Below, one piece after another: positions 1-64,000 of a DNA stretch of 64,000 nt. How positions within the stretch are numbered: position 1 is the first letter of the stretch; the number at the start of each line of letters is the position of its first letter. A program made the position numbers and the translations under genes. Under the pieces are notes generated by a model. The model did no database searches, was not told the origin of the DNA, and saw only the letters and a program-made list of their open reading frames with translations. The DNA comes from Lentisphaerae bacterium GWF2_49_21 (GTDB lineage: Bacteria > Verrucomicrobiota > Lentisphaeria > Victivallales > GWF2-50-93): positions 1-64,000 of the forward strand of contig MHBH01000036.1 of the NCBI GenBank assembly GCA_001804805.1. The letters run 5' to 3'.

Positions 1-8
1 CATATCCT

Positions 9-71
9 CGTGACTCCTTTCTGTTTAACTTCTGGAGATATTATATATCCCCAAAAGGAGTCACGCTTTTT
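9..71 (+). terminator. Terminator-like hairpin of an upstream, unseen gene
   Basis: Stem CGTGACTCCTTT (9-20) / AAAGGAGTCACG (54-65), long loop with a smaller inner hairpin (GGAGATAT..ATATCCCC), followed by CTTTTTT. Confidence 0.6.
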
Positions 72-204
72 TAAAAGCTATTTAGGACAAGACTGCTGCG
101 CCACTCAATATAAATCCTGTCAAGGCTTGAGTTTCAGTTGACTGAAATATATAATAGCTTGGTATTACATCTATAAAACAATTTTGTATCAAGGAAGGTC
201 TTTT

Positions 205-1608
205 ATGCCTGATAAATTCGATATCTGCGTGATAGGGGCGGGGCCGGGCGGCTATGTTGCAGCCATCCGTGCGGCTCAGAACGGTGCGAAAGTCGCAATT
301 ATAGAAAAGGAATATCTTGGCGGGACATGCCTCAACTGGGGCTGCATCCCCACCAAGACCCTTATTGCTTCCGCTGAAGTTCTGCACAAGGCGAAAACAG
401 CCTCTGATTTCGGAATAAAAATCGATGGGAACGTTTCACCCGACTGGCCGGCTATGCTCGGAAGAAAGACTTCTGTCGTTGAAAAACTCCGCGGTGGAAT
501 CGGAATGCTCCTGAAGAATGCGGGAGTCACGGCTTTTACTGGATCCGCTTCCTTTGCCGACAGGAAAACCATAAATGTCGCGGGTACCGATGGCAGGAAG
601 GAAAAAGTTTCAGCGGATAAATTCATAATCGCCAGCGGTTCCGAACCTGCAATGCCTGGCTTCATCCCGAAGTCGAAACGCATTATCACGTCCACTGAAA
701 TTCTTTCCATAAACGAAATTCCAAAGAGCCTGCTTGTTCTTGGTGGTGGAGTGATCGGCTGCGAGTTCGCGTGCCTGTTCGCGGAACTTGGGACAAAAGT
801 TACAGTCGTTGAAATGATGCCGAACATCCTTCCTTTGCAGGACAAGGAGCTTTCAAGGATTCTTTCAAGGGAGATGAAGGCGAGGGGAATCGAGATATTC
901 GTCGGTTCGCCGATGGAGAAGATCGAAGCTGATGGAAAATCCGTCAACGGTGTTGTTGGAAAGGAAAAGATTTCCGCGGACTATATGCTTGTTTCGATAG
1001 GCAGGATTCCAGTGACAAAGTCGCTGAATCTTGCTGCCGCCGGTATAGCCGCCAATGAAAAAGGTTGGATTCCTGTCGATACTAAATGCAGGACGAGTGT
1101 CCCGGGGATTTATGCGATAGGCGATGTGACCGGACGAGTCCAGCTTGCGCATTTCGCAAGCGCGATGGGGCTCTGTGCCGCCGACAACGCGACCGGGAAG
1201 GACTGCGAATTTCGCGAAGATCTGGTTCCGGGATGCATATTTACGAGTCCGGAAATCGGGACCGTGGGGCTGAGCGAGGAGCAGTGCAAGGAAAAGAACA
1301 TTGCGTACAATGTGGGAAAATTCCCTTTTGCTGCGCTTGGCAAGGCGATGGCGATCAATGAAACATCCGGATTCTGCAAGATAATTGCGGATTCCGCGAC
1401 AGACCAGGTCATAGGTGTCCATATTGCCGGTCCGCATGCCACGGATCTCATTTCCGAGGCTGTCACCGCGATGAACCTAGAAGTTACTGCCAAGGCCCTC
1501 GGCAAGGCGATACATGCTCATCCTACGCTAGGTGAGGCGATGATGGAGGCGGCGCATGCGGTCCATGGGGAATCGGTCCACATGCTTGCACCTCGGAAGC
1601 ATAAGTAA
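205..1608 (+). CDS. lpdA: Dihydrolipoyl dehydrogenase
   Basis: N-terminal GAGPGGYVAAIRAAQ FAD motif, GGTCLNWGCIPTKTL redox-active disulfide, C-terminal HAHPTLGEAMMEAA. ATG at 205 preceded by AAGGAAGG. Confidence 0.95.
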   Translation: MPDKFDICVIGAGPGGYVAAIRAAQNGAKVAIIEKEYLGGTCLNWGCIPTKTLIASAEVLHKAKTASDFGIKIDGNVSPDWPAMLGRKTSVVEKLRGGIGMLLKNAGVTAFTGSASFADRKTINVAGTDGRKEKVSADKFIIASGSEPAMPGFIPKSKRIITSTEILSINEIPKSLLVLGGGVIGCEFACLFAELGTKVTVVEMMPNILPLQDKELSRILSREMKARGIEIFVGSPMEKIEADGKSVNGVVGKEKISADYMLVSIGRIPVTKSLNLAAAGIAANEKGWIPVDTKCRTSVPGIYAIGDVTGRVQLAHFASAMGLCAADNATGKDCEFREDLVPGCIFTSPEIGTVGLSEEQCKEKNIAYNVGKFPFAALGKAMAINETSGFCKIIADSATDQVIGVHIAGPHATDLISEAVTAMNLEVTAKALGKAIHAHPTLGEAMMEAAHAVHGESVHMLAPRKHK

Positions 1609-1742
1609 ATATGAAGAAGAAAGGTGTCAGTGTTCAGGTGTCAGTAATCTGAAATGAAAACTGATTACTGGTTACTGATTACAGGCGATTAAAAACCTGA
1701 CACCTGAAACCCGACACCTGTAAACTGAATTTAGGGGTGCGC

Positions 1743-2447
1743 ATGAAGCCCAAGACCAAAAAACGACTGAAGAAGATACTGTTTATAACCTGTGCATCGA
1801 TCATTGTCCTGATCGTGCTTCTTCATTTCTTCCTCGGGCATATCGTAAAGGCTGCGGTTGAAACCATGGTGCCGAGGATCACTGGGACGCCGGTCAAGAT
1901 GGAAAGCTTCAGTTTTTCCATCTTTTCAGGCAAGGCCAGGATGAGGAATTTCATCATTGGAAATCCCGAGGGATACAAGACCGAATATGCATTCAAGCTG
2001 GTGGAACTGCTTGTTGAAGTGAATATGGACACCATATTCTCAAAGAAACTTGAGATCGATGAGATAAAGGTGAACGGTGTGCATGTGGTCTATGAGGCCG
2101 GGATTGCTTCAAGCAACATTGGCGATATAAATGCCAATGTCAGCAAGTTCGCCGGTGCTGGCAAGGCCAAAGAGAAAGCTGAAAAGCCGGCAAAGGAAGC
2201 CAAGGGTGAAGGACGGAAGATCCAGGTAAACGATTTTTATTTCAATGGCGCGCAGTTGTCCCTGAGCGCAGTTCTTCTTCAGGGTGTGACGACCACAATT
2301 CCGATCAATGACATACACCTCCAGGGAATTGGAAAGAATGATGAAGGGGTATTGATAGGTGACGCCGCCGATCAGATCTTTGGTGCGGTATACAGGGAGA
2401 TAGGCGAGGCGAGTTCCGGAACAAAGGCGTTAAAAGGGTTTTTCTAA
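1743..2447 (+). CDS. AsmA-like membrane-anchored protein
   Basis: N-terminal TM helix followed by an AsmA-like pattern (VKMESFSFSIFSGKARMRNFIIGNPEGY..LEIDEIKVNGVHVVYE). Confidence 0.55.
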   Translation: MKPKTKKRLKKILFITCASIIVLIVLLHFFLGHIVKAAVETMVPRITGTPVKMESFSFSIFSGKARMRNFIIGNPEGYKTEYAFKLVELLVEVNMDTIFSKKLEIDEIKVNGVHVVYEAGIASSNIGDINANVSKFAGAGKAKEKAEKPAKEAKGEGRKIQVNDFYFNGAQLSLSAVLLQGVTTTIPINDIHLQGIGKNDEGVLIGDAADQIFGAVYREIGEASSGTKALKGFF

Positions 2448-2528
2448 GGAGACGGATCTGCGAAGTTCGCAGATATTTTGAATTCAAACGAATCAGGTGT
2501 ATTTTATTTTTTACAGATGAGGGGAAGC

Positions 2529-3083
2529 ATGATACGAATATTAGCAGTATTTTCAGCAATAGTCCTTCTTACAGGATGTGTTTTCACCAGGGAGAAGTTC
2601 ACCCCTGTGAAATATTATGACATCGGCAATCCTGATCCGTCAAAATATTCATCAGTCGCCCTGAGGGTAGGAGCGTTCACCGTGACAGGGCCATACAAGC
2701 AGGAGATGGTGTTCAGGACTGAGAAGAATGAGCTGATAAAGGATCAGTACAACAGGTGGGTGCAGACGCCAGATGTGATGCTCAAGCGCTATCTCAAGAT
2801 GGCCTTTTCCGAGGCAAGCGCCCGCAAGGATTGCACGATAACAGGAAATATTCTTTCATTTGAAGCTGACTTGGCAGGGAAAGAGGCGGTTTTTGTAATT
2901 GAATACCGGATTGCCTCGTCTTCATCGACTGATACCTTGCTGGTTGAAAAGACTTCCACTTTCAAGGTGAAATATGAGGGGGCCTCGCCGGATTCCACTG
3001 CGGGCGCGATGGCGACGGCAGTGGCAAGTTTCACGGAGGCTGTGGCCGGGGATCTGAAGGGGAAATCAGTTAATCAGAAATAA
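2529..3083 (+). CDS. PqiC/ABC-transport-auxiliary-like lipoprotein
   Basis: Lipobox LLTGC, then KYYDIGNPDP and VRTEKNEL.RW.TPD-like pattern as in PqiC-type auxiliary lipoproteins. SD AGGGGA before ATG 2529. Confidence 0.55.
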   Translation: MIRILAVFSAIVLLTGCVFTREKFTPVKYYDIGNPDPSKYSSVALRVGAFTVTGPYKQEMVFRTEKNELIKDQYNRWVQTPDVMLKRYLKMAFSEASARKDCTITGNILSFEADLAGKEAVFVIEYRIASSSSTDTLLVEKTSTFKVKYEGASPDSTAGAMATAVASFTEAVAGDLKGKSVNQK

Positions 3084-3096
3084 CAGGGGATTTAAG

Positions 3097-3555
3097 ATGA
3101 AACTCAAGAAAATACTCGCTGAAAAAAGCAAAAACAACAAGGTATATTCGATAAGGGCGACCGCAAACCTCAAAGAGGCGACGCAGAAGCTCAACGAACA
3201 CAATGTCGGATGCCTTCTCGTTACAGATCCGGGAAATCCGGAGAAATACATAGGCATAATTGCACAGACTGACATAATCCGGAAATGTGCGACTGATGAG
3301 GATTTCCGCGAGGTGAAGGTCGAACAGGCGATGGTCAAGGAGCTTATCGTGGCGACAGGCGAAGATGAGGTCGAGTATATAATGAAAGTAATGCACCGGC
3401 ACAAGATCCACCATATCCCCGTGATTGAAAAAGGCAAGATATGCGGAATCATCTCGATAACCGACATCATAGGCTCCATGCATGAGGAGGATGAAATAAA
3501 GATCCGCTACCTCAGCGACTACATGGGCGGAACCTACGGAAGCAATGTCTACTAA
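3097..3555 (+). CDS. CBS-domain pair protein
   Basis: Two CBS repeats (NVGCLLVTDPGNPEKYIGIIAQTDI; HKIHHIPVIEKGKICGIISITDI). Confidence 0.85.
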   Translation: MKLKKILAEKSKNNKVYSIRATANLKEATQKLNEHNVGCLLVTDPGNPEKYIGIIAQTDIIRKCATDEDFREVKVEQAMVKELIVATGEDEVEYIMKVMHRHKIHHIPVIEKGKICGIISITDIIGSMHEEDEIKIRYLSDYMGGTYGSNVY

Positions 3556-3691
3556 ACAAATTAAAACTGCCTAATTACTATGAAGTTGTGCAATGTGGAA
3601 GTGAAAGCAGGTTGAATAAAAAAGGTTCTCATGTACCTTCTGTGGCTTCATAAACTAAAAAATGCCAGAAATGGCTAAAAGGAGAGAGAAA

Positions 3692-3940
3692 ATGAAGAAA
3701 ATGATGTTGGCCGCAGTCGTCGCAGTTGTAATGGCAATGGGAGTCTATGCTGCTGATGAAGCAAAAGCCCCGGCAAAAGCAGATGCTAAGGCTGCTGAAG
3801 TTAAAGTTTGTGCAGATTGCGCAAAGATCGAAGCAAACAAGGGTCTCAAGCCTGGCGATGCAAAGTTTACACTTTGCCCTGCCTGCAAGAAGATCGCTGA
3901 TGAAGCCGCCAAGAAGGCTGCTGCTCCTGCTGCAAAATAA
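3692..3940 (+). CDS. Small exported CxxC/Ala-Lys-rich protein, paralog 1
   Basis: Signal peptide MKKMMLAAVVAVVMAMGVYA, CADC and CPAC pairs, Ala/Lys-rich tail; SD AAAGGAGAG before ATG. Confidence 0.7.
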   Translation: MKKMMLAAVVAVVMAMGVYAADEAKAPAKADAKAAEVKVCADCAKIEANKGLKPGDAKFTLCPACKKIADEAAKKAAAPAAK

Positions 3941-3941
3941 C

Positions 3942-4004
3942 CTGAATATCCATTCAGTTTAAAATTTGAACGCGCCACGTGCAAAACACATGGCGCGTTT
4001 TTTA
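3942..4004 (+). terminator. Terminator of paralog 1 (double hairpin)
   Basis: CTGAAT/ATTCAG mini-hairpin, then AACGCGCCACGTG-CAAAA-CACATGGCGCGTT followed by T6. Confidence 0.85.
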
Positions 4005-4078
4005 TTGGTCATCGGTTGAAAAAAGACGATATTCACCTACCTTTAGCGCCAATTAACATAAAAGAGGAGAATGCAAAA

Positions 4079-4372
4079 ATGAAGAAGCTAATGATTGCCG
4101 CTCTTGTCGCCGTCGCAATGTCCATGGGAGTTTATGCCGAGGAAGCAAAAGCGCCGGCAAAAGCATGCGATGCGAAAATGGGTGCAAAAGCATGTGACGC
4201 TAAGATTGAAGCAAAAGCATGCGAAGGATGCGCCAAGCTCAACAAGGACCTTAAGGACGGAGAACAGGCCAAATTCTGCTGCGATAACTGCAAGAAGACC
4301 GCTGAAGCCAAGAAGGCTGAAGAAGCTAAGAAAGCTGAAGAGGCCAAGAAGGCCGCTGAAGCAAAGAAATAA
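4079..4372 (+). CDS. Small exported CxxC/Ala-Lys-rich protein, paralog 2
   Basis: Signal peptide MKKLMIAALVAVAMSMGVYA, CEGC and CDNC pairs, tail of EEAKKA repeats; SD AGAGGAG. Confidence 0.7.
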   Translation: MKKLMIAALVAVAMSMGVYAEEAKAPAKACDAKMGAKACDAKIEAKACEGCAKLNKDLKDGEQAKFCCDNCKKTAEAKKAEEAKKAEEAKKAAEAKK

Positions 4373-4373
4373 C

Positions 4374-4437
4374 CTGAATATCTATTCAGTTTAAACTTTA
4401 AACGCGCCACGTGCAAAACACATGGCGCGTTTTTTTG
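4374..4437 (+). terminator. Terminator of paralog 2, near-identical to that of paralog 1
   Basis: CCTGAATATCTATTCAG, then AACGCGCCACGTGCAAAACACATGGCGCGTT and poly-T. Confidence 0.85.
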
Positions 4438-4447
4438 TCTTTGGTAG

Positions 4448-4468
4448 GGCGCTTTCGCCGAAAGCGCC
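4448..4468. repeat. Hairpin repeat GGCGCTTTCG-C-CGAAAGCGCC
   Basis: 10-bp perfect stem directly 3' of GGTAG, in the intergenic space. Confidence 0.6.
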
Positions 4469-4475
4469 GGCTGCC

Positions 4476-5963
4476 TTATTTCTTTGATGATACGTTCACA
4501 TTCACCCTTGCCGCGCCCCTATACCCTTCCCTGGTAGGAAGCAGATTTCCCTTTGATAGACGCTTCCTTGCATTGGTAATGGCATCTTTATACTGCGGAA
4601 GCCATTTTGCCCCGGCGACAAGCATCTCATCGGTCATCTGCCATATCTCAGGAGGATTACAGACAGCTCCCACAAGCGGATCCATCATCATCGCCTGACG
4701 CAGAAGAGTGTCATCACCCCTGGCTGCAGCTTCAACCGAAAGCCTTTGGACTGAGATGCTGGCGTTGCAGACCGCTGCACAACCGAGAGGAAGGTCTCCC
4801 GCCTGCGGGACGCTGATGCCGTTGCCATCGACATAGGAGGGAACTTCAATTATGGCGTCGTCGGGAAGATTTGTGATGCAGCCATTGTTGACGATATTAA
4901 AGTGTCCGCGGTAGACTCTTCCTGTTTCCAGTCCTTCTATTATGAATGAACCATGTTCGTGGCTGCGTTTTTCCTCAACATATTTCATTGCCGGTTCCTT
5001 CATCCATTTCGGGAAGTCGGTTTTGAACCAGTTCCTCCCCTCAGTGCACACCCTGAAATATCCACCGGTCTCGCCATTGATCCATGACGACATGTCGATC
5101 CAGTCCTTGATCTCGTTCTCGCGTTTGCGATACCAGGCTACATATTCGGAGAGATGCCCGTTGGATTCGGTGCTGAAGTATCCGAAGCGCCTTATCATGT
5201 CGATCCTGACCTTTTCAGTCTTGCTGAATTCCGGATGAAGTTCAAAGCCTTCGAGCATCCTGCCGGTCCAGTCCTTGCCTTTATAGTTGATCCTTGTGTA
5301 CCATGTCTGGTGGTTGATACCGGCGCAGATTATGTCTACATCCTTTGTTGAAACCTTTTCATAACCCCTGGAACCTTTTTTCACGCCTTTGTCCTTGTTT
5401 ACAAGAAGTTCGATGACCTGGGAGATCATCCAGTGTCCGCCCTGGACGCCATGGCAGAGCCCGAGTGTTCTTACTTTTCCATATTTGTTTGCGGCCCAGG
5501 TAATCATCGCATTTGGGTTTGCGTAGTTCAGGAGCAGGCAGTCAGGGGCGCAGACCTCGCGGATGTCCTTGCAGAAATCAAGCACGGCTGCGATCCCGCG
5601 CTGCCCATACATGATTCCACCGGCACAGAGAGTATCGCCAACGCACTGGTCCACACCGTATTTCAACGGGATGTCCACATCCATGGCGAAAGCTTCAAGG
5701 CCGCCGATCCTGACGACGTTTATTATGTATTTTGCATCTTTCAGGATCTTGCGCCTGTCCGTACTTGCCTCGATTTTGATCTTCAGCTTGTTGGCCTTGA
5801 TGTCGCGCTGGCATAATTTCGCCACCATCTCGAGATTTTTTGCATTGATGTCCGTAAATCCTATCCTGATATCCTTGAATTCAGGGACTGTGAGGATGTC
5901 GGAAAGCAACTTCCTTGTGAATCCCAGGCTTCCTGCTCCGATGAATGCGATCTTGAATGACAT
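4476..5963 (-). CDS. Glycoside hydrolase family 4 (alpha-galactosidase/glucosidase-like)
   Basis: GH4 NAD motif IAFIGAGSLGFTRKLLSDIL, LLNYANPNAM, GLCHGVQGG (CHG metal site), AGINHQTW. Confidence 0.9.
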   Translation of the reverse strand: MSFKIAFIGAGSLGFTRKLLSDILTVPEFKDIRIGFTDINAKNLEMVAKLCQRDIKANKLKIKIEASTDRRKILKDAKYIINVVRIGGLEAFAMDVDIPLKYGVDQCVGDTLCAGGIMYGQRGIAAVLDFCKDIREVCAPDCLLLNYANPNAMITWAANKYGKVRTLGLCHGVQGGHWMISQVIELLVNKDKGVKKGSRGYEKVSTKDVDIICAGINHQTWYTRINYKGKDWTGRMLEGFELHPEFSKTEKVRIDMIRRFGYFSTESNGHLSEYVAWYRKRENEIKDWIDMSSWINGETGGYFRVCTEGRNWFKTDFPKWMKEPAMKYVEEKRSHEHGSFIIEGLETGRVYRGHFNIVNNGCITNLPDDAIIEVPSYVDGNGISVPQAGDLPLGCAAVCNASISVQRLSVEAAARGDDTLLRQAMMMDPLVGAVCNPPEIWQMTDEMLVAGAKWLPQYKDAITNARKRLSKGNLLPTREGYRGAARVNVNVSSKK

Positions 5964-6086
5964 GATATTTTTTCCTTTCAGATATTTTTCTTTTCAATAA
6001 AAATATATTAATTATGCTATATTATAGAACAGTATTATGAGCTGTAAATATTAAAAACATGCCAATAATGGTAATATTATGCTAAA

Positions 6087-6131
6087 ATAAAGAATCTCCT
6101 GCAAGACACTGTCTTGCAGGAGATTCTTTAT
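6087..6131. repeat. Perfect 22-bp inverted repeat with 1-nt centre, in the leader of the araC-type gene
   Basis: ATAAAGAATCTCCTGCAAGACA-C-TGTCTTGCAGGAGATTCTTTAT, checked base by base. Confidence 0.95.
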
Positions 6132-6146
6132 AATTAGGAGTTAAAG

Positions 6147-7028
6147 ATGACCGAGGAAAGAGGATTGAAGAAGATGGCAAGTCTGCCTTTCAAGGAAGCG
6201 AGCTTGGTTTTTCCGGCGCGGACAGTGCCTCTTCATTCGATGCTGACCAGTTGCGGACATTCGAAGAAGAATTCAACGGATTATAACTGGCATGGCCTGA
6301 AAAGGGGCAGAACTGAATTCGTCCTCTGGCAGTATACAGTTTCAGGATTGGGAAGGCTTGATTATGAAGGGAAGTCTTTTGAGCTGACGCCGGGCATGGC
6401 TATTCTTTTGCATATCCCCCACGACCACCAATATTATTTCCCGCAGGAGTCCAAGGGATGGGAGTTCCTTTATGTTTGTTTTTGCGGAAGGGAGGTCCTG
6501 AGGATATGCAGGGAAATTGAGAACAAGGCGGGGCCGGTGAACGAATTCAAGATGACAGGCAGTACCTTGAATACGTCGATCAATATATTGAAAATGGCGT
6601 TTGCCGGACAGATAACATCCCCCTATCTTTCCTCATCGCAGGCATATCAGCTGTCGATGTCCCTGACAGATGATCTCATGCCTGAGCGTTCTGCTAAAGG
6701 AGAAATTCCTGAATTCATAAGCAAGGTGAATGAATTCTGCAGGGATAATCCCGACAATGACTTCGACGTCGGGGATCTTGCAAGGATATCCGGCTACAGT
6801 AGATATCATTTCACAAGGCTTTTCACCTCAAGCCGGGGGATTTCACCCGGGGCATTCATAAGGGAATTGCGCCTTAACAGGGCTGTAAAGCTCCTGCAGA
6901 CGGAAAAACTGCAGGTCAAGGAGGTTTCCTCAATCTGCGGTTTCGAAGACACAAGCTATTTCTGCAAGGCATTCAGGAAAGCTTACGGGGTTTCGCCGGC
7001 GAAGTTCAGGAATTCGGGGATGTATTGA
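6147..7028 (+). CDS. AraC-family transcriptional regulator
   Basis: C-terminal double HTH (DNDFDVGDLARISGYSRYHFTRLF..GISPGAFIRELRLNRAVKLL..SYFCKAFRKAYGVSPAKFR); divergent from GH4. Confidence 0.92.
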   Translation: MTEERGLKKMASLPFKEASLVFPARTVPLHSMLTSCGHSKKNSTDYNWHGLKRGRTEFVLWQYTVSGLGRLDYEGKSFELTPGMAILLHIPHDHQYYFPQESKGWEFLYVCFCGREVLRICREIENKAGPVNEFKMTGSTLNTSINILKMAFAGQITSPYLSSSQAYQLSMSLTDDLMPERSAKGEIPEFISKVNEFCRDNPDNDFDVGDLARISGYSRYHFTRLFTSSRGISPGAFIRELRLNRAVKLLQTEKLQVKEVSSICGFEDTSYFCKAFRKAYGVSPAKFRNSGMY

Positions 7029-7095
7029 GTAACTTGGGCTTTCCAGCCCGAGGTGTTTGAATAGATTAATCTCGGGCAGGAATGCCCGAGTTACT
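7028..7095. repeat. Inverted pair of hairpin units (AGTAACTyGGGC-NTTCC-NGCCCGAG)
   Basis: Left 7028-7052 and right 7071-7095 are reverse complements at about 22/25 positions; each also folds on its own. Confidence 0.85.
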
Positions 7096-7426
7096 TGCAG
7101 GCATGCTTCTGCGCACCGCATTGAAATTTCTCCGAGTCGGATTTCCATCTGATCGGGAAGTTGCGGCACTGGGCCGGGCGGATGTCATATATTTTACATG
7201 AGGGAGGATTGTCGGAGAAGAATATGCATGAACCGTCCTTGTTTTCAATCAGCGAGATATTCCTGCGGTCGGCAGTGAGAATTGTCATCTTGTCAATGAA
7301 ATCCCGGCTGTCCATTCCGAGCCTGGCCGCGATCTGGTCGGCCTCCTCCTGCGAAATTCGCACATAGCCGTGCCACCTGCAGCAGTCGCCGCAGCGGAGG
7401 CATTGGAAATTTGATGAATTATTCAT
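7091..7426 (-). CDS. YkgJ-family cysteine cluster protein
   Basis: CLRCGDCCRWHG..CIFF..PPSCKIYDIRPAQCRNFP. Confidence 0.85.
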   Translation of the reverse strand: MNNSSNFQCLRCGDCCRWHGYVRISQEEADQIAARLGMDSRDFIDKMTILTADRRNISLIENKDGSCIFFSDNPPSCKIYDIRPAQCRNFPIRWKSDSEKFQCGAQKHACK

Positions 7427-7430
7427 AAAT

Positions 7431-7455
7431 GTTGCCGGCGAGACGCCGACGCTCC
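7431..7455. repeat. GCCGGCGAGACGCCGACGCTCC hairpin repeat
   Basis: CGGCG-AGA-CGCCG stem in the intergenic region; resembles a sequence I recall as widespread in environmental genomes. Confidence 0.5.
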
Positions 7456-7472
7456 TAGAACAATGTAAGGCA

Positions 7473-8066
7473 TCAGTAATCCGGCATAGCCGGTTTTCCT
7501 GAAGACGAGTTAATTGACAATAATTTCCGTTTAATTAAAATGAACAAGGAATAAATTACACCGATAACAATTGAAAGGTATAGGCCATAAATTCCACAGA
7601 CAATAGTATCTGGAATTAATATATATCTATAAAAATAAGAATTGGTTGGCCTATCTATCCATATTGAGGCATTCATCCAAGTCTCGCGGAAATTATAATC
7701 AATGAAGATACCTGTTGTCATTCCTAACAGGATAAGAAAAAATAATGAATACCATAGATTCTTTGTAACATTGGCAATATCCATAAGCAAAGTACATATG
7801 ACTATCTCCAGTATGCATAATATTACCATGGATAATATCATAAGATATATCCCGTAATTATCGCCATGAAACTCGCCATATATTGCAAAAGGCCAGTAAC
7901 CCGGGATAAGGCCGAAGAAAAAAGCCCTGCATTCGAAGCCCGGATATTTTACAAGAAAAATTACCAGCAAAACCCATATGAAAAGAAACATGAATGTATT
8001 CGTGTTCGCAATATTTCTCATGTCTGGCATCCTCGCATGGTTTGAATGCAAATAAAATGCGGACAT
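7473..8066 (-). CDS. Hypothetical integral membrane protein (start uncertain, 8021-8066)
   Basis: Several hydrophobic segments. The longest ORF start (8120) lies inside an interspersed repeat, so a downstream start is preferred. Confidence 0.5.
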   Translation of the reverse strand: MSAFYLHSNHARMPDMRNIANTNTFMFLFIWVLLVIFLVKYPGFECRAFFFGLIPGYWPFAIYGEFHGDNYGIYLMILSMVILCILEIVICTLLMDIANVTKNLWYSLFFLILLGMTTGIFIDYNFRETWMNASIWIDRPTNSYFYRYILIPDTIVCGIYGLYLSIVIGVIYSLFILIKRKLLSINSSSGKPAMPDY

Positions 8067-8069
8067 AAT

Positions 8070-8142
8070 ATGTTGGAGTACAAACGTTAGTTTGTCTTGG
8101 TATTTTGTAAAGTCAAGCAAGCTGAAGCTTGTACTCCAACAT
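8070..8142. repeat. GTTGGAGT..ACTCCAAC interspersed inverted repeat, copy 1
   Basis: 14-bp termini ATGTTGGAGTACAA / TTGTACTCCAACAT. Reverse complement aligns to 26889-26958, including AATACCAAGACA. Confidence 0.85.
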
Positions 8143-8175
8143 AGACTTCATAGGTAAAAGTTTCTGCCCAGGATT

Positions 8176-9396
8176 TCAAGCTGTAGCTTCATTCTGTTCA
8201 ACTACATCAACTTTCTTCTTCACTGGTTTGGAAAAGACTTCCGTCCAGTTTGTCTTGGCCGTCACGTACATGAGGATTGCAAGCGTTATCACAGAGCAGA
8301 TGGCGACGGTCAGGCCGGTCATCCCTTTGAAGAAGAAGCTATATGAGAAGACCACGAGGAAGAAGATCTGTCCGAGTGCCGCAAGTTTCCACGGGAAATT
8401 CCGGCCAAGCGACATGGAAAGATAGCTTGTGACGAGAAGGACCGAGACCACTGCGGAGATCGCAAAGGACATATGGATGGTGATATGGTCCACCATATAT
8501 GCGAGCAGCAGATGGAACGCGAAAAATCCAGCCGTGACAAAAAGGTAGTGCATCGGATGGATGCTGATGTTCTTCAATATGCCGATGGTTGCGACAAGTA
8601 TGAAGAAGAACAGCAGGCATACGGGCGCGAAATACGTGATCCTCGAAGCGACCGGGCCAGGATTGAGCTTTTCCGGAATGATCACGCCGATCTCCTGGTT
8701 GGTGATCAGGTCTTCGGCCTTCCACTCAAGCGTCATTCCGTCTGCAGATTCTTTTGCCGTCATTGCCGACAATGTCCCGTCCGGATAGTCGATGTTCTTG
8801 AAATCCGTCTTCACCGACATTGCCAGATGCTGGACTCTTCCTGTATTCTTGTCCAATCTGTATCGCCATTCATAGATGCCGCGAGTCTTATATGCGAGCT
8901 TGAATTCCTTTGTCGCGCCAGGAGCGAGCTCGATGATCTCGTTGATGCCTTCCTCTGTGTTGACAGGTGTCTTGACGCCGGCACCGTCGACGGCGAAGCT
9001 GAACTCGTCATAGGTTCCTCCCTTGGCGGGGAAATTAAAATGCATACGGACTTTCTGTGACGTTCCTTCGATGTTGTGTATTTTGTATTTGCCTGTAAAG
9101 GTTGAGACGAAAGTCGGATACCAGACAAGCCCCTTTTTACGGTAGTCCAGTTTCAGGGAGACCTTTATGTCGTTTTCTTCCGGCATGATCCATCGTGAAG
9201 AGGAGCTCCCGGGGATCTGGACAGAAAGTGAGGGTGCTTCCTGGACAAGCCTGGATCCCCAGAGAGCTTCAACTGCGTATCCAAGACGGCTGGAAAAGCC
9301 GTCGGATCTGATCATTGTGGAGGTTCCGAGGATGATCCATCCAGCACATCCGAGCAGGTAGATGAATCCGATTGCGACTATTCTTTTGATACTCAT
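8176..9396 (-). CDS. CreD-like inner membrane protein
   Basis: Periplasmic domain followed by a TM block HPMHYLFVTAGFFAFHLLLAYMVDHI..LAILMYVTAKTNW resembling CreD. Confidence 0.6.
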   Translation of the reverse strand: MSIKRIVAIGFIYLLGCAGWIILGTSTMIRSDGFSSRLGYAVEALWGSRLVQEAPSLSVQIPGSSSSRWIMPEENDIKVSLKLDYRKKGLVWYPTFVSTFTGKYKIHNIEGTSQKVRMHFNFPAKGGTYDEFSFAVDGAGVKTPVNTEEGINEIIELAPGATKEFKLAYKTRGIYEWRYRLDKNTGRVQHLAMSVKTDFKNIDYPDGTLSAMTAKESADGMTLEWKAEDLITNQEIGVIIPEKLNPGPVASRITYFAPVCLLFFFILVATIGILKNISIHPMHYLFVTAGFFAFHLLLAYMVDHITIHMSFAISAVVSVLLVTSYLSMSLGRNFPWKLAALGQIFFLVVFSYSFFFKGMTGLTVAICSVITLAILMYVTAKTNWTEVFSKPVKKKVDVVEQNEATA

Positions 9397-9408
9397 TTTG
9401 CACCTCCG

Positions 9409-11028
9409 TTATTTTGGGTTGTTCACCGGTTCCCTGTATGATATTGAAAACTTCATGTCGTCGCCCTTGTAGAACGAACGGGAGAAATAATATGGGGTTC
9501 CCACGAATTCCGGAGGAGGATCCCATTTCCTGTCTGCCGCGGCGCTTGCCGGCCCCTCAAGCGAAGTGAGCTGGACTCTTGACGGAAGGGCGATACCCAT
9601 GTAGAAGTTCCGCGCGGAAATCCCGGTCTCTGGAATTGATATGTCCAGAGTGCCATAAAGTCCGAGTTTCTGTCCTTTTTTCAGAAGCGCAAGTTCAACC
9701 AGTGAACTGCCATCCTGTGCGAGCGGAATTATCCAGTCGCCGTCATTTCCCGAATATGCCTTTTTCTCGGAGCCGTTGACTTTCAAGGACCATATTTCAG
9801 CAGAAGGGATTTTCTTTATTGACAGGCGTGAACCGGCTTCCGCAGGGACATTCATCCTGAGGACTGTTAGATTCCCTCCGTTCTCCTCGAAGGAGCTGAA
9901 ATAATATACGGAGTCGAGGACGATCTTCGGAACTGCCGCGCACTCGAATTTCTTGAGGGAGATTGAAATGACTGCCGACGTGTCGGTCTTCAACGCGTAT
10001 TTCCTGTTCTCCATCGCCTTCCTGAGCGAGGGAGAGAGTTTCTCCGGGGAGACTTTGACGATCTCAGATTTTGACGAGATCGCGATTTCCGCATCCTCCG
10101 GTTCCTCAACCATGAAAATCCCCTCGCTGCCGGTGTTGTCCTGGATTGATGGAATGCCTATTGACTGGAAATCACCCTCGTCATACGCGAACTTCACTGA
10201 GAAGACATCCTTCTGTGGCTGTGGGAAATCGATTGTATAGCTGCCATCGGCCGTCTTCCGTATCCAGGACTCGTTGAGACTTGTCGATACGAACTTGGCC
10301 TTTTCAGAAATCCTGAGACTGATGGAGCCTGATATCTCCTGCATTGGTGCGAAATTCGCAGTAAAATACGCCTTGCGCCCCTGGATCTGTAGGACTGACA
10401 GGGTTCCGATCTCGATTATCCTTGAAGCTGTGATCTTCTCCTTTTCGGCAAATCGTACGGTCAGGATCTTTTCACCGTTGAAGCAGTAGATGTCGCTACC
10501 ACTGGCAATTCCGGGCGCGCTTATGATGTTCATCCCATCTTGCATCTGCAGCACTAGCGAATTGCTCACGCAGTCAGGAATCTGGAAGCTGATATATTTC
10601 GATTCCTTGTCCTCCAGGACAGGAGAGAGGAAGGATATCTCCAGTTTCAAAGGTTCCTTGTCGGACGGCAGCACTGAAACAGATTTGTCATCCTGGCAGA
10701 GCAGCGTTCCTCCGCTTGCTGACTCGATTTTACTGATGATGAAATTCTTGCCGAACAGCGGGACAGGAACGGGATTTCCGGAAATGAGTTTTCCTGTCAA
10801 GGAGACTTTTCCGGAAACCTTCCCTTTTTCCACGGAGAGCCTGTATTCGGCCAAATCGAGCGCGAACACCATCTTCTGCTTCTCCTGCGGTCCTGACGCC
10901 TTGATCTCCCTTTCAATGTTGTCCCTGTAGATCTTCTTGAACTCATCCCAGGGCACTGAGACGGAATTCTGTCCGTACGCGGCGGCGGCGAAGAGCAACG
11001 CCAGCAGCATTAAAATTGTCCTTTTCAT
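9409..11028 (-). CDS. Exported hypothetical protein, operon partner of the CreD-like gene
   Basis: Signal peptide MKRTILMLLALLFAAAAYGQ; beta-rich; 12 bp from the CreD-like start. Confidence 0.6.
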   Translation of the reverse strand: MKRTILMLLALLFAAAAYGQNSVSVPWDEFKKIYRDNIEREIKASGPQEKQKMVFALDLAEYRLSVEKGKVSGKVSLTGKLISGNPVPVPLFGKNFIISKIESASGGTLLCQDDKSVSVLPSDKEPLKLEISFLSPVLEDKESKYISFQIPDCVSNSLVLQMQDGMNIISAPGIASGSDIYCFNGEKILTVRFAEKEKITASRIIEIGTLSVLQIQGRKAYFTANFAPMQEISGSISLRISEKAKFVSTSLNESWIRKTADGSYTIDFPQPQKDVFSVKFAYDEGDFQSIGIPSIQDNTGSEGIFMVEEPEDAEIAISSKSEIVKVSPEKLSPSLRKAMENRKYALKTDTSAVISISLKKFECAAVPKIVLDSVYYFSSFEENGGNLTVLRMNVPAEAGSRLSIKKIPSAEIWSLKVNGSEKKAYSGNDGDWIIPLAQDGSSLVELALLKKGQKLGLYGTLDISIPETGISARNFYMGIALPSRVQLTSLEGPASAAADRKWDPPPEFVGTPYYFSRSFYKGDDMKFSISYREPVNNPK

Positions 11029-11140
11029 AAAGCCCTCCTTTCTGTTTTCTGGAGATACGGTAGAAGGGCACTATGAAGTCCTTGTGAAGTGGAAAAGAAA
11101 TCGGCGTGAAATAAATTTTCCGGACGGAAAATTTATAAAC

Positions 11141-12790
11141 TCAGGATATGCCGGAGATGTTTCCTTTGCTGTCTATGTCTATTTTCTTGTATGCCGGATT
11201 CTGAGGCAGGCCGGGCATGCGCATTATGTCGCCGGTGATAGGTATGAGGAAACCGGCGCCTGAGGCGATCTCAATCTCCCTGACGGTGACAAGGAAGTCC
11301 TTCGGCCTTCCGAGGAGCTTTGGATTGTCCGAGAGGGAATTCTGGGTTTTTGCGATGCAGACAGGAAGTTTTTCGAGACCGAGTCTCCTGATGAGTTCGA
11401 TATCCTTATGGGCCTTCGGATGATAATCGACCTTTTTCGCCCCGTAAATCTTTCCGGCAATTGTCAGTATCTTTTCTTCGACAGGGATGTCAAGCGAGTA
11501 CAACGGATGCGATTTGACATTGTTCGCAGATGTAATTGAAACAACTTTTTCAGCGAGGTCAAGCGCACCTGCTCCGCCCTTTTCCCACCCATTCGACCAG
11601 GCGAACGGTATCCCTTTTTCAGCGAGCAGTTCCGAAAGGGCTTTTTCCTCGTCCGGGCTGTCGGATGAGAACCTGTTGACGGCGACAATGGCATTTGTCC
11701 CGAACTGCAGGATGTTCTCATAATGTTTTTCAAGATTTGAAAATCCTTTCCTGAGAGCATCGATGTTCTTTTCGGAAATCTTCTTGAGGTCCGCCCCCCC
11801 GTGGTATTTTAGGGCCCTGACTGTAGCGACAAGGACGACTGCGCTTACAGAGAAGCCGGCTTTCCTGGCGACGATGTCAAAGAATTTTTCCGCACCGAGT
11901 TCGAATGCGAATCCCGCTTCGGTTATCGCATAGTCTCCAAGTTTCAATGCGAGCCTGGTGGCGATTATGGAATTCGCGCCCTGTGCGATGTTCGCAAACG
12001 GACCGCCATGGATGAGCACAGGATTGTTCTCAAGGGTCTGTACTATGTTTGGACAGAGGGCGTCCTTGAGCAGGGCTGTTGCGGCACCGGCGACGCCAAG
12101 ATCCTTGGCGAACACAGGATTGCCTAGGACGTCCAGCCCTATCAGGATCTTTTCGATTCTTTCCTTGAGTTCATTGTAGCTCTCGGAGAGGCAGAGGATC
12201 GCCATGATCTCGCTTGCTGCAGTTATGTCGAATCCTGTTTCACGGGGATAGCCGTTTTTTGTTCCGCCAAGGCTTATGACGATCTCCCTGAGCGAGCGAT
12301 CGTTCATGTCCATGGCGCGTTTCCAGCGTATGGATCTTGAATCCAGATTGAGCCTTCCCCAGTGGATCTCGTTGTCGACGGCCGCGGCGATCAGGTTGTG
12401 TGAACGTTCTACGGCCGGGATGTCGCCGGTGAAATGGAGGTTGATGTCTTCCATCGGAGCCACCTGTGCTTTTCCACCGCCGGTGGCGCCGCCCTTCATT
12501 CCGAAAACAGGACCGAGGGAAGGTTCGCGGAGGGCTAGGACGGATTTGTGTCCGGATTTCCTTAGTGCGTCATGTAGGCCTATTGAAGTCGTGGTCTTTC
12601 CTTCGCCGGCTGGGGTAGGGGTGATGGCGGAGACGAGGATCAGTTTTCCATCTTTTTCCTTTTTAAGTTCTTCAAGCAGGTCAAGGGATATCTTAGCCTT
12701 GTAATCGCCGTATCTAGAAAGATGTTCTTCGGGTATTCCGGCGGTTTTTGCGACAACCGCTATGTCCTTGAGATTCATGTTTTTGCTCAT
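11141..12790 (-). CDS. fhs: Formate--tetrahydrofolate ligase
   Basis: TPTPAGEGKTTTSIGL, REPSLGPVFGMKGGATGGGKAQVAPMEDINLHFTGD, RMPGLPQNPAY. Confidence 0.97.
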   Translation of the reverse strand: MSKNMNLKDIAVVAKTAGIPEEHLSRYGDYKAKISLDLLEELKKEKDGKLILVSAITPTPAGEGKTTTSIGLHDALRKSGHKSVLALREPSLGPVFGMKGGATGGGKAQVAPMEDINLHFTGDIPAVERSHNLIAAAVDNEIHWGRLNLDSRSIRWKRAMDMNDRSLREIVISLGGTKNGYPRETGFDITAASEIMAILCLSESYNELKERIEKILIGLDVLGNPVFAKDLGVAGAATALLKDALCPNIVQTLENNPVLIHGGPFANIAQGANSIIATRLALKLGDYAITEAGFAFELGAEKFFDIVARKAGFSVSAVVLVATVRALKYHGGADLKKISEKNIDALRKGFSNLEKHYENILQFGTNAIVAVNRFSSDSPDEEKALSELLAEKGIPFAWSNGWEKGGAGALDLAEKVVSITSANNVKSHPLYSLDIPVEEKILTIAGKIYGAKKVDYHPKAHKDIELIRRLGLEKLPVCIAKTQNSLSDNPKLLGRPKDFLVTVREIEIASGAGFLIPITGDIMRMPGLPQNPAYKKIDIDSKGNISGIS

Positions 12791-12875
12791 TGATACCTCG
12801 TTGAGTTATGCATATTCGTGATAAATAGAATAGGCAGGAGACGGGATTATGTCAAATGCTTGCAAGATAAATATT

Positions 12876-12969
12876 AATATGCCACCCGCTGCGAGGGCTC
12901 CTGTCTTTTATTCATTCTAATCCCCACGCTTACGCATGGGGCTACAATATGCCGCCCTCTGCGAGGGCT
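12876..12969. repeat. Repeat cluster: two direct AATATGCCrCCCkCTGCGAGGGCT units flanking a CCCCACGC-TTAC-GCATGGGG hairpin
   Basis: 12876-12899 and 12946-12969 match at 22/24; the central hairpin is at 12922-12941. Confidence 0.8.
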
Positions 12970-13021
12970 GAATATCATTAAATAAATCCCTTAAATATAT
13001 CCCTCAAATGGTGGTGGTCTG

Positions 13022-13927
13022 TCAACTCTCTTTTTCAATTTCACCTTTCAATAATTTCAATCTTTCCACGAATGGCATTGGAGGTGGAAATCCCATAGAA
13101 AGGATTTTTCCCATGGCTAGATGTGAATCGTTAGGGCGCCGGGCCTCTGTTTCTGGCGCCTTTTCGAGGCGCACTATGTTTTTCATGCTTATGCTGAATA
13201 TTTCTGCGAATGTCGCAGTTATCCTGTAGCGGCTTGTCTTGCACTGTCCGCTGAAATGGAAAATTCTGGAAGCGTTTTTCTTCAGCAGGAAGAAAATGGC
13301 CTTGGCGACATCTCCGGTGTATGTCGGATAACGGACGATTGAATCCTCCATGGGCCATGGCTTGCCGGAGTCGAGAGCCTTGAGCGTCCCATAAAGGAGA
13401 TCTGATTTCTGGAGCCCGGCCGCCATCCCATAGAGCAGGGGGACTCGCAGGATTATGGGGTTTTCACATAATTTAAGGACAGCTTTTTCACCCATCAGCT
13501 TTGTTTCGCCGTAATAATTGACAGGACTTGGTTTGTCATTTTCCTTGTAAGGTGGATTTGTTCCGGAGAATACATAATCAGTTGAGATATGGAACATCTT
13601 TGCTTTGCGTTTCGCGGCTTCTGAAGCAAGTTGTTCTGTCGCCCAACTATTGATCCTGAAAGCGCCAGCCTTGTCCTTTTCGCACTGGTCCGGACTGCGC
13701 CAGGCGGCGGTGTGGATGATGGTGTCCCAGTCTGCGCTGCAAATTTTCTCAATGCCATTTTCGGTAGTTATATCTGCAGTTAGAAAACCTTCATGTTTTC
13801 CGCTGGAAACTCCGGTGATCTGCGATATCCGCAGATTTGATTTTGTTTTTTTCAAAATCAAATGATCTGCCAGAAGCGAGATTTCGGAACCGAGAAGTCC
13901 TCTTGCGCCAGTGAGTAATATTTTCAA
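13022..13927 (-). CDS. RmlD-like sugar-nucleotide reductase (SDR)
   Basis: KILLTGARGLLGSEI, HISTDYVFSGTNPPYKENDKPSPVNYYGETKLMGEKAV. TTG start. Confidence 0.8.
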   Translation of the reverse strand: MKILLTGARGLLGSEISLLADHLILKKTKSNLRISQITGVSSGKHEGFLTADITTENGIEKICSADWDTIIHTAAWRSPDQCEKDKAGAFRINSWATEQLASEAAKRKAKMFHISTDYVFSGTNPPYKENDKPSPVNYYGETKLMGEKAVLKLCENPIILRVPLLYGMAAGLQKSDLLYGTLKALDSGKPWPMEDSIVRYPTYTGDVAKAIFFLLKKNASRIFHFSGQCKTSRYRITATFAEIFSISMKNIVRLEKAPETEARRPNDSHLAMGKILSMGFPPPMPFVERLKLLKGEIEKES

Positions 13928-14083
13928 TTTTAGATTTTCGGTTTATGATTTTAGCAATACATGGGGCATAACATTGACAAAGCTAACATTTTACCTGTAA
14001 TTTGCAACTTCTTCCATGGGCATCCTTGAATATTTATCCTGTTCGTATAACGTATGCGGCGCAAAAAAACTTAGGAGAAGAAA

Positions 14084-15091
14084 ATGAGCAAGGGATATAA
14101 TATTGCGATAGCCGGGGCGACCGGGGCCGTTGGAATCGATATGATGCTTACTCTCGAGAAGAGGAATTTTCCTGTGAAAAACCTCCGGCTTCTCGCTTCT
14201 GAGAGATCTGTAGGCAAGAAGTTGAAATTCAAGGGGGAGGAGATTGCCGTCCAGGAGCTTAAGCACGATTCATTCAAGGGAATTGACATAGCTCTTTTCA
14301 GCGCAGGCGCCGCAAGGTCGAAGGAGTTTGCGAAATCCGCAGTTGATGCGGGTGCAGTCATGATCGACAATTCGAGCGCGTTCAGGATGGACGATGGCGT
14401 CCCTCTGGTTGTTCCTGAAGTCAATCCTGAAGACGTGAAGACGCACAAGGGTATAATTGCCAATCCCAACTGTTCGACAATCATAATGGTCGTTGCAGTA
14501 TATCCTCTCCATAAGGCGAAAAAGCTCAAGAGGCTTGTTGCCGCGACATATCAGGCGGCCAGCGGAGCCGGTGCCAAGGCCATGACTGAACTTGAAGAAC
14601 AGTCCAAGCAGGTGCTTGCAGGCAATCCAAATCTTTCGATTGCGGTGCTTCCGCAGAGGATCGCCTTCAATCTTTTCCCGCATATTGACGTCTTTCTTGA
14701 CAACGGATACACCAAGGAAGAAATGAAGATGACTTATGAAGGCAGGAAGATCATGCATCATCCGAACCTCATGGTCTCATGCACCTGCGTCCGTGTTCCG
14801 GTGATGCGCGCGCATTCCGAGGCGCTCAACATGGAATTTGAGAAGGACATAAGCCCTGAAGAGGCCAGGAAGATACTTTCCAAGGCGCCAGGCATCCAGC
14901 TCCGCGACGATCCGGCGAACAAGATATATCCGATGCCGATAGAGGCTTCGGGAATGTACGATGTGCTGGTCGGGAGGATCCGCCAGGACATTTCAAGGGA
15001 CGACAAGCGCGGTCTTGACATGTTCATCAGCGGTGACCAGATCCTGAAAGGGGCGGCTTTGAACGCAGTGCAGATTGCGGAAATATTGTAA
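14084..15091 (+). CDS. asd: Aspartate-semialdehyde dehydrogenase
   Basis: IAGATGAVG, NPNCSTI, YQAASGAGAKAM, CTCVRVPVMRAHSEA. Confidence 0.95.
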   Translation: MSKGYNIAIAGATGAVGIDMMLTLEKRNFPVKNLRLLASERSVGKKLKFKGEEIAVQELKHDSFKGIDIALFSAGAARSKEFAKSAVDAGAVMIDNSSAFRMDDGVPLVVPEVNPEDVKTHKGIIANPNCSTIIMVVAVYPLHKAKKLKRLVAATYQAASGAGAKAMTELEEQSKQVLAGNPNLSIAVLPQRIAFNLFPHIDVFLDNGYTKEEMKMTYEGRKIMHHPNLMVSCTCVRVPVMRAHSEALNMEFEKDISPEEARKILSKAPGIQLRDDPANKIYPMPIEASGMYDVLVGRIRQDISRDDKRGLDMFISGDQILKGAALNAVQIAEIL

Positions 15092-15094
15092 TAA

Positions 15095-15140
15095 TTTTCC
15101 GGCACCCTTCCCTTCCCATCTCTGGGAGGGTGCCGGAAAA
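15095..15140. terminator. Terminator-like hairpin after asd
   Basis: TTTTCCGGCACCC..GGGTGCCGGAAAA stem with A/T tracts on both sides. Confidence 0.75.
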
Positions 15141-15259
15141 TCATATTTCTGTACTTATATATTTTTAATTCATTCTCCTTGCCAGACACCAATACCGGTA
15201 TTAGGTTATCTGTCCATTTCGGATAATTAAATATATTATGAAATAACGGGAGAAGGGAC

Positions 15260-16921
15260 ATGGAAATTTCAGTACTTCAGAAAGCCAGGGCGGCATATGA
15301 ACCGAAGCTTCCTCCAGCGTTTGTGAACGGAGCTCTTATGACAGTCGAAAAGAGCGCGCCTACCGAATCGATAGGCGACCAGGAAAGCATCAAGAAGCTT
15401 TTTCCTGCGAACTACGGCAAGCCCATCCTTGAGTTTTCAGCAGGCGAGCAGAAAAAGGCGCCAAAACCCATAAATGTCGGAGTCATACTTTCAGGCGGAC
15501 AGGCTCCGGGCGGGCACAATGTGATAGCAGGAATCTTTGACGGACTTAGGTCGATCAACGACAAATGCAAATTATATGGATTCCTTGGCGGCCCCAGCGG
15601 ACTTGTGGACAACGAATCCATTGAAATCACCGAGGAACTTGTCAAACAGTACCGCAACACCGGCGGATTCGACATGATAGCTTCCGGGCGTACAAAGCTC
15701 GAGACACCTGAGCAGTTCGAGAAAGCCGCGAAAAACTGTAAGAAGCTCGGTATCAGCGCGCTTGTGATAGTGGGCGGCGACGATTCCAACACCAATGCGT
15801 GTCTTCTTGCCGAACATTTCTGCATGAAGAAGAATCCAATCCAGGTGATCGGATGTCCGAAGACAATTGATGGCGATCTGAAGAATGAGTTTGTCGAGAC
15901 TTCATTCGGATTTGACACTGCGTGCAAGGTCTACAGCGAACTCATCGGCAATATTGCGAGGGATGCCGATTCCGCGAGGAAATACTGGCATTTCATCAAG
16001 CTCATGGGGCGTACGGCCTCCCACATAACTCTGGAATGCGCTCTGCAGACGCATCCGAACATTGCACTGATATCCGAAGAGGTGGCGAAGAAGAAGCAGA
16101 CATTGTCCGATATCGTCGAAGACATTGTCAAGGTTATTGGGAAGAGGGCCAAGAAAAAAAGAAATTTCGGCATAGTCCTTATCCCTGAAGGGCTCATTGA
16201 ATTCATACCTGAGATCAAGAAGCTCATAAATGAGCTGAATGAAATTATGACCAAGGATGAAGCGGCACTCAATTTTCTCAAGACAGATGAGGATAAGACA
16301 AGTTTCATCAGGGGCAAGCTCAGCAATGAGGCTGCTTCAGTCTATGTCTCAATGCCTATGCAGATACAGATCCAGCTCATCAAGGACAGGGATCCACACG
16401 GCAACGTCCAGGTCTCAATGATAGAAACAGAGAAGCTTCTTGCCCAGATGGTGGAGAACCGTATAAACACTCTTAAGTCACAGGGCAAATCAGATGTGAA
16501 GGATGTCAAGTTCAAGGCCCAGTGCCATTTCATGGGGTATGAAGGAAGATGCGCGGCGCCCTCCAATTTTGACGCGGATTACTGCTACACTCTAGGAGCC
16601 ACTGCAGCAGCCCTTGTCGGATCTGGGAGTACTGGCTACATGGCGGCAGTCAGGAATCTTACGAAAGCTTCTGACCAGTGGATGAGCGTCGGAATTCCGA
16701 TTACAATGATGATGAACATGGAAAGAAGGCACGGCAAGGAAAAGCCGGTCATTCAGAAATCGCTTGTCTATCTCGCAGGCAAGGTTTTCAAGGAATTCGC
16801 GGAAAACCGTGACAAATGGGCTACTGAGACTGAATATCTATATCCCGGCCCAATACAGTATTTCGGCCCCACGGAGGTCTGCGATCAGCCTACGAAAACA
16901 ATAGTTCTTGAATGCGGATGA
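15260..16921 (+). CDS. pfp: Diphosphate--fructose-6-phosphate 1-phosphotransferase (PPi-PFK)
   Basis: [46 protein letters not shown]; long-type subunit, 553 aa. Confidence 0.92.
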
Positions 16922-18537
16922 ACAGGAATTATCTTCTGCTTATTTTGCTTTTAGGCTTTTTTTCATTGTCAGTGTCATATATGGATCCCTATAGGGCGTC
17001 CAATCTGGACATCACCCCTGATTCCACTGAGTATGCCATTGGAGCCTGGCATATAGCCTCTGAAGCTAAATACTTCATACAGATTGATGGTAAGAAATAT
17101 CCACCGAGATATCCGCCTTGGTTTTCAATGTTCGTCATATCACCTGCCTATCTGCTTTCAGCTGAAATTGGGAATGGTATCTATCCGGTCACCTTCATGG
17201 CGGTACTTGGAACAATCATGGCATTCTTTATTGGCCGCATGATAGCCGGGGAGCTCGGAGGGGTGTTGTCAGCTGTCTTGGTTCTATGCTATCCGGCCTA
17301 CAGGCAGTATTCAGGCCTGATAATGTCGGATGTGCCCTGCGCGGCAGGCGTTCTTGCAGCCTGCTGCATGTATGTCGTTGTTAAAAAGGACAGACGGTTG
17401 ATTGTCTGGACCTGTGCTGGACTGCTTGTTGCATTCTGCGGAGCTTTAAGGCCAGAGGGATTTGCTGTTCTTGTCCCGTTTGCAATTGAAGTTCTTCTTA
17501 TCCGTGAAAACATATGGGCTAAGGCGTGGAAGACTGCTCTCCTAATGCTTCCTTCAGCCGCGATCATAGCTGCGACCATGCTTTATAACAATATAGTTTT
17601 CGGGTCACCTTTCAGAAACGGCTACAAGTACTGGTGTCCGGTGCCATACGACTATCCTTCCCTGGTCTTTTCAGCCAAATATGCGGTATTGAACCTGAAA
17701 GTCCTCTGGGCAACCATGGTTCCTTTGATGATGATTCTTGCCGCAGGCATCTTTTATCTGATCAGGCTGAGAAAAGTGAAAACACCGGCCTCCTTTACCG
17801 AATTGAAGAGTGTTGTTGTCTTTTCTTCATTATATGGATTTCTCCTGGTGTCCTTCCATGTCATATATTTTTATCCGGAAGCCAGATTCTACATTCCTCT
17901 GGCTGCTCTTTGCTGTGTGATAACAGGTGGACTGCTTTCCATTCTTATGCTGGATATTAATTCAAAATCAGCAAAGGTGGAAAAGGATCAGGAATTTATT
18001 GAAATAAAAACGAATGGAGATCTTCATAGAACGCTCTTGAATTTCATGATAATTGCAGTGCTGATTATTCTGTGCTGGAGGATGACGACAGAGCCTGGAA
18101 AGCCAATTAAACGTCTCGCAGCCGAGAGCATAAGGAGACATACACCAGGCAACTCAATAGTCATTTCCTCGATAGATCCTGTCTATCTCGAATTCTTTGC
18201 AGGAGGAGGTGGACGCCGGTTTATTCCGATCTCACGTACCACGGAGTATGCCTCCAAGATGATAGCGGAGAGGAAGATTGAAAATCCTGATCCGTTTCCT
18301 GTATGCTGGTGGGAGCACATGTGTCCGGGCCTTCTAAAGGGAGGGGCAAAGCTTGTCGTGCCATTCACAGTAGGTGAATCACCCGGCAGGATAGTGGAAG
18401 CCGTGAAAAATGGAGTTCCGGTGTTCATTGATTCCTCATGTATTTCCGGGACGGACATGTTGATTTTTAAAAAACTTGAAGACAAGATGGTCCTGATGCA
18501 GTGTTCTGATACGATTTTCCAGCTGGTTTTGAAATAA
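16918..18537 (+). CDS. GT-C-fold membrane glycosyltransferase-like protein
   Basis: Many TM helices, [20 protein letters not shown] first-loop pattern; ATGA overlap with pfp. Confidence 0.65.
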
Positions 18538-18644
18538 TATGAAATTAACATTCATGAAATTAGTTGCAGGATCAGATACAAAAGAATGAAACAAGCTGAA
18601 ATCAAGTTGATTTTACCACGGGTTGAACTACTGTTTTTGCCAAT

Positions 18645-18944
18645 ATGAAAATAATTGACGTAAAATACGTCGCCGCTCTTGCCCGGCTTGAGCTTGACAG
18701 TGAAAAAGAGGAACGGCTCCAGAAGGAAATGGAGACGATCCTCAACTACGTCGATTCCCTTTCAGAACTTGATGTCTCCAGTATTGAACCTACCGCCCAT
18801 GCCGTCCAGATGACGAATGTGTTAAGGGACGATATCTCTGAAATCCCGTTCCCGCGGGAAGAGATGCTTGCAAACGCCCCGGAGACTGTCGGAGGTGAAC
18901 TAATAAAGGTTCCTGCGGTAATACCCGGCGAGGAGGAGAATTAG
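18645..18944 (+). CDS. gatC: Asp-tRNA(Asn)/Glu-tRNA(Gln) amidotransferase subunit C
   Basis: VKYVAALARLELDSEKEERLQKEMETILNYVDSLSELDVS; first gene of gatCAB. Confidence 0.93.
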   Translation: MKIIDVKYVAALARLELDSEKEERLQKEMETILNYVDSLSELDVSSIEPTAHAVQMTNVLRDDISEIPFPREEMLANAPETVGGELIKVPAVIPGEEEN

Positions 18945-19010
18945 GAAGTTCTAGAGTGCGGGAGTTCGAAAGTTCTGAAGTTGAGGAAAGTAGGAAGTAG
19001 AATTTAGAAA
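18945..19010. repeat. Degenerate AAGTTC/GAGTTCGAAAGTTC direct-repeat tract between gatC and gatA
   Basis: GAAGTTCTAGAGTGCGGGAGTTCGAAAGTTCTGAAGTTGAGG. Confidence 0.55.
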
Positions 19011-19035
19011 TTATAAAACTAATCTAAAGATACAG

Positions 19036-20505
19036 ATGTCAATACGCATTGAAAATCTTACAATACATGAATCGGCCAGGCTTCTCGAAGGGAAAAAGAT
19101 CTCCTCTGTGGAATTATGCAAGGCCTATCTTGAACGCGCTAAAAATCTGGAGCCCAAGGTAAAGGCGTTCCTTAAATTGAATGAGGAAGAAATATTATCC
19201 CAGGCGCAGGCTTCGGACAGAAGGAGAGCTGAAAGTAAGAAGCTCAGCCCGTATGACGGTATACCTGTTGCGGTCAAGGACAATATTACGGTAAAAGGCC
19301 AGACCTGCACATGTGCCTCGAAGATCCTCCAGAAGGTCGTCTCCCCATATGATGCGACGGTGATAAGGAAGCTCAAGGGAAAAGGATTTGTTCTTTTCGG
19401 CAGGACGAACATGGATGAGTTCGCGATGGGCTCGTCGTGCGAGAACAGCGCATACCAGAAGACTGCGAATCCTTGGAACGTCGGTTGTGTTCCGGGAGGT
19501 TCAAGCGGCGGTTCGGCAGCATCTGTCGCGGCCGGGGAAGTCACTGCGGCTCTCGGTTCAGACACTGGCGGCTCAATACGCCAGCCGGCTTCGCTCTGCG
19601 GCGTCGTTGGATTCAAACCTACCTATGGAAGGATTTCCCGATATGGGCTTATCGCCTTTGCCTCGTCGCTCGATCAGATCGGTCCGATAACCAGGGACGT
19701 TGAAGATGCTGCGATCCTGACTGATGTCATGTATGGAAGGGATTCCAAGGATGCCACTTCCCTGCCGGACACAAATGAGAAATTTTCTGAAGGATTGGAC
19801 AGCCTCAAAGATCTCAAGGGAATAAAAATCGGCCTGCCAAAGGAGTGTTTCGAGATCGAAGGGCTTGATACCGGCGTAAGGAAATCAATGGAAAAGTCTA
19901 TTGAGGTTTTCAAGAGCCTTGGCGCCGAGATGGTACAGGTTTCACTTCCGCATTCGAAGTATGCGGTTGCAACATATTATGTGATTGCCACGGCGGAGGC
20001 GAGTGCGAATCTCGCAAGATTCGACGGTATCCGCTACGGGAACCGTGTCAAGGCTGACAGTCTCCTGGAAACATATCTGGAGACGCGCGGCGCCGGATTT
20101 GGCGACGAGGTGAAGCGCAGGATAATTCTCGGGACTTTCGTCCTCAGCAGCGGATATTACGATGCTTATTACACAAAAGGGCAGAAGGTCAGGACTCTGA
20201 TCAGGCGGGATTTCCAGGAGGCGTACAAAAAATGCGATGTGATTCTGACTCCTGTATCACCTACGACAGCCTTTAAGTTCGGAGAGAAATCAGATCCATT
20301 GCAGATGTACCTTGCAGATATATTTACGATTTCTACCAACCTTGCCGGTAACTGCGGGATAAGCGTTCCTGCGGATATCCATGCGAACGGACTGCCGGTC
20401 GGGCTCCAGCTTGTCGGTCCGGACATGGGCGAGAAGCAGCTTCTGCGGATTTCGCATATTTTCGAGAAGAACAGGGCTATCAAGGAATTCATACCGGGAA
20501 TTTGA
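19036..20505 (+). CDS. gatA: Asp/Glu-tRNA amidotransferase subunit A
   Basis: Amidase signature GGSSGGSAASVAAGEVTAALGSDTGGSIRQPASLCGVVG. Confidence 0.97.
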   Translation: MSIRIENLTIHESARLLEGKKISSVELCKAYLERAKNLEPKVKAFLKLNEEEILSQAQASDRRRAESKKLSPYDGIPVAVKDNITVKGQTCTCASKILQKVVSPYDATVIRKLKGKGFVLFGRTNMDEFAMGSSCENSAYQKTANPWNVGCVPGGSSGGSAASVAAGEVTAALGSDTGGSIRQPASLCGVVGFKPTYGRISRYGLIAFASSLDQIGPITRDVEDAAILTDVMYGRDSKDATSLPDTNEKFSEGLDSLKDLKGIKIGLPKECFEIEGLDTGVRKSMEKSIEVFKSLGAEMVQVSLPHSKYAVATYYVIATAEASANLARFDGIRYGNRVKADSLLETYLETRGAGFGDEVKRRIILGTFVLSSGYYDAYYTKGQKVRTLIRRDFQEAYKKCDVILTPVSPTTAFKFGEKSDPLQMYLADIFTISTNLAGNCGISVPADIHANGLPVGLQLVGPDMGEKQLLRISHIFEKNRAIKEFIPGI

Positions 20506-20509
20506 AGTT

Positions 20510-21958
20510 ATGGCAAAATACGATGTAATAATAGGTTTGGAAGTACATGTCCAGGTGAGGACGAATACCAAGATGTTCTGTTCCTGTCCGAACAAGTTCG
20601 GGCAGGAGCCTAACTCCATGGTATGTCCTGTCTGCATGGGTTTTCCTGGAGTTATGCCGTATCCTAACCGCGAGGCGATTAGGAGGACAGTGATGGCCGG
20701 GCTGATGTGCAGCTGCGAGATTGCAAAATTCAGCAAATTCGACCGGAAAAGCTATTTTTATCCCGACATGCCGAAGAACTACCAGATCTCCCAGTATGAC
20801 TTGCCATTGTGCGGCAAAGGGAAAGTGCATGTCTGCGGGAAAGGATTTTCAGGGCAGGAAATTTCTGACAAACTCATCGGAATCACCAGGATCCATCTTG
20901 AGGAGGATGTAGGGAAGCTCAACCATTTTGCAGGATACAGCGGCATAGACTTCAACAGGGCCGGTGTTCCGCTGATGGAGATAGTTAGTGAGCCTGAAAT
21001 GAATACTGCAGATGAGGCCTATGCTTATCTGACTGCGCTGAAGCAGATCATGCAGTATGCCGATATAAGCGACTGCGACATGGAAAAAGGGCAGATGCGC
21101 TGCGATGTGAACATATCCTTGAAACTGGCCGGCGTAAAAGAATTCGGAACCAAGGTCGAGATCAAGAATCTCAACAGTTTCCGTTCAGCACATCGTTCAA
21201 TAGAGCATGAAATCGTAAGACAGGCGGAGGTCCTGGACAATGGCGGGAAAATCTTCCAGGAGACGCGCGGATGGACCGATGAACGTGGTGAAACCTATAT
21301 TCTCCGCAGCAAGGAGAGCGCCCATGACTACAGGTATTTCCCCGAGCCGGATCTCCTGCCGATGACTTTCACGGATGCTGATATCGCCGCTATCAAGAAG
21401 GAACTGCCCGAACTGCCGGAACAGAAGAGGGAAAGGTTTGTTGCAACTCTGGGCTTGACGCCATATGATGCGCAGGTGTTGACTCTGGACAAGACGCTCT
21501 CTGATTACTTTGACGAGGGTGCGAAGCAGGCGAAGTCGCCCAAGATCCTCGCAAACTGGATCATAACTGAACTGCTCAGGGAACTAAATGATAGGCACAT
21601 CCCGTTTGAAAAGAACCCCATTCCAGTAAGTCATCTTGTCGAACTTGTAGAGCTTGTAAGTGGTGGCACAATCACTGGCAAGTCGGCAAAAGAGGTATTC
21701 TCTGAGATGTTTGCCGGGGGAAAGGCTCCGAAGCAGATAGTTACCGAGAAGGGGCTTGTCCAGATAAGCGACGATTCGGAAATTGAGAAGTTTGTCGTCA
21801 TGGCGATAGAGCAGAATCCTCTGCAGGTGAAGCAGTACAAGGAAGGCAAGACGACAGTTCTTCAGTTTTTTGTAGGCCAGGTCATGAAACTCAGCAAAGG
21901 CAAGGCCAATCCTCAGATTGTGAACAGGCTTCTCAAGGAGAAACTGGACAAGATTTAA
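20510..21958 (+). CDS. gatB: Asp/Glu-tRNA amidotransferase subunit B
   Basis: YDVIIGLEVHVQVRTNTKMFC, DYRYFPEPDL; in-frame ATG at 20510 just after gatA. Confidence 0.97.
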   Translation: MAKYDVIIGLEVHVQVRTNTKMFCSCPNKFGQEPNSMVCPVCMGFPGVMPYPNREAIRRTVMAGLMCSCEIAKFSKFDRKSYFYPDMPKNYQISQYDLPLCGKGKVHVCGKGFSGQEISDKLIGITRIHLEEDVGKLNHFAGYSGIDFNRAGVPLMEIVSEPEMNTADEAYAYLTALKQIMQYADISDCDMEKGQMRCDVNISLKLAGVKEFGTKVEIKNLNSFRSAHRSIEHEIVRQAEVLDNGGKIFQETRGWTDERGETYILRSKESAHDYRYFPEPDLLPMTFTDADIAAIKKELPELPEQKRERFVATLGLTPYDAQVLTLDKTLSDYFDEGAKQAKSPKILANWIITELLRELNDRHIPFEKNPIPVSHLVELVELVSGGTITGKSAKEVFSEMFAGGKAPKQIVTEKGLVQISDDSEIEKFVVMAIEQNPLQVKQYKEGKTTVLQFFVGQVMKLSKGKANPQIVNRLLKEKLDKI

Positions 21959-21960
21959 GC

Positions 21961-23832
21961 TTATTTCACTTCATAGACTCCGAAACCCTCGTCCTGCCAG
22001 ATCGTCTTCAGTTTTCCGTCCTGGATCAGGAGCCCCAGAAGTTTTGCGAAATTCGCAGACCTGTCGACGTATGCAGCTATCCTGTCAGGATCGTTTTCCG
22101 AAAGTCCTATGAGCAGATGGGAGATATTGTTTCTCCTGAGGGTCTCGAGGATATCCGCAGAACTGGAGAGCTTGTCCGGAGGGGTGAAGAATTTCTCCTG
22201 TACGAACGGAGTTCCTAAGACATAGTTCCTGCGAATATAGAAACCGCGGTTTTCGAAGATGAGCATGAGTTTTGTATTTTCAGGAAGTTTTCTGTTGATG
22301 ATGTCTACAGCCTTCAGATATCCAGGGCCGGTGGAAGAATAGAGGTAGTCTTCGTTTTTGATGGTTCCGAATACATTCTGCCAGGAGAGGAGGCAGTCCT
22401 TGAAAATATTATACGGAGCGGAAATAACCGTAAGGATGAGGATGCCACCGAGAAGGATGTTCCTTTGCGGAAGCGGAATGGTTTTCAGGGAGAACTTTGA
22501 GAGATAGAATACCAGGAACACGGCAGGCATAAGGAATCTCGCCTGTTGTGAAGAGAAGAACCAGAAGGCATAAAGGATAAGAACTAGCGCAAAGAAAGGT
22601 TTTAACCAAGGAGTCTTGCTCTTGATTGTCAAGATAAGTGTGGCGATGGCAAGGCTTAGTATTACAAGAAATTGCAATCCGTAATCTCCGTCGAAAACTG
22701 ATGATTCAAAGGAGATCAGGAAGGGGCTTGTGAAAAAACCGACAAGTCCGTTTATGCCGAATTTTACGCTGCCAATCATATGGTGGTATCTGCTCATTTC
22801 GATGGAGATTGCATTGCCGGAGAATAAGTTCTGGCAGTAAGGATAGAAGGGATTGCCGGTTTCCAGGAAGGGACGTAGATAGAAGAGGAATGAGGTGAAG
22901 GCGAAGGCTGCGATGCAGATGGAAAATCTTCTGGTCATTTCCATGACACCTTTTTTTCTGCTGTAAAAGAGGACAATTAACGAAGCCGCGAGCACAATTC
23001 CTGTGAGTTTCACGGAGGCTGCTGCGCCTGCGAATACCCCGAAAATTATAAGCCCCCGAACTGTCGGTGCTTTAAAGATCATATGTCTGGAAATCAGCAG
23101 CATTGCGGAAAAATGGACAAGTATGAAGATGTCGGCATACGCGGAACCTGCGGACATCATGACTGCATTTCCAATTCCAAATGAAAAAGTCAGGATGCCG
23201 GCAGTCCATTTTGAAAGGCCTGGCCTTAAAAGGATGTAGAGTGTTCCCATTGACAGGAGCCAGAGAATTAAAACCAGCGTCCTTGGTGCGGCAATGCCTC
23301 CTGTTGCAAGCATCAGATGGAAGTTTACGGATGCAAATGAAGGGAAACCTGAATATGGATTATCCTGGAAGAAACAGATTCTTCCTGCATTGATCCATCT
23401 TTCAGGAACTGCCAGTTGATATGTAAGTTCATCCCAGCTGGTCGGGAGCGACAGACTGCGTCCGAGGATGAATAGGCCGGGTAGAAGCATCAGAAATACA
23501 GGTGCTGATATCTGAGAGTATTTGTCAATCCTATTTTTCGTCAGAATGAAGTTTTTATATGTTAAGTATGAGGCGGACAGAAGAAAAGCAAGATAAAAAA
23601 CAGGTTTTATAATGGCTGTCTGCAAAATGCCGGACCAGGCTGAGATAAAGACCAGTAAAGTGATTATGTCGAGGCCAAGAAGAATTTTAAGCACTGCAGC
23701 TCCGGGAAAGGATATTTTCTTGAGCAGGAGAGAGCCTGTCAAATAGGAAATCGACAAGAAGGCGCAGACTGACAGAAGCGCCATGAAGACTCCAGTCCAA
23801 TTGTAAGAGAGATCATTCATTATTGCTGCCAA
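21961..23832 (-). CDS. GT-C/GT39-like membrane glycosyltransferase
   Basis: About a dozen TM helices; LPTSWDELTYQLAVPERW first-loop acidic motif. Confidence 0.65.
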   Translation of the reverse strand: MAAIMNDLSYNWTGVFMALLSVCAFLSISYLTGSLLLKKISFPGAAVLKILLGLDIITLLVFISAWSGILQTAIIKPVFYLAFLLSASYLTYKNFILTKNRIDKYSQISAPVFLMLLPGLFILGRSLSLPTSWDELTYQLAVPERWINAGRICFFQDNPYSGFPSFASVNFHLMLATGGIAAPRTLVLILWLLSMGTLYILLRPGLSKWTAGILTFSFGIGNAVMMSAGSAYADIFILVHFSAMLLISRHMIFKAPTVRGLIIFGVFAGAAASVKLTGIVLAASLIVLFYSRKKGVMEMTRRFSICIAAFAFTSFLFYLRPFLETGNPFYPYCQNLFSGNAISIEMSRYHHMIGSVKFGINGLVGFFTSPFLISFESSVFDGDYGLQFLVILSLAIATLILTIKSKTPWLKPFFALVLILYAFWFFSSQQARFLMPAVFLVFYLSKFSLKTIPLPQRNILLGGILILTVISAPYNIFKDCLLSWQNVFGTIKNEDYLYSSTGPGYLKAVDIINRKLPENTKLMLIFENRGFYIRRNYVLGTPFVQEKFFTPPDKLSSSADILETLRRNNISHLLIGLSENDPDRIAAYVDRSANFAKLLGLLIQDGKLKTIWQDEGFGVYEVK

Positions 23833-25633
23833 GGTTTCTCAGTTCGACAAATTTATTCTCATAATATGGATTTTTCAGGATTTCGGGGATGTGTTTTTCC
23901 GTCAATCCCATATGGTTCAGGGCGGAAAGGAGTTTTAGCTTGGAGAACTCTGCGTCATTTTGAAGCCCCAGTTCTTTCTCGAGGGAAATCTGCAGCATGA
24001 GTGAAATGACCGAAATCGGGAAACATACGGTATCTTTTCTTATGTAGCTAAGTGCCTCTTTTTTTCTGCCTAGAGACAGGAGGCATTCGGCTATGTGCCT
24101 GTTGCTGTGGGCGATTTGAGGTGAAACAGTATTCCCAAGCTTATCGAAGAAATACAACGACATTACAGGATCCTTGAAGACTGATGAAGATATGATTGCA
24201 CAGTTGAGCAGGGAAGGGGGATCATTCCTTATCTCAACGGCCTTATTGCGGAAATCAAGTGCAGCTGAAGGAGTTTTAAGTGAATAGAGTGCAAGGTCGG
24301 AATTCCTGAGACTGTTTGAGAAGGCCAGGCTGTATACCACAAACATAACAAGTTGCAGCGCTAGGAGGATGACAGATACTGACACAGCGACTGGATTTAG
24401 GAAACTAGCTTTGCCTTGGGATGCATATGAAGTGGAAGGCCAGTATTCGCTCCAGAGGATTCCGAGAAGGATGCACGCCATGAGATTCGTAGGCCATTGG
24501 AATAAGACAAGGTCGAACATGGAGTGTATGATCAGTATGGAGAAGGAGATCATGCATAGTTTGATCTTGACATCTAGGGATTTGAAGACCTTGAACAGCT
24601 TATAAACAGGATAAATCCAGAGGATGATCCAAGCGGTGGCTCCGAAGAGACCCAGACATGCAAGCACATGCAGGAATTCATTGTGTGGATGTAATGTTCT
24701 GAATGCGAAATGGTGTTCCTTTATGAAATAGTCGATGGGACGGTAGGACGCATAGGCGCTCTCAAAGGAAGGGAAACTGACCCCGAGCAGGGGATTGTCG
24801 AGGAATAGCCTGAAAGTGCTGTGCCAGAGGGAGAATCTTACATCCTTGAATATGAGATTGGCAATTTTTTCACCGTTGAATACGGCAATGATTAAAATAA
24901 AGATCGTTCCGTAAATGATTGTCCTGGCAAGCAGTTTGTTCTTCAAGTCGGGGAAATAGATGGCGAAAAGAATCATGGATATGGTGGCAAAGGAAATCCA
25001 GGCTCCTCGGGAATCGCAGTAAGCAATGAAAGTTAAGGATAATAAGGCTATGGCGCAAGGAAGTATGAATGGGTTGACGTCGCGCAGCTTGTTCTTAACG
25101 CTAGTATAGGCGAGAAATATAGGGAAAGGGGCCGTTGATAGGATTAGGGTGGCGTTCCAGTTCATATTGCCTGCAATGCCGACGCATTCCCCTTTTCTTA
25201 GAAAAACCTGCCAGATACAATGAAGGATATTGATAAGCCAGACCAGGGAGAAGAAAGGGACGATGGAATTTCTGGATACATCGGAACAGAGGTAGACTGC
25301 CATTGGCAGGGCGAAGAAAGCGATTGAGGCGAAGAAATTACCGGCTGAATAATTGTCTGAAGTCGCCATATGGATGGATTCTATGAGCAATATTGCGGAA
25401 AAAGCCAAGGTTGGAAGGAAATGTGTGTTAGCAAAGCTGGACAGATCAACATGCTTTATTAATATTATTATAATGGAGATACAGGTTATGGATTCAATAG
25501 CAAACAGGCATATATAGGAGGAATATGAGAAAGTGCCTGCGGGCAATATAAGCATCAAAGGATAGGATAGAAGAACAGATAAGAAGAGATATATGGCAAG
25601 GAGAAAATTAATTGACAAGTACTTATATGTCAT
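23813..25633 (-). CDS. O-antigen ligase-like (Wzy_C/PglL-type) membrane protein with C-terminal helical-repeat region
   Basis: DSRGAWISFATISMILF..RLFLDNPLLGVSFPSFESAY..HPHNEFLHVLACLGLFG is typical of O-antigen ligase/polymerase. Start moved to MTYKYL because the longer ORF runs through a terminator. Confidence 0.75.
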   Translation of the reverse strand: MTYKYLSINFLLAIYLFLSVLLSYPLMLILPAGTFSYSSYICLFAIESITCISIIIILIKHVDLSSFANTHFLPTLAFSAILLIESIHMATSDNYSAGNFFASIAFFALPMAVYLCSDVSRNSIVPFFSLVWLINILHCIWQVFLRKGECVGIAGNMNWNATLILSTAPFPIFLAYTSVKNKLRDVNPFILPCAIALLSLTFIAYCDSRGAWISFATISMILFAIYFPDLKNKLLARTIIYGTIFILIIAVFNGEKIANLIFKDVRFSLWHSTFRLFLDNPLLGVSFPSFESAYASYRPIDYFIKEHHFAFRTLHPHNEFLHVLACLGLFGATAWIILWIYPVYKLFKVFKSLDVKIKLCMISFSILIIHSMFDLVLFQWPTNLMACILLGILWSEYWPSTSYASQGKASFLNPVAVSVSVILLALQLVMFVVYSLAFSNSLRNSDLALYSLKTPSAALDFRNKAVEIRNDPPSLLNCAIISSSVFKDPVMSLYFFDKLGNTVSPQIAHSNRHIAECLLSLGRKKEALSYIRKDTVCFPISVISLMLQISLEKELGLQNDAEFSKLKLLSALNHMGLTEKHIPEILKNPYYENKFVELRNLGSNNE

Positions 25634-25708
25634 GATTTTCCTTGCCGGGTATTTTTTAAGTTTTCCTTTATATTGAAAGATACATAAATTTCTGATAAAA
25701 GCAAAAAA

Positions 25709-25736
25709 AAAGAGGGAGTTTTTCAACTCCCTCTTT
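25709..25736 (-). terminator. Intrinsic terminator of the pseudopilin gene
   Basis: AAAGAGGGAGTT-TTTC-AACTCCCTCTTT; on the minus strand it is followed by a T-tract. Confidence 0.85.
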
Positions 25737-25760
25737 AAGGGTCAATTCAAGTAAGATACT

Positions 25761-26285
25761 TTACCAGCCAAATACTGTGCTGCCGACATTTCCGTTACTC
25801 CATGTAGCACCGGCGAAACCGGCTGCATGGCCATCGCAGAACAGTACGTTACCATACTTGGTATGGTTGCTTCCAGCGCCAGTGTATGTTCCAACTCTGT
25901 CAATGGCAACACCACTGTCAACAGATGTTGACTCAGTCATTCCAGGAGCGTATGAATATGATACGCTGCTTGCGCCGAGATTATCGTTGTCAGTGATAGA
26001 GTCTGCCGTTGACGGGCAAGTATACATTTTTACGTTTTCAAGATATCCGCCGGAACGAAGCATTTCTAATCCAGCGCGACCGCCGGTATGAGGGAATTTT
26101 TCCTTGTATTCCTGAGAATACATACGAATTGCAAGACCGATCTGCTTCAGATTGCTTGTACAGCTAATTCTGCGAGCTTTTTCACGGGCTTGACTGAGAG
26201 CGGGAAGTAGCATTCCAGCGAGGATTGCTATGATCGCTATAACGACCAACAGCTCAATCAGTGTGAATCCACGACTTTTTTTCAT
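25761..26285 (-). CDS. Type II pseudopilin-like protein (prepilin N-terminus, H-X9-DG domain)
   Basis: [55 protein letters not shown]. Confidence 0.93.
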
Positions 26286-26888
26286 TTGTTTTTACTCCTT
26301 TTTTGCTTTTTGACCCTTTTACCTTCTTAAACTATTGTCAATTGTATCAAAAATTAAATTCAAAAGCAAGAGGTAAACACATAAAATCCAGAAAAAAATC
26401 GATTTTTTTTCGATTAGTCCCATTTGGAGGGTCGTTTTTAAAGGGATAAATTATTCATAAAACCATGAAAGCAAAGATGATGGCATTATGCAAGGGGCAT
26501 TCAGGATAAAGACAGGAACAATTGTTATAATAAGAAATATTTGAAGGGATCTGATTTATATGGGGTAATTGAGGTGCAAATGTGTACATTGCAAAGCGCG
26601 TGTTATGTATAACCGCTTTATTGTAAGGATGATAGGCAAAGGCAGGGCACTTTTTCTTGTTTCCATAATCGGTTCTGTACTGCGTGATAGGATACTTGCA
26701 TTAAATATGGTTATCGCTTTGTATCTCATTGCCTATTAATTCGATATGGTGTGCAAGGTGAGAATTCTTCACGGGTCATATGTTTTGCTTTAGCATACAT
26801 GTATTTATTGGGTTTCCTTAAGCTATGGATTTTAAAGCAAGCATATAGAGGTAATTTCAAAAATGCCTCTATTGAGCTGATTTCTAAA

Positions 26889-26958
26889 GTTGGAGTGCGC
26901 TGCTTTAGCGTGTGTAACCTGTTGAATACCAAGACACGCTGAAGCTGTGAACTCCAAC
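26889..26958. repeat. GTTGGAGT..ACTCCAAC interspersed inverted repeat, copy 2
   Basis: Aligns with the reverse complement of 8072-8140; flanked by an outer GAGCTGATTTC / GAAATCAGCTC inverted repeat. Confidence 0.85.
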
Positions 26959-27111
26959 AAGCGTTTTTTTCCCACAACAACCGCTTCTCGTATTTTTGAA
27001 ATCAGCTCTATAATTCAGAATCTTTCCAAATGCCGTGAATGAGAGATCGAATAATTTTGACATATGCGAAAAGGACAATAGAATATACATTCAAAAACAA
27101 AATGGGCGGAC

Positions 27112-28722
27112 ATGATTGAAAATCTGTGGAAAAAAGTCCAGTCAGCTTCTTTTATAGGTATACCTCTGCTGATCCTGTATTTTATAATCAGGACTTTCTC
27201 CCAGTTCGAGTATTTCTGCCTTACTGCCGACCAGTGCTCCTTTCTCAGTGTTGCGAGGACTTTCCCGTTCCATAAGCTTTATAACAACGAATTGTTCCTG
27301 ATACATCCTCCACTATACGGATTCGTTGTCGGAATATTGTCTTATATCATGCCTCTCTTCGACGCAGGCCTTGCAGTTAGTATCCTTTTCGGAATCCTTA
27401 ACTTCCTGCTCCTGAGGAAAATGACGAAGATGTTCTCCCTGAATGCGGCAGGCACCATGGTGGCGCTCTTATACTTGACATTGAATGTTACTTCAATATC
27501 CATGGAAAGCCAGGTGAGCAGGATCAGCATACTTGTCTTCTTCATGGGGATGGCGATTTGTTCCTTCCATGAATACATATTGACACGGGAGCGCAAGTTC
27601 CTATACAGGACCTGCCTGTTCAATGCCCTTTCCCTCTTATGTTCCGACCAGGCGCTGCTCCTGTTGTTGGCACAGGCCATACAATTCCTGATGTATGCAG
27701 ATTTGCAAAGGATGTGGAAGGAATTCGCCAAGATCATGGCGGTCAGCATCCTGGCATACAGCATCTGGCCGTTAATCCGTATCTATATCTATCTGACCAA
27801 TTCCGACTATCCCGCGGGCATCGATGGAACCATTGAGTTTTTCTCCGGGTTCAACCTGTTGGAAGTCCTTCAGCCTAATAATCTACCGATGACAAAATAT
27901 TACCGTTCATTTTATACGAGTACCTCGTTTTCCATCAGCAGCTTAAATCTCGACAAATCCCTGCTTGTGCCAGCCACGCTGGTCTTCATTCCTAGGGGAA
28001 TGGCTCTCTTCATTATTGGAATTTTAATGCTGAGCGCTGTCACACTCGGAATCCTCAAGAAGGATAAATCGGTGCTTCTTCTAGCATTACTGAGCGTAAT
28101 TCTTCTGATGCCCTGTATTTTTGGAATGTATTTCTGGTACGGGCTTCCTTTCATAGTGCCATTTTCACTTCTCCTGGGAAAGGCGGTGCATTTCCTGACA
28201 GAAAGATTCAATTTGAACAGCAGGGTCATGCTGGCTTCTGAAATAGCGATCGTTGTATTGCTCTCAGGATCATGGCTTTCCAGCTACAATCCTGCTAAAG
28301 TAAACACGGTCTTCAGGCCAGCCGGGGGAAAGAACTTCCTGTTTACTCGGAAACCTGTTGCACGGGGGCAGTCCACGATTAAAAATCTTCCTGAAGGTAA
28401 GGACATATGCTTTATCGCCCCAATTGGACTGGTAAACGAGTCCATCTATCTTTCTGGCAGGAAATTCATTGCTCTTCCCTACTATTACGAACTGCTGGAT
28501 GTCATAATAAGGAGATATGATGTGAAATATGTCTGGTTTTCCAGTGAACAGCTCCTGCGATTTACAGATGAAAAAGGAAATTTTATTTCAGGCAGGGATG
28601 TAATCCGGAAAATTATTTCCAATCCGGAGAAATTCGAAAAGGTCGGCGAATGGCTGGATCCATATCCCGACTGCTACCAGCCTGAAACCTTCTTCCTGTA
28701 TCGGGTGAAATCCGAACAGTAG
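27112..28722 (+). CDS. GT-C/GT39-like membrane glycosyltransferase
   Basis: Multiple TM; LTADQCSFLSVA.., LIHPPLYGFVVG. Confidence 0.65.
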   Translation: MIENLWKKVQSASFIGIPLLILYFIIRTFSQFEYFCLTADQCSFLSVARTFPFHKLYNNELFLIHPPLYGFVVGILSYIMPLFDAGLAVSILFGILNFLLLRKMTKMFSLNAAGTMVALLYLTLNVTSISMESQVSRISILVFFMGMAICSFHEYILTRERKFLYRTCLFNALSLLCSDQALLLLLAQAIQFLMYADLQRMWKEFAKIMAVSILAYSIWPLIRIYIYLTNSDYPAGIDGTIEFFSGFNLLEVLQPNNLPMTKYYRSFYTSTSFSISSLNLDKSLLVPATLVFIPRGMALFIIGILMLSAVTLGILKKDKSVLLLALLSVILLMPCIFGMYFWYGLPFIVPFSLLLGKAVHFLTERFNLNSRVMLASEIAIVVLLSGSWLSSYNPAKVNTVFRPAGGKNFLFTRKPVARGQSTIKNLPEGKDICFIAPIGLVNESIYLSGRKFIALPYYYELLDVIIRRYDVKYVWFSSEQLLRFTDEKGNFISGRDVIRKIISNPEKFEKVGEWLDPYPDCYQPETFFLYRVKSEQ

Positions 28723-28734
28723 ATAGTCGAAAGA

Positions 28735-29625
28735 TCACTTGATATATTTGCCGATAATTGGCTTCAGATCCCTTTTGAGTTTCTCAGGAATGGTGTCCTT
28801 ATTGGTTATGATCGCCATTGAAAGGGCGGAACCGCATGCGCATTTGCCCTTCAGCATGTTTCTTAGCGTGGGGATCTTCAGTATTATCATCTTGGCTATG
28901 CTGGAGTTCGCGATCAGGTTCTGTATGATCATATCAACCGTCACGTGATCGTGATCCGGATGCCAGCAGTCATAGTCGGTCACCATCGCAAGTGTACAAT
29001 AGCATATTTCAGCCTCGCGTGAAAGCTTTGCCTCTCCGAGGTTGGTCATTCCAATCACATCCATGCCCCAGGACCTGTAGACTTCTGATTCTGCTTTTGT
29101 GGAAAAGGCCGGTCCTTCCATGTTGAGATAGGTTCCACCCTTGTGCACCTCGGGGGCGTTTTTCTTGGAACCATGGATTTCCTTCACAGATACCGATGCC
29201 GCCTTGAACGCAAGTTCTTTGAGTTCAGGGCATACCGGATGGGCCATTGAAATATGAGCGGCTATCCCGTTACCAAAGAAAGTATGCTCAAGCCCTTTCT
29301 TAGTCCTGTCGAAATACTGGTCTACAACAACGATGTCCCTTGGCCTGTATTTTGCCTGAAGGCTTCCCACGGCGGAAATACTGATTATGTGAGTCACACC
29401 AAGTTTCTTCATCGCGAAGATGTTCGCCCTGTGGTTGAGTTCACCGGGGAGTATTCTGTGCCCTTTGCCATGACGCGGTAGGAATACGAAGTCGAGTCCG
29501 CTGATTGTTCCTGTCGTAAACTTGTCCGATGGAGCTCCGAACGGAGTCTCCACAGATATCTCCTTGAGGTTCCCTATATTGCCTGCATCATAAACACCGC
29601 TTCCGCCTATAATTCCGAGTTTCAT
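28735..29625 (-). CDS. mtnP: S-methyl-5'-thioadenosine phosphorylase family
   Basis: LGIIGGSGVYDAG, FLPRHGKGHRILPGELNHRANIFAMK, NMEGPAFSTKAESEVYRSWG; ATG at 29625. Confidence 0.92.
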   Translation of the reverse strand: MKLGIIGGSGVYDAGNIGNLKEISVETPFGAPSDKFTTGTISGLDFVFLPRHGKGHRILPGELNHRANIFAMKKLGVTHIISISAVGSLQAKYRPRDIVVVDQYFDRTKKGLEHTFFGNGIAAHISMAHPVCPELKELAFKAASVSVKEIHGSKKNAPEVHKGGTYLNMEGPAFSTKAESEVYRSWGMDVIGMTNLGEAKLSREAEICYCTLAMVTDYDCWHPDHDHVTVDMIIQNLIANSSIAKMIILKIPTLRNMLKGKCACGSALSMAIITNKDTIPEKLKRDLKPIIGKYIK

Positions 29626-29761
29626 GCAATTATCCTTTGGGTTAAAGCTGAGATTGTAATTCGCTGAGAACCGCCAATTATTAGAGGTGCCCTTTATTAT
29701 TCTATCCCCCAAATGTATATTCTTCAAACACGACATATAACCATGTAAAGAAAGTTGAAAT

Positions 29762-30397
29762 ATGAAAATAAACGAATACAAGGAGGATATCGCCTATTTC
29801 ATGAGGCGGTTGTACCAGCAGGGGCTGACGACCACGTCCGGAGGAAATCTTTCAGTCCGTCTGCCTGGAGGTAAAGTTCTTATCACGCCTTCGGGCTCCG
29901 ACAAGGGGCGCATGAAAGGCTCCGAGATAGGAGTAATGGATTTGAACGGGAAAATCCTCTCCAAATTCAAACCGAGCATAGAAAGCTCGATGCACCTTAT
30001 GATCTACAAGGCAAGACCGGACATCAGCGCGATAGTGCATGCACATCCGGTAGTAGCCAGTTCTTTTGCGGCGACAGACGCCGAGATCAACTGCAGGCTT
30101 CTCGCGGAATCCTATGCGATACTTGGAAGACCTGCCTATGCGCCATATCAGCTTATGGGCTCGAAAAACCTCGCAGAAACAGTATCTGAAATTGCGAAAT
30201 CCGCAAACTGCATCATCATGAGGAACCACGGAGTCCTGACCGTCGGGAAATCCCTGCTCGAGGCCTTTGACAGGCTTGAAGTCCTGGAGACCTGCGCGAA
30301 GATGACTTTGATTTCAAATGCATTTTTCAACAAGAGGACAAAGCTCCTCAATGGACGTCACCTTGTAGAAATAGACAAGCTGATGGGCCGTATCTGA
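29762..30397 (+). CDS. Class II aldolase/adducin family
   Basis: TSGGNLSVRLPGGKVLITPSGSDKG, IVHAHPVVASSFA, MRNHGVLTVG. Confidence 0.9.
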   Translation: MKINEYKEDIAYFMRRLYQQGLTTTSGGNLSVRLPGGKVLITPSGSDKGRMKGSEIGVMDLNGKILSKFKPSIESSMHLMIYKARPDISAIVHAHPVVASSFAATDAEINCRLLAESYAILGRPAYAPYQLMGSKNLAETVSEIAKSANCIIMRNHGVLTVGKSLLEAFDRLEVLETCAKMTLISNAFFNKRTKLLNGRHLVEIDKLMGRI

Positions 30398-30414
30398 CAA
30401 CGGGCGGATTTCAG

Positions 30415-32070
30415 ATGACATTGTCTCTGCAGAAAATATCCGGAGAGTTCTTCAAGGGCTGGCTTCTGCATTATCTCGTTATCCTGGCCTCTGCCGCACT
30501 GGTCTATTCGCAGATCGTCTCATTTGAATTCACAAACTGGGATGACGACAAGAATATTTCAAAGAATCCCTGCCTCCAGAAACTTACGGTAGAGAATGTG
30601 AAGAGCATCCTTTCACCCGGTGCGATGCCCGGAGAACAGCTCTATATTCCGTTCACTTATCTCAGCTATCTCATGGAATCCACCGTTTTCGGGATGAAAT
30701 CATCCGTGATGCATTTTGACAATCTTCTCCTGCACCTCATCAACGCATTCCTTGTATATTCACTGGCCTTCCTCCTGTTTAAAAACAGGACAGCATCACT
30801 GATATGCGCCCTTCTTTTCACACTGCATCCTCTCCAGGTGGAGGCTGTCGCATGGGCCATGGGCAGGAAAGATCTTCTGATGACAATGTTTTCATTGCTC
30901 TGCCTCCTGAAATTCTCCGATTTCATAAATACTAAATCCAAAAAATCATATATGTTCTCGCTTATCCTGTTTTTTGCAGCTGTCTTTTCAAAGCCCTCCG
31001 CATTCGTCCTGCCTGTCATTCTTCCTGTTCTGAACTGGTATTTCAATGGGAAAACCGACAAGGCTTTTCTTCTGAGGATACTTCCGTTCTTCGTTATGTC
31101 TGTAGTCGCATGTCTTATAAATTCAAAGCTCGACATGAACAATTTCGGCCATGAACTGAAATTTGTCATGTTCCGAGTGGTCTTTATCCCCGCCGTAGCT
31201 GAAGATTGGCTGTCAAGATTGTTTCTCCTGCAAAATCCAGAGGCATATTATTCCTGGTACGATTATTACGACGGTTCCTGCATTACCGTAGGAGGGCTGA
31301 TATTGATTGTGTCGATTTTGGTGGTTACCGCATATGCATTCTATAGGAAGCTTAAAACAATATTTCTGGGAATGTCATTCCTGATAGTCATGTCCATACC
31401 GGCTTCGCTCCTTGTCTCATGGTCATTCAGGGATTTCATAACGGCTGACAGGTACGGATATTTTCCGCTGATTGGGGTGTTTCTCATTGCGGGATCTGTT
31501 ATTTTAATATCCACCTCCAGGATTTACAGGGCTGTATCCTTATGTGCAATTTCTTTTTTTATAATTATTTCCGCCTGGAGGTCTTGCCATCAGGCGGAAA
31601 TCTGGAAGAATTCAGAGACATTGTGGAAATCAGTTGAAAAGTCCCATCCGGACTCGTATTTCGCCCATTACAATCTGGGCAATTACTATTTCAAGAGCAA
31701 ATATGATTTGAAGGCATCTGAATACCATTATAGGAAGGCAAACAGCATCACGCCAGATTCCGATGCGTGGTTCAATACCGGGATAATGTGCGAGCTGACA
31801 AACCGGAAAGATGAGTCGGTGGTCTGTTATGCCCGTGCCGTTGCGCTTAATCCAGAATCACCATACGCCTTGAAGAAATACGCACTGGCCTGCTATGGCA
31901 AAGGGGAGCTTGAAACTGCCCTGAGATGTTTTTTAAGGTTGACCGAACTGACTCCGGATTCTCCCGAAGTCTATTTCTACTGCGGGAAAATATTTGATAT
32001 TAAAGGACAGAAGGAAATGGCTGCCGAAGCATTTGCGCTCTACGAGAAATTGAAAAAACAAAGTAAATAA
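30415..32070 (+). CDS. TMTC-like GT-C membrane protein with C-terminal TPRs
   Basis: FEFTNWDDDKNISKNP, TLHPLQVEAVAWAMGRKDLL, TPR-like repeats at the C-terminus. Confidence 0.8.
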   Translation: MTLSLQKISGEFFKGWLLHYLVILASAALVYSQIVSFEFTNWDDDKNISKNPCLQKLTVENVKSILSPGAMPGEQLYIPFTYLSYLMESTVFGMKSSVMHFDNLLLHLINAFLVYSLAFLLFKNRTASLICALLFTLHPLQVEAVAWAMGRKDLLMTMFSLLCLLKFSDFINTKSKKSYMFSLILFFAAVFSKPSAFVLPVILPVLNWYFNGKTDKAFLLRILPFFVMSVVACLINSKLDMNNFGHELKFVMFRVVFIPAVAEDWLSRLFLLQNPEAYYSWYDYYDGSCITVGGLILIVSILVVTAYAFYRKLKTIFLGMSFLIVMSIPASLLVSWSFRDFITADRYGYFPLIGVFLIAGSVILISTSRIYRAVSLCAISFFIIISAWRSCHQAEIWKNSETLWKSVEKSHPDSYFAHYNLGNYYFKSKYDLKASEYHYRKANSITPDSDAWFNTGIMCELTNRKDESVVCYARAVALNPESPYALKKYALACYGKGELETALRCFLRLTELTPDSPEVYFYCGKIFDIKGQKEMAAEAFALYEKLKKQSK

Positions 32071-32078
32071 GCATCCGC

Positions 32079-34043
32079 TTATTTACCCAGTGCCTTCTCG
32101 ACGTCCTCATCCTTGAGTTTGAATACAAGAATTGAATTGCCAATATTCGCATCGGGTTCGCGGTTGTGCAGATAAAGGCAGAGCTTTAGGAACCTCAGAT
32201 ATTCATATGTCTTATATTTTTTCAGTTGTTCTTCTGCAAGTTCTGATTTCCTGCTCGTTTCCGGGAAGGATTTTATTTCTGCCGAAAGAGCCTCGAAATA
32301 TTTGTCGTCGGCGTTTTCGAGCTTGAAGCCGGTCTCGTTATAGCAGGTCTCCGCAAGATACACGAACTGGAACATTGTTGCGCTTATGCAGTAGATTCCT
32401 CCATTCAATTCAAATATCTCATCGCTTTTCTGCAGTCGGTATGATGGAAGCATTTTTACCTTCAGTCCATAATAACCGACGTCGGAATTGCTGAAGCATG
32501 AGAAATAAATATCGGATTTCCCGGTATTGTTCTTGTCCAGCCAACTCTTAAGTCCCTTGAGATCCTGTCCCCAGTCGAGTGAGCTGTCCACAAGGTGCCT
32601 GTATCCGTTCTGGGGCCCTCCTGCGATAAGGTTCATGTATGAGATGTAGTTAGGCCAGGCATAGATGCATGCTAGCGCGGTGAGTCCGAGCAGGATCCCG
32701 GCCGTCCATTTTACGAATTTGCGTCCTTCAAGGATTATATAATAAATCCAGCCGCAGATGATGAAAAGCACAGGATAGATTGGCAGAAGATGCCTGTTGC
32801 CGATGTTTGAACGGTTGCTTATCGCGAATATCATGTAAAGGACGATGAAGACGGCAAAGGGGATCAGGTCTCGGAATTTTCCGGACTCGAAGTTTAGCAA
32901 CGGATTGTTGAGCCCCCTGTTCCTGGCATATAATGAAAATGCACAGAGCAGCAGGAGAAGCAGGAAGGGAAAAGGGGTCTTGTAGAAGAATGAGAATATG
33001 AAATAATGCCACCATCCCTCCGGAGCCAGTTCTCCGTCTAGGAACGCATATCTTTTCTGTCCGAACTTCAGGAAGAACGCATATCCGTAGAGATATGCTT
33101 CGGGAAGGATCTTATATTCTTTCACCACCGAGATTACTTTTCCAAAGGAACCATCCTCCTTCAGGAAGGCATTTGTCGACTGGTCGATTGCCATCCTGTC
33201 GGATCCGGATTCATCCTGAACCATCGAATACCTGAATCCGCAGGCGCCCCATATGAAGATCACGATTATAATGGAGTTGACAATTCCAGCGGAAAGCATG
33301 GCTATGAGCTTCTCCTTCTGGGTGCAGAGTTCGCGAAGTCTTCCGAATCCATTAACTAAAAACGGTTTTCTGGAAAACAGTGATACCATGATCATTATGA
33401 GATAGAACGGTATTATTACGGGAGCCGAATGTTTTGTCACAAAAAGCAGACCGAGGATGATCGATGAAAGAATAACGGTTGATGGATTTATTTCGTTGAC
33501 AAGCTTCCATATCGCCCAGACTGCTGCGAGCAGGACAAAAGTGGATATCATATCAGTCGTTGCAAGCCCGCCATGGGCGAGGATTTCCGGCGAAAAGACA
33601 AACAGGAACAGGGAGATCAGTCCGCCGTAATGGCCGAATATGCTTCTTGAAATAAAGTAGATCGAGAGTCCGAACAGCAAAGTCATAGCAATTACCATGA
33701 GCCTTGCCCTGGACAGGATGGATTCGGTGTCATTGCCCGAGCGGAACATAAAATCCCTGGTATTCTCCCACTCATCTACTTCCGAGAAGAAGTTTTTGCC
33801 TTTATAAGGGAATTTCAGATCCATGGTCATCAGGGGCAGGGCTAGCATCGCCTCGGTGAAGAAGCCGCCTTCGGAACACATTTTCAGATCACCGTTCTTC
33901 AGGTAGTTGTAGCCGCCGGTGATATGGAATGGTTCGTCGAAGACTGCTGATTTCCTGAAGGTTGAGCCCATGACCATCGCCACATATATGGCGAGCAGCA
34001 GCGCGACCGTCAGAGCCTCGGTTATGATCCTGTTCCTGGTCAT
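32079..34043 (-). CDS. GT39/PMT-like membrane glycosyltransferase, tandem paralog a
   Basis: AVFDEPFHITGGYNYLKNGDL first-loop motif; GNRHLLPIYP; VDSSLDWGQDLKGLK shared with 34151-36178. Confidence 0.7.
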   Translation of the reverse strand: MTRNRIITEALTVALLLAIYVAMVMGSTFRKSAVFDEPFHITGGYNYLKNGDLKMCSEGGFFTEAMLALPLMTMDLKFPYKGKNFFSEVDEWENTRDFMFRSGNDTESILSRARLMVIAMTLLFGLSIYFISRSIFGHYGGLISLFLFVFSPEILAHGGLATTDMISTFVLLAAVWAIWKLVNEINPSTVILSSIILGLLFVTKHSAPVIIPFYLIMIMVSLFSRKPFLVNGFGRLRELCTQKEKLIAMLSAGIVNSIIIVIFIWGACGFRYSMVQDESGSDRMAIDQSTNAFLKEDGSFGKVISVVKEYKILPEAYLYGYAFFLKFGQKRYAFLDGELAPEGWWHYFIFSFFYKTPFPFLLLLLLCAFSLYARNRGLNNPLLNFESGKFRDLIPFAVFIVLYMIFAISNRSNIGNRHLLPIYPVLFIICGWIYYIILEGRKFVKWTAGILLGLTALACIYAWPNYISYMNLIAGGPQNGYRHLVDSSLDWGQDLKGLKSWLDKNNTGKSDIYFSCFSNSDVGYYGLKVKMLPSYRLQKSDEIFELNGGIYCISATMFQFVYLAETCYNETGFKLENADDKYFEALSAEIKSFPETSRKSELAEEQLKKYKTYEYLRFLKLCLYLHNREPDANIGNSILVFKLKDEDVEKALGK

Positions 34044-34150
34044 TCACACCTTCTGCGATTGTTGTTTGCCCTTATTTTAGCCTCACTCTGCGAATTCCGC
34101 AAACTGGCGGACGTCTGTGCACAGGAAAGGCAGAATTATAAATGTCTCTT

Positions 34151-36178
34151 TCAGTTCGACAATGCGTCTTCGATGTCCTTGTCGGTAAGCCTGAAGATCA
34201 GGATGGAATATCCGGCGTATGCATCGGGTTTTTTCTTGTGCAGGTACAGGCAGAGCTTGGCGTACCTGAGATAACTGTAGATTTCGAATTTTTTCTTGAA
34301 CATAAGATATTTCGTCAGTTCCTTCGGATCACTTTTGATGTTCTCAAGGCTGGTACTGTTATTGAAGTAGTCCCTGATCTCAGCAGACAAAGACCTGAAC
34401 AGGCCCTCGTTTATTTCAGAGCTTTTCATCCCGGTCTTTTCCCTGAACGCAGTCTCAAAATACACGAGCTGGAACATGGTAGCGCTGATGCAGTAGATCC
34501 CTGCTTTCATGCCGAAAGGATCGAATGATCCCCGGTCCTGTTCAAAGTAGCAGGGAAGCTTCCTGACGTCTGACAGGTAATAGTTCATGTCAGCTGTTCC
34601 GAAATACGAGACATAGACTGTTTCTCCGGGCTTCTTGTTCCCGTCAAGCCATCCTCTCAGCGTTTTCAGGTCCTGTCCCCAGTCGAGTGAGCTGTCGACC
34701 AGGCACTTGTATCCGTTTTTTGGTCCGCCTCCCAGCTGGTTGAAGTAGGCGAGGTAATGAGGCTGGATCCAGAAAGTTTCAAAGGCATACCAAGCCAGGA
34801 GAATTACCAGGGTGATCTTCAGGAATTTTGAATTCTCCAAGAAGAAATAAATCGCAGAAGCAGAGATTATAAACAACGCCGGATAAACAGGAAGAAGATG
34901 CCTGTGCCCGATGTTCAGACTGCTGGATACTGCGAATATCGCATATACTGCTGAAAAGACAATGAACGGCAGTAGCTGATATAATTTCTCTCTGGGGAAA
35001 TATTGCCTTACATGCGGAAAATATCCGGTGATGGACAACGCGGACAGCAGAAAGATAACTAGAAGTGGAATAGGATTTTTTAAAAGGAATGCGTACGGGA
35101 AGAAATACCAGCAGCCCCCCTTGTCGGTTTCACCGTTGATGAAGGTATATCTAGCCTTGGAATATTTCATGACGAATGCGAATCCGAAAAGATAGGCTTC
35201 CGGGAGGATACTGTGATCTCTGAAAGGTATGAGAACCTTTGTTTCAGGGGCTGACTTGCAGAAGCTCCTGAAGTTGGCGTCAAGCACCTGCCTGTCCTGT
35301 GCATTGTCGTTTGCGAGCATTGAGAACCGGAATCCGTAGGCCGCCCAGATGACAGTGAAGATGACCAGCGCGTTTACGAAAGACACTGAAAGATGCGCCA
35401 GCAGGCGGTGGGACTGTGGAGCAAAAGTTTTTTTCCAGTGGAAAACGCTGCACTCAAGAGGTTCGTTCCTAAAGAGACGTGCAAAAATGAGTATCAGATA
35501 GACAGGAATGATTATTACGGCTGAAAATTTCGAAATGAAGAGGAGGCCAAGGGCGAAAGAGGAGAGTAATATGTTTTTTACAGTTATCTGGTGGAGGACG
35601 TTCCAGATACAGATGACGGAGAGCGTGAAAGCCAGTGCCGTCGCCATGTCCGAAGTGGTGAATCCGGCATGTGCCAGCATTTCCGGATATAGTGAATAAA
35701 GGAAAAGGGAGAACAGGGCGCCTTTTACCCCGAAAATTTTCCTTGTGGAAAAATAGACGGCAAGAGCGGTGATGATGCTCAAGAGGGCGATGAACATCCT
35801 TGAGCAAAGGAGGATTCTGCCGGGAGAATGTTTTGAAGAGAACAAAAGTTCTCTCCCGACGCTCCAGGAATCAGTTTCAACAAGAGGAGTCTTTAAAAGG
35901 TCGGGCATGGTGAGTTTCTGGAAAACGAGAGGCAGTGACGCCCACCTCTGCGGAAAATTGCCATTCTCCGGATTGAGCCTGTAGTCGTTCTGGCACCAGT
36001 AGCTCAAGCCTCCGGAAATGTGAACGGATTCATCGAAAACAGGAGAATTCTGCACTGCTGCTGAAAGAACGAGGAGAAGATGGATCGCCAGCAGCAATAA
36101 AACTGCGCCATATTCCACCGGTCGCCTTTCAAGGTCAGGCAATTTTCCGGCAATCCATAATTTACTTTTGCGTGCCAT
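34151..36178 (-). CDS. GT39/PMT-like membrane glycosyltransferase, tandem paralog b
   Basis: PVFDESVHISGGLSYWCQNDYRLNPENG; GHRHLLPVYP; VDSSLDWGQDLKTLR. Confidence 0.7.
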   Translation of the reverse strand: MARKSKLWIAGKLPDLERRPVEYGAVLLLLAIHLLLVLSAAVQNSPVFDESVHISGGLSYWCQNDYRLNPENGNFPQRWASLPLVFQKLTMPDLLKTPLVETDSWSVGRELLFSSKHSPGRILLCSRMFIALLSIITALAVYFSTRKIFGVKGALFSLFLYSLYPEMLAHAGFTTSDMATALAFTLSVICIWNVLHQITVKNILLSSFALGLLFISKFSAVIIIPVYLILIFARLFRNEPLECSVFHWKKTFAPQSHRLLAHLSVSFVNALVIFTVIWAAYGFRFSMLANDNAQDRQVLDANFRSFCKSAPETKVLIPFRDHSILPEAYLFGFAFVMKYSKARYTFINGETDKGGCWYFFPYAFLLKNPIPLLVIFLLSALSITGYFPHVRQYFPREKLYQLLPFIVFSAVYAIFAVSSSLNIGHRHLLPVYPALFIISASAIYFFLENSKFLKITLVILLAWYAFETFWIQPHYLAYFNQLGGGPKNGYKCLVDSSLDWGQDLKTLRGWLDGNKKPGETVYVSYFGTADMNYYLSDVRKLPCYFEQDRGSFDPFGMKAGIYCISATMFQLVYFETAFREKTGMKSSEINEGLFRSLSAEIRDYFNNSTSLENIKSDPKELTKYLMFKKKFEIYSYLRYAKLCLYLHKKKPDAYAGYSILIFRLTDKDIEDALSN

Positions 36179-36208
36179 ATGCTAATTTTCAGAGGTTCCC
36201 ATGTAAAT

Positions 36209-36230
36209 TGAGGCAATTCAAATTGCCTCA
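36209..36230. repeat. Palindrome TGAGGCAATT-CA-AATTGCCTCA in a divergent promoter region
   Basis: 10-bp perfect arms between the divergent starts at 36178 (-) and 36273 (+). Confidence 0.85.
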
Positions 36231-36272
36231 CTATACTATTTTCCTGTCCGAATAATAACCGGAAAAGGTTTT

Positions 36273-36989
36273 ATGTCAATCCTTTGTTCAGTTGTGATAC
36301 CGACATATGACGAGAAAGAGAACATAGCCGTACTTCTTGACAGGCTTGTCAATATCCTGTCCGGAAGGGAGTTCGAGATAATTGTCGCCGACGATAATTC
36401 TCCGGATATGACCTGGAGGGTTGTCGAGGAATATGCCAGGAAGGAACCGAGGGTAAGCTGTCTGCGGAGGATGCAGAACAAGGGACTGAGCCCGAGCATT
36501 GTCGATGCTTTCGATATTGCAAGAGGGGAATATCTCTGTGTAATGGACGGTGATCTCCAGCATGACGAATCATCCCTTCCCAAAATGCTTGACGAGGCCG
36601 GGAAATGTGATCTGGTATCTGGAACCCGTTATGCTTTAGGCGGCGGAATAGAAGGGGGATGGCCTCTGCACAGGAAGATAATGAGCATTGCTGCCACGGC
36701 GATGGCCAGGATTTTCCTTGGTGTTGAGACAAGCGATCCGATGTCGGGTTATTTTGTCGTCAAGGCTTCATCATATAAAAGGATCCGTCCGTACCTGAAT
36801 CCACGGGGTTTCAAGATACTGCTTGAGATAATGTATCTTCTCCAGATCCATCCTGTTAAGGCGGAATTCAGGGAGACAGGCATTTTTTTCCGGAAGAGGA
36901 GGGCGGGGGAGAGCAAGCTTGGAATCGGAGTGATGCTGGACTATTGTCTTTCACTATGGCGGCTTTCCAGGGTGAAAATCGGGAAATAA
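36273..36989 (+). CDS. Polyprenyl/dolichyl-phosphate mannose synthase-like GT2
   Basis: VVIPTYDEKENIAVLLDRL, IIVADDNSPD, YLCVMDGDLQHDESSLPKML, DPMSGYFVVK. Confidence 0.88.
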   Translation: MSILCSVVIPTYDEKENIAVLLDRLVNILSGREFEIIVADDNSPDMTWRVVEEYARKEPRVSCLRRMQNKGLSPSIVDAFDIARGEYLCVMDGDLQHDESSLPKMLDEAGKCDLVSGTRYALGGGIEGGWPLHRKIMSIAATAMARIFLGVETSDPMSGYFVVKASSYKRIRPYLNPRGFKILLEIMYLLQIHPVKAEFRETGIFFRKRRAGESKLGIGVMLDYCLSLWRLSRVKIGK

Positions 36990-37009
36990 AAGAGGCAAAG
37001 GCTGACAAG

Positions 37010-38716
37010 ATGAAAGAATATTTCGACAGGCTGCTTAAGAACAAATATGCCATGTATATTCTGCTTTTCATGGCAGCGGTTGTTCCCTATGTCAGCTCCT
37101 TGAACGGGGAATTTGTCTTTGACGACATCCCATTGCTTCTCGCCGATCCTTTCTATCAGACAGACCATTCCTTCACCGACTGCTGGAAACGCGATTACTG
37201 GATGGAAACGATGGCGCAGGGTCTTTACAGGCCTCTGACCACGTTCTCATACTGGCTCAACTTCAAGATCAGCGGACTTTATTCACCAAGCTTCAGGACG
37301 GTAAATCTCCTTCTGCATTTGATTACTGTATTTGTAGTTTTCAGCCTGGCATTGAGGTTGAAAGTTGGAAGAGCGGCGGCATTGGCGTGTGCTGTTATTT
37401 TTGCAGTTCATCCAATCCATACTGAAGCGGTGATCCCCTCTTTTGGCAGAGGAGAGGTGCTTTGCGGATTATTCGTCTTCCTCGGTCTCCTGTTCCACAT
37501 CATGTCCGGGAAAAAGCCTTTCTTGTCCATTTTTACGGCCTTATGCTTCATCCTGGCGTGCTGGTCGAAGGAACATGGGATCGCCCTTCTTCCTCTCTGC
37601 ATCCTTTATGACATATATGCCGGTCGTCTGAAGATGGAGAAGAAATCGATCCTATGCCAGTCTAAATTCTATGGTCTGTATGTAGCTGCGGCACTTGTCG
37701 TGGCTTTTACGAGATACGAGGCGATGGGCTCGATCCTTCCGGCGATGACACGATTTGATCCGTATATCGACAATCCGCTGGCGCTCTGCTCGTATCCTGT
37801 GAGACTGCTCAGCGCGATAAACTTGCAGGGATTTGCGCTTCTGCTCTTTGTCTGGCCGAAGACGCTTTCGCATGATTATTCCTATGCCCAGCTTCTCCCT
37901 CTGGATTCTGCGGCAGATCCGGTTGGAATAATTGGCGCACTCCTTGTCATTGCCATTCCTTTCATCCTGTCATATTTCTTCCCGAAACTCAAAAACAAGA
38001 TCATTTTCTTCTCGCTCGCATATCTCGTCTGCATTCTTCCAGCAGCGAACATCATCACCCCGACAGGAACAATATTCGCAGAAAGGCTTTATTATATTCC
38101 GAGCATCTGGCTGTGCATGATGCTGTCCTGCCTCCTCTTTCGGATTTCATGGAAGATGGATAAGAACATACTTGTCATTCTGCTTTTGGCTGTTGTTATC
38201 GCCTTATCCTGCAGGACGTATGTGCGGTCCATCGACTGGCAAGACCAGCTTCGAATCTCCCTTTCCGGAGTCAAAACCTCCCCGAAGAGTGCAAAGACCT
38301 GGAACAATCTTGCCGTCCAGCTGGCACAGCAAAAGAAGTTTGAAGAGGCGATTTCAGCCTGTGGCATGGCCATCAAAATCTATCCATTGCTGAAAACAAC
38401 CTATCTGAACAGGGCCGTCTACAACATTGAGATCGGCAACAGCAGGCCGGCGGAACAGGATTTCAGCTTCAAGGAGGCGGAGAAGGATCTTCGCAAGTAC
38501 ATCGAACTGGGAACAATGAATCCAATGGTATATAATAAGCTTGGCGCCGTCCTGGCGAATCTTGGCAGGGAGGAGGAAGCCATGAAATACTGGAAAATCT
38601 CCCTGAATCTCGACGGTGCCCAGACGATGATTAAAAGGGCGGTATCGGATCTCCAGAAGGAAATAGACGCTAAAAACTCAAATTCGAAATTCGAAATTCG
38701 AAATCCGAAACAATGA
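37010..38716 (+). CDS. TMTC-like GT-C membrane protein with TPRs, tandem paralog a
   Basis: FVFDDIPLLLADPF, AVHPIHTEAVIPSFGRGEVL, TPR tail; last codons lie in a TTCGAAAT repeat. Confidence 0.8.
   Translation: MKEYFDRLLKNKYAMYILLFMAAVVPYVSSLNGEFVFDDIPLLLADPFYQTDHSFTDCWKRDYWMETMAQGLYRPLTTFSYWLNFKISGLYSPSFRTVNLLLHLITVFVVFSLALRLKVGRAAALACAVIFAVHPIHTEAVIPSFGRGEVLCGLFVFLGLLFHIMSGKKPFLSIFTALCFILACWSKEHGIALLPLCILYDIYAGRLKMEKKSILCQSKFYGLYVAAALVVAFTRYEAMGSILPAMTRFDPYIDNPLALCSYPVRLLSAINLQGFALLLFVWPKTLSHDYSYAQLLPLDSAADPVGIIGALLVIAIPFILSYFFPKLKNKIIFFSLAYLVCILPAANIITPTGTIFAERLYYIPSIWLCMMLSCLLFRISWKMDKNILVILLLAVVIALSCRTYVRSIDWQDQLRISLSGVKTSPKSAKTWNNLAVQLAQQKKFEEAISACGMAIKIYPLLKTTYLNRAVYNIEIGNSRPAEQDFSFKEAEKDLRKYIELGTMNPMVYNKLGAVLANLGREEEAMKYWKISLNLDGAQTMIKRAVSDLQKEIDAKNSNSKFEIRNPKQ
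38679..38712. repeat. TTCGAAATTCGAAATTCGAAATCCGAAACAAT repeat, copy 1 (coding 3' end)
   Basis: AAATTCGAAATTCGAAATTCGAAATCCGAAACAAT; the same motif occurs at 42360-42402 and 63520-63640. Confidence 0.85.
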
Positions 38717-40401
38717 AATTGTCATGCAATAATCCCCGGCTGTTGAAGAAAGCATTTCCCTATGCGGTCGTATTCTGCATCCTTGCAGCTGTCATCCCTT
38801 ATTTCTATTCCCTGCGGGGGGAATTTGTCTTCGACGACCTGCCGCTTATAAAGAATGATCCGTTCTATGTGCAGGAGACAAATCCTCTCAAGTGCTGGAA
38901 CCGCGATTTCTGGATGGAAAACAAGAAGCAGGGGCTCTATCGTCCATTCACGCTTTTCACTTTCTGGCTGGATGCCAGGATAAAGAATGACAATGGCAGA
39001 TTGATCTCTCCCATTTTCAGGGCTACGAACCTTTTCATCCACATCATCGTGACGCTTCTTGTCCTCAAGCTCGCATTGCGGCTCAAATTCGGGCACTGGG
39101 CTGCGATATTCGCAGCTGCGCTCTTTGCAGTGCATCCGGTACATACCGAAGCCGTCATCCCGGCCTATGGGAGAGGAGAGCTTCTCTGTGCCTTTTTCAT
39201 GCTGCTGGCGCTGATATTTCATACTTATGTCGACAGTAACAGGCTGGCTTTCCTCTTCGCAGGAGCAAGCTTTCTTTTCGCATGCTGGTCGAAGGAGCAC
39301 GGTGTGGCGATTCTTCCTCTTTGCTTCCTGTTGGATTTGTATCTTAAAAGGCCGTCCAGCCTCCAGCAGTTCAGGGATTTCATGAAAAAAAGGATGGCTG
39401 TCTATCTTTTCTATCTGGCGGTCGTCGGAGTGTTTTTCGCGTCGAGATATTTTGCCACCGGTACGCTTTTGCCTACGAAGGACTTCTTTGATCCGGCAAT
39501 CGACAATCCCATCGCCCTATGTAATTTCCCGTTGAACTTTATAAGCGCGCTGAAGGTCCAGGGGCTCGCGCTTTCAAAGTTCTTCTGGCCTGCAGTGCTT
39601 TCACACGATTATTCATATGCCCAGCTTCTTCCGTCCACATCCGTTTTCGATCCGAAGGCGTGGCTGCCTGTAATCCTTTTCCTTGGAATTCCGGTCCTGG
39701 CATGTTTCCTATTCAGGAATTTCAAATACAAGATGATGCTTCTTGTGACTGCCTACGTCATCTGCATACTGCCATCGGGCAATTTTATAGTTATGACAGG
39801 AACTATTTTTGGTGAGAGGCTCCAGTACATACCGAGTATTTTGCTCTGCTTCTTTGTGGCGCTCATCATGAAAGAACTTTTTGAGAAGTTGAACTTCAAG
39901 ATAATCATCACGCTGATGCTGGCCATTGTATCCGCCATGGCGGCGAGGACTTATGTGAGGGGCGAGGACTGGAATTCCCTGATGAGCATCGCACTTGCAG
40001 GAGTCAGGACAGCCCCCATGAGCATCAAGACCTGGAACAATCTTGCCGTCCAGCTGGCCCAGAACAACCAGATGAAGGAAGCCATTATAGCCTGCGATAG
40101 GGCGATTTCCATTTATCCCAGATATGTAACAGCCCACGCCCAGAGGGGGATTTACAATTCGTTTCTTGGAAATTTCCAGCAGGCTGAGCAGGATCTCAGG
40201 ATGGCGATATCCCTTCATACCAACCATTTCATGGCGAATTATACGCTTACCGCTCTTCTTGCGGAACAGGGAAGGATTGAAGAGGCTCGGGAGATCATGG
40301 AGAACCTCCTGAAGGTCTATCCCGATGAGCAAGCACTGAAGGCCTCATATTTGAAGCTGCTCGGCGATATTGAGAAAAAAAGGCTGGAAAAGGGAAAATA
40401 G
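38713..40401 (+). CDS. TMTC-like GT-C membrane protein with TPRs, tandem paralog b
   Basis: FVFDDLPLIKNDPFY, AVHPVHTEAVIPAYGRGELL; ATGA overlap with the upstream paralog. Confidence 0.8.
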   Translation: MKLSCNNPRLLKKAFPYAVVFCILAAVIPYFYSLRGEFVFDDLPLIKNDPFYVQETNPLKCWNRDFWMENKKQGLYRPFTLFTFWLDARIKNDNGRLISPIFRATNLFIHIIVTLLVLKLALRLKFGHWAAIFAAALFAVHPVHTEAVIPAYGRGELLCAFFMLLALIFHTYVDSNRLAFLFAGASFLFACWSKEHGVAILPLCFLLDLYLKRPSSLQQFRDFMKKRMAVYLFYLAVVGVFFASRYFATGTLLPTKDFFDPAIDNPIALCNFPLNFISALKVQGLALSKFFWPAVLSHDYSYAQLLPSTSVFDPKAWLPVILFLGIPVLACFLFRNFKYKMMLLVTAYVICILPSGNFIVMTGTIFGERLQYIPSILLCFFVALIMKELFEKLNFKIIITLMLAIVSAMAARTYVRGEDWNSLMSIALAGVRTAPMSIKTWNNLAVQLAQNNQMKEAIIACDRAISIYPRYVTAHAQRGIYNSFLGNFQQAEQDLRMAISLHTNHFMANYTLTALLAEQGRIEEAREIMENLLKVYPDEQALKASYLKLLGDIEKKRLEKGK

Positions 40402-40491
40402 AGGTTCACTGGATTGAAAAATATTGAATTTGAATTATTATTCCGTTCCTGAAAATGCTTCCATCTAACCGCATGAAGGGCTTTTATAATC

Positions 40492-41130
40492 ATGTCGAAG
40501 AAGAATAACGATGAAAAGGAAAACAAACCGGCTGGAACGGATGAGCCGGCTGGAACTGATTTTACATCACGACCGCCCGAAAACAAGGCGTCCGGGAGCG
40601 GAGATAATCCTGCTGAACCGGAGATTTCCGCTGAAGACAGGCTCAGGCAGCGCATCGCCGAGCTTGAACTTGAACTTGTGGGCGCCAAGGATAAGCTTCT
40701 CAGAGCCCATGCGGACTTTGAAAATTTCCGCAAGAGGAATTTCAAGGATATGAATGAGCTGAGGACATTTGTCAAGACAGATACAATTGCCCCTATGCTG
40801 AATGTTTTCGACCATTTCAAGCTTGCACTTGATGCAGCTGAGAAGAAGCCGGATTTCAAAGTCCTCAATGAGGGGATGAAGCTGATCCTGGCAGAATTCC
40901 AGAAGGCCATGGATGAGCTTGGCATCGACATCATAAATGTTCCCGAAAACCAGGTTTTCGATCCCAATCTTCATGATGCTGCAGGAAATGAGGCTTCAGA
41001 TAAAATTGAAGAGGGCAAGGTGATCAGGCAGTGGAGACAGGGATATAAGATGGGAGATCGGGTTCTGCGGCCGGCCTCGGTGGTCGTGAGCAGCGGTCCG
41101 GCAAAACAGGATAAAACCGCTGAAAAATAA
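40492..41130 (+). CDS. grpE: Nucleotide exchange factor GrpE
   Basis: ADFENFRKR, VFDHFKLALD, NQVFDPNLHDA..EEGKVIRQWRQGYKMGDRVLRPASVVV. Confidence 0.93.
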   Translation: MSKKNNDEKENKPAGTDEPAGTDFTSRPPENKASGSGDNPAEPEISAEDRLRQRIAELELELVGAKDKLLRAHADFENFRKRNFKDMNELRTFVKTDTIAPMLNVFDHFKLALDAAEKKPDFKVLNEGMKLILAEFQKAMDELGIDIINVPENQVFDPNLHDAAGNEASDKIEEGKVIRQWRQGYKMGDRVLRPASVVVSSGPAKQDKTAEK

Positions 41131-41158
41131 ACTGAAAAGAACTAAATATCTGTGATTT

Positions 41159-42349
41159 ATGTCAAGTAAACAGGATTTCTATGAAACTCTAGGTGTCTCA
41201 AAGACGGCAAGTCCGGAAGAGATAAAGAAGGCATACCGCAAACTAGCCATCAAATATCATCCCGACAAGAATTCCGGCAACAAGGAAGCCGAGGAGAAAT
41301 TCAAAGATATCTCCCATGCCTATGAGATATTGAGCGACGAAAATAAGAAGGCCCAGTATGATCAGCTCGGACATGACGCCTTCACTTCACGCGGTTCGTC
41401 AGGTCCCGGAAGCTACGGGGGCTTCGAGTTCCATGATCCCTATGACATTTTCAGCCAGTTCTTCGGCGGTGGAATGGGCGGCGGTGGTGGCGGCGGAGGA
41501 TCTTCGATCTTCGAGGAGCTTTTCACAGGAGGTGGACGCAGGTCCTCAACTGGTGCGAGAGACGGTTCTGATCTCCGCTTTGACATTGAGATTGATTTCG
41601 AGGAGGCGGTCTATGGCGCCGACAAGAAGATCAAGATTCCCAGACTTGAAACCTGTGATGCCTGCAACGGCAGCGGTTGCGAGCCGGGCACCGGGAAATC
41701 CACATGTTCAAAATGCCGTGGCACTGGCAACATCTCAATGTCCCAGGGCTTCTTCAGCATCAGGCAGACATGCCCGAACTGCCATGGCGCCGGACAGGTC
41801 ATCCAGAATCCATGCCACAAATGCGGAAGCGAAGGCAGGATGAGGGTTGAAAAGACTTTGAAAATACATATTCCGCCAGGTGTCGACACCGGTTCGAGGC
41901 TTAGAGTTTCCGGCGAAGGCGAGAGCGGAGTCCGCGGTGGCCAGACAGGGGACCTGTATGTTGTCGTCCATGTCCGTGCACATGAGATTTTCCAGCGTGA
42001 CGGGCTCGATATAATCTGTGAGCTTCCAATAGATTTTGTGACTGCTTCGCTCGGAGGACTTGTCGAAGTCCCGACAATCACCGGCAAGACCAGGCTTAAG
42101 ATTCCGGAAGGGACCCAGAACGGAACCATTCTCAGGCTTAAGGGAAAGGGAATGCCTTCATTGCGTGGAGGACAGCGCGGAGACCAGCACATCAAGGTCT
42201 TTGTGGAAGTTCCGACGAATCTCACCCATGAACAGAAGGATCTGCTCACCAAGTTCAAGGACATCCAGGCAAACTCCAAGAATCATCCGCTTATTGACAC
42301 CTTCTTCAGCAAGGCCAAACGTTTCTTCACCGGTGGAGATGAGAGCTGA
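41159..42349 (+). CDS. dnaJ: Chaperone DnaJ
   Basis: J domain with HPDKN, G/F region, four CxxCxGxG zinc motifs. Confidence 0.98.
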
Positions 42350-42359
42350 GGAACAGCCG

Positions 42360-42402
42360 AACATTCGAATATCGAACAGACGAATTACGAATTTCGAATA
42401 TA
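42360..42402. repeat. TTCGAATATCGAA..TTCGAATA repeat, copy 2
   Basis: ACATTCGAATATCGAACAGACGAATTACGAATTTCGAATA just after dnaJ. Confidence 0.7.
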
Positions 42403-42445
42403 ACAACCCTCATGGACTTCACTGCAAATATACTCTCAATGCATT

Positions 42446-42483
42446 AATTCGTTAGTAGTTAATGCCGTAAGGCATGTTCTTGT
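42446..42483 (+). repeat. GTAGTTAA hairpin repeat, copy A
   Basis: TTCGTTAGTAGTTA-ATGCC-GTAA-GGCAT-GTTCTTG. Confidence 0.8.
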
Positions 42484-42548
42484 ATTTTGGATAATAAGAA
42501 CGTGGTACAGGCGTCCCGCCTGTAATTATTCTTCCATTAAGAGACAAG

Positions 42549-43577
42549 CTATTTTGTCTTGACCCCGGTCGCCTTTGCCACTGCAGCGTAATTGGTGGTC
42601 GTCGGCTTTAGCGGTAGCTCAATCGTCTGACGCTTCAATGCCGACTCATACCAGGCAAAAATCACTTCAGTGGTACGCAAGGCGCGCCTGACAGATATCT
42701 CTGGTTCCTTGCCTTTGCCCAGTCCATCCGTGATGTCCTTTATCATTGCCTGCATGTTCTCGTTCTTTGCATCGTGGAGGCTTCCCTTCACCTTCACCAC
42801 CTGCCATGTTGACTTGCCCTTACCCTTGATGCGCAGATGTGGTTCCGCCTCCAGAATCTCAATGTCGCCTTTCGTTCCGTGCAGGCGGAATCCAAGGTTC
42901 ATTTCCTTCTGGTCGCCGGATTGGATCACCGCTGTCACTCCATTTGCAAAGGTAAGCCAGCCGATCGCCAGCTGTTCGAACGGAATTCCAAACCACGAAC
43001 CGCCTTCCCGGGCATCGATCTGACCCAGGATGCGTGTCGCCGGCACCTCACCGTTCAGCTTGAAGGTCATATCGACCACATGCGTCCCCCAGTCGAGGAT
43101 GTTCTTCGGATTAAAGGCCTCGATGCGCAGAAGCTTGCCGATTCCGCCTTTTTTCACCAGTTCGCGGGCCTTCCGGAAGACAGGAAGCTTCCGGCGCTGA
43201 TGATTGAATGTGAGCTGGCTCCCGGCCTTTTCTGCGGCCTTGGCCATCGACAGTGCGTCCTTCCAGCATGGCGCCATCGGTTTCTCGCAATGGATCGCAC
43301 GGACTTTCGCCTTGGCGCAATATTTTACGACTTTCTCATGGAGTCCCGTCCAGAGGCAGATACTGACAATGTCCGGCTTGATCTTGCGGAGCATCTTTTT
43401 GTAGTCGGTGAAAGTTTCCGCATTGGTGAACCCGTGCTTCTCGGAAAATGCCTTGATGGCTTCTGCCTTGACATCAGTTAACGCGACAACATTGCACTGT
43501 TTATTCAGCTTATATCCTTCCGCATGAATACTGGCAATTCGCCCGCACCCTATGAACGCAACACGATATATTTTCAT
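42549..43577 (-). CDS. Gfo/Idh/MocA family oxidoreductase
   Basis: YRVAFIGCGRIASIHAEGY, CEKPMAPCWKDALSMAKAAEK. Confidence 0.9.
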   Translation of the reverse strand: MKIYRVAFIGCGRIASIHAEGYKLNKQCNVVALTDVKAEAIKAFSEKHGFTNAETFTDYKKMLRKIKPDIVSICLWTGLHEKVVKYCAKAKVRAIHCEKPMAPCWKDALSMAKAAEKAGSQLTFNHQRRKLPVFRKARELVKKGGIGKLLRIEAFNPKNILDWGTHVVDMTFKLNGEVPATRILGQIDAREGGSWFGIPFEQLAIGWLTFANGVTAVIQSGDQKEMNLGFRLHGTKGDIEILEAEPHLRIKGKGKSTWQVVKVKGSLHDAKNENMQAMIKDITDGLGKGKEPEISVRRALRTTEVIFAWYESALKRQTIELPLKPTTTNYAAVAKATGVKTK

Positions 43578-43624
43578 GGAAATCCTTCAAGTAAACCATT
43601 ATATTAAGTCACGGCCAAAAGTCA

Positions 43625-43710
43625 AGAACATGCCTTGCGGCATTGACTACAAACGAATTGCAAATACAATTAGGAATTTGTTCGTAGTTAAGCTCGCAAG
43701 AGCTGTTCTT
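43625..43710. repeat. GTAGTTAA hairpin repeat, inverted pair B1/B2
   Basis: AGAAC-ATGCC-TTGC-GGCAT-TGACTACAAACGAATT .. AATTTGTTCGTAGTTA-AGCTC-GCAA-GAGCT-GTTCTT. Confidence 0.88.
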
Positions 43711-43729
43711 TTCTTTTATGAATTACTAC

Positions 43730-44527
43730 TTACTTTACCGACCCCTTGCCAAGCTTGTTGGCGACAAGATAGCGGTAGCTCGCTTCCACGGCTTCCACGC
43801 GATCGCCCTCGCAGCGGTCGATCTCAACGACCAGCCACTTCAGCACCTTTGGATCCGCTGCGGCAATAGCACCCTTGACGTTGACTTTTCCAGCTCCAAC
43901 AGCCGACATAGGTCCGCCGAAAGGCTGGTCCTTCGGACGTTCCATCATGCCGTCCTTGATGTGCAGGACCGGTACCCGTGCGCGGAAATTCTTCACCTGT
44001 TCCGCGGCGTCGTTCGCCATGAAGTTTGTGGCCCAATAGATGTCGATTTCGAATTTCACGTCCGGACACATTTCCGCGATGTATTCCTGGGCAATTTTCC
44101 CGTTGATGCGGTCGAACTCCCAGAAGTGGTTGTGCAGGCAGAGCTGGAGATTGTGCGGCTTGAGGGCGGCGGTCATGCGATTGATCAGTTCAGCCGTCTT
44201 GCGGATGGAATCCATGGTCTTGAACTCGTCCCAGCCAAATCCTCCGAAGAGGTGCTTGAACCCGAAGATCTTCTTGAGCTTGGCGATCTCCTCGATGTTC
44301 GAGAGATCGTGCTTCGGCCCTGGACCTGTGACCATCTCCAGCCCGAGTTGATCTAGTAGTTCCTTGTACTGTTCAGCAGTCATTCCGTATTTGATTGCCT
44401 CGCCGAGACCGCCTTCCACGCCGACAAATCCGATTTCGGAGACTCGTTTCATCGTGGACATAAAGCTTTCCTTGGATTCGCCAAGAAGTTCTCTGACCGT
44501 GTACAGTTGCAGACCGATAGGCTTCAT
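43730..44527 (-). CDS. Sugar phosphate isomerase/epimerase (AP-endonuclease-2-like TIM barrel)
   Basis: PIGLQLYTVRELL, LCLHNHFWEFD, VLHIKDGM; ATG at 44527. Confidence 0.88.
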   Translation of the reverse strand: MKPIGLQLYTVRELLGESKESFMSTMKRVSEIGFVGVEGGLGEAIKYGMTAEQYKELLDQLGLEMVTGPGPKHDLSNIEEIAKLKKIFGFKHLFGGFGWDEFKTMDSIRKTAELINRMTAALKPHNLQLCLHNHFWEFDRINGKIAQEYIAEMCPDVKFEIDIYWATNFMANDAAEQVKNFRARVPVLHIKDGMMERPKDQPFGGPMSAVGAGKVNVKGAIAAADPKVLKWLVVEIDRCEGDRVEAVEASYRYLVANKLGKGSVK

Positions 44528-44565
44528 CTTGAATTTCTCCTTTATATTAAGGTAAAAATAAAATA

Positions 44566-44640
44566 ATGGACGCGGCAAGCGCGTCCCTCCATAGCTCCGC
44601 CGTCTTAAGGCCTATATACGCCATAAGGCGTGGAGGGACG
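44566..44640. repeat. GGACGCG-GCAAG-CGCGTCCCTCCA .. ACGCC-ATAA-GGCG-TGGAGGGACG composite inverted repeat
   Basis: CGTCCCTCCA and TGGAGGGACG are perfect 10-bp inverted repeats; related unit at 59947-59971. Confidence 0.8.
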
Positions 44641-44698
44641 AGTTTACCGAGTCCGCACTATGAACAAGTTTTGATATCAATTGTTCTCCTTCATTGTT

Positions 44699-46219
44699 TT
44701 ACAGTGATGCCTGTTCTGCGGTTTTCAGCGCATCGAAAAGTTCTGAAGATGTTTTTGCGTTTATGAGGCGGTCAGCCAGGAATTCGCTGTCGAGCATCTG
44801 TGCGATATGCGAGAGCAAGGCCTGATGGATCCTTGGAGTGTCCGCAGGCGTAAGAAGTATGAAAAGAAGGTCGATGGTTTCATTTGGGACAGGTGAGGGG
44901 ATTGGCTTTTTCAGTCGTGCCACTACGACCACGGAACGCGCCAGGCTTTTGAGACGGGCGTGGGGAATTGCAATATTCTTGCCGACATAGCTGCTCATGA
45001 TCTTTTCACGCTCGGACACTGAAAGCATGATTGTCTCTACGGGCATGGGGAGATCGCTTGGATTGATGCGTTTCAATGCATTTTCCGCAACACTGGTTAT
45101 CGAACTGCCCTCGACATCGAGAAGAACCCTGTCGGTGGTCAGCCTTTCTGAAAGATAAACCGGCACCTCCAGCGGGAATTCCTCCTCGATGGCGCCGACA
45201 ACTTCCTCGAGCAGATCCTCCATCGTCACAAAACCTGTCCAAGCTCCTTTGCTGTCGTAGACAAGGGCGACATGGTTGCCGCGCCGCTGCATTTCAGACA
45301 GGAGATGTTCGATGCTTTCATCCTCCTTGGCCTTGAGACAGGGGCGTATGAAGAACTGCAGTTCCATCGTCGGTTTGCTGGATATCGAAGCGAGATAAAG
45401 ATCCTTTAGGTGCACATACCCGAGAGGTGTTTCCGGATCATTGCCGATAAGGGGATAGCGCGACTGCTTGAATTCGGAAATGATCTTGTTGTTCTCCTCA
45501 GGTGTTGCACCGGTCTTAAGTATGTGCAGCCTGTCGCGGGAACGCATGGAGTTCCTGACCGTCAGAGTGCCCATGTCAAGTACGTTCTCGATATAGAGGA
45601 GGCGGCGGAAGGTCATCATGCCGCTGGCCTGCGAGTTGTCGAGTATGATCCTTATCTCATCCTCGGAATGTCTTTCGTGCTTTGGAGCCTTGGGAACTCC
45701 TAGTAAATATAGAATGGAATCGACAGACCAGTTCAGGAGCCACAATGGTATATAGAACACGAAATAGCAGAAATGCAGGGGGAATGCGGTATTCAGCGCA
45801 GCCTGTTCGACCTTGCGGATGGCGAAAATCTTAGGGACCTGCTCCCCTAGCACTATATGGAGATAGGAGATGAGGATGTAGGAAACTGAAATGGCAATAC
45901 CATGGATTGTCGCATCGGCAGTGCCGTTTCCATATCCTGTCTTTAGCAGTAGATAGGCAATAATTTTTGCAAATCCGGGTTCGCCGACAAAGCCCAGTCC
46001 GATACTTGCCAGCGTTATTCCGACCTGGCAGACCGAAAGGTACTGGTCCAGCTTGGTCTGGATGTGCTGCATCATCTTTGCCCTGATGTCACCCTTGGCG
46101 GCAAGAACCTCCATATGGGTGGGGCGCGCCTTCACCGCCGCGAACTCCGCAAGCACGAAGAACGCGTTCAGCAGGAGCAGCAGGAGTGTCAGGAGCAGAT
46201 ATGTTATTATCAAGGTCAT
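44699..46219 (-). CDS. CNNM/HlyC-type (DUF21) membrane protein with CBS pair and C-terminal PTS EIIA type-2-like domain
   Basis: DUF21: NAFFVLAEFAAVKAR, QVGITLASIGLGFVGEP. CBS region: FKQSRYPLIG..GYVHLKDL. C-term: REKIMSSYVGKNIAIPHAR..LLFILLTPADTPRIHQALLSHIAQML. Confidence 0.85.
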   Translation of the reverse strand: MTLIITYLLLTLLLLLLNAFFVLAEFAAVKARPTHMEVLAAKGDIRAKMMQHIQTKLDQYLSVCQVGITLASIGLGFVGEPGFAKIIAYLLLKTGYGNGTADATIHGIAISVSYILISYLHIVLGEQVPKIFAIRKVEQAALNTAFPLHFCYFVFYIPLWLLNWSVDSILYLLGVPKAPKHERHSEDEIRIILDNSQASGMMTFRRLLYIENVLDMGTLTVRNSMRSRDRLHILKTGATPEENNKIISEFKQSRYPLIGNDPETPLGYVHLKDLYLASISSKPTMELQFFIRPCLKAKEDESIEHLLSEMQRRGNHVALVYDSKGAWTGFVTMEDLLEEVVGAIEEEFPLEVPVYLSERLTTDRVLLDVEGSSITSVAENALKRINPSDLPMPVETIMLSVSEREKIMSSYVGKNIAIPHARLKSLARSVVVVARLKKPIPSPVPNETIDLLFILLTPADTPRIHQALLSHIAQMLDSEFLADRLINAKTSSELFDALKTAEQASL

Positions 46220-46339
46220 TTATGAATTTGAATCATTTTGGAAAATACTTCTTCCTGTGATAACAATAATGAAAAACCATATATAAGTCAAGGGAACTGG
46301 TCTCTTTTCCACCCATATGAGTTCCCCCCTTTAATCTTT

Positions 46340-46435
46340 ATAAAGAATCTCCAGCCCGACGAAGGGCAAGGGATTCCGTCAATAATACCCCGTTTCTATC
46401 AATTGGGATTGGATGGACTCCTAGAGATTCTTTAT
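46340..46435. repeat. Element with 12-bp terminal inverted repeats ATAAAGAATCTC/GAGATTCTTTAT
   Basis: Arms 46340-46351 and 46424-46435; the left end matches the 6087 palindrome at 18/21 positions. Confidence 0.75.
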
Positions 46436-47862
46436 TGCTGGAATGCATTCTCTATTTTTTCGAGCTTCATCCCCCGGGAACCTTTGAGGAAGATCATGTC
46501 GCCACGTTTGATCTTCATCCTCACATATTTTGCAGCCTCATCCGAATCAGGAAAATCGCGCATGGAAATGTCAGGTCTTGATCTTATGTTCTTTGCGGCT
46601 CCGCCCATGAGAGGGCCGACTACGATTAAGATGGATTTCGGTATGAGCCTGGTAGTGAACTCCAATATCTCATCATGGGCCCGGGGGCCGGCTTCGCCCA
46701 TTTCAAGCATGTCGCCGAGGATGACAAAGATCCTGGAGGTTCTTCCTGGATCCTTCGAGGTTGCTTCGCTGAGCCACTCGATTCCGGCCCTCATGCTGTC
46801 CGGATTTGCGTTGTAGGCGTCGTTAATCCAGGTTATCCCGTCGCGTTCCTGTATCCGCATCCTCATGCCGGGGATCTGCACTCCCATGTTCAACGCCTCC
46901 ACTGCAATTTCCGGCGATGCGCCCATGGCATTGGCTGCAAGCACGGCTGCTCCAGCGTTCATTGCCTGATGCCTGCCTGGCAGATGCCAGTTGACAGTTT
47001 TACGAAGTCCGCAATTCTTCCAGTGAAGCTCGAAACTGCTTCCAGTCATGCTTCCCCCGAGATATTTCACCTGCAGATCTGCGGATCTCGCAGATTCCCC
47101 GCCGAAACGCAAAGCCTTGAATGGTTTTACGGATTTGTCGAGTATCTTTACTCCCGGACCTTCCGCGGGTATGATCGCAGTTCCAGCTGGCGACATTTTT
47201 GCGAATATCGCAGATTTTTCCCTGGCCACGCCGTCTGTGTCGCCAAAGAATTCGATATGCGCTTTCCCTATGGATACGATCAGGCCGTAATCAGGTTCAG
47301 CGAGCAGGCTCAGGGCCTCGATTTCACCAGGATGGTTCGTGCCCATCTCAATAATGGCATATTCATGGTTCTTCCTGAGATTCAGGAGATTTTGTGGGAC
47401 ACCGACATGGTTGTTGGTGTTTCCTTCAGTCGCATATATTTTGTCTGCCCCATATGCATGGACAAGTATTGCCTTGAGGATCTCCTTCGTGCCTGTCTTT
47501 CCGCTGCTGCCGGTCAGGGCTATGACCTTTGTCCCTATTCTTTTCCTGTGGAACTTGGCAAGAGACTGATATGCCTTCAACGTGTCGTCGACGATCAGGA
47601 TAGGTATATCCTTTGGGAGTTTTGTTTTTGGGAGCCGATCTTTGGAGACGCATATTGCAGAGGTGTTTTTTGACGCCGCGGCTTCAAGATAGTCATGTCC
47701 ATCGAAATTATCCCCCTTGAGCGCGAAGAAGATGGAATTCAGACAGTCCTTCCGAGTGTCAGTCGAGACAAATTGCATACCCGGGCCCGAAGGTTTCGGA
47801 CCTGTCAATTTTCCAGAAGTGATTTTCTCAAGTTCGCTATATGTGAATAGAATATTATCCAT
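46432..47862 (-). CDS. murF: UDP-N-acetylmuramoyl-tripeptide--D-alanyl-D-alanine ligase
   Basis: ALTGSSGKTGTKEILKAIL, NNHVGVPQNLLNL, INDAYNANPDSMRAGIEWL. Confidence 0.95.
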   Translation of the reverse strand: MDNILFTYSELEKITSGKLTGPKPSGPGMQFVSTDTRKDCLNSIFFALKGDNFDGHDYLEAAASKNTSAICVSKDRLPKTKLPKDIPILIVDDTLKAYQSLAKFHRKRIGTKVIALTGSSGKTGTKEILKAILVHAYGADKIYATEGNTNNHVGVPQNLLNLRKNHEYAIIEMGTNHPGEIEALSLLAEPDYGLIVSIGKAHIEFFGDTDGVAREKSAIFAKMSPAGTAIIPAEGPGVKILDKSVKPFKALRFGGESARSADLQVKYLGGSMTGSSFELHWKNCGLRKTVNWHLPGRHQAMNAGAAVLAANAMGASPEIAVEALNMGVQIPGMRMRIQERDGITWINDAYNANPDSMRAGIEWLSEATSKDPGRTSRIFVILGDMLEMGEAGPRAHDEILEFTTRLIPKSILIVVGPLMGGAAKNIRSRPDISMRDFPDSDEAAKYVRMKIKRGDMIFLKGSRGMKLEKIENAFQQ

Positions 47863-47908
47863 AAGTAATAAGTATCATAAGATTAATCAGGCAAAGGATA
47901 ATTTCAAG

Positions 47909-49381
47909 CTAAATGGAGCCTATAAGCTTCCTGACTTCCTCGCGGTCGTCGAAATGGTGTTTGACGCCTTTTATCTCCTGGTAATCCTCATGGCCTTTGC
48001 CGGCTATGAGGACGATATCGCCCGGTTCGGCCTCATTGAGAGCCTTTTCAATCGCCTCACCTCTGTCCGGAACTGTTGCGAAGTTCGCAGTTGAGGGGAT
48101 GCCCTTGACGATTTCCGCTATGATTTCTTTCGGATCTTCCGACCTCGGATTGTCGCTGGTCACGATCGTCCTGTCTGCGAATTTAGCAGAAACTGCACCC
48201 ATCCTGGGGCGTTTGGTCCTGTCCCTGTCGCCTCCGCATCCGAACACGCAGATGATCCTTTTCTTCTTGAGCTTCGTCAGCGCTTCCAGAACTCTCCTCA
48301 GCGCATCGTCCGAATGGGCGTAATCGACAAAGATGCTGACATTGTCCTTAAAGTGGAAAGCCTCAAGACGACCCGGTATTGCTATGGATTTTTCCAGAGT
48401 TGACTGGATTATTTCAGGACTGATTCCGAGTTTGTAGGCGATGATCGCGACACCGCAAATATTGTAGGCATTGTGCTCGCCGATGAGAGGGGAGGATATT
48501 TTAAAAGTCCTGCCTTCGATGGAGAGCGTGAAATCCGTGCCCAGCTGGGATATGCTGTTGATTTTAATGACCGCATCGCAGTTTTCCCTGCCGAACCTTA
48601 TGCAGTTGGCGCTCCTGAGATCCGCGAAAAGCCGCTTGCCAAATGGATCGTCGGTATTGATGGCGGCGACGGCATCTACTGCAAGATGGTCCTGGAAGAG
48701 TATTTTCTTTGCATCATAGTAGAATTCCATCGTCTTGTGGTAGTCGAGATGGTCTCCGGTGAGGTTTGTGAAGATGGCTCCCGCGAACTTCGCAGAACCG
48801 ATCCTGTTCTGATGCAAAGCATGGCTTGAAACCTCCATTATGACATGGGTGCAGCCGGCTTCATACATTTTGGAGAAATGAGACTGGATCTCTGAAGCTT
48901 CCGGCGTTGTCCTGGCGGCTGGCTCGGAATGCCCGGGCCATTCATAGCAGACGGTTGTTATGATCCCGCATTTCAAACCTGCGGACGTGAGGATGGAGTT
49001 GAGGAGATATACGCTGCTCGTCTTGCCGTTTGTCCCGGTGACTCCGAGTATTTTCATCTTGCTCGACGGGAAGTCGTAGAAGCATTCGACAAGCCGTGCA
49101 TAAGCGGAATATGAGTCTGAAACCTTTATATAGCTTATGCCGTTCTTGAAGGATGAAATATCCCTGGCATGGATCACCGCCTTTGCTCCGGAGGCGATGG
49201 CGGAGTCTATGAAGTCATGTCCGTCCTTTCCGCTTCCCTGGATCGCGATGAAGACTGATGAAGGAGCCACGCTCCTGGAATCGTTGGTGACCGAACTTAC
49301 GATGAAATCTCCGGCGGGCCTGCTGGCCACAACAAGTTCATCGAGGAAGTCGATATATTCCGAAAAATTCTTCTCGATCAT
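47909..49381 (-). CDS. murE: UDP-N-acetylmuramoyl-tripeptide synthetase
   Basis: GVTGTNGKTSSVYLL, MEVSSHALHQNRI, VDYAHSDDALRRVLEAL, GKGHEDYQEI. Confidence 0.96.
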   Translation of the reverse strand: MIEKNFSEYIDFLDELVVASRPAGDFIVSSVTNDSRSVAPSSVFIAIQGSGKDGHDFIDSAIASGAKAVIHARDISSFKNGISYIKVSDSYSAYARLVECFYDFPSSKMKILGVTGTNGKTSSVYLLNSILTSAGLKCGIITTVCYEWPGHSEPAARTTPEASEIQSHFSKMYEAGCTHVIMEVSSHALHQNRIGSAKFAGAIFTNLTGDHLDYHKTMEFYYDAKKILFQDHLAVDAVAAINTDDPFGKRLFADLRSANCIRFGRENCDAVIKINSISQLGTDFTLSIEGRTFKISSPLIGEHNAYNICGVAIIAYKLGISPEIIQSTLEKSIAIPGRLEAFHFKDNVSIFVDYAHSDDALRRVLEALTKLKKKRIICVFGCGGDRDRTKRPRMGAVSAKFADRTIVTSDNPRSEDPKEIIAEIVKGIPSTANFATVPDRGEAIEKALNEAEPGDIVLIAGKGHEDYQEIKGVKHHFDDREEVRKLIGSI

Positions 49382-51171
49382 AGGTCGTCCTCCTCTTCCT
49401 CCTCGGGAATTTCATACTGCGGCGGAATATTCATGAAACGGAGGGCTTTCTTGGCTATATGGCTGAAGGCTGGAGCCGCGACAAGCCCACCATAATAGAC
49501 CGGCCTGGGATTGTCAAGAGTGACCAGAAGGACGAAGGCGGGCTTGTCGGCAGGTACGAATCCGATGAATGACGAGAAGTATTCCGAATTGGAGTAAACT
49601 TTCTTGCCATTTTCGTTAATGATAAGTTTCTGGGCAGTTCCCGTCTTGCCGGCGACATCATATCCTTTGACCGCGGCCTTTTCAGCGGTGCCACCCTTCT
49701 GCGTGACGAGCTTGAGCATGTTGACTATTCTCTTGTGTGTCTGGGGATTTTTGAAAATACTACCTGATCCGGATACAATCTCCATTTTTATTTCCTCGCC
49801 TGTGGCCGGATTCTGATGGCGGTCGATCAGGCGGAGCTCTACGAGTTTTCCGCCGTTTGCGAGCGCACAGTAGGCCCGGGTCATCTGCAGGGGGCTTACA
49901 GTGAATGTCTGTCCGATGGGATATCTTGAAACTGTCAGCCCGTCCCACTGGTCGGGTTTGAGTATTACACCTAAGGCTTCCGGTTTTAGAGGGATTCCAG
50001 TCTTCTGACCGAACCCGAAACTCCGTATGGTCTCATATTCCTTGTACTTCCCCATCATGACGCCGATCTTCGCAGTGCCGATATTGCTGGATTTCCGGAT
50101 GATCTCCCAGACGGGTATGACGCCATACCCGTGTCCGGCGGCTTCGCCAAGGATTTTTCCGCAGAACAGCCAGTGCCCGTTCTCGCAGTCGATCCGGGTG
50201 TCGGGTGTCACAATTCCCATGTCCAGGGCGGCGGCGACAATTGTGGATTTCATTATGGAACCCGGCTCAAACGTATCTTCGGTGATCCTGTTCCTCCATG
50301 CCTTGGGATCCATGTTTGTCCTGTCGTTTGGATCAAAGGAAGGCCTTTGCGCCATGGCCAGGATATTTCCAGTATAGGGATCGACCATGACGGCATAAGC
50401 TGCGTCGGGATTGAATTTCTTCATGATGATTTCAAGCTCGTCCTCGACGATCATCTGTACCGGCTCGGATATCGTGAGATAGATGTTGTTTCCGTCCTGT
50501 ACGGCCTTCATCTTGTCCTCCTCACCCTGGAGCCGGAACCCCTTCCTGCTCCGTTCTATTACGGAAACGCTCTCCGTAGGCGTCATGTTGGTGTTGACGA
50601 CTTTTTCGATACCTCCTTCGGGTACTACCTTGTTGCCGTCGACATTGATGAAGCCGAGTATGTTTGCGAGGAGCTTGTTCTTCGGATAGGAACGCTTTGT
50701 CTTGTTTTCAAAGACAAGGCATTTGTACTTTTTGATCTTGGCTTCCTTCCTGATCTTTTCAGCGACTTCCAGATCAACGCTTCTTTTAATGATCACATAT
50801 TTTATCGGCTTGCCTGATTCAGAAAGCTTGATGGAAAGACGCCTGTATATGGAGTCATAGTCGATTCCGAGGATTTTCTGGAAATATTCGGCGAGTTCAC
50901 GGCATTTTGAACTGTCCTTGATCTCGGAAGGATCGGCGGCTATGTCCACGCATGGCTTGTTGCCGACGAGGAGATTGCCGTTAATGTCGAATATCTCGCC
51001 CCTTTTACCTTCTCTTTTGACAGTAGTAGTATAGGTGTCCTTTGCCTTGTCGAAGAGTTCCTCGTGCCGGGTGATCTGGACATGGTATATCCTGAGGATC
51101 AGCGCTATGAGGATGAACAGGAAGATTGCTGAAGCTATTATTATCCTCGCGACGAAATACTTGCGGCCCAT
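49378..51171 (-). CDS. ftsI: Penicillin-binding protein 2/FtsI-type transpeptidase
   Basis: FEPGSIMKS (SxxK), SSNIG (SxN), VAGKTGTAQK (KTG); dcw position; ATGA overlap with murE. Confidence 0.93.
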   Translation of the reverse strand: MGRKYFVARIIIASAIFLFILIALILRIYHVQITRHEELFDKAKDTYTTTVKREGKRGEIFDINGNLLVGNKPCVDIAADPSEIKDSSKCRELAEYFQKILGIDYDSIYRRLSIKLSESGKPIKYVIIKRSVDLEVAEKIRKEAKIKKYKCLVFENKTKRSYPKNKLLANILGFINVDGNKVVPEGGIEKVVNTNMTPTESVSVIERSRKGFRLQGEEDKMKAVQDGNNIYLTISEPVQMIVEDELEIIMKKFNPDAAYAVMVDPYTGNILAMAQRPSFDPNDRTNMDPKAWRNRITEDTFEPGSIMKSTIVAAALDMGIVTPDTRIDCENGHWLFCGKILGEAAGHGYGVIPVWEIIRKSSNIGTAKIGVMMGKYKEYETIRSFGFGQKTGIPLKPEALGVILKPDQWDGLTVSRYPIGQTFTVSPLQMTRAYCALANGGKLVELRLIDRHQNPATGEEIKMEIVSGSGSIFKNPQTHKRIVNMLKLVTQKGGTAEKAAVKGYDVAGKTGTAQKLIINENGKKVYSNSEYFSSFIGFVPADKPAFVLLVTLDNPRPVYYGGLVAAPAFSHIAKKALRFMNIPPQYEIPEEEEEDDL

Positions 51172-51206
51172 CTGCTGTTTTTCCCTGTAATCTCAGCCAT
51201 TATTAT

Positions 51207-51248
51207 ATGAAATATTCACTGAATACTGCAATTCAGTGAATATTTCAT
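51207..51248. repeat. Perfect 18-bp hairpin between ftsL and ftsI
   Basis: ATGAAATATTCACTGAAT-ACTGCA-ATTCAGTGAATATTTCAT. Confidence 0.95.
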
Positions 51249-51721
51249 TAGCGGTAATATTTTGACGAAGCATCGTTCTTCGCCCCGTTCCTCTGGGTCA
51301 CCATTATAGGCTTTGTGTTCGCCGGCTGCTTTACGGGGGGCTCCGCCTTGACGACATTTTTCCCCTTGAATTCTAACTTCTTGATCTGTCCCGGCTGGGG
51401 ATAATGCAGGTCAAGATTGTACCTCTTCACCTGGGCAAGGATATTCTTTCCGCTCTCCTGTTCGATCATTATATTGAGATTTGCAGTTTCACGTTCAATA
51501 TCCATGATCCTGTTTTCCAGGGAGATGGATGCCTTGTTCAGTGATTCCGCCTGGCTTGTCCACATTACCCTTGTGATTGCCGCTGCGAAAAAAATGCAGA
51601 AGGGTATCGAGAGCTTCAGGGTTGTCGCGAAAATCTTCAATCTGTTCGTTTCTGAAGTCCTGGCCTTCCTTTTCCTCGGGCCGCTGTAATTATAACTTGT
51701 TACGTTGATTGCCATTTCCAT
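51248..51721 (-). CDS. FtsL-like small bitopic protein
   Basis: Position between rsmH and ftsI; single TM, coiled-coil-like segment (ASISLENRIMDIERETANLNIMIEQESG). Confidence 0.65.
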   Translation of the reverse strand: MEMAINVTSYNYSGPRKRKARTSETNRLKIFATTLKLSIPFCIFFAAAITRVMWTSQAESLNKASISLENRIMDIERETANLNIMIEQESGKNILAQVKRYNLDLHYPQPGQIKKLEFKGKNVVKAEPPVKQPANTKPIMVTQRNGAKNDASSKYYR

Positions 51722-51827
51722 TAAATCCTTAAATTTTCCATCGATAAGATAGTGTTAAGTTTCAAGTTTTAGGGTTTAGACAGGAATTCATATACTGACA
51801 CCTAAAACGGATTACTCCCTTCCCTAA

Positions 51828-52787
51828 TTATAACTTCTCCGCCACTCTCAACTTTGCCGGTGCCGCCCTGCGGTTCGTCCTTCTCTCCTCTTCTGATGCG
51901 ACAACCGGCTTTCTTGTTATCAGTTTTAAGCTCTGTCTGTGTCCGCATATACAAACCGGGAGGCCGGGCGGACACAGACAGTAGCGAGCCATCATGCTGA
52001 AATACTGTTTTACGATCCTGTCTTCGAGCGAATGGAAGCTTATCACAGCCATCCTTCCTCCCGGAGCCAGCAATTTCACTCCTTCTTCAAGTGCCTTCTT
52101 CAATTCCTCGAGTTCCCTGTTCACCTCTATCCTCAGAGCCTGGAAGCACAATGACGGAGCAGGGGGGCCATGTCTTCTTACAATCCCCGGGATCGAGTCG
52201 CACAGTTCTGCAAGTTCCGCCGTATACATCCATTCCTTCTGCTTCCTTCTCCTTATTATCTCGTCCGCGAGCGTCCTGCTCTTGCGGATTTCCCCGTATT
52301 CCCTGAAGATCCTTTCAAGATCCTCATACGGATAAGTATTTAGAATGCGGCTGGCGGTTTCCCGGGACTGGACATCCATTCGCATGTCCAACGGACCGTC
52401 CAGCCTGTATGAAAACCCCCTCCTCGGGTCGTCAATTTGGGGAGATGAAACTCCCAAATCCAGCAGTATGGCGTCAACCGAGTGCCACCCCAGTCCGGCC
52501 GCGCATGCCGCGAGATTGCTGAAACTGTCCTTTGCCAGATGAACGCGATTCCCGGCGAAGCTTAAAATCTTTTCCGCTGCCGCCAATGCCTCGCCATCAC
52601 GGTCAATGCCCAGCAAAACCGCCTCCACATTTTTTTTCATTATCAAGGAACTGTGTCCGCCGTAACCGACTGTCCCGTCGATCACCTTCACCGGACCCGT
52701 CTTCACCACCAGCAGGTCTTCAACCTCCCGCGGAAGAACCGGAACATGTCCAAACTTCTGATTTTCCTGTATGTCATTTTCATTCAA
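51828..52787 (-). CDS. rsmH: 16S rRNA (cytosine-1402-N4)-methyltransferase
   Basis: GHVPVLPREV, DGTVGYGGHS, LDLGVSSPQIDDPRRGFSYRLDGPLDMRMD, ISFHSLEDRIVKQYF. TTG start probable. Confidence 0.95.
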   Translation of the reverse strand: MNENDIQENQKFGHVPVLPREVEDLLVVKTGPVKVIDGTVGYGGHSSLIMKKNVEAVLLGIDRDGEALAAAEKILSFAGNRVHLAKDSFSNLAACAAGLGWHSVDAILLDLGVSSPQIDDPRRGFSYRLDGPLDMRMDVQSRETASRILNTYPYEDLERIFREYGEIRKSRTLADEIIRRRKQKEWMYTAELAELCDSIPGIVRRHGPPAPSLCFQALRIEVNRELEELKKALEEGVKLLAPGGRMAVISFHSLEDRIVKQYFSMMARYCLCPPGLPVCICGHRQSLKLITRKPVVASEEERRTNRRAAPAKLRVAEKL

Positions 52788-52790
52788 GTT

Positions 52791-53267
52791 CTATTTGAGC
52801 CCCTTTATTATGCTTGTCAGATCATCGGGCTTTTCGCTTATCTTCTGGATCACGTCGAGCACGTCGTTCTGGTCTGATTTCTGGAAGAGGTTCCAGTTGA
52901 CCTTCGACCATATCTGTATGGTTGTCACGGCTCCGACAAGTACCACTTGGTTTTTTAGGCCGGACTGGTCGATGAGCTTCTGGGGGATTGAGATTCTTCC
53001 CTGGCTGTCGCATTCGCACTCCTGCCCCACCGAACCGATACGGACCAGCGCGAGCGCGGAAGCCGCATCCGCGAATGACACCTTGCGGACCTTCGCGATG
53101 AAGTCGTTGAAGATCGCAGGCGGGATCAGCTGGAGCGCATTATGCCTTCCCTGGAGAAGGATGAACTTCGCCTTCTTCTCCTTCCTCCAGTTGCTGGGGA
53201 TCGCGATCCTCCTCTGCGGATCGAGCGAATGCTCGAACTCCCCGAAGAAGAAGTTCTCCTCCTGCAT
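52791..53267 (-). CDS. mraZ: Transcriptional regulator MraZ
   Basis: FFFGEFEHSLDPQRRIAIPSNWR, CDSQGRISIPQKLIDQSGLKNQVVLVG; start of dcw cluster. Confidence 0.92.
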   Translation of the reverse strand: MQEENFFFGEFEHSLDPQRRIAIPSNWRKEKKAKFILLQGRHNALQLIPPAIFNDFIAKVRKVSFADAASALALVRIGSVGQECECDSQGRISIPQKLIDQSGLKNQVVLVGAVTTIQIWSKVNWNLFQKSDQNDVLDVIQKISEKPDDLTSIIKGLK

Positions 53268-53283
53268 GATGCTTTTTGAGCCT

Positions 53284-53323
53284 TGTTTCACCTAAAATCC
53301 CCTTTATTCACCTTTTTTCCCCA
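53284..53323 (-). promoter_or_regulatory. Four 10-bp-spaced GGkGA repeats upstream of mraZ (candidate MraZ boxes)
   Basis: Minus strand TGGGGAAAAA/AGGTGAATAA/AGGGGATTTT/AGGTGAAACA. Confidence 0.75.
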
Positions 53324-53404
53324 AAACAAATTAGTTTTAATTCAGGGCATTTCAAGCGGAAAAAGAAAAAACATTCAAAATATTTTAAGAGGAGGAAGAG
53401 GGAT

Positions 53405-53660
53405 TATCACCACGAAACACACGAAGTACACGAAGGGAATTTTTCCCTGCGAATCACACAGATTGGGAATTCAGATAAAATATTTTCCCGTACAGGGACG
53501 CAAAGACACAAAGAAATGATTTCTCATGCATGTTCCGTATATTCCCTCTGCCAGGCAGAGGAGAGCCGGTTCTCTTTAAAGATTATTATTCAATAACTTT
53601 GTGCCTCTGTGCCTTTGTGCGAGAAAACTCTTGAAAGTCCGTGCAAGTCTGTGGCTAAAT
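53405..53660. repeat. Degenerate CACGAAGnACACGAAG / CTTTGTGCCT repeat cluster
   Basis: CACCACGAAACACACGAAGTACACGAAGGG; AGGGACGCAAAGACACAAAG; CTTTGTGCCTCTGTGCCTTTGTGCGAGA. Confidence 0.75.
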
Positions 53661-53671
53661 TTATATTCGCC

Positions 53672-53822
53672 CATGCCGGAATGCGCCGGGCGTGGCGCCG
53701 TACTGCCTACTGCCTGCGGAATATCCTCGAGAAATAGCATTCGTCGCAGAAAACCATCTAGTCAGCAACCTGTTTGAGGGTCATTTCGCTTGTCATCAGA
53801 AGATTGCATGCCACACTTGAAG
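53672..53822 (-). pseudogene. Decayed C-terminal fragment of an AraC-family gene
   Basis: Reverse strand reads ACNLLMTSEMTLKQVAD*..FCDECYFSRIFRRQ, then a 7-nt tandem duplication (TACTGCC) and YGATPGAFRHG in another frame; aligns with 54555-54696. Confidence 0.88.
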
Positions 53823-53888
53823 AAACTTCAGTGTGATGTATTATTAGTTCATAATGAATCACAAATGCATCAGAAAGGATTATTACTG

Positions 53889-54149
53889 ATGAGCACGTTG
53901 ACCATACATGCCCTTGATTCCGTGACTGAGAAACGGATCCGCGCAAAGGCGCAGAAAGAAAAGAAGAGCCTCAACCGGCTCCTCAAGGAAATGCTTTCGG
54001 GGGCTGTTGGCGTGTCCGGCCCTTCACGCGTTGAAAGCCACCGTGCGGAATTCCAGGAATTTTCCGGAATATGGTCGGACAAGGATCTTAAAGAATTCAA
54101 CCAGGCCATTTCCGATCTTGAACGTGTAGATGAGAAGGACTGGCAATGA
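53889..54149 (+). CDS. VapB/FitA-type antitoxin (RHH-like)
   Basis: LTIHALDSVTEKRIRAKAQKEKKSLNRLLKEML; stop overlaps the downstream PIN gene (ATGA). Confidence 0.75.
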   Translation: MSTLTIHALDSVTEKRIRAKAQKEKKSLNRLLKEMLSGAVGVSGPSRVESHRAEFQEFSGIWSDKDLKEFNQAISDLERVDEKDWQ

Positions 54150-54541
54150 GAGCGGTTATTCTTGACACCAACGCCTTCGCGGCCCTTTTCCGGGGCGATG
54201 AGGATGTTTTGAAAACAATATCAGGGGCGGATCAGGTTTTTGCATCTGTCGTCGTAATAGGTGAACTCGAGGCTGGTTTCCGCGGTGGGGTGCATTATGC
54301 GAAAAACATTGAAATACTTGACAGGTTTCTCGCCAGACCTTCTGTCGAAACACTGGAGGTCACCCGTGAAACTGGCAATTGCTTTGGCCTGATCAAGGAT
54401 GCTTTGCGCCGGAAAGGAACGCCCATTCCAGTCAATGACGTATGGATTGCCGCCCAGGCTGTCGAGAGAGGCGCCGTTGTTGTCACCTATGACAAGCACT
54501 TTGCAAATATTGACGGACTGCGCATGTGGCATCTTGCGTAG
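54146..54541 (+). CDS. PIN-domain VapC-type ribonuclease toxin
   Basis: VILDTNAFAALFRGDE, VVIGELEAGF, PIPVNDVWIAAQAV, VVTYDKHFANIDGLRMW. Confidence 0.9.
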   Translation: MRAVILDTNAFAALFRGDEDVLKTISGADQVFASVVVIGELEAGFRGGVHYAKNIEILDRFLARPSVETLEVTRETGNCFGLIKDALRRKGTPIPVNDVWIAAQAVERGAVVVTYDKHFANIDGLRMWHLA

Positions 54542-54543
54542 CA

Positions 54544-55290
54544 TCAACTCCTTCCATGCCTGAATGCGCCGGGGGTGGTGCCGTACTGCTTTCGGAACAT
54601 CCTCGAAAAATAATATTCGTCGCAGAATCCCGTCTCTTCCGCAACCTGCTTGAGAGTCATTTCCGTCGTCGTCAGGAGATTGCATGCTGCTTCAAGACGT
54701 ATGAGGAGAAGATCCTGCATCGGTGTGAGCCCTGTACATTTTTTGTAGCTCCTGATGAAATGGTATTTGCTCATCCCTGCACGTTTCGCAAGGAAGCCGA
54801 TGGAATGGCTTTTCGTCAATGTCCCCATCATGTGGTCGCGGATGTGCGATAATGGTGAGATTTGTTGCGCCTCGGAAAGCTTTTCCATTTCAATGATGAC
54901 CGCATCGACATATGCGCGGATTATCCTGTCACGCTTCTCAAAAGGTTTTTCCCTCTCCTCGGAAATCCAGTATGCAAGGGTCAGAAGCCGTCTGCCCGGA
55001 TCCTTGACAAGCGGTTTGCAGGAGAATCTTTGCGATGCCGGAACATTGAAGAAAAGAAAATCCGCACCTTCTGGAGACGCCTCCTCTAGATGAGGAACTC
55101 CAGGTGCATAGAAGAGGGCATCTCCCTTTCCGGCTTCAACGGTCTCCCCGCCGACCTGCACGCGGAGACGTCCGCCCAGCATGAGCATTACCTCCACATG
55201 CCCGTGAGTATGCATGCCGAAGGCGACTTTCCATCCGGAGTTAACTTTCAGCCGGCCGACGAAAACTTGTTGAAGCGTTGAGCTGCTCAT
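54544..55290 (-). CDS. AraC-family regulator with cupin-like N-terminus
   Basis: HTHGHVEVMLMLGGRLRVQVGG; IGFLAKRAGMSKYHFIRSYKKCTG..EETGFCDEYYFSRMFRKQYGTTPGAFR. Confidence 0.92.
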   Translation of the reverse strand: MSSSTLQQVFVGRLKVNSGWKVAFGMHTHGHVEVMLMLGGRLRVQVGGETVEAGKGDALFYAPGVPHLEEASPEGADFLFFNVPASQRFSCKPLVKDPGRRLLTLAYWISEEREKPFEKRDRIIRAYVDAVIIEMEKLSEAQQISPLSHIRDHMMGTLTKSHSIGFLAKRAGMSKYHFIRSYKKCTGLTPMQDLLLIRLEAACNLLTTTEMTLKQVAEETGFCDEYYFSRMFRKQYGTTPGAFRHGRS

Positions 55291-55305
55291 TGTTTCCTCT
55301 TGAGT

Positions 55306-55367
55306 AAGGTGGTTTTAAACCGCCTGATTAATATGGATTGTCGGGCTGAAGCCCAACATGCTTTTTT
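55306..55367 (+). repeat. Two-hairpin repeat, copy I
   Basis: GGTGGTTT-T-AAACCGCC, spacer, GTCGGGCT-GA-AGCCCAAC, ATGCTTTTTT. Confidence 0.85.
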
Positions 55368-55504
55368 GTATAAGCAATATTACACAAAAAAATAGCAATT
55401 CTGTCAATTGCGGAAAAATATATCACAATGTAATATGAAGGGCAAGCAGGAAATAATTATAGCAATAATATGCAATATAATATTATATAGATGGAGCAAA
55501 AAGT

Positions 55505-55579
55505 AAGGCGGTTTTTACTTGTCCTGAGCCTGTCGAAGGAAACCGCCAAATAATTGTCGGATTAAAACCCGACATACTT
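55505..55579 (+). repeat. Two-hairpin repeat, copy II, with a 23-nt insert in the loop of hairpin 1
   Basis: GGCGGTTTTT-[ACTTGTCCTGAGCCTGTCGAAGG]-AAACCGCC, spacer, GTCGGATTAAAACCCGAC, ATACTT. Confidence 0.88.
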
Positions 55580-55597
55580 AAAAGGAGAAGGGAAGAT

Positions 55598-56641
55598 ATG
55601 AGAAATAAATTATCAGTTCCGAAAAGCAGTTTTATCAAGGGGCTTGAATGGCTCGGAGATGGGATCGGGTATCCCGAGAAGGACATCAAAGGCGATACTT
55701 TTCCGATGACCTGGGCGGAGGACGGCGAGATATACACTTCGGCTGGTGATCCTCTATGGGGCGAGACCACCGGCGGACTCGACGTCGAGAAGTTCAGCGG
55801 CAGCCCTGAAGACTACAAGATCACGAAGGTCAATCACATGAACGATTATCTCGGCTGGGGCGGCGACGGACCGAAACCGAGTGGAATGATCTGCGTTGAT
55901 GGCGTTCTTTACTTCGCATTCCAGAACATGCTGAAGGCGAAGAAGGCCCCATATAGCATCCTTTCCCAGCATGGCAGCGACGCGCAGATCGTGTATTCCA
56001 CCAATAAGGGCGGATTCTGGGTGCCGACGCTGAAGAATATTCCTGCGCCGATGTTCTCCGGGCACAAGTTCGGCGGGCCGGCATTCGTCAATTTCGGAAA
56101 GAACAACGAGAATGCCCGGGACAATTTCGTATATGCTGTTTCATCCGACCAGTGGGACAACGGTAGCAATCTCAGGATAGGGCGAGTGCCGGATGACAGT
56201 ATCGTGAAACGCGAAGCTTGGGAATGGATATCGGGGTATGAGATTTCCGGAGAGCCTGTCTGGAACCGTGATCTTGACGAGTCGATCCCGATACTGAGCA
56301 TGCATCGTTGGATCAGCATTCCGGAGATGGTCTATCTTGCGGAAATTAAAAGATATCTGCTTCTGACCTGGCGACTGCACAAGGATTTTTCTGGTAATGA
56401 CGGTACGGATCTGATGATATTCGAATCACTGGAACCCTGGGGACCTTTCTCATTGGTCCATTTCGAGGAATACTGGCAAGGGAAGGCATTCAACCCATAT
56501 TGCCCGCGGATTCCGCTTAAGTGGATGGAATCGGACGGTGTCACAGGCTGGATGCAGTTCTCAGGAAGCTGGTCGCCCGAAGGACAGAAAGCCGGCTACT
56601 ACAGGTCGAACGTCCGGAAGTTCAAGTTGAAGATTAAGTGA
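55598..56641 (+). CDS. Hypothetical beta-propeller-like (possibly DUF4185-like) carbohydrate-active protein
   Basis: GDTFPMTWAEDGEIYTSAGDPLWG..; SMHRWISIPEMVYLAEIKRYLLLTW; neighbours are glycoside hydrolases. Confidence 0.5.
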   Translation: MRNKLSVPKSSFIKGLEWLGDGIGYPEKDIKGDTFPMTWAEDGEIYTSAGDPLWGETTGGLDVEKFSGSPEDYKITKVNHMNDYLGWGGDGPKPSGMICVDGVLYFAFQNMLKAKKAPYSILSQHGSDAQIVYSTNKGGFWVPTLKNIPAPMFSGHKFGGPAFVNFGKNNENARDNFVYAVSSDQWDNGSNLRIGRVPDDSIVKREAWEWISGYEISGEPVWNRDLDESIPILSMHRWISIPEMVYLAEIKRYLLLTWRLHKDFSGNDGTDLMIFESLEPWGPFSLVHFEEYWQGKAFNPYCPRIPLKWMESDGVTGWMQFSGSWSPEGQKAGYYRSNVRKFKLKIK

Positions 56642-56886
56642 TTTTCTAGAATTGGAGATCATGGTTTGCCGGGGTTTGTCGTTGCCAGATGCACGCCATA
56701 TAGTTGTAGCCCTAAGTATATACCAGATAATTATTTTTGTCCCTCCTCGGGCCCAGAGGGGGCCTATGTAATATTCTGAATCTGCTAAAACTGATTGACT
56801 GTATGGAAATTTGAGAATTTGTTGTAGTTTCATGCTATTTGTATGCCGTGGAACAGAAAATAATTGAAATATGAAAGGGAATTTAC

Positions 56887-58446
56887 GTGAAAGTCAGCAG
56901 GTTCTGCATATTTGAGACCGCATTAAAATCCGCAAGGAAACATGTCAACCCCCTCTGGGACTGCCAGGTGGCGGTGGAATTCACAGGTCCGTCAGGAAAG
57001 GCCACCACTATACGGGCCTTCTGGGACGGTTCAAACATATGGCGCGCAAGGTTCAGCCCTGATGAGATAGGAACATGGAAATGGAAGACACGCTGTGTCA
57101 AGGGCGACGATCCTGGGCTTCATCAGAAACAAGGCGAATTCGAATGTGTTGAATATAAAGGGAAAAATCCTGTCTACAAACATGGTCCGCTTGAGCTTTC
57201 GCAAGACAGGAGCCACATCGTCCATTCGGACGGAACGCCGTTCTTCTGGCTTGGCGATACCGCCTGGAACGGCGTCATACGCGGCGGCGACCGCAATTGG
57301 AAGAGATATCTCAGTCTCCGTGCGGAACAGCGTTTCAATATAATACAGTTCGTGTGCTGCCACTGGAGGGGGGATGCGTTTGACGAGGCCGGTGAAAAAG
57401 CCTGCGGCGAGAAGCATCCCATCCACATCAATCCTTCATTCTTCCAGCGATTGGACAAACGTGTCGCGATGATAAACGAAAATGGGATGTATGCCGCGCC
57501 GGTAGTGCTCTGGAGCCTGCTCAAGACCGACGTCGGATACAAGCTTCCCGAAGATGATGCTGCAAAACTTGCTTCGTATATCGTCTCCCGCTATGATGCC
57601 CACCAGCTGGTCTGGTTTCTCGGCGGCGACGGCAAATACCAGGAGATCGGATTTGAAAGATGGAAGAGGATGGGCAGGTCGGTGTTCAGCACAGGACACG
57701 ACCGTCTCGTCACCCTCCATCCATGCGGGCTGAGCTGGATAGGCGAGGAGTTCAGGAAGGAGAAATGGTTTGATATCATAGGTTACCAGTCAGGGCATGG
57801 CGATTATGAGAAGGATTTGAAATGGCTGGTGAAGGGGCCTCCGGCGACCTTCTGGAAAAGAAAACCTCCGCTTCCTGTGATAAATCTCGAGCCTAACTAT
57901 GAGGTGATGCACGGTTACAAGTATGGAACTTTGTTTGAAGACTTCCATGTGAGACGCGCCGCATACTGGAGCCTGCTTGTGAGTCCGACGGCCGGGCTCA
58001 CCTATGGACATGACGCGATCTGGAACTGGAACTTCAAGACCGGCCCGAGCGAAGGGCACGGCAACTGGAACGCCAGGAAAGTCCAACCGTGGCACACCGG
58101 ACTTGAAACGCCCGGGATCAGGAGCATGACGGTCATGAGATCTATTTTCGACCGCATTCCCTGGACGTCCTTGAAACCATGCCAGTCGGTCCTTGCAAGA
58201 CAGCCCGGAGCAAAGAAACCTGAAGCATTTGTAGCCGCCGCCAAGTCAAAAGACGGAACGCTTGTCTTTTATTCCCCGGTTGGAGGAACTGTCAGTCTCA
58301 AGCCGGGCATTACGATCTGCGGACCTATGCGCATTGTGGATCCGAGGACTGGAAAAGTCTTCAAGACATATGAGAAAGCTGGCAGGACTATCAGGTTCCC
58401 CGACGTCCGCGACTGGCTTGCGGTCAGCGGTAAGGGATGGAAGTAA
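56887..58446 (+). CDS. DUF5060/DUF4038-type (apiosidase-like) glycoside hydrolase
   Basis: N-term VAVEFTGPSGKATTIRAFWDGSNIWRARFSPDEIGTWKW; DGTPFFWLGDTAWN; FNIIQF; GYQSGHG. Confidence 0.8.
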   Translation: MKVSRFCIFETALKSARKHVNPLWDCQVAVEFTGPSGKATTIRAFWDGSNIWRARFSPDEIGTWKWKTRCVKGDDPGLHQKQGEFECVEYKGKNPVYKHGPLELSQDRSHIVHSDGTPFFWLGDTAWNGVIRGGDRNWKRYLSLRAEQRFNIIQFVCCHWRGDAFDEAGEKACGEKHPIHINPSFFQRLDKRVAMINENGMYAAPVVLWSLLKTDVGYKLPEDDAAKLASYIVSRYDAHQLVWFLGGDGKYQEIGFERWKRMGRSVFSTGHDRLVTLHPCGLSWIGEEFRKEKWFDIIGYQSGHGDYEKDLKWLVKGPPATFWKRKPPLPVINLEPNYEVMHGYKYGTLFEDFHVRRAAYWSLLVSPTAGLTYGHDAIWNWNFKTGPSEGHGNWNARKVQPWHTGLETPGIRSMTVMRSIFDRIPWTSLKPCQSVLARQPGAKKPEAFVAAAKSKDGTLVFYSPVGGTVSLKPGITICGPMRIVDPRTGKVFKTYEKAGRTIRFPDVRDWLAVSGKGWK

Positions 58447-58525
58447 TATATCACATGCAGGATTTTTGCCTCCTCCAGGGCTGCGTACTGGACAGGTAGG
58501 CGACCAGGGTCGGCGCTCCAATTCT

Positions 58526-59914
58526 TCAGTCGATATTGAGATTCCCGAGGATATGCCAGTTGCCGGCAGTCTCGCCTTCAATACCGAGTCTGATGTCAGG
58601 ATCCTGGCGCTTAGGCTCGGAGAAGAGTCCGATTGCAAGCCGGTAGGAACCGGAAGGTGCTGAGAATTTCAGGGTGGGACTTTCGGAAATCTGTTTGCCG
58701 TCGGGAGCCCACTTTTCTGGATGACAGCCGGCTGCCGGACATTTCGCCACGACCTTGCCATCCTTGTCGACCAGAGCCGCAACTACGGTGCATGGAATGA
58801 AGATGAATGCGAATCCTTTGTTCTCCCATTTGAAGACGGCTTCAAAGCCGGTGCCGGATTTTATATGGCGCGGAATTACGGCTTCATCCAATAGGAAATG
58901 ATATCCCATCATGTTTGTGAGCTTGTCGATGAAGGGGCGTTTCTCCTTGACAAAGAGATCTTTGGTGTCGTATTGGCCGAGGTTCTGATATGTGAAAGCT
59001 CCTCGCACTGTGTCGTCGAGTACCCTGTCCTCCAGCTTATCGCCCCATTCATACTTCTGTCCGGTATTCCTGCTATGCCGCTCATAGTTGGAGTACCATT
59101 CGCCGAATGAGGGAACTTTTCCCTTGCAGCGTATCAGTTCGGAGCCGTTGGAATTGCCAAGGACGCCGTCACGCCTTATCCCGACGCCTTTTTCGATGGC
59201 CCAGTCGTAAACGGGATTGTAGAATGGTTCGCCCCACGGGATCAGGAGGCGGGTCTTCTTGAATGCGTCCAGATGGAGCTGGATGTGTTTCTTGAGGCCG
59301 TCAGGGGAGAGTTTTTCCGAGCCTTTGAGGTGGAGGAGGTGTTGCTCGCCCCATTGACCATAGGAACGGATGTCGATATAGGAGACGCGTGGATCTCCAT
59401 CATAACGTTTGCCCATCGCGACGAGGAAATTACCGAGTTTCTCGAGGAAGATCGGATTGTCCCACTGCTTGAGGGCGACCTGTCCCTTGATTTTCTCACC
59501 GTCATATTCTATCGACGGTACTCCGAGGTCGAACACCCACTTGGGCGTATTATATTTTGAGCTGGTATGGAAGCTTTCGCACATCACTCCGAATCCGAAC
59601 TGTTTCCCGACGGCATCCCATTCTTTCAACGCCTTGTCTATCGGTTCCCAGTTGAACTTGCCTTCTTCAGGTTCCAACTGGCTCCAGGAGAAACGCGTGT
59701 AGGCCGAACTGCATACGTCCAGAGCGTCCTGGCTGTGGCTTTTCGGCGAACCGCCATAGACAACCCATCCCTTGCCCGGATTGACAACTGGATTAGATGA
59801 GGCTTTGAATTGCAGGGTCTGGAGTTCGTCCGCCGCATCTGACCTGGCGCTGCAGAAAAGTCCGAGAAGCGCCATTGCGGAGATCGCGAATATGAACATA
59901 CGTGATTTTATCAT
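58526..59914 (-). CDS. Exported DUF4832-like glycosidase-family protein
   Basis: Signal peptide; NPGKGWVVYGG, YTRFSWSQLEPEEGKFNW, YIDIRSYGQWGEQHLLHL. Confidence 0.7.
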   Translation of the reverse strand: MIKSRMFIFAISAMALLGLFCSARSDAADELQTLQFKASSNPVVNPGKGWVVYGGSPKSHSQDALDVCSSAYTRFSWSQLEPEEGKFNWEPIDKALKEWDAVGKQFGFGVMCESFHTSSKYNTPKWVFDLGVPSIEYDGEKIKGQVALKQWDNPIFLEKLGNFLVAMGKRYDGDPRVSYIDIRSYGQWGEQHLLHLKGSEKLSPDGLKKHIQLHLDAFKKTRLLIPWGEPFYNPVYDWAIEKGVGIRRDGVLGNSNGSELIRCKGKVPSFGEWYSNYERHSRNTGQKYEWGDKLEDRVLDDTVRGAFTYQNLGQYDTKDLFVKEKRPFIDKLTNMMGYHFLLDEAVIPRHIKSGTGFEAVFKWENKGFAFIFIPCTVVAALVDKDGKVVAKCPAAGCHPEKWAPDGKQISESPTLKFSAPSGSYRLAIGLFSEPKRQDPDIRLGIEGETAGNWHILGNLNID

Positions 59915-59946
59915 TTTAACCTTTTTTGATTTTCATAAAGAATAAC

Positions 59947-59971
59947 GGTCGCGGCAAGCGCGCCCCTCCAT
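59947..59971. repeat. GGTCGCG-GCAAG-CGCGCCCCTCCAT hairpin repeat
   Basis: Related to 44568-44592. Confidence 0.75.
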
Positions 59972-59994
59972 GCAAATGAGCGTAACTAACAGTA

Positions 59995-60079
59995 TTATTG
60001 TTCGTAGTTAACGCATTCTTGCGTGTTTTTCTTCTTTTTTTAGACACAGCCAATAATGGCTTGACTACAAACAATTATT
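59995..60079. repeat. GTAGTTAA hairpin repeat, inverted pair C1/C2
   Basis: TTGTTCGTAGTTA-ACGCA-TTCT-TGCGT-GTT .. ACAGCCAATAATGGCTTGACTACAAACAA. Confidence 0.85.
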
Positions 60080-60142
60080 AAAAGCGAAAACTAAAATACG
60101 GGATACCATATCTTCCTTCAACTCTAATCCATGCATTCCCCG

Positions 60143-60601
60143 TCATTTCGAGAAATACGAATACCAGAACAGCAATGCTGATGCGACGGTAAAAAACCAG
60201 TAGTCGACCGGCATGAAGAGCAACCAGCGATGTCCGTGCCAGGGGATGTCCTTTTTGTTGAACTTCTTAAGTCCGTAGTGGGGATTCAGGATGAACCAGA
60301 GGAAATCCTCCACCATCCAGAACATCATTATTGAAGCGATGGTCCTGGCTTCCATCTTCAAGGACCATTTCGACTCCAGGAAAAACACAAGATGGAATAT
60401 AAGTATCATGAACGGGAAAACCCATGCGTGGTAGCCAGTCATCGGCCGTCCGCCCCAGAATATGTCAAGGAGCCAGTGCTTCTCTATTCGCCAGGTTGGA
60501 AGTCCCGAGCCCCAGCCCTTGTCGCCTTCGATATGGACCTCCACCTTCGCGAAGAAGAACGCGAGGATTAAAACCCAGAACAGTAAAATTAATAAGTCCA
60601 T
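60143..60601 (-). CDS. Hypothetical integral membrane protein
   Basis: 152 aa, several TM helices; GGRPMTGYHAWVF, VEDFLWFILNPHYGLKKF. Confidence 0.65.
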   Translation of the reverse strand: MDLLILLFWVLILAFFFAKVEVHIEGDKGWGSGLPTWRIEKHWLLDIFWGGRPMTGYHAWVFPFMILIFHLVFFLESKWSLKMEARTIASIMMFWMVEDFLWFILNPHYGLKKFNKKDIPWHGHRWLLFMPVDYWFFTVASALLFWYSYFSK

Positions 60602-60606
60602 AGTAT

Positions 60607-60662
60607 AAAAGTATGTCGGGTTTCAACCCGACGTTTCAATAGTCGGTTTAAAAACCGACTTG
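60607..60662 (-). repeat. Two-hairpin repeat, copy III
   Basis: Minus strand AAGTCGGTTTTTAAACCGAC..GTCGGGTTGAAACCCGACATACTTTTATA. Confidence 0.88.
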
Positions 60663-61790
60663 CTCTTTGAAAACAATCTTCAAAATATCCATCGCCGCGT
60701 GCGGTCTGCCTATTTTCAGCGCGGCCTTGCGCATTTCGCAGATCCGTGCCGGATTCTCCAGGAGCTGTCTGAGCTTGAATTCCAGGACGGCTGCATTGTG
60801 CGCCTTCACCGCAGCTCCATTTTCAAGCAGATGGTCGCAGTTTCGCTCCTCCTGTCCGGGAATCGGGGAGATAACGATCATTGGAAGTCCCATCGCAAGG
60901 CATTCCGAGGTTGTGAGTCCGCCGGGCTTGCTTATCGCGAGATCGCTTGCTGCCATGTTCTTCTCGATAGTAGTCGTGAAACCCGTAGGGAACAGTTTTC
61001 CGGGGAATGATTCTGCCATCTTGTTCAGTTCATCGAGAAGCTCCTTGTTCTTTCCGGCAAGTGCGAACATCTGGAAATTACTGTCTATCTTCAGGAGTTT
61101 ATCGGCGATAAGGTGTATGCCGCCGACACCAAGGCCTCCGGACATCAGGAGTATCGTTGTCTTCTCGGGATTCACACCCAGTCCTATTGCACATTCAGCC
61201 CTTGAATGTTTCCTGCTGAAGACAGGCATTATCGGGATGCCGGTGACATGTATGTTCGCGGGATTTATGCCTTTGTCCTTCATCCGGCATGCGACTTCGG
61301 GGCTTGCCGCGAAATATCCGGACATATGCGGATGTACCCACAGGGAATGTATGTCGAAGTCGGTGACGACAACCCAGACCGGAGCTGGGAATTTACCCCT
61401 GGCGATCTTCCTTGAGAGAAGTTCAGCCGGGAGGAAATGGGTGCATATGACGATGTCCGGATGCAATTCGTCTATCTTGTCGAAAAGGGATCTTGTGTTC
61501 AGCTTCTGGACAGCGCATCGTATCTTTTTTGCCAGGGAATGCTCCTTCTCCTCCTTGTCGGTCTGTGAATAGAGGAATCCCCAGAGTGCGGGGCTGCGGT
61601 CGACCACCTTGATATAGGATTCCGCATAGATCTTCTTGAAAAGCCTCGGGACGAACTCCATGACATCGAGATGTATGGCTTTTGAGCCGGGGAAATTCTC
61701 CTCGGTGGTCTTTTTCAAGGCTTCGGCGGCTCTTACGTGTCCGGCCCCTGCGGAAACGCTGAGGATCAGAATTGTCTTTTCATTCTTCAT
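60648..61790 (-). CDS. MGDG-synthase/UgtP-like glycosyltransferase (MurG fold)
   Basis: ILSVSAGAGHVRAAEAL, TTILLMSGGLGVGGI, AISKPGGLTTSECLAMGLPMIVISPIPGQEERN. Confidence 0.88.
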   Translation of the reverse strand: MKNEKTILILSVSAGAGHVRAAEALKKTTEENFPGSKAIHLDVMEFVPRLFKKIYAESYIKVVDRSPALWGFLYSQTDKEEKEHSLAKKIRCAVQKLNTRSLFDKIDELHPDIVICTHFLPAELLSRKIARGKFPAPVWVVVTDFDIHSLWVHPHMSGYFAASPEVACRMKDKGINPANIHVTGIPIMPVFSRKHSRAECAIGLGVNPEKTTILLMSGGLGVGGIHLIADKLLKIDSNFQMFALAGKNKELLDELNKMAESFPGKLFPTGFTTTIEKNMAASDLAISKPGGLTTSECLAMGLPMIVISPIPGQEERNCDHLLENGAAVKAHNAAVLEFKLRQLLENPARICEMRKAALKIGRPHAAMDILKIVFKEQVGF

Positions 61791-61948
61791 AGGACATGTT
61801 CCTTATGCCAGTTTCTGTATGGTTCCAATATACCATGCGAAGATTTCCGGGCAAATCCATAAAACTGTGAGAAGGACATATAAGGGCATTGAATTTTCCA
61901 GATATCGATATATTTTACAAAAATCTAATTAACAAAAGGGAGGTAAAC

Positions 61949-62143
61949 ATGAAGAAATTAATGATGATGGCAGTAATTATGGGCGTGGCTATGGCGTTTG
62001 TTGCGGGTTGCGGAGAGAAGAAGCCGGAAGGCACTCTTGACAGCCTCAAGAGCAAAGCAGAATCAACAGCCACCGATGCAAAGGCCGCAGGCGACAAGGC
62101 CGCCGCCGATGCAAAGGCTGCTGCAGAAAAAGCCACCAAATAA
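61949..62143 (+). CDS. Small Ala/Lys-rich lipoprotein
   Basis: Lipobox FVAGC; SD AAGGGAGG; Ala/Lys-rich helical repeat. Confidence 0.75.
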   Translation: MKKLMMMAVIMGVAMAFVAGCGEKKPEGTLDSLKSKAESTATDAKAAGDKAAADAKAAAEKATK

Positions 62144-62165
62144 CATAAGCTTGAATTATTTAAAG

Positions 62166-62197
62166 CACCTTGGTCTAATCCGCCAAGGTGTTTTTTT
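62166..62197 (+). terminator. Intrinsic terminator
   Basis: CACCTTGG-TCTAATCCG-CCAAGGTG followed by T7. Confidence 0.92.
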
Positions 62198-62312
62198 ATT
62201 TGAGGTTCATGGGAAGCGTGCTTGAAATAGCAAGCTCCTGCAGATAATTTGAACCTGGTTTCATCGGGAATTTATATAATAAGAGAATTCCAAAAACAGA
62301 GGAGATGCCCAC

Positions 62313-63494
62313 TTGCAGAACCCTATATCGGGAAAGGAATCTGTCGTAAAGGCCGTCGGCCTTTCAAAGGAGTTCCGTGATTTCTGGAACCGTCCGAAGG
62401 CCAAGGCGGTGAATGATATCGACTTTGAAGTCTACGAGGGCGAGGTTCTTGGTCTTCTTGGGCCCAACGGTTCCGGGAAGTCTACTACCATAAAGATGCT
62501 GCTCGGTCTCCTTTATCCTACAGCCGGCTCGATTACCGTGTTCGGGGAATCCCCGAGGAGCGTACGTACAAAGATGAGGATAGGATATCTTCCCGAGGAA
62601 TCATATCTCTACAAATATCTTACAGCAATGGAGACTCTGGACTTTTTCGGAGCCCTCTTCAATCTTTCCGCGGTGGAGCGCCGGAGCAGGAGCGAACAGC
62701 TCCTGGAAATGGTCGGCCTCAGCCACGTGAGGAACCGTCCGGTGGGGGAATTTTCAAAAGGCATGGCGCGCAGGATCGGGCTTGCCCAGGCGATGATAAA
62801 TGATCCCGACCTCCTGATACTCGACGAACCGACTTCCGGACTTGATCCGATCGGCTGCAAGGAGATCAAGGATCTGATAACATTCCTGCAGAAGCGCGGC
62901 AAGACCGTCATTGTGAGCAGTCATCTTCTCGGTGATGTCGAGGACATATGCAACAGGGTGCTGATACTTTATGGCGGAGTCATCAGGGCCTCCGGAACAC
63001 TCGACGAGCTTCTGACGATTTCAAGCTCGAGCCGCATAACCACCCCGCTGCTTGAACAGGGGATCACCGAAAGGCTGGTGAAAATACTGAGGGACAACCT
63101 CAAGGGTGAGGAGTTTGTGATAGATCATCCGAGACGGACACTTGAAGATTTCTTCCTAGACGTGGTCAACAAGGCGAGAAGCGAAAGCGTGAAGACCTAT
63201 GGAGCGGAAGGCGGAGGCGAGATCGCCGGCTATCTCAAGGAGGAATCACGCGATGTCCTCAAGGAGCTCGTATCCGTACAAAAGGAGACGAAGCCTGAAA
63301 TGCCAGTGGTTGAAAAGGAGGAAGAAGGGGAAGCGGAGGATGAATCGGGCAAGTCAAGGGAGAAGATTGACAGGCTTGCCACGCATGCAGTCGAGGAGAA
63401 GAAGCAGCTGCCCGAGCTCAAGCCGCCGGAGGACCGCGAAGAGATCAACAAGAAGCTTTCCCATCTTGTTTCCAAAAAAGATGGCAAGCATTAA
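62313..63494 (+). CDS. ABC transporter ATP-binding protein with long charged C-terminal tail
   Basis: Walker A LLGPNGSGKSTTIKML, signature GEFSKGMARRIGLAQAM, Walker B LLILDEPTSGLDP. TTG start. Confidence 0.93.
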   Translation: MQNPISGKESVVKAVGLSKEFRDFWNRPKAKAVNDIDFEVYEGEVLGLLGPNGSGKSTTIKMLLGLLYPTAGSITVFGESPRSVRTKMRIGYLPEESYLYKYLTAMETLDFFGALFNLSAVERRSRSEQLLEMVGLSHVRNRPVGEFSKGMARRIGLAQAMINDPDLLILDEPTSGLDPIGCKEIKDLITFLQKRGKTVIVSSHLLGDVEDICNRVLILYGGVIRASGTLDELLTISSSSRITTPLLEQGITERLVKILRDNLKGEEFVIDHPRRTLEDFFLDVVNKARSESVKTYGAEGGGEIAGYLKEESRDVLKELVSVQKETKPEMPVVEKEEEGEAEDESGKSREKIDRLATHAVEEKKQLPELKPPEDREEINKKLSHLVSKKDGKH

Positions 63495-63516
63495 TAATGC
63501 GGGATATACCCGCAAT

Positions 63517-63640
63517 TCAATGTCGAAATCCGAATGTCGAAATCCGAAACAATAAAGAAAAATAAATGTTTGAAATTTTGAAACTTCGAATTTCGAATTT
63601 GTTTCGTATTTCGTGCTTCGAATTTCGAAATTCGCATACG
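63517..63640. repeat. TCGAAATCCGAA/TTCGAATTTCGAA repeat cluster, copy 3
   Basis: TGTCGAAATCCGAATGTCGAAATCCGAAACAATAAAG .. CTTCGAATTTCGAATTTGTTTCGTATTTCGTGCTTCGAATTTCGAAATTCG. Confidence 0.85.
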
Positions 63641-63681
63641 TTTACAATCTTGGATGCTAATTACTTGTCGGGTGCTGAACG

Positions 63682-64000
63682 ATGATTTCTTTATGGGCAA
63701 TTATCAAGCTCACATGCAGGGCGTCTATAAGATCGCACATCTTCCATCTTCTGCTTTTCGTGCTTCTTCTGACGATCCTGATCCTTCCCAATACCGTTCT
63801 TGGCGATGGTACGGCCTCAGGTTTCATACAGGTTTCGCTGAAATACTGCCTCGGAGTGGTAGGATTCATACTTTCGCTCTCAACGATATGGGTGGGCTGC
63901 TTCGTCCTTTCCAACGATCTTGAGACCTATCAGATACACATGGTCTTCACCAAGCCGATTTCAAGGATAAAGGTCTGGGTCGGCAAATGGCTCGGAGTTG
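63682..64000 (+). CDS. ABC transporter permease, N-terminal part (runs off the window; absent from the ORF track)
   Basis: Open frame MISLWAIIKLTCRASIRSHIFHLLLFVLLLTILILPNTVLG..DLETYQIHMVFTKPISRIKVWVGKWLGV; follows the ABC ATPase. Confidence 0.8.
   Translation, partial: MISLWAIIKLTCRASIRSHIFHLLLFVLLLTILILPNTVLGDGTASGFIQVSLKYCLGVVGFILSLSTIWVGCFVLSNDLETYQIHMVFTKPISRIKVWVGKWLGV

Follow-up and report, generated by a model that had tools for sequence, protein, structure and literature searches.

Two classes of GTAG-tagged REP elements and their RAYT genes in an uncultured genus of Lentisphaerae

Background

REPs are short, non-autonomous elements that occur in pairs, known as REPINs or BIMEs, and are spread by single-strand HUH tyrosine transposases (RAYT, or TnpAREP). 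The hairpins that we describe here resemble the GTAG-tagged superfamily of REPs (Di Nocera 2013, PMC3733652) in the GTAG tag, the short perfect stem, the small loop, the association with RAYTs, the occurrence of both head-to-head (HH) and tail-to-tail (TT) dimers and the preference for heterodimers. This superfamily includes Opitutus terrae, a member of the PVC group. Lentisphaerae go unmentioned in that paper, as they do in the other REP papers that we found. Compared by description with its families, the units here are distinguished by a 5-bp stem placed 3 nt from GTAG and by one strict AGC/AYG heterodimer rule that runs across two classes of opposite topology.

Three other systems should be considered. 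The REPINs of Pseudomonas fluorescens SBW25 (Bertels and Rainey 2011, PMC3116915) are likewise inverted pairs with a preferred spacing, the pair being the likely replicating unit, and have a RAYT nearby; their sequences are different, and the opposite topologies of classes I and II are a feature of the system described here. REPtron Mb of Marinomonas (Corneloup 2021, PMC8266576) has the same 5-bp perfect stem, a tetraloop and a short gap after GTAG. Certain bases of its loop are required, its recognition is loop-specific and cutting occurs at CT. However, its loop is TTTA and its gap 2 nt, while the units here, known from sequence alone, have GNRA or TTNT loops and a gap of 3 nt. Finally, E. 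coli shares with our system a homologous RAYT (TnpAREP, structure 4er8) and the GTAG tag of its REP/BIMEs, but the stem of E. coli REPs is longer and bulged, whereas the units here are perfect and short. In the REPtrons of E. coli, Stenotrophomonas and Marinomonas (PMC8266576), the RAYT binds a folded single strand and GTAG picks the CT (or CA) cut site. Recognition depends on loop bases or on bulges in the stem, and in E. coli the letters of the upper stem can be swapped.

Five hairpin units in two classes

The window (the whole stretch of DNA analysed, 64,000 nucleotides) belongs to contig C36 of the 5.9 Mb draft genome of Lentisphaerae bacterium GWF2_49_21, hereafter G000. All genomes compared are draft MAGs, and that of G000 is 95% complete. 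A preliminary description of the window had reported five hairpins at three loci, and inspection of the sequence found their positions, stems, loops and inverted layouts to be as stated (Table 1). The GTAG tags of B1 and B2, which lie head to head, are 34 bp apart; those of C1 and C2, tail to tail, are separated by 64 bp. The window contains five occurrences of the motif GTAGTYAA, where 1.36 would be expected; none of 100 shuffles reached five. A scan of the window with Rfam matched no RNA family.

Table 1. Hairpin units and paired elements in the window
Feature	Position	Strand	Description	Basis
Unit A	42451..42481	+	class I REP singlet; GTTA-GTAG-TTA, stem ATGCC/GGCAT, loop GTAA, tail GTTCTT	sequence, class pattern, census
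Unit B1	43624..43654	-	class I REP; AYG-type stem ATGCC/GGCAT, loop GCAA, tail GTTCTT	sequence, pattern, census
B1/B2 spacer	43655..43679	.	between the arms of the head-to-head class I dimer	
Unit B2	43680..43710	+	class I REP; AGC-type stem AGCTC/GAGCT, loop GCAA, tail GTTCTT	sequence, pattern, census
Unit C1	60000..60030	+	class II REP; AYG-type stem ACGCA/TGCGT, loop TTCT	sequence, pattern, census
Unit C2	60042..60072	-	class II REP; AGC-type stem AGCCA/TGGCT, loop TTAT	sequence, pattern, census
C1/C2 REPIN	60004..60068	.	65-bp tail-to-tail, GTAG ends outward	

Some details of that description need correction. The proposed head, TTCGTAG-TTA, is not invariant; for the family as a whole it is GYTN-GTAG-TYA (it reads GTTAGTAG in unit A, while TTTGTAG and TCA are seen in B1 and C2). 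The proposed GTT ending does not hold for C2, which ends in GTG. The five copies had also been taken for a single family; they represent instead two related classes, I (A, B1 and B2) and II (C1 and C2). Class I is defined by a GNRA loop and at least seven covarying stems, class II by a loop that is mostly TTNT and by the stems CGCA and GCCA; the head GYTNGTAGTYAA and the tail TGT are common to both. Classes were assigned in a sample consisting of 1.26 Mb of G000 and 1.20 Mb of its sister Lentisphaerae bacterium GWF2_50_93 (G001), in which the loop is GNRA in 108 of 109 class I copies.

Another dispersed repeat is present in the window at 60605-60672, where two adjacent hairpins, GTCGGGTTTCAACCCGAC and GTCGGTTTAAAAACCGAC, are followed by TTGCTCTTTG. 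It has 8 matches in the 1.26 Mb of G000 and 27 in the 1.20 Mb of G001, and recalls the CGTC-tagged palindromes of Di Nocera 2013 (PMC3733652). A 16-mer with a palindromic core, TTGCGATCATCGCAAT, occurs 23 times in the 1.26 Mb of G000, both strands counted.

Copy number and host range

A covariance model was made from the five copies; the counting itself was done with sequence patterns, because these gave clean counts when run alongside their reversed controls. Across the whole of G000, the strict pattern for class I matches 203 copies and that for class II 118 (about 320 in total), while the reversed controls match 0 and 0. A looser pattern gives 265 matches in the same genome and 15 in its reversed control. 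The preliminary description had named few or no further copies as the outcome that would speak against it; there are hundreds more in G000.

Among the genomes searched, classes I and II are confined to one genus. Its four members G000, G001, G002 and G003 contain 203, 181, 47 and 46 strict class I copies and 118, 49, 1 and 23 strict class II copies, respectively. Two genomes from sister genera of the same family have no copy matching either strict pattern, and in 37 other relatives, within the family and beyond it, the looser pattern is at background level.

Covariation of the stems

For the analysis of covariation, 168 units (113 from G000 and 55 from G001) were picked on the GTAG head and the tail only, leaving the stems unselected. 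At each of the five positions of the stem, 107-112 of the 113 units from G000 and 53-55 of the 55 from G001 have a Watson-Crick pair, and at four of these positions the pair comes in two or three types. Across the 43 distinct sequences, 95.3% of cells are paired. The covariation score is 0.726 compared to 0.229 +/- 0.027 in shuffles; none of 500 shuffles scored as high, a count that is not a probability since the rows are related copies. Slid structures, a control that retains this relatedness, score at most 0.11. The evidence for covariation in the stems is overwhelming.

G-T pairs are nearly absent among the covarying stems, and the changes are cleanly two-sided. Both properties would also be produced if complementarity were maintained by mutational correction of imperfect palindromes, through template switching in replication, the repeats being decayed REPs. 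Such correction leaves the REP status itself untouched. On its own, however, it does not account for the conserved loop class, the tag, the dimer types or the flanking of RAYT genes by the units, and we regard it as an improbable explanation.

Rules of dimer formation

Dimer and context statistics were obtained from the 2.46 Mb of sampled G000 and G001 DNA. Class I pairs 22-41 bp apart are head to head in 31 of 31 cases, not all of them independent, because several have one spacer in common. Class II pairs 59-65 bp apart are tail to tail in 25 of 25. At wider spacing, 92 and 128 bp, two further class I pairs are arranged tail to tail; in addition, there are a few neighbours of mixed class (I/II). 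Spacers are conserved in HH dimers and variable in TT dimers, in agreement with Di Nocera et al. (PMC3733652).

An AGC-type stem is joined to an AYG-type stem in 30 of the 31 class I HH dimers and, when arms with a single base change are counted, in all 25 class II dimers. Di Nocera et al. (PMC3733652) report the preference for heterodimers as having no obvious explanation and suggest that homodimers would form long hairpins prone to removal. We would like to put forward a different, tentative suggestion, which in our estimation has a lower than even chance of being correct. A REPIN may need two non-equivalent halves, the AGC-type and AYG-type units being the ends (left and right) of one ancestral element that the RAYT would tell apart by the first stem pairs. 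We propose this because the rule holds in both species and in both classes, despite their opposite topology. If correct, it would provide a functional reason for the heterodimer preference that is unexplained in the literature.

RAYT genes and the units around them

There are 20 matches to Y1 transposases in G000. One of them, on contig C7 (G000:C7), is a RAYT of 203 aa; a class II REP pair lies on either side of the gene at a distance of 14 bp, in both cases with the AGC-type arm innermost. Of 608-bp segments drawn at random, 0.03% are flanked left and right by units no more than 100 bp away. Its ortholog at the orthologous locus of GWF2_50_93 (G001, contig C12) is 75% identical and has class II flanks too. 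A second GWF2_50_93 RAYT, G001:C56, is 50% identical and has class I units on both sides. So a RAYT gene flanked by the hairpin units, which had been proposed as something to look for, exists for both classes, the link for class I being one flanked RAYT in the sister genome. RAYTs of class II and class IV (described below) score 83.4 bits against the NCBIfam equivalog model NF047646, 'REP-associated tyrosine transposase', above its cut-off of 80; the class I RAYT scores 66.2 bits, below it. The G000:C7 protein also matches the structure of E. coli TnpAREP (PDB 4er8; phmmer E = 1.2e-7). Copy number, the flanked RAYTs, the NF047646 scores above cut-off and the match to 4er8 support the REP/RAYT interpretation originally offered for the five hairpins. 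We are highly confident that the five belong to two REP classes spread by RAYT/TnpAREP in an uncultured genus of the Lentisphaerae.

No RAYT with class I flanks was found in G000, where class I is the commoner class. Therefore class I is an orphan there, is served in trans, or has its RAYT in an unassembled part of the genome. If the class II (or class IV) RAYT spread class I in trans, this would agree with the head and tail that classes I and II have in common, and with the 203 class I copies and lineage-specific loci of a genome that lacks a detected class I-flanked RAYT. On the other hand, class I has its own flanked RAYT in G001, and one may simply be missing from a MAG of the completeness of G000. 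In G002, with 47 class I copies, neither a class I nor a class II RAYT was found, which loss would fit equally. Spread in trans is thus a possible, though rather doubtful, source of the class I copies in G000.

Further REP-RAYT pairs are present. Three RAYTs, L065 (G000:C32:7968-8555), L167 and L168, carry a REP of their own, GTAGTAGCGCATGTTTGCGCGTTCTT, in their flanks and constitute class IV. GGAG-tagged palindromes (GTTGGAGTTCACAGCTTTAGCGTG; GTTGGAGTACAAGCTTTAGCTTG) flank the RAYTs L066, L067, L165 and L166. Class IV and GGAG pairs co-occur in G000. In a tree of RAYTs, the GTAG-type and GGAG-type proteins occupy separate well-supported parts, so that tag type follows the tree. Among 16-mer families in the sampled DNA, GTTGGAGTTCACAGCT is the most frequent, with 38 occurrences.

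Three additional observations concern transposase genes. A Y1 gene at 150537-150800 of G000:C77 (L042) is flanked by two copies of GTAGCC-ACGCCA-CTCTGT-TGGCGT that are direct, not inverted; this layout is more like that of an IS200/IS605 element. At G000:C76:60159-60993, two matches to Y1 transposases have the same score and are separated by 589 bp, which may reflect a tandem duplication. The contig L061, which bears the title Victivallis vadensis MAG MiH-14oct19-33, encodes a RAYT identical to that of G002:C90, and its species label may be inexact.

Genomic location

Of the loci that were placed, about 90% fall outside ORF-based gene calls, in DNA that makes up 12% of the total. Divergent intergenic regions are under-represented (11 of 94 loci versus 25%). 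Convergent gene ends hold 15 of 31 class II loci, an enrichment over the 23% of random intergenic points that fall there. This enrichment, as well as the GNRA loop and the T-rich tails, which are features of RNA, might suggest that the hairpins are intrinsic transcription terminators or mRNA-stabilising hairpins kept for an RNA function. However, class I singlets have no preferred direction relative to transcription (9 same, 10 opposite). Nor would one expect from terminators the GTAG tag, a fixed dimer geometry, the RAYT association, restriction to a genus, turnover, or stems that covary almost without G-T pairs. The extragenic location, the small number of divergent sites and the unbiased singlets therefore argue against a primary terminator role; the singlet direction led us to reject it, and we consider an RNA function as the reason for these hairpins to be very improbable. 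Some copies could still have a secondary role in RNA.

Comparison of sister species

In G001 the same genes are present, but the orthologous gap between them lacks the dimer B1/B2 altogether. Element C is kept at its orthologous G001 locus, with one arm decayed from CGCA to CTCA. Altogether, the two species have three class II loci in common (element C and two more), while five class I loci (element B and four comparable ones) are absent from the other species. Since class II loci are shared and class I loci are missing across species, these few loci suggest that class II copies are older and that class I turnover is more recent. Insertion junctions were compared at the eight G000 and six G001 loci with orthologs, where intergenic flanks have about 80% identity and are mostly too diverged; only C32:2704 comes near a clean filled/empty pair. 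At one locus, no alignable intergenic sequence was found in G002 or G003.

Possible mechanism

By analogy with characterised REPtrons, the following can be suggested for the RAYT-spread REPs described here. A single-stranded unit would fold into the 5-bp hairpin with its tetraloop, the GTAG tag standing in front. The RAYT would read the tag, the pairedness of the stem and particular bases of the loop, not the letters of the stem, and would cut at a CT dinucleotide beside the hairpin. We propose that stems covary freely, with head, loop class and tail fixed, because the RAYT would ignore the stem letters. The copied unit is probably the dimer. Cutting, movement as a single strand and the dimer as the mobile unit are what we infer. 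In class I, 74 of the 101 units with an AGC- or AYG-type stem have a CT at one fixed position on the 3' side; among class II arms, CT occurs within 8 nt in 25 of 33 CGCA arms but in only 6 of 28 GCCA arms. These positions fit the mechanism known from other REPtrons.

Implications

These are new REP classes, with RAYTs, from Lentisphaerae; the system is of a known kind, and its strict heterodimer rule is notable. The finding places complete REP-RAYT systems in this group, with several classes coexisting in one genome. With head, loop and tail fixed and the stem occurring in many natural variants, these units form a ready test set for how a RAYT reads a hairpin, and the strict heterodimer rule bears on the question of why REP pairs usually consist of unlike halves.
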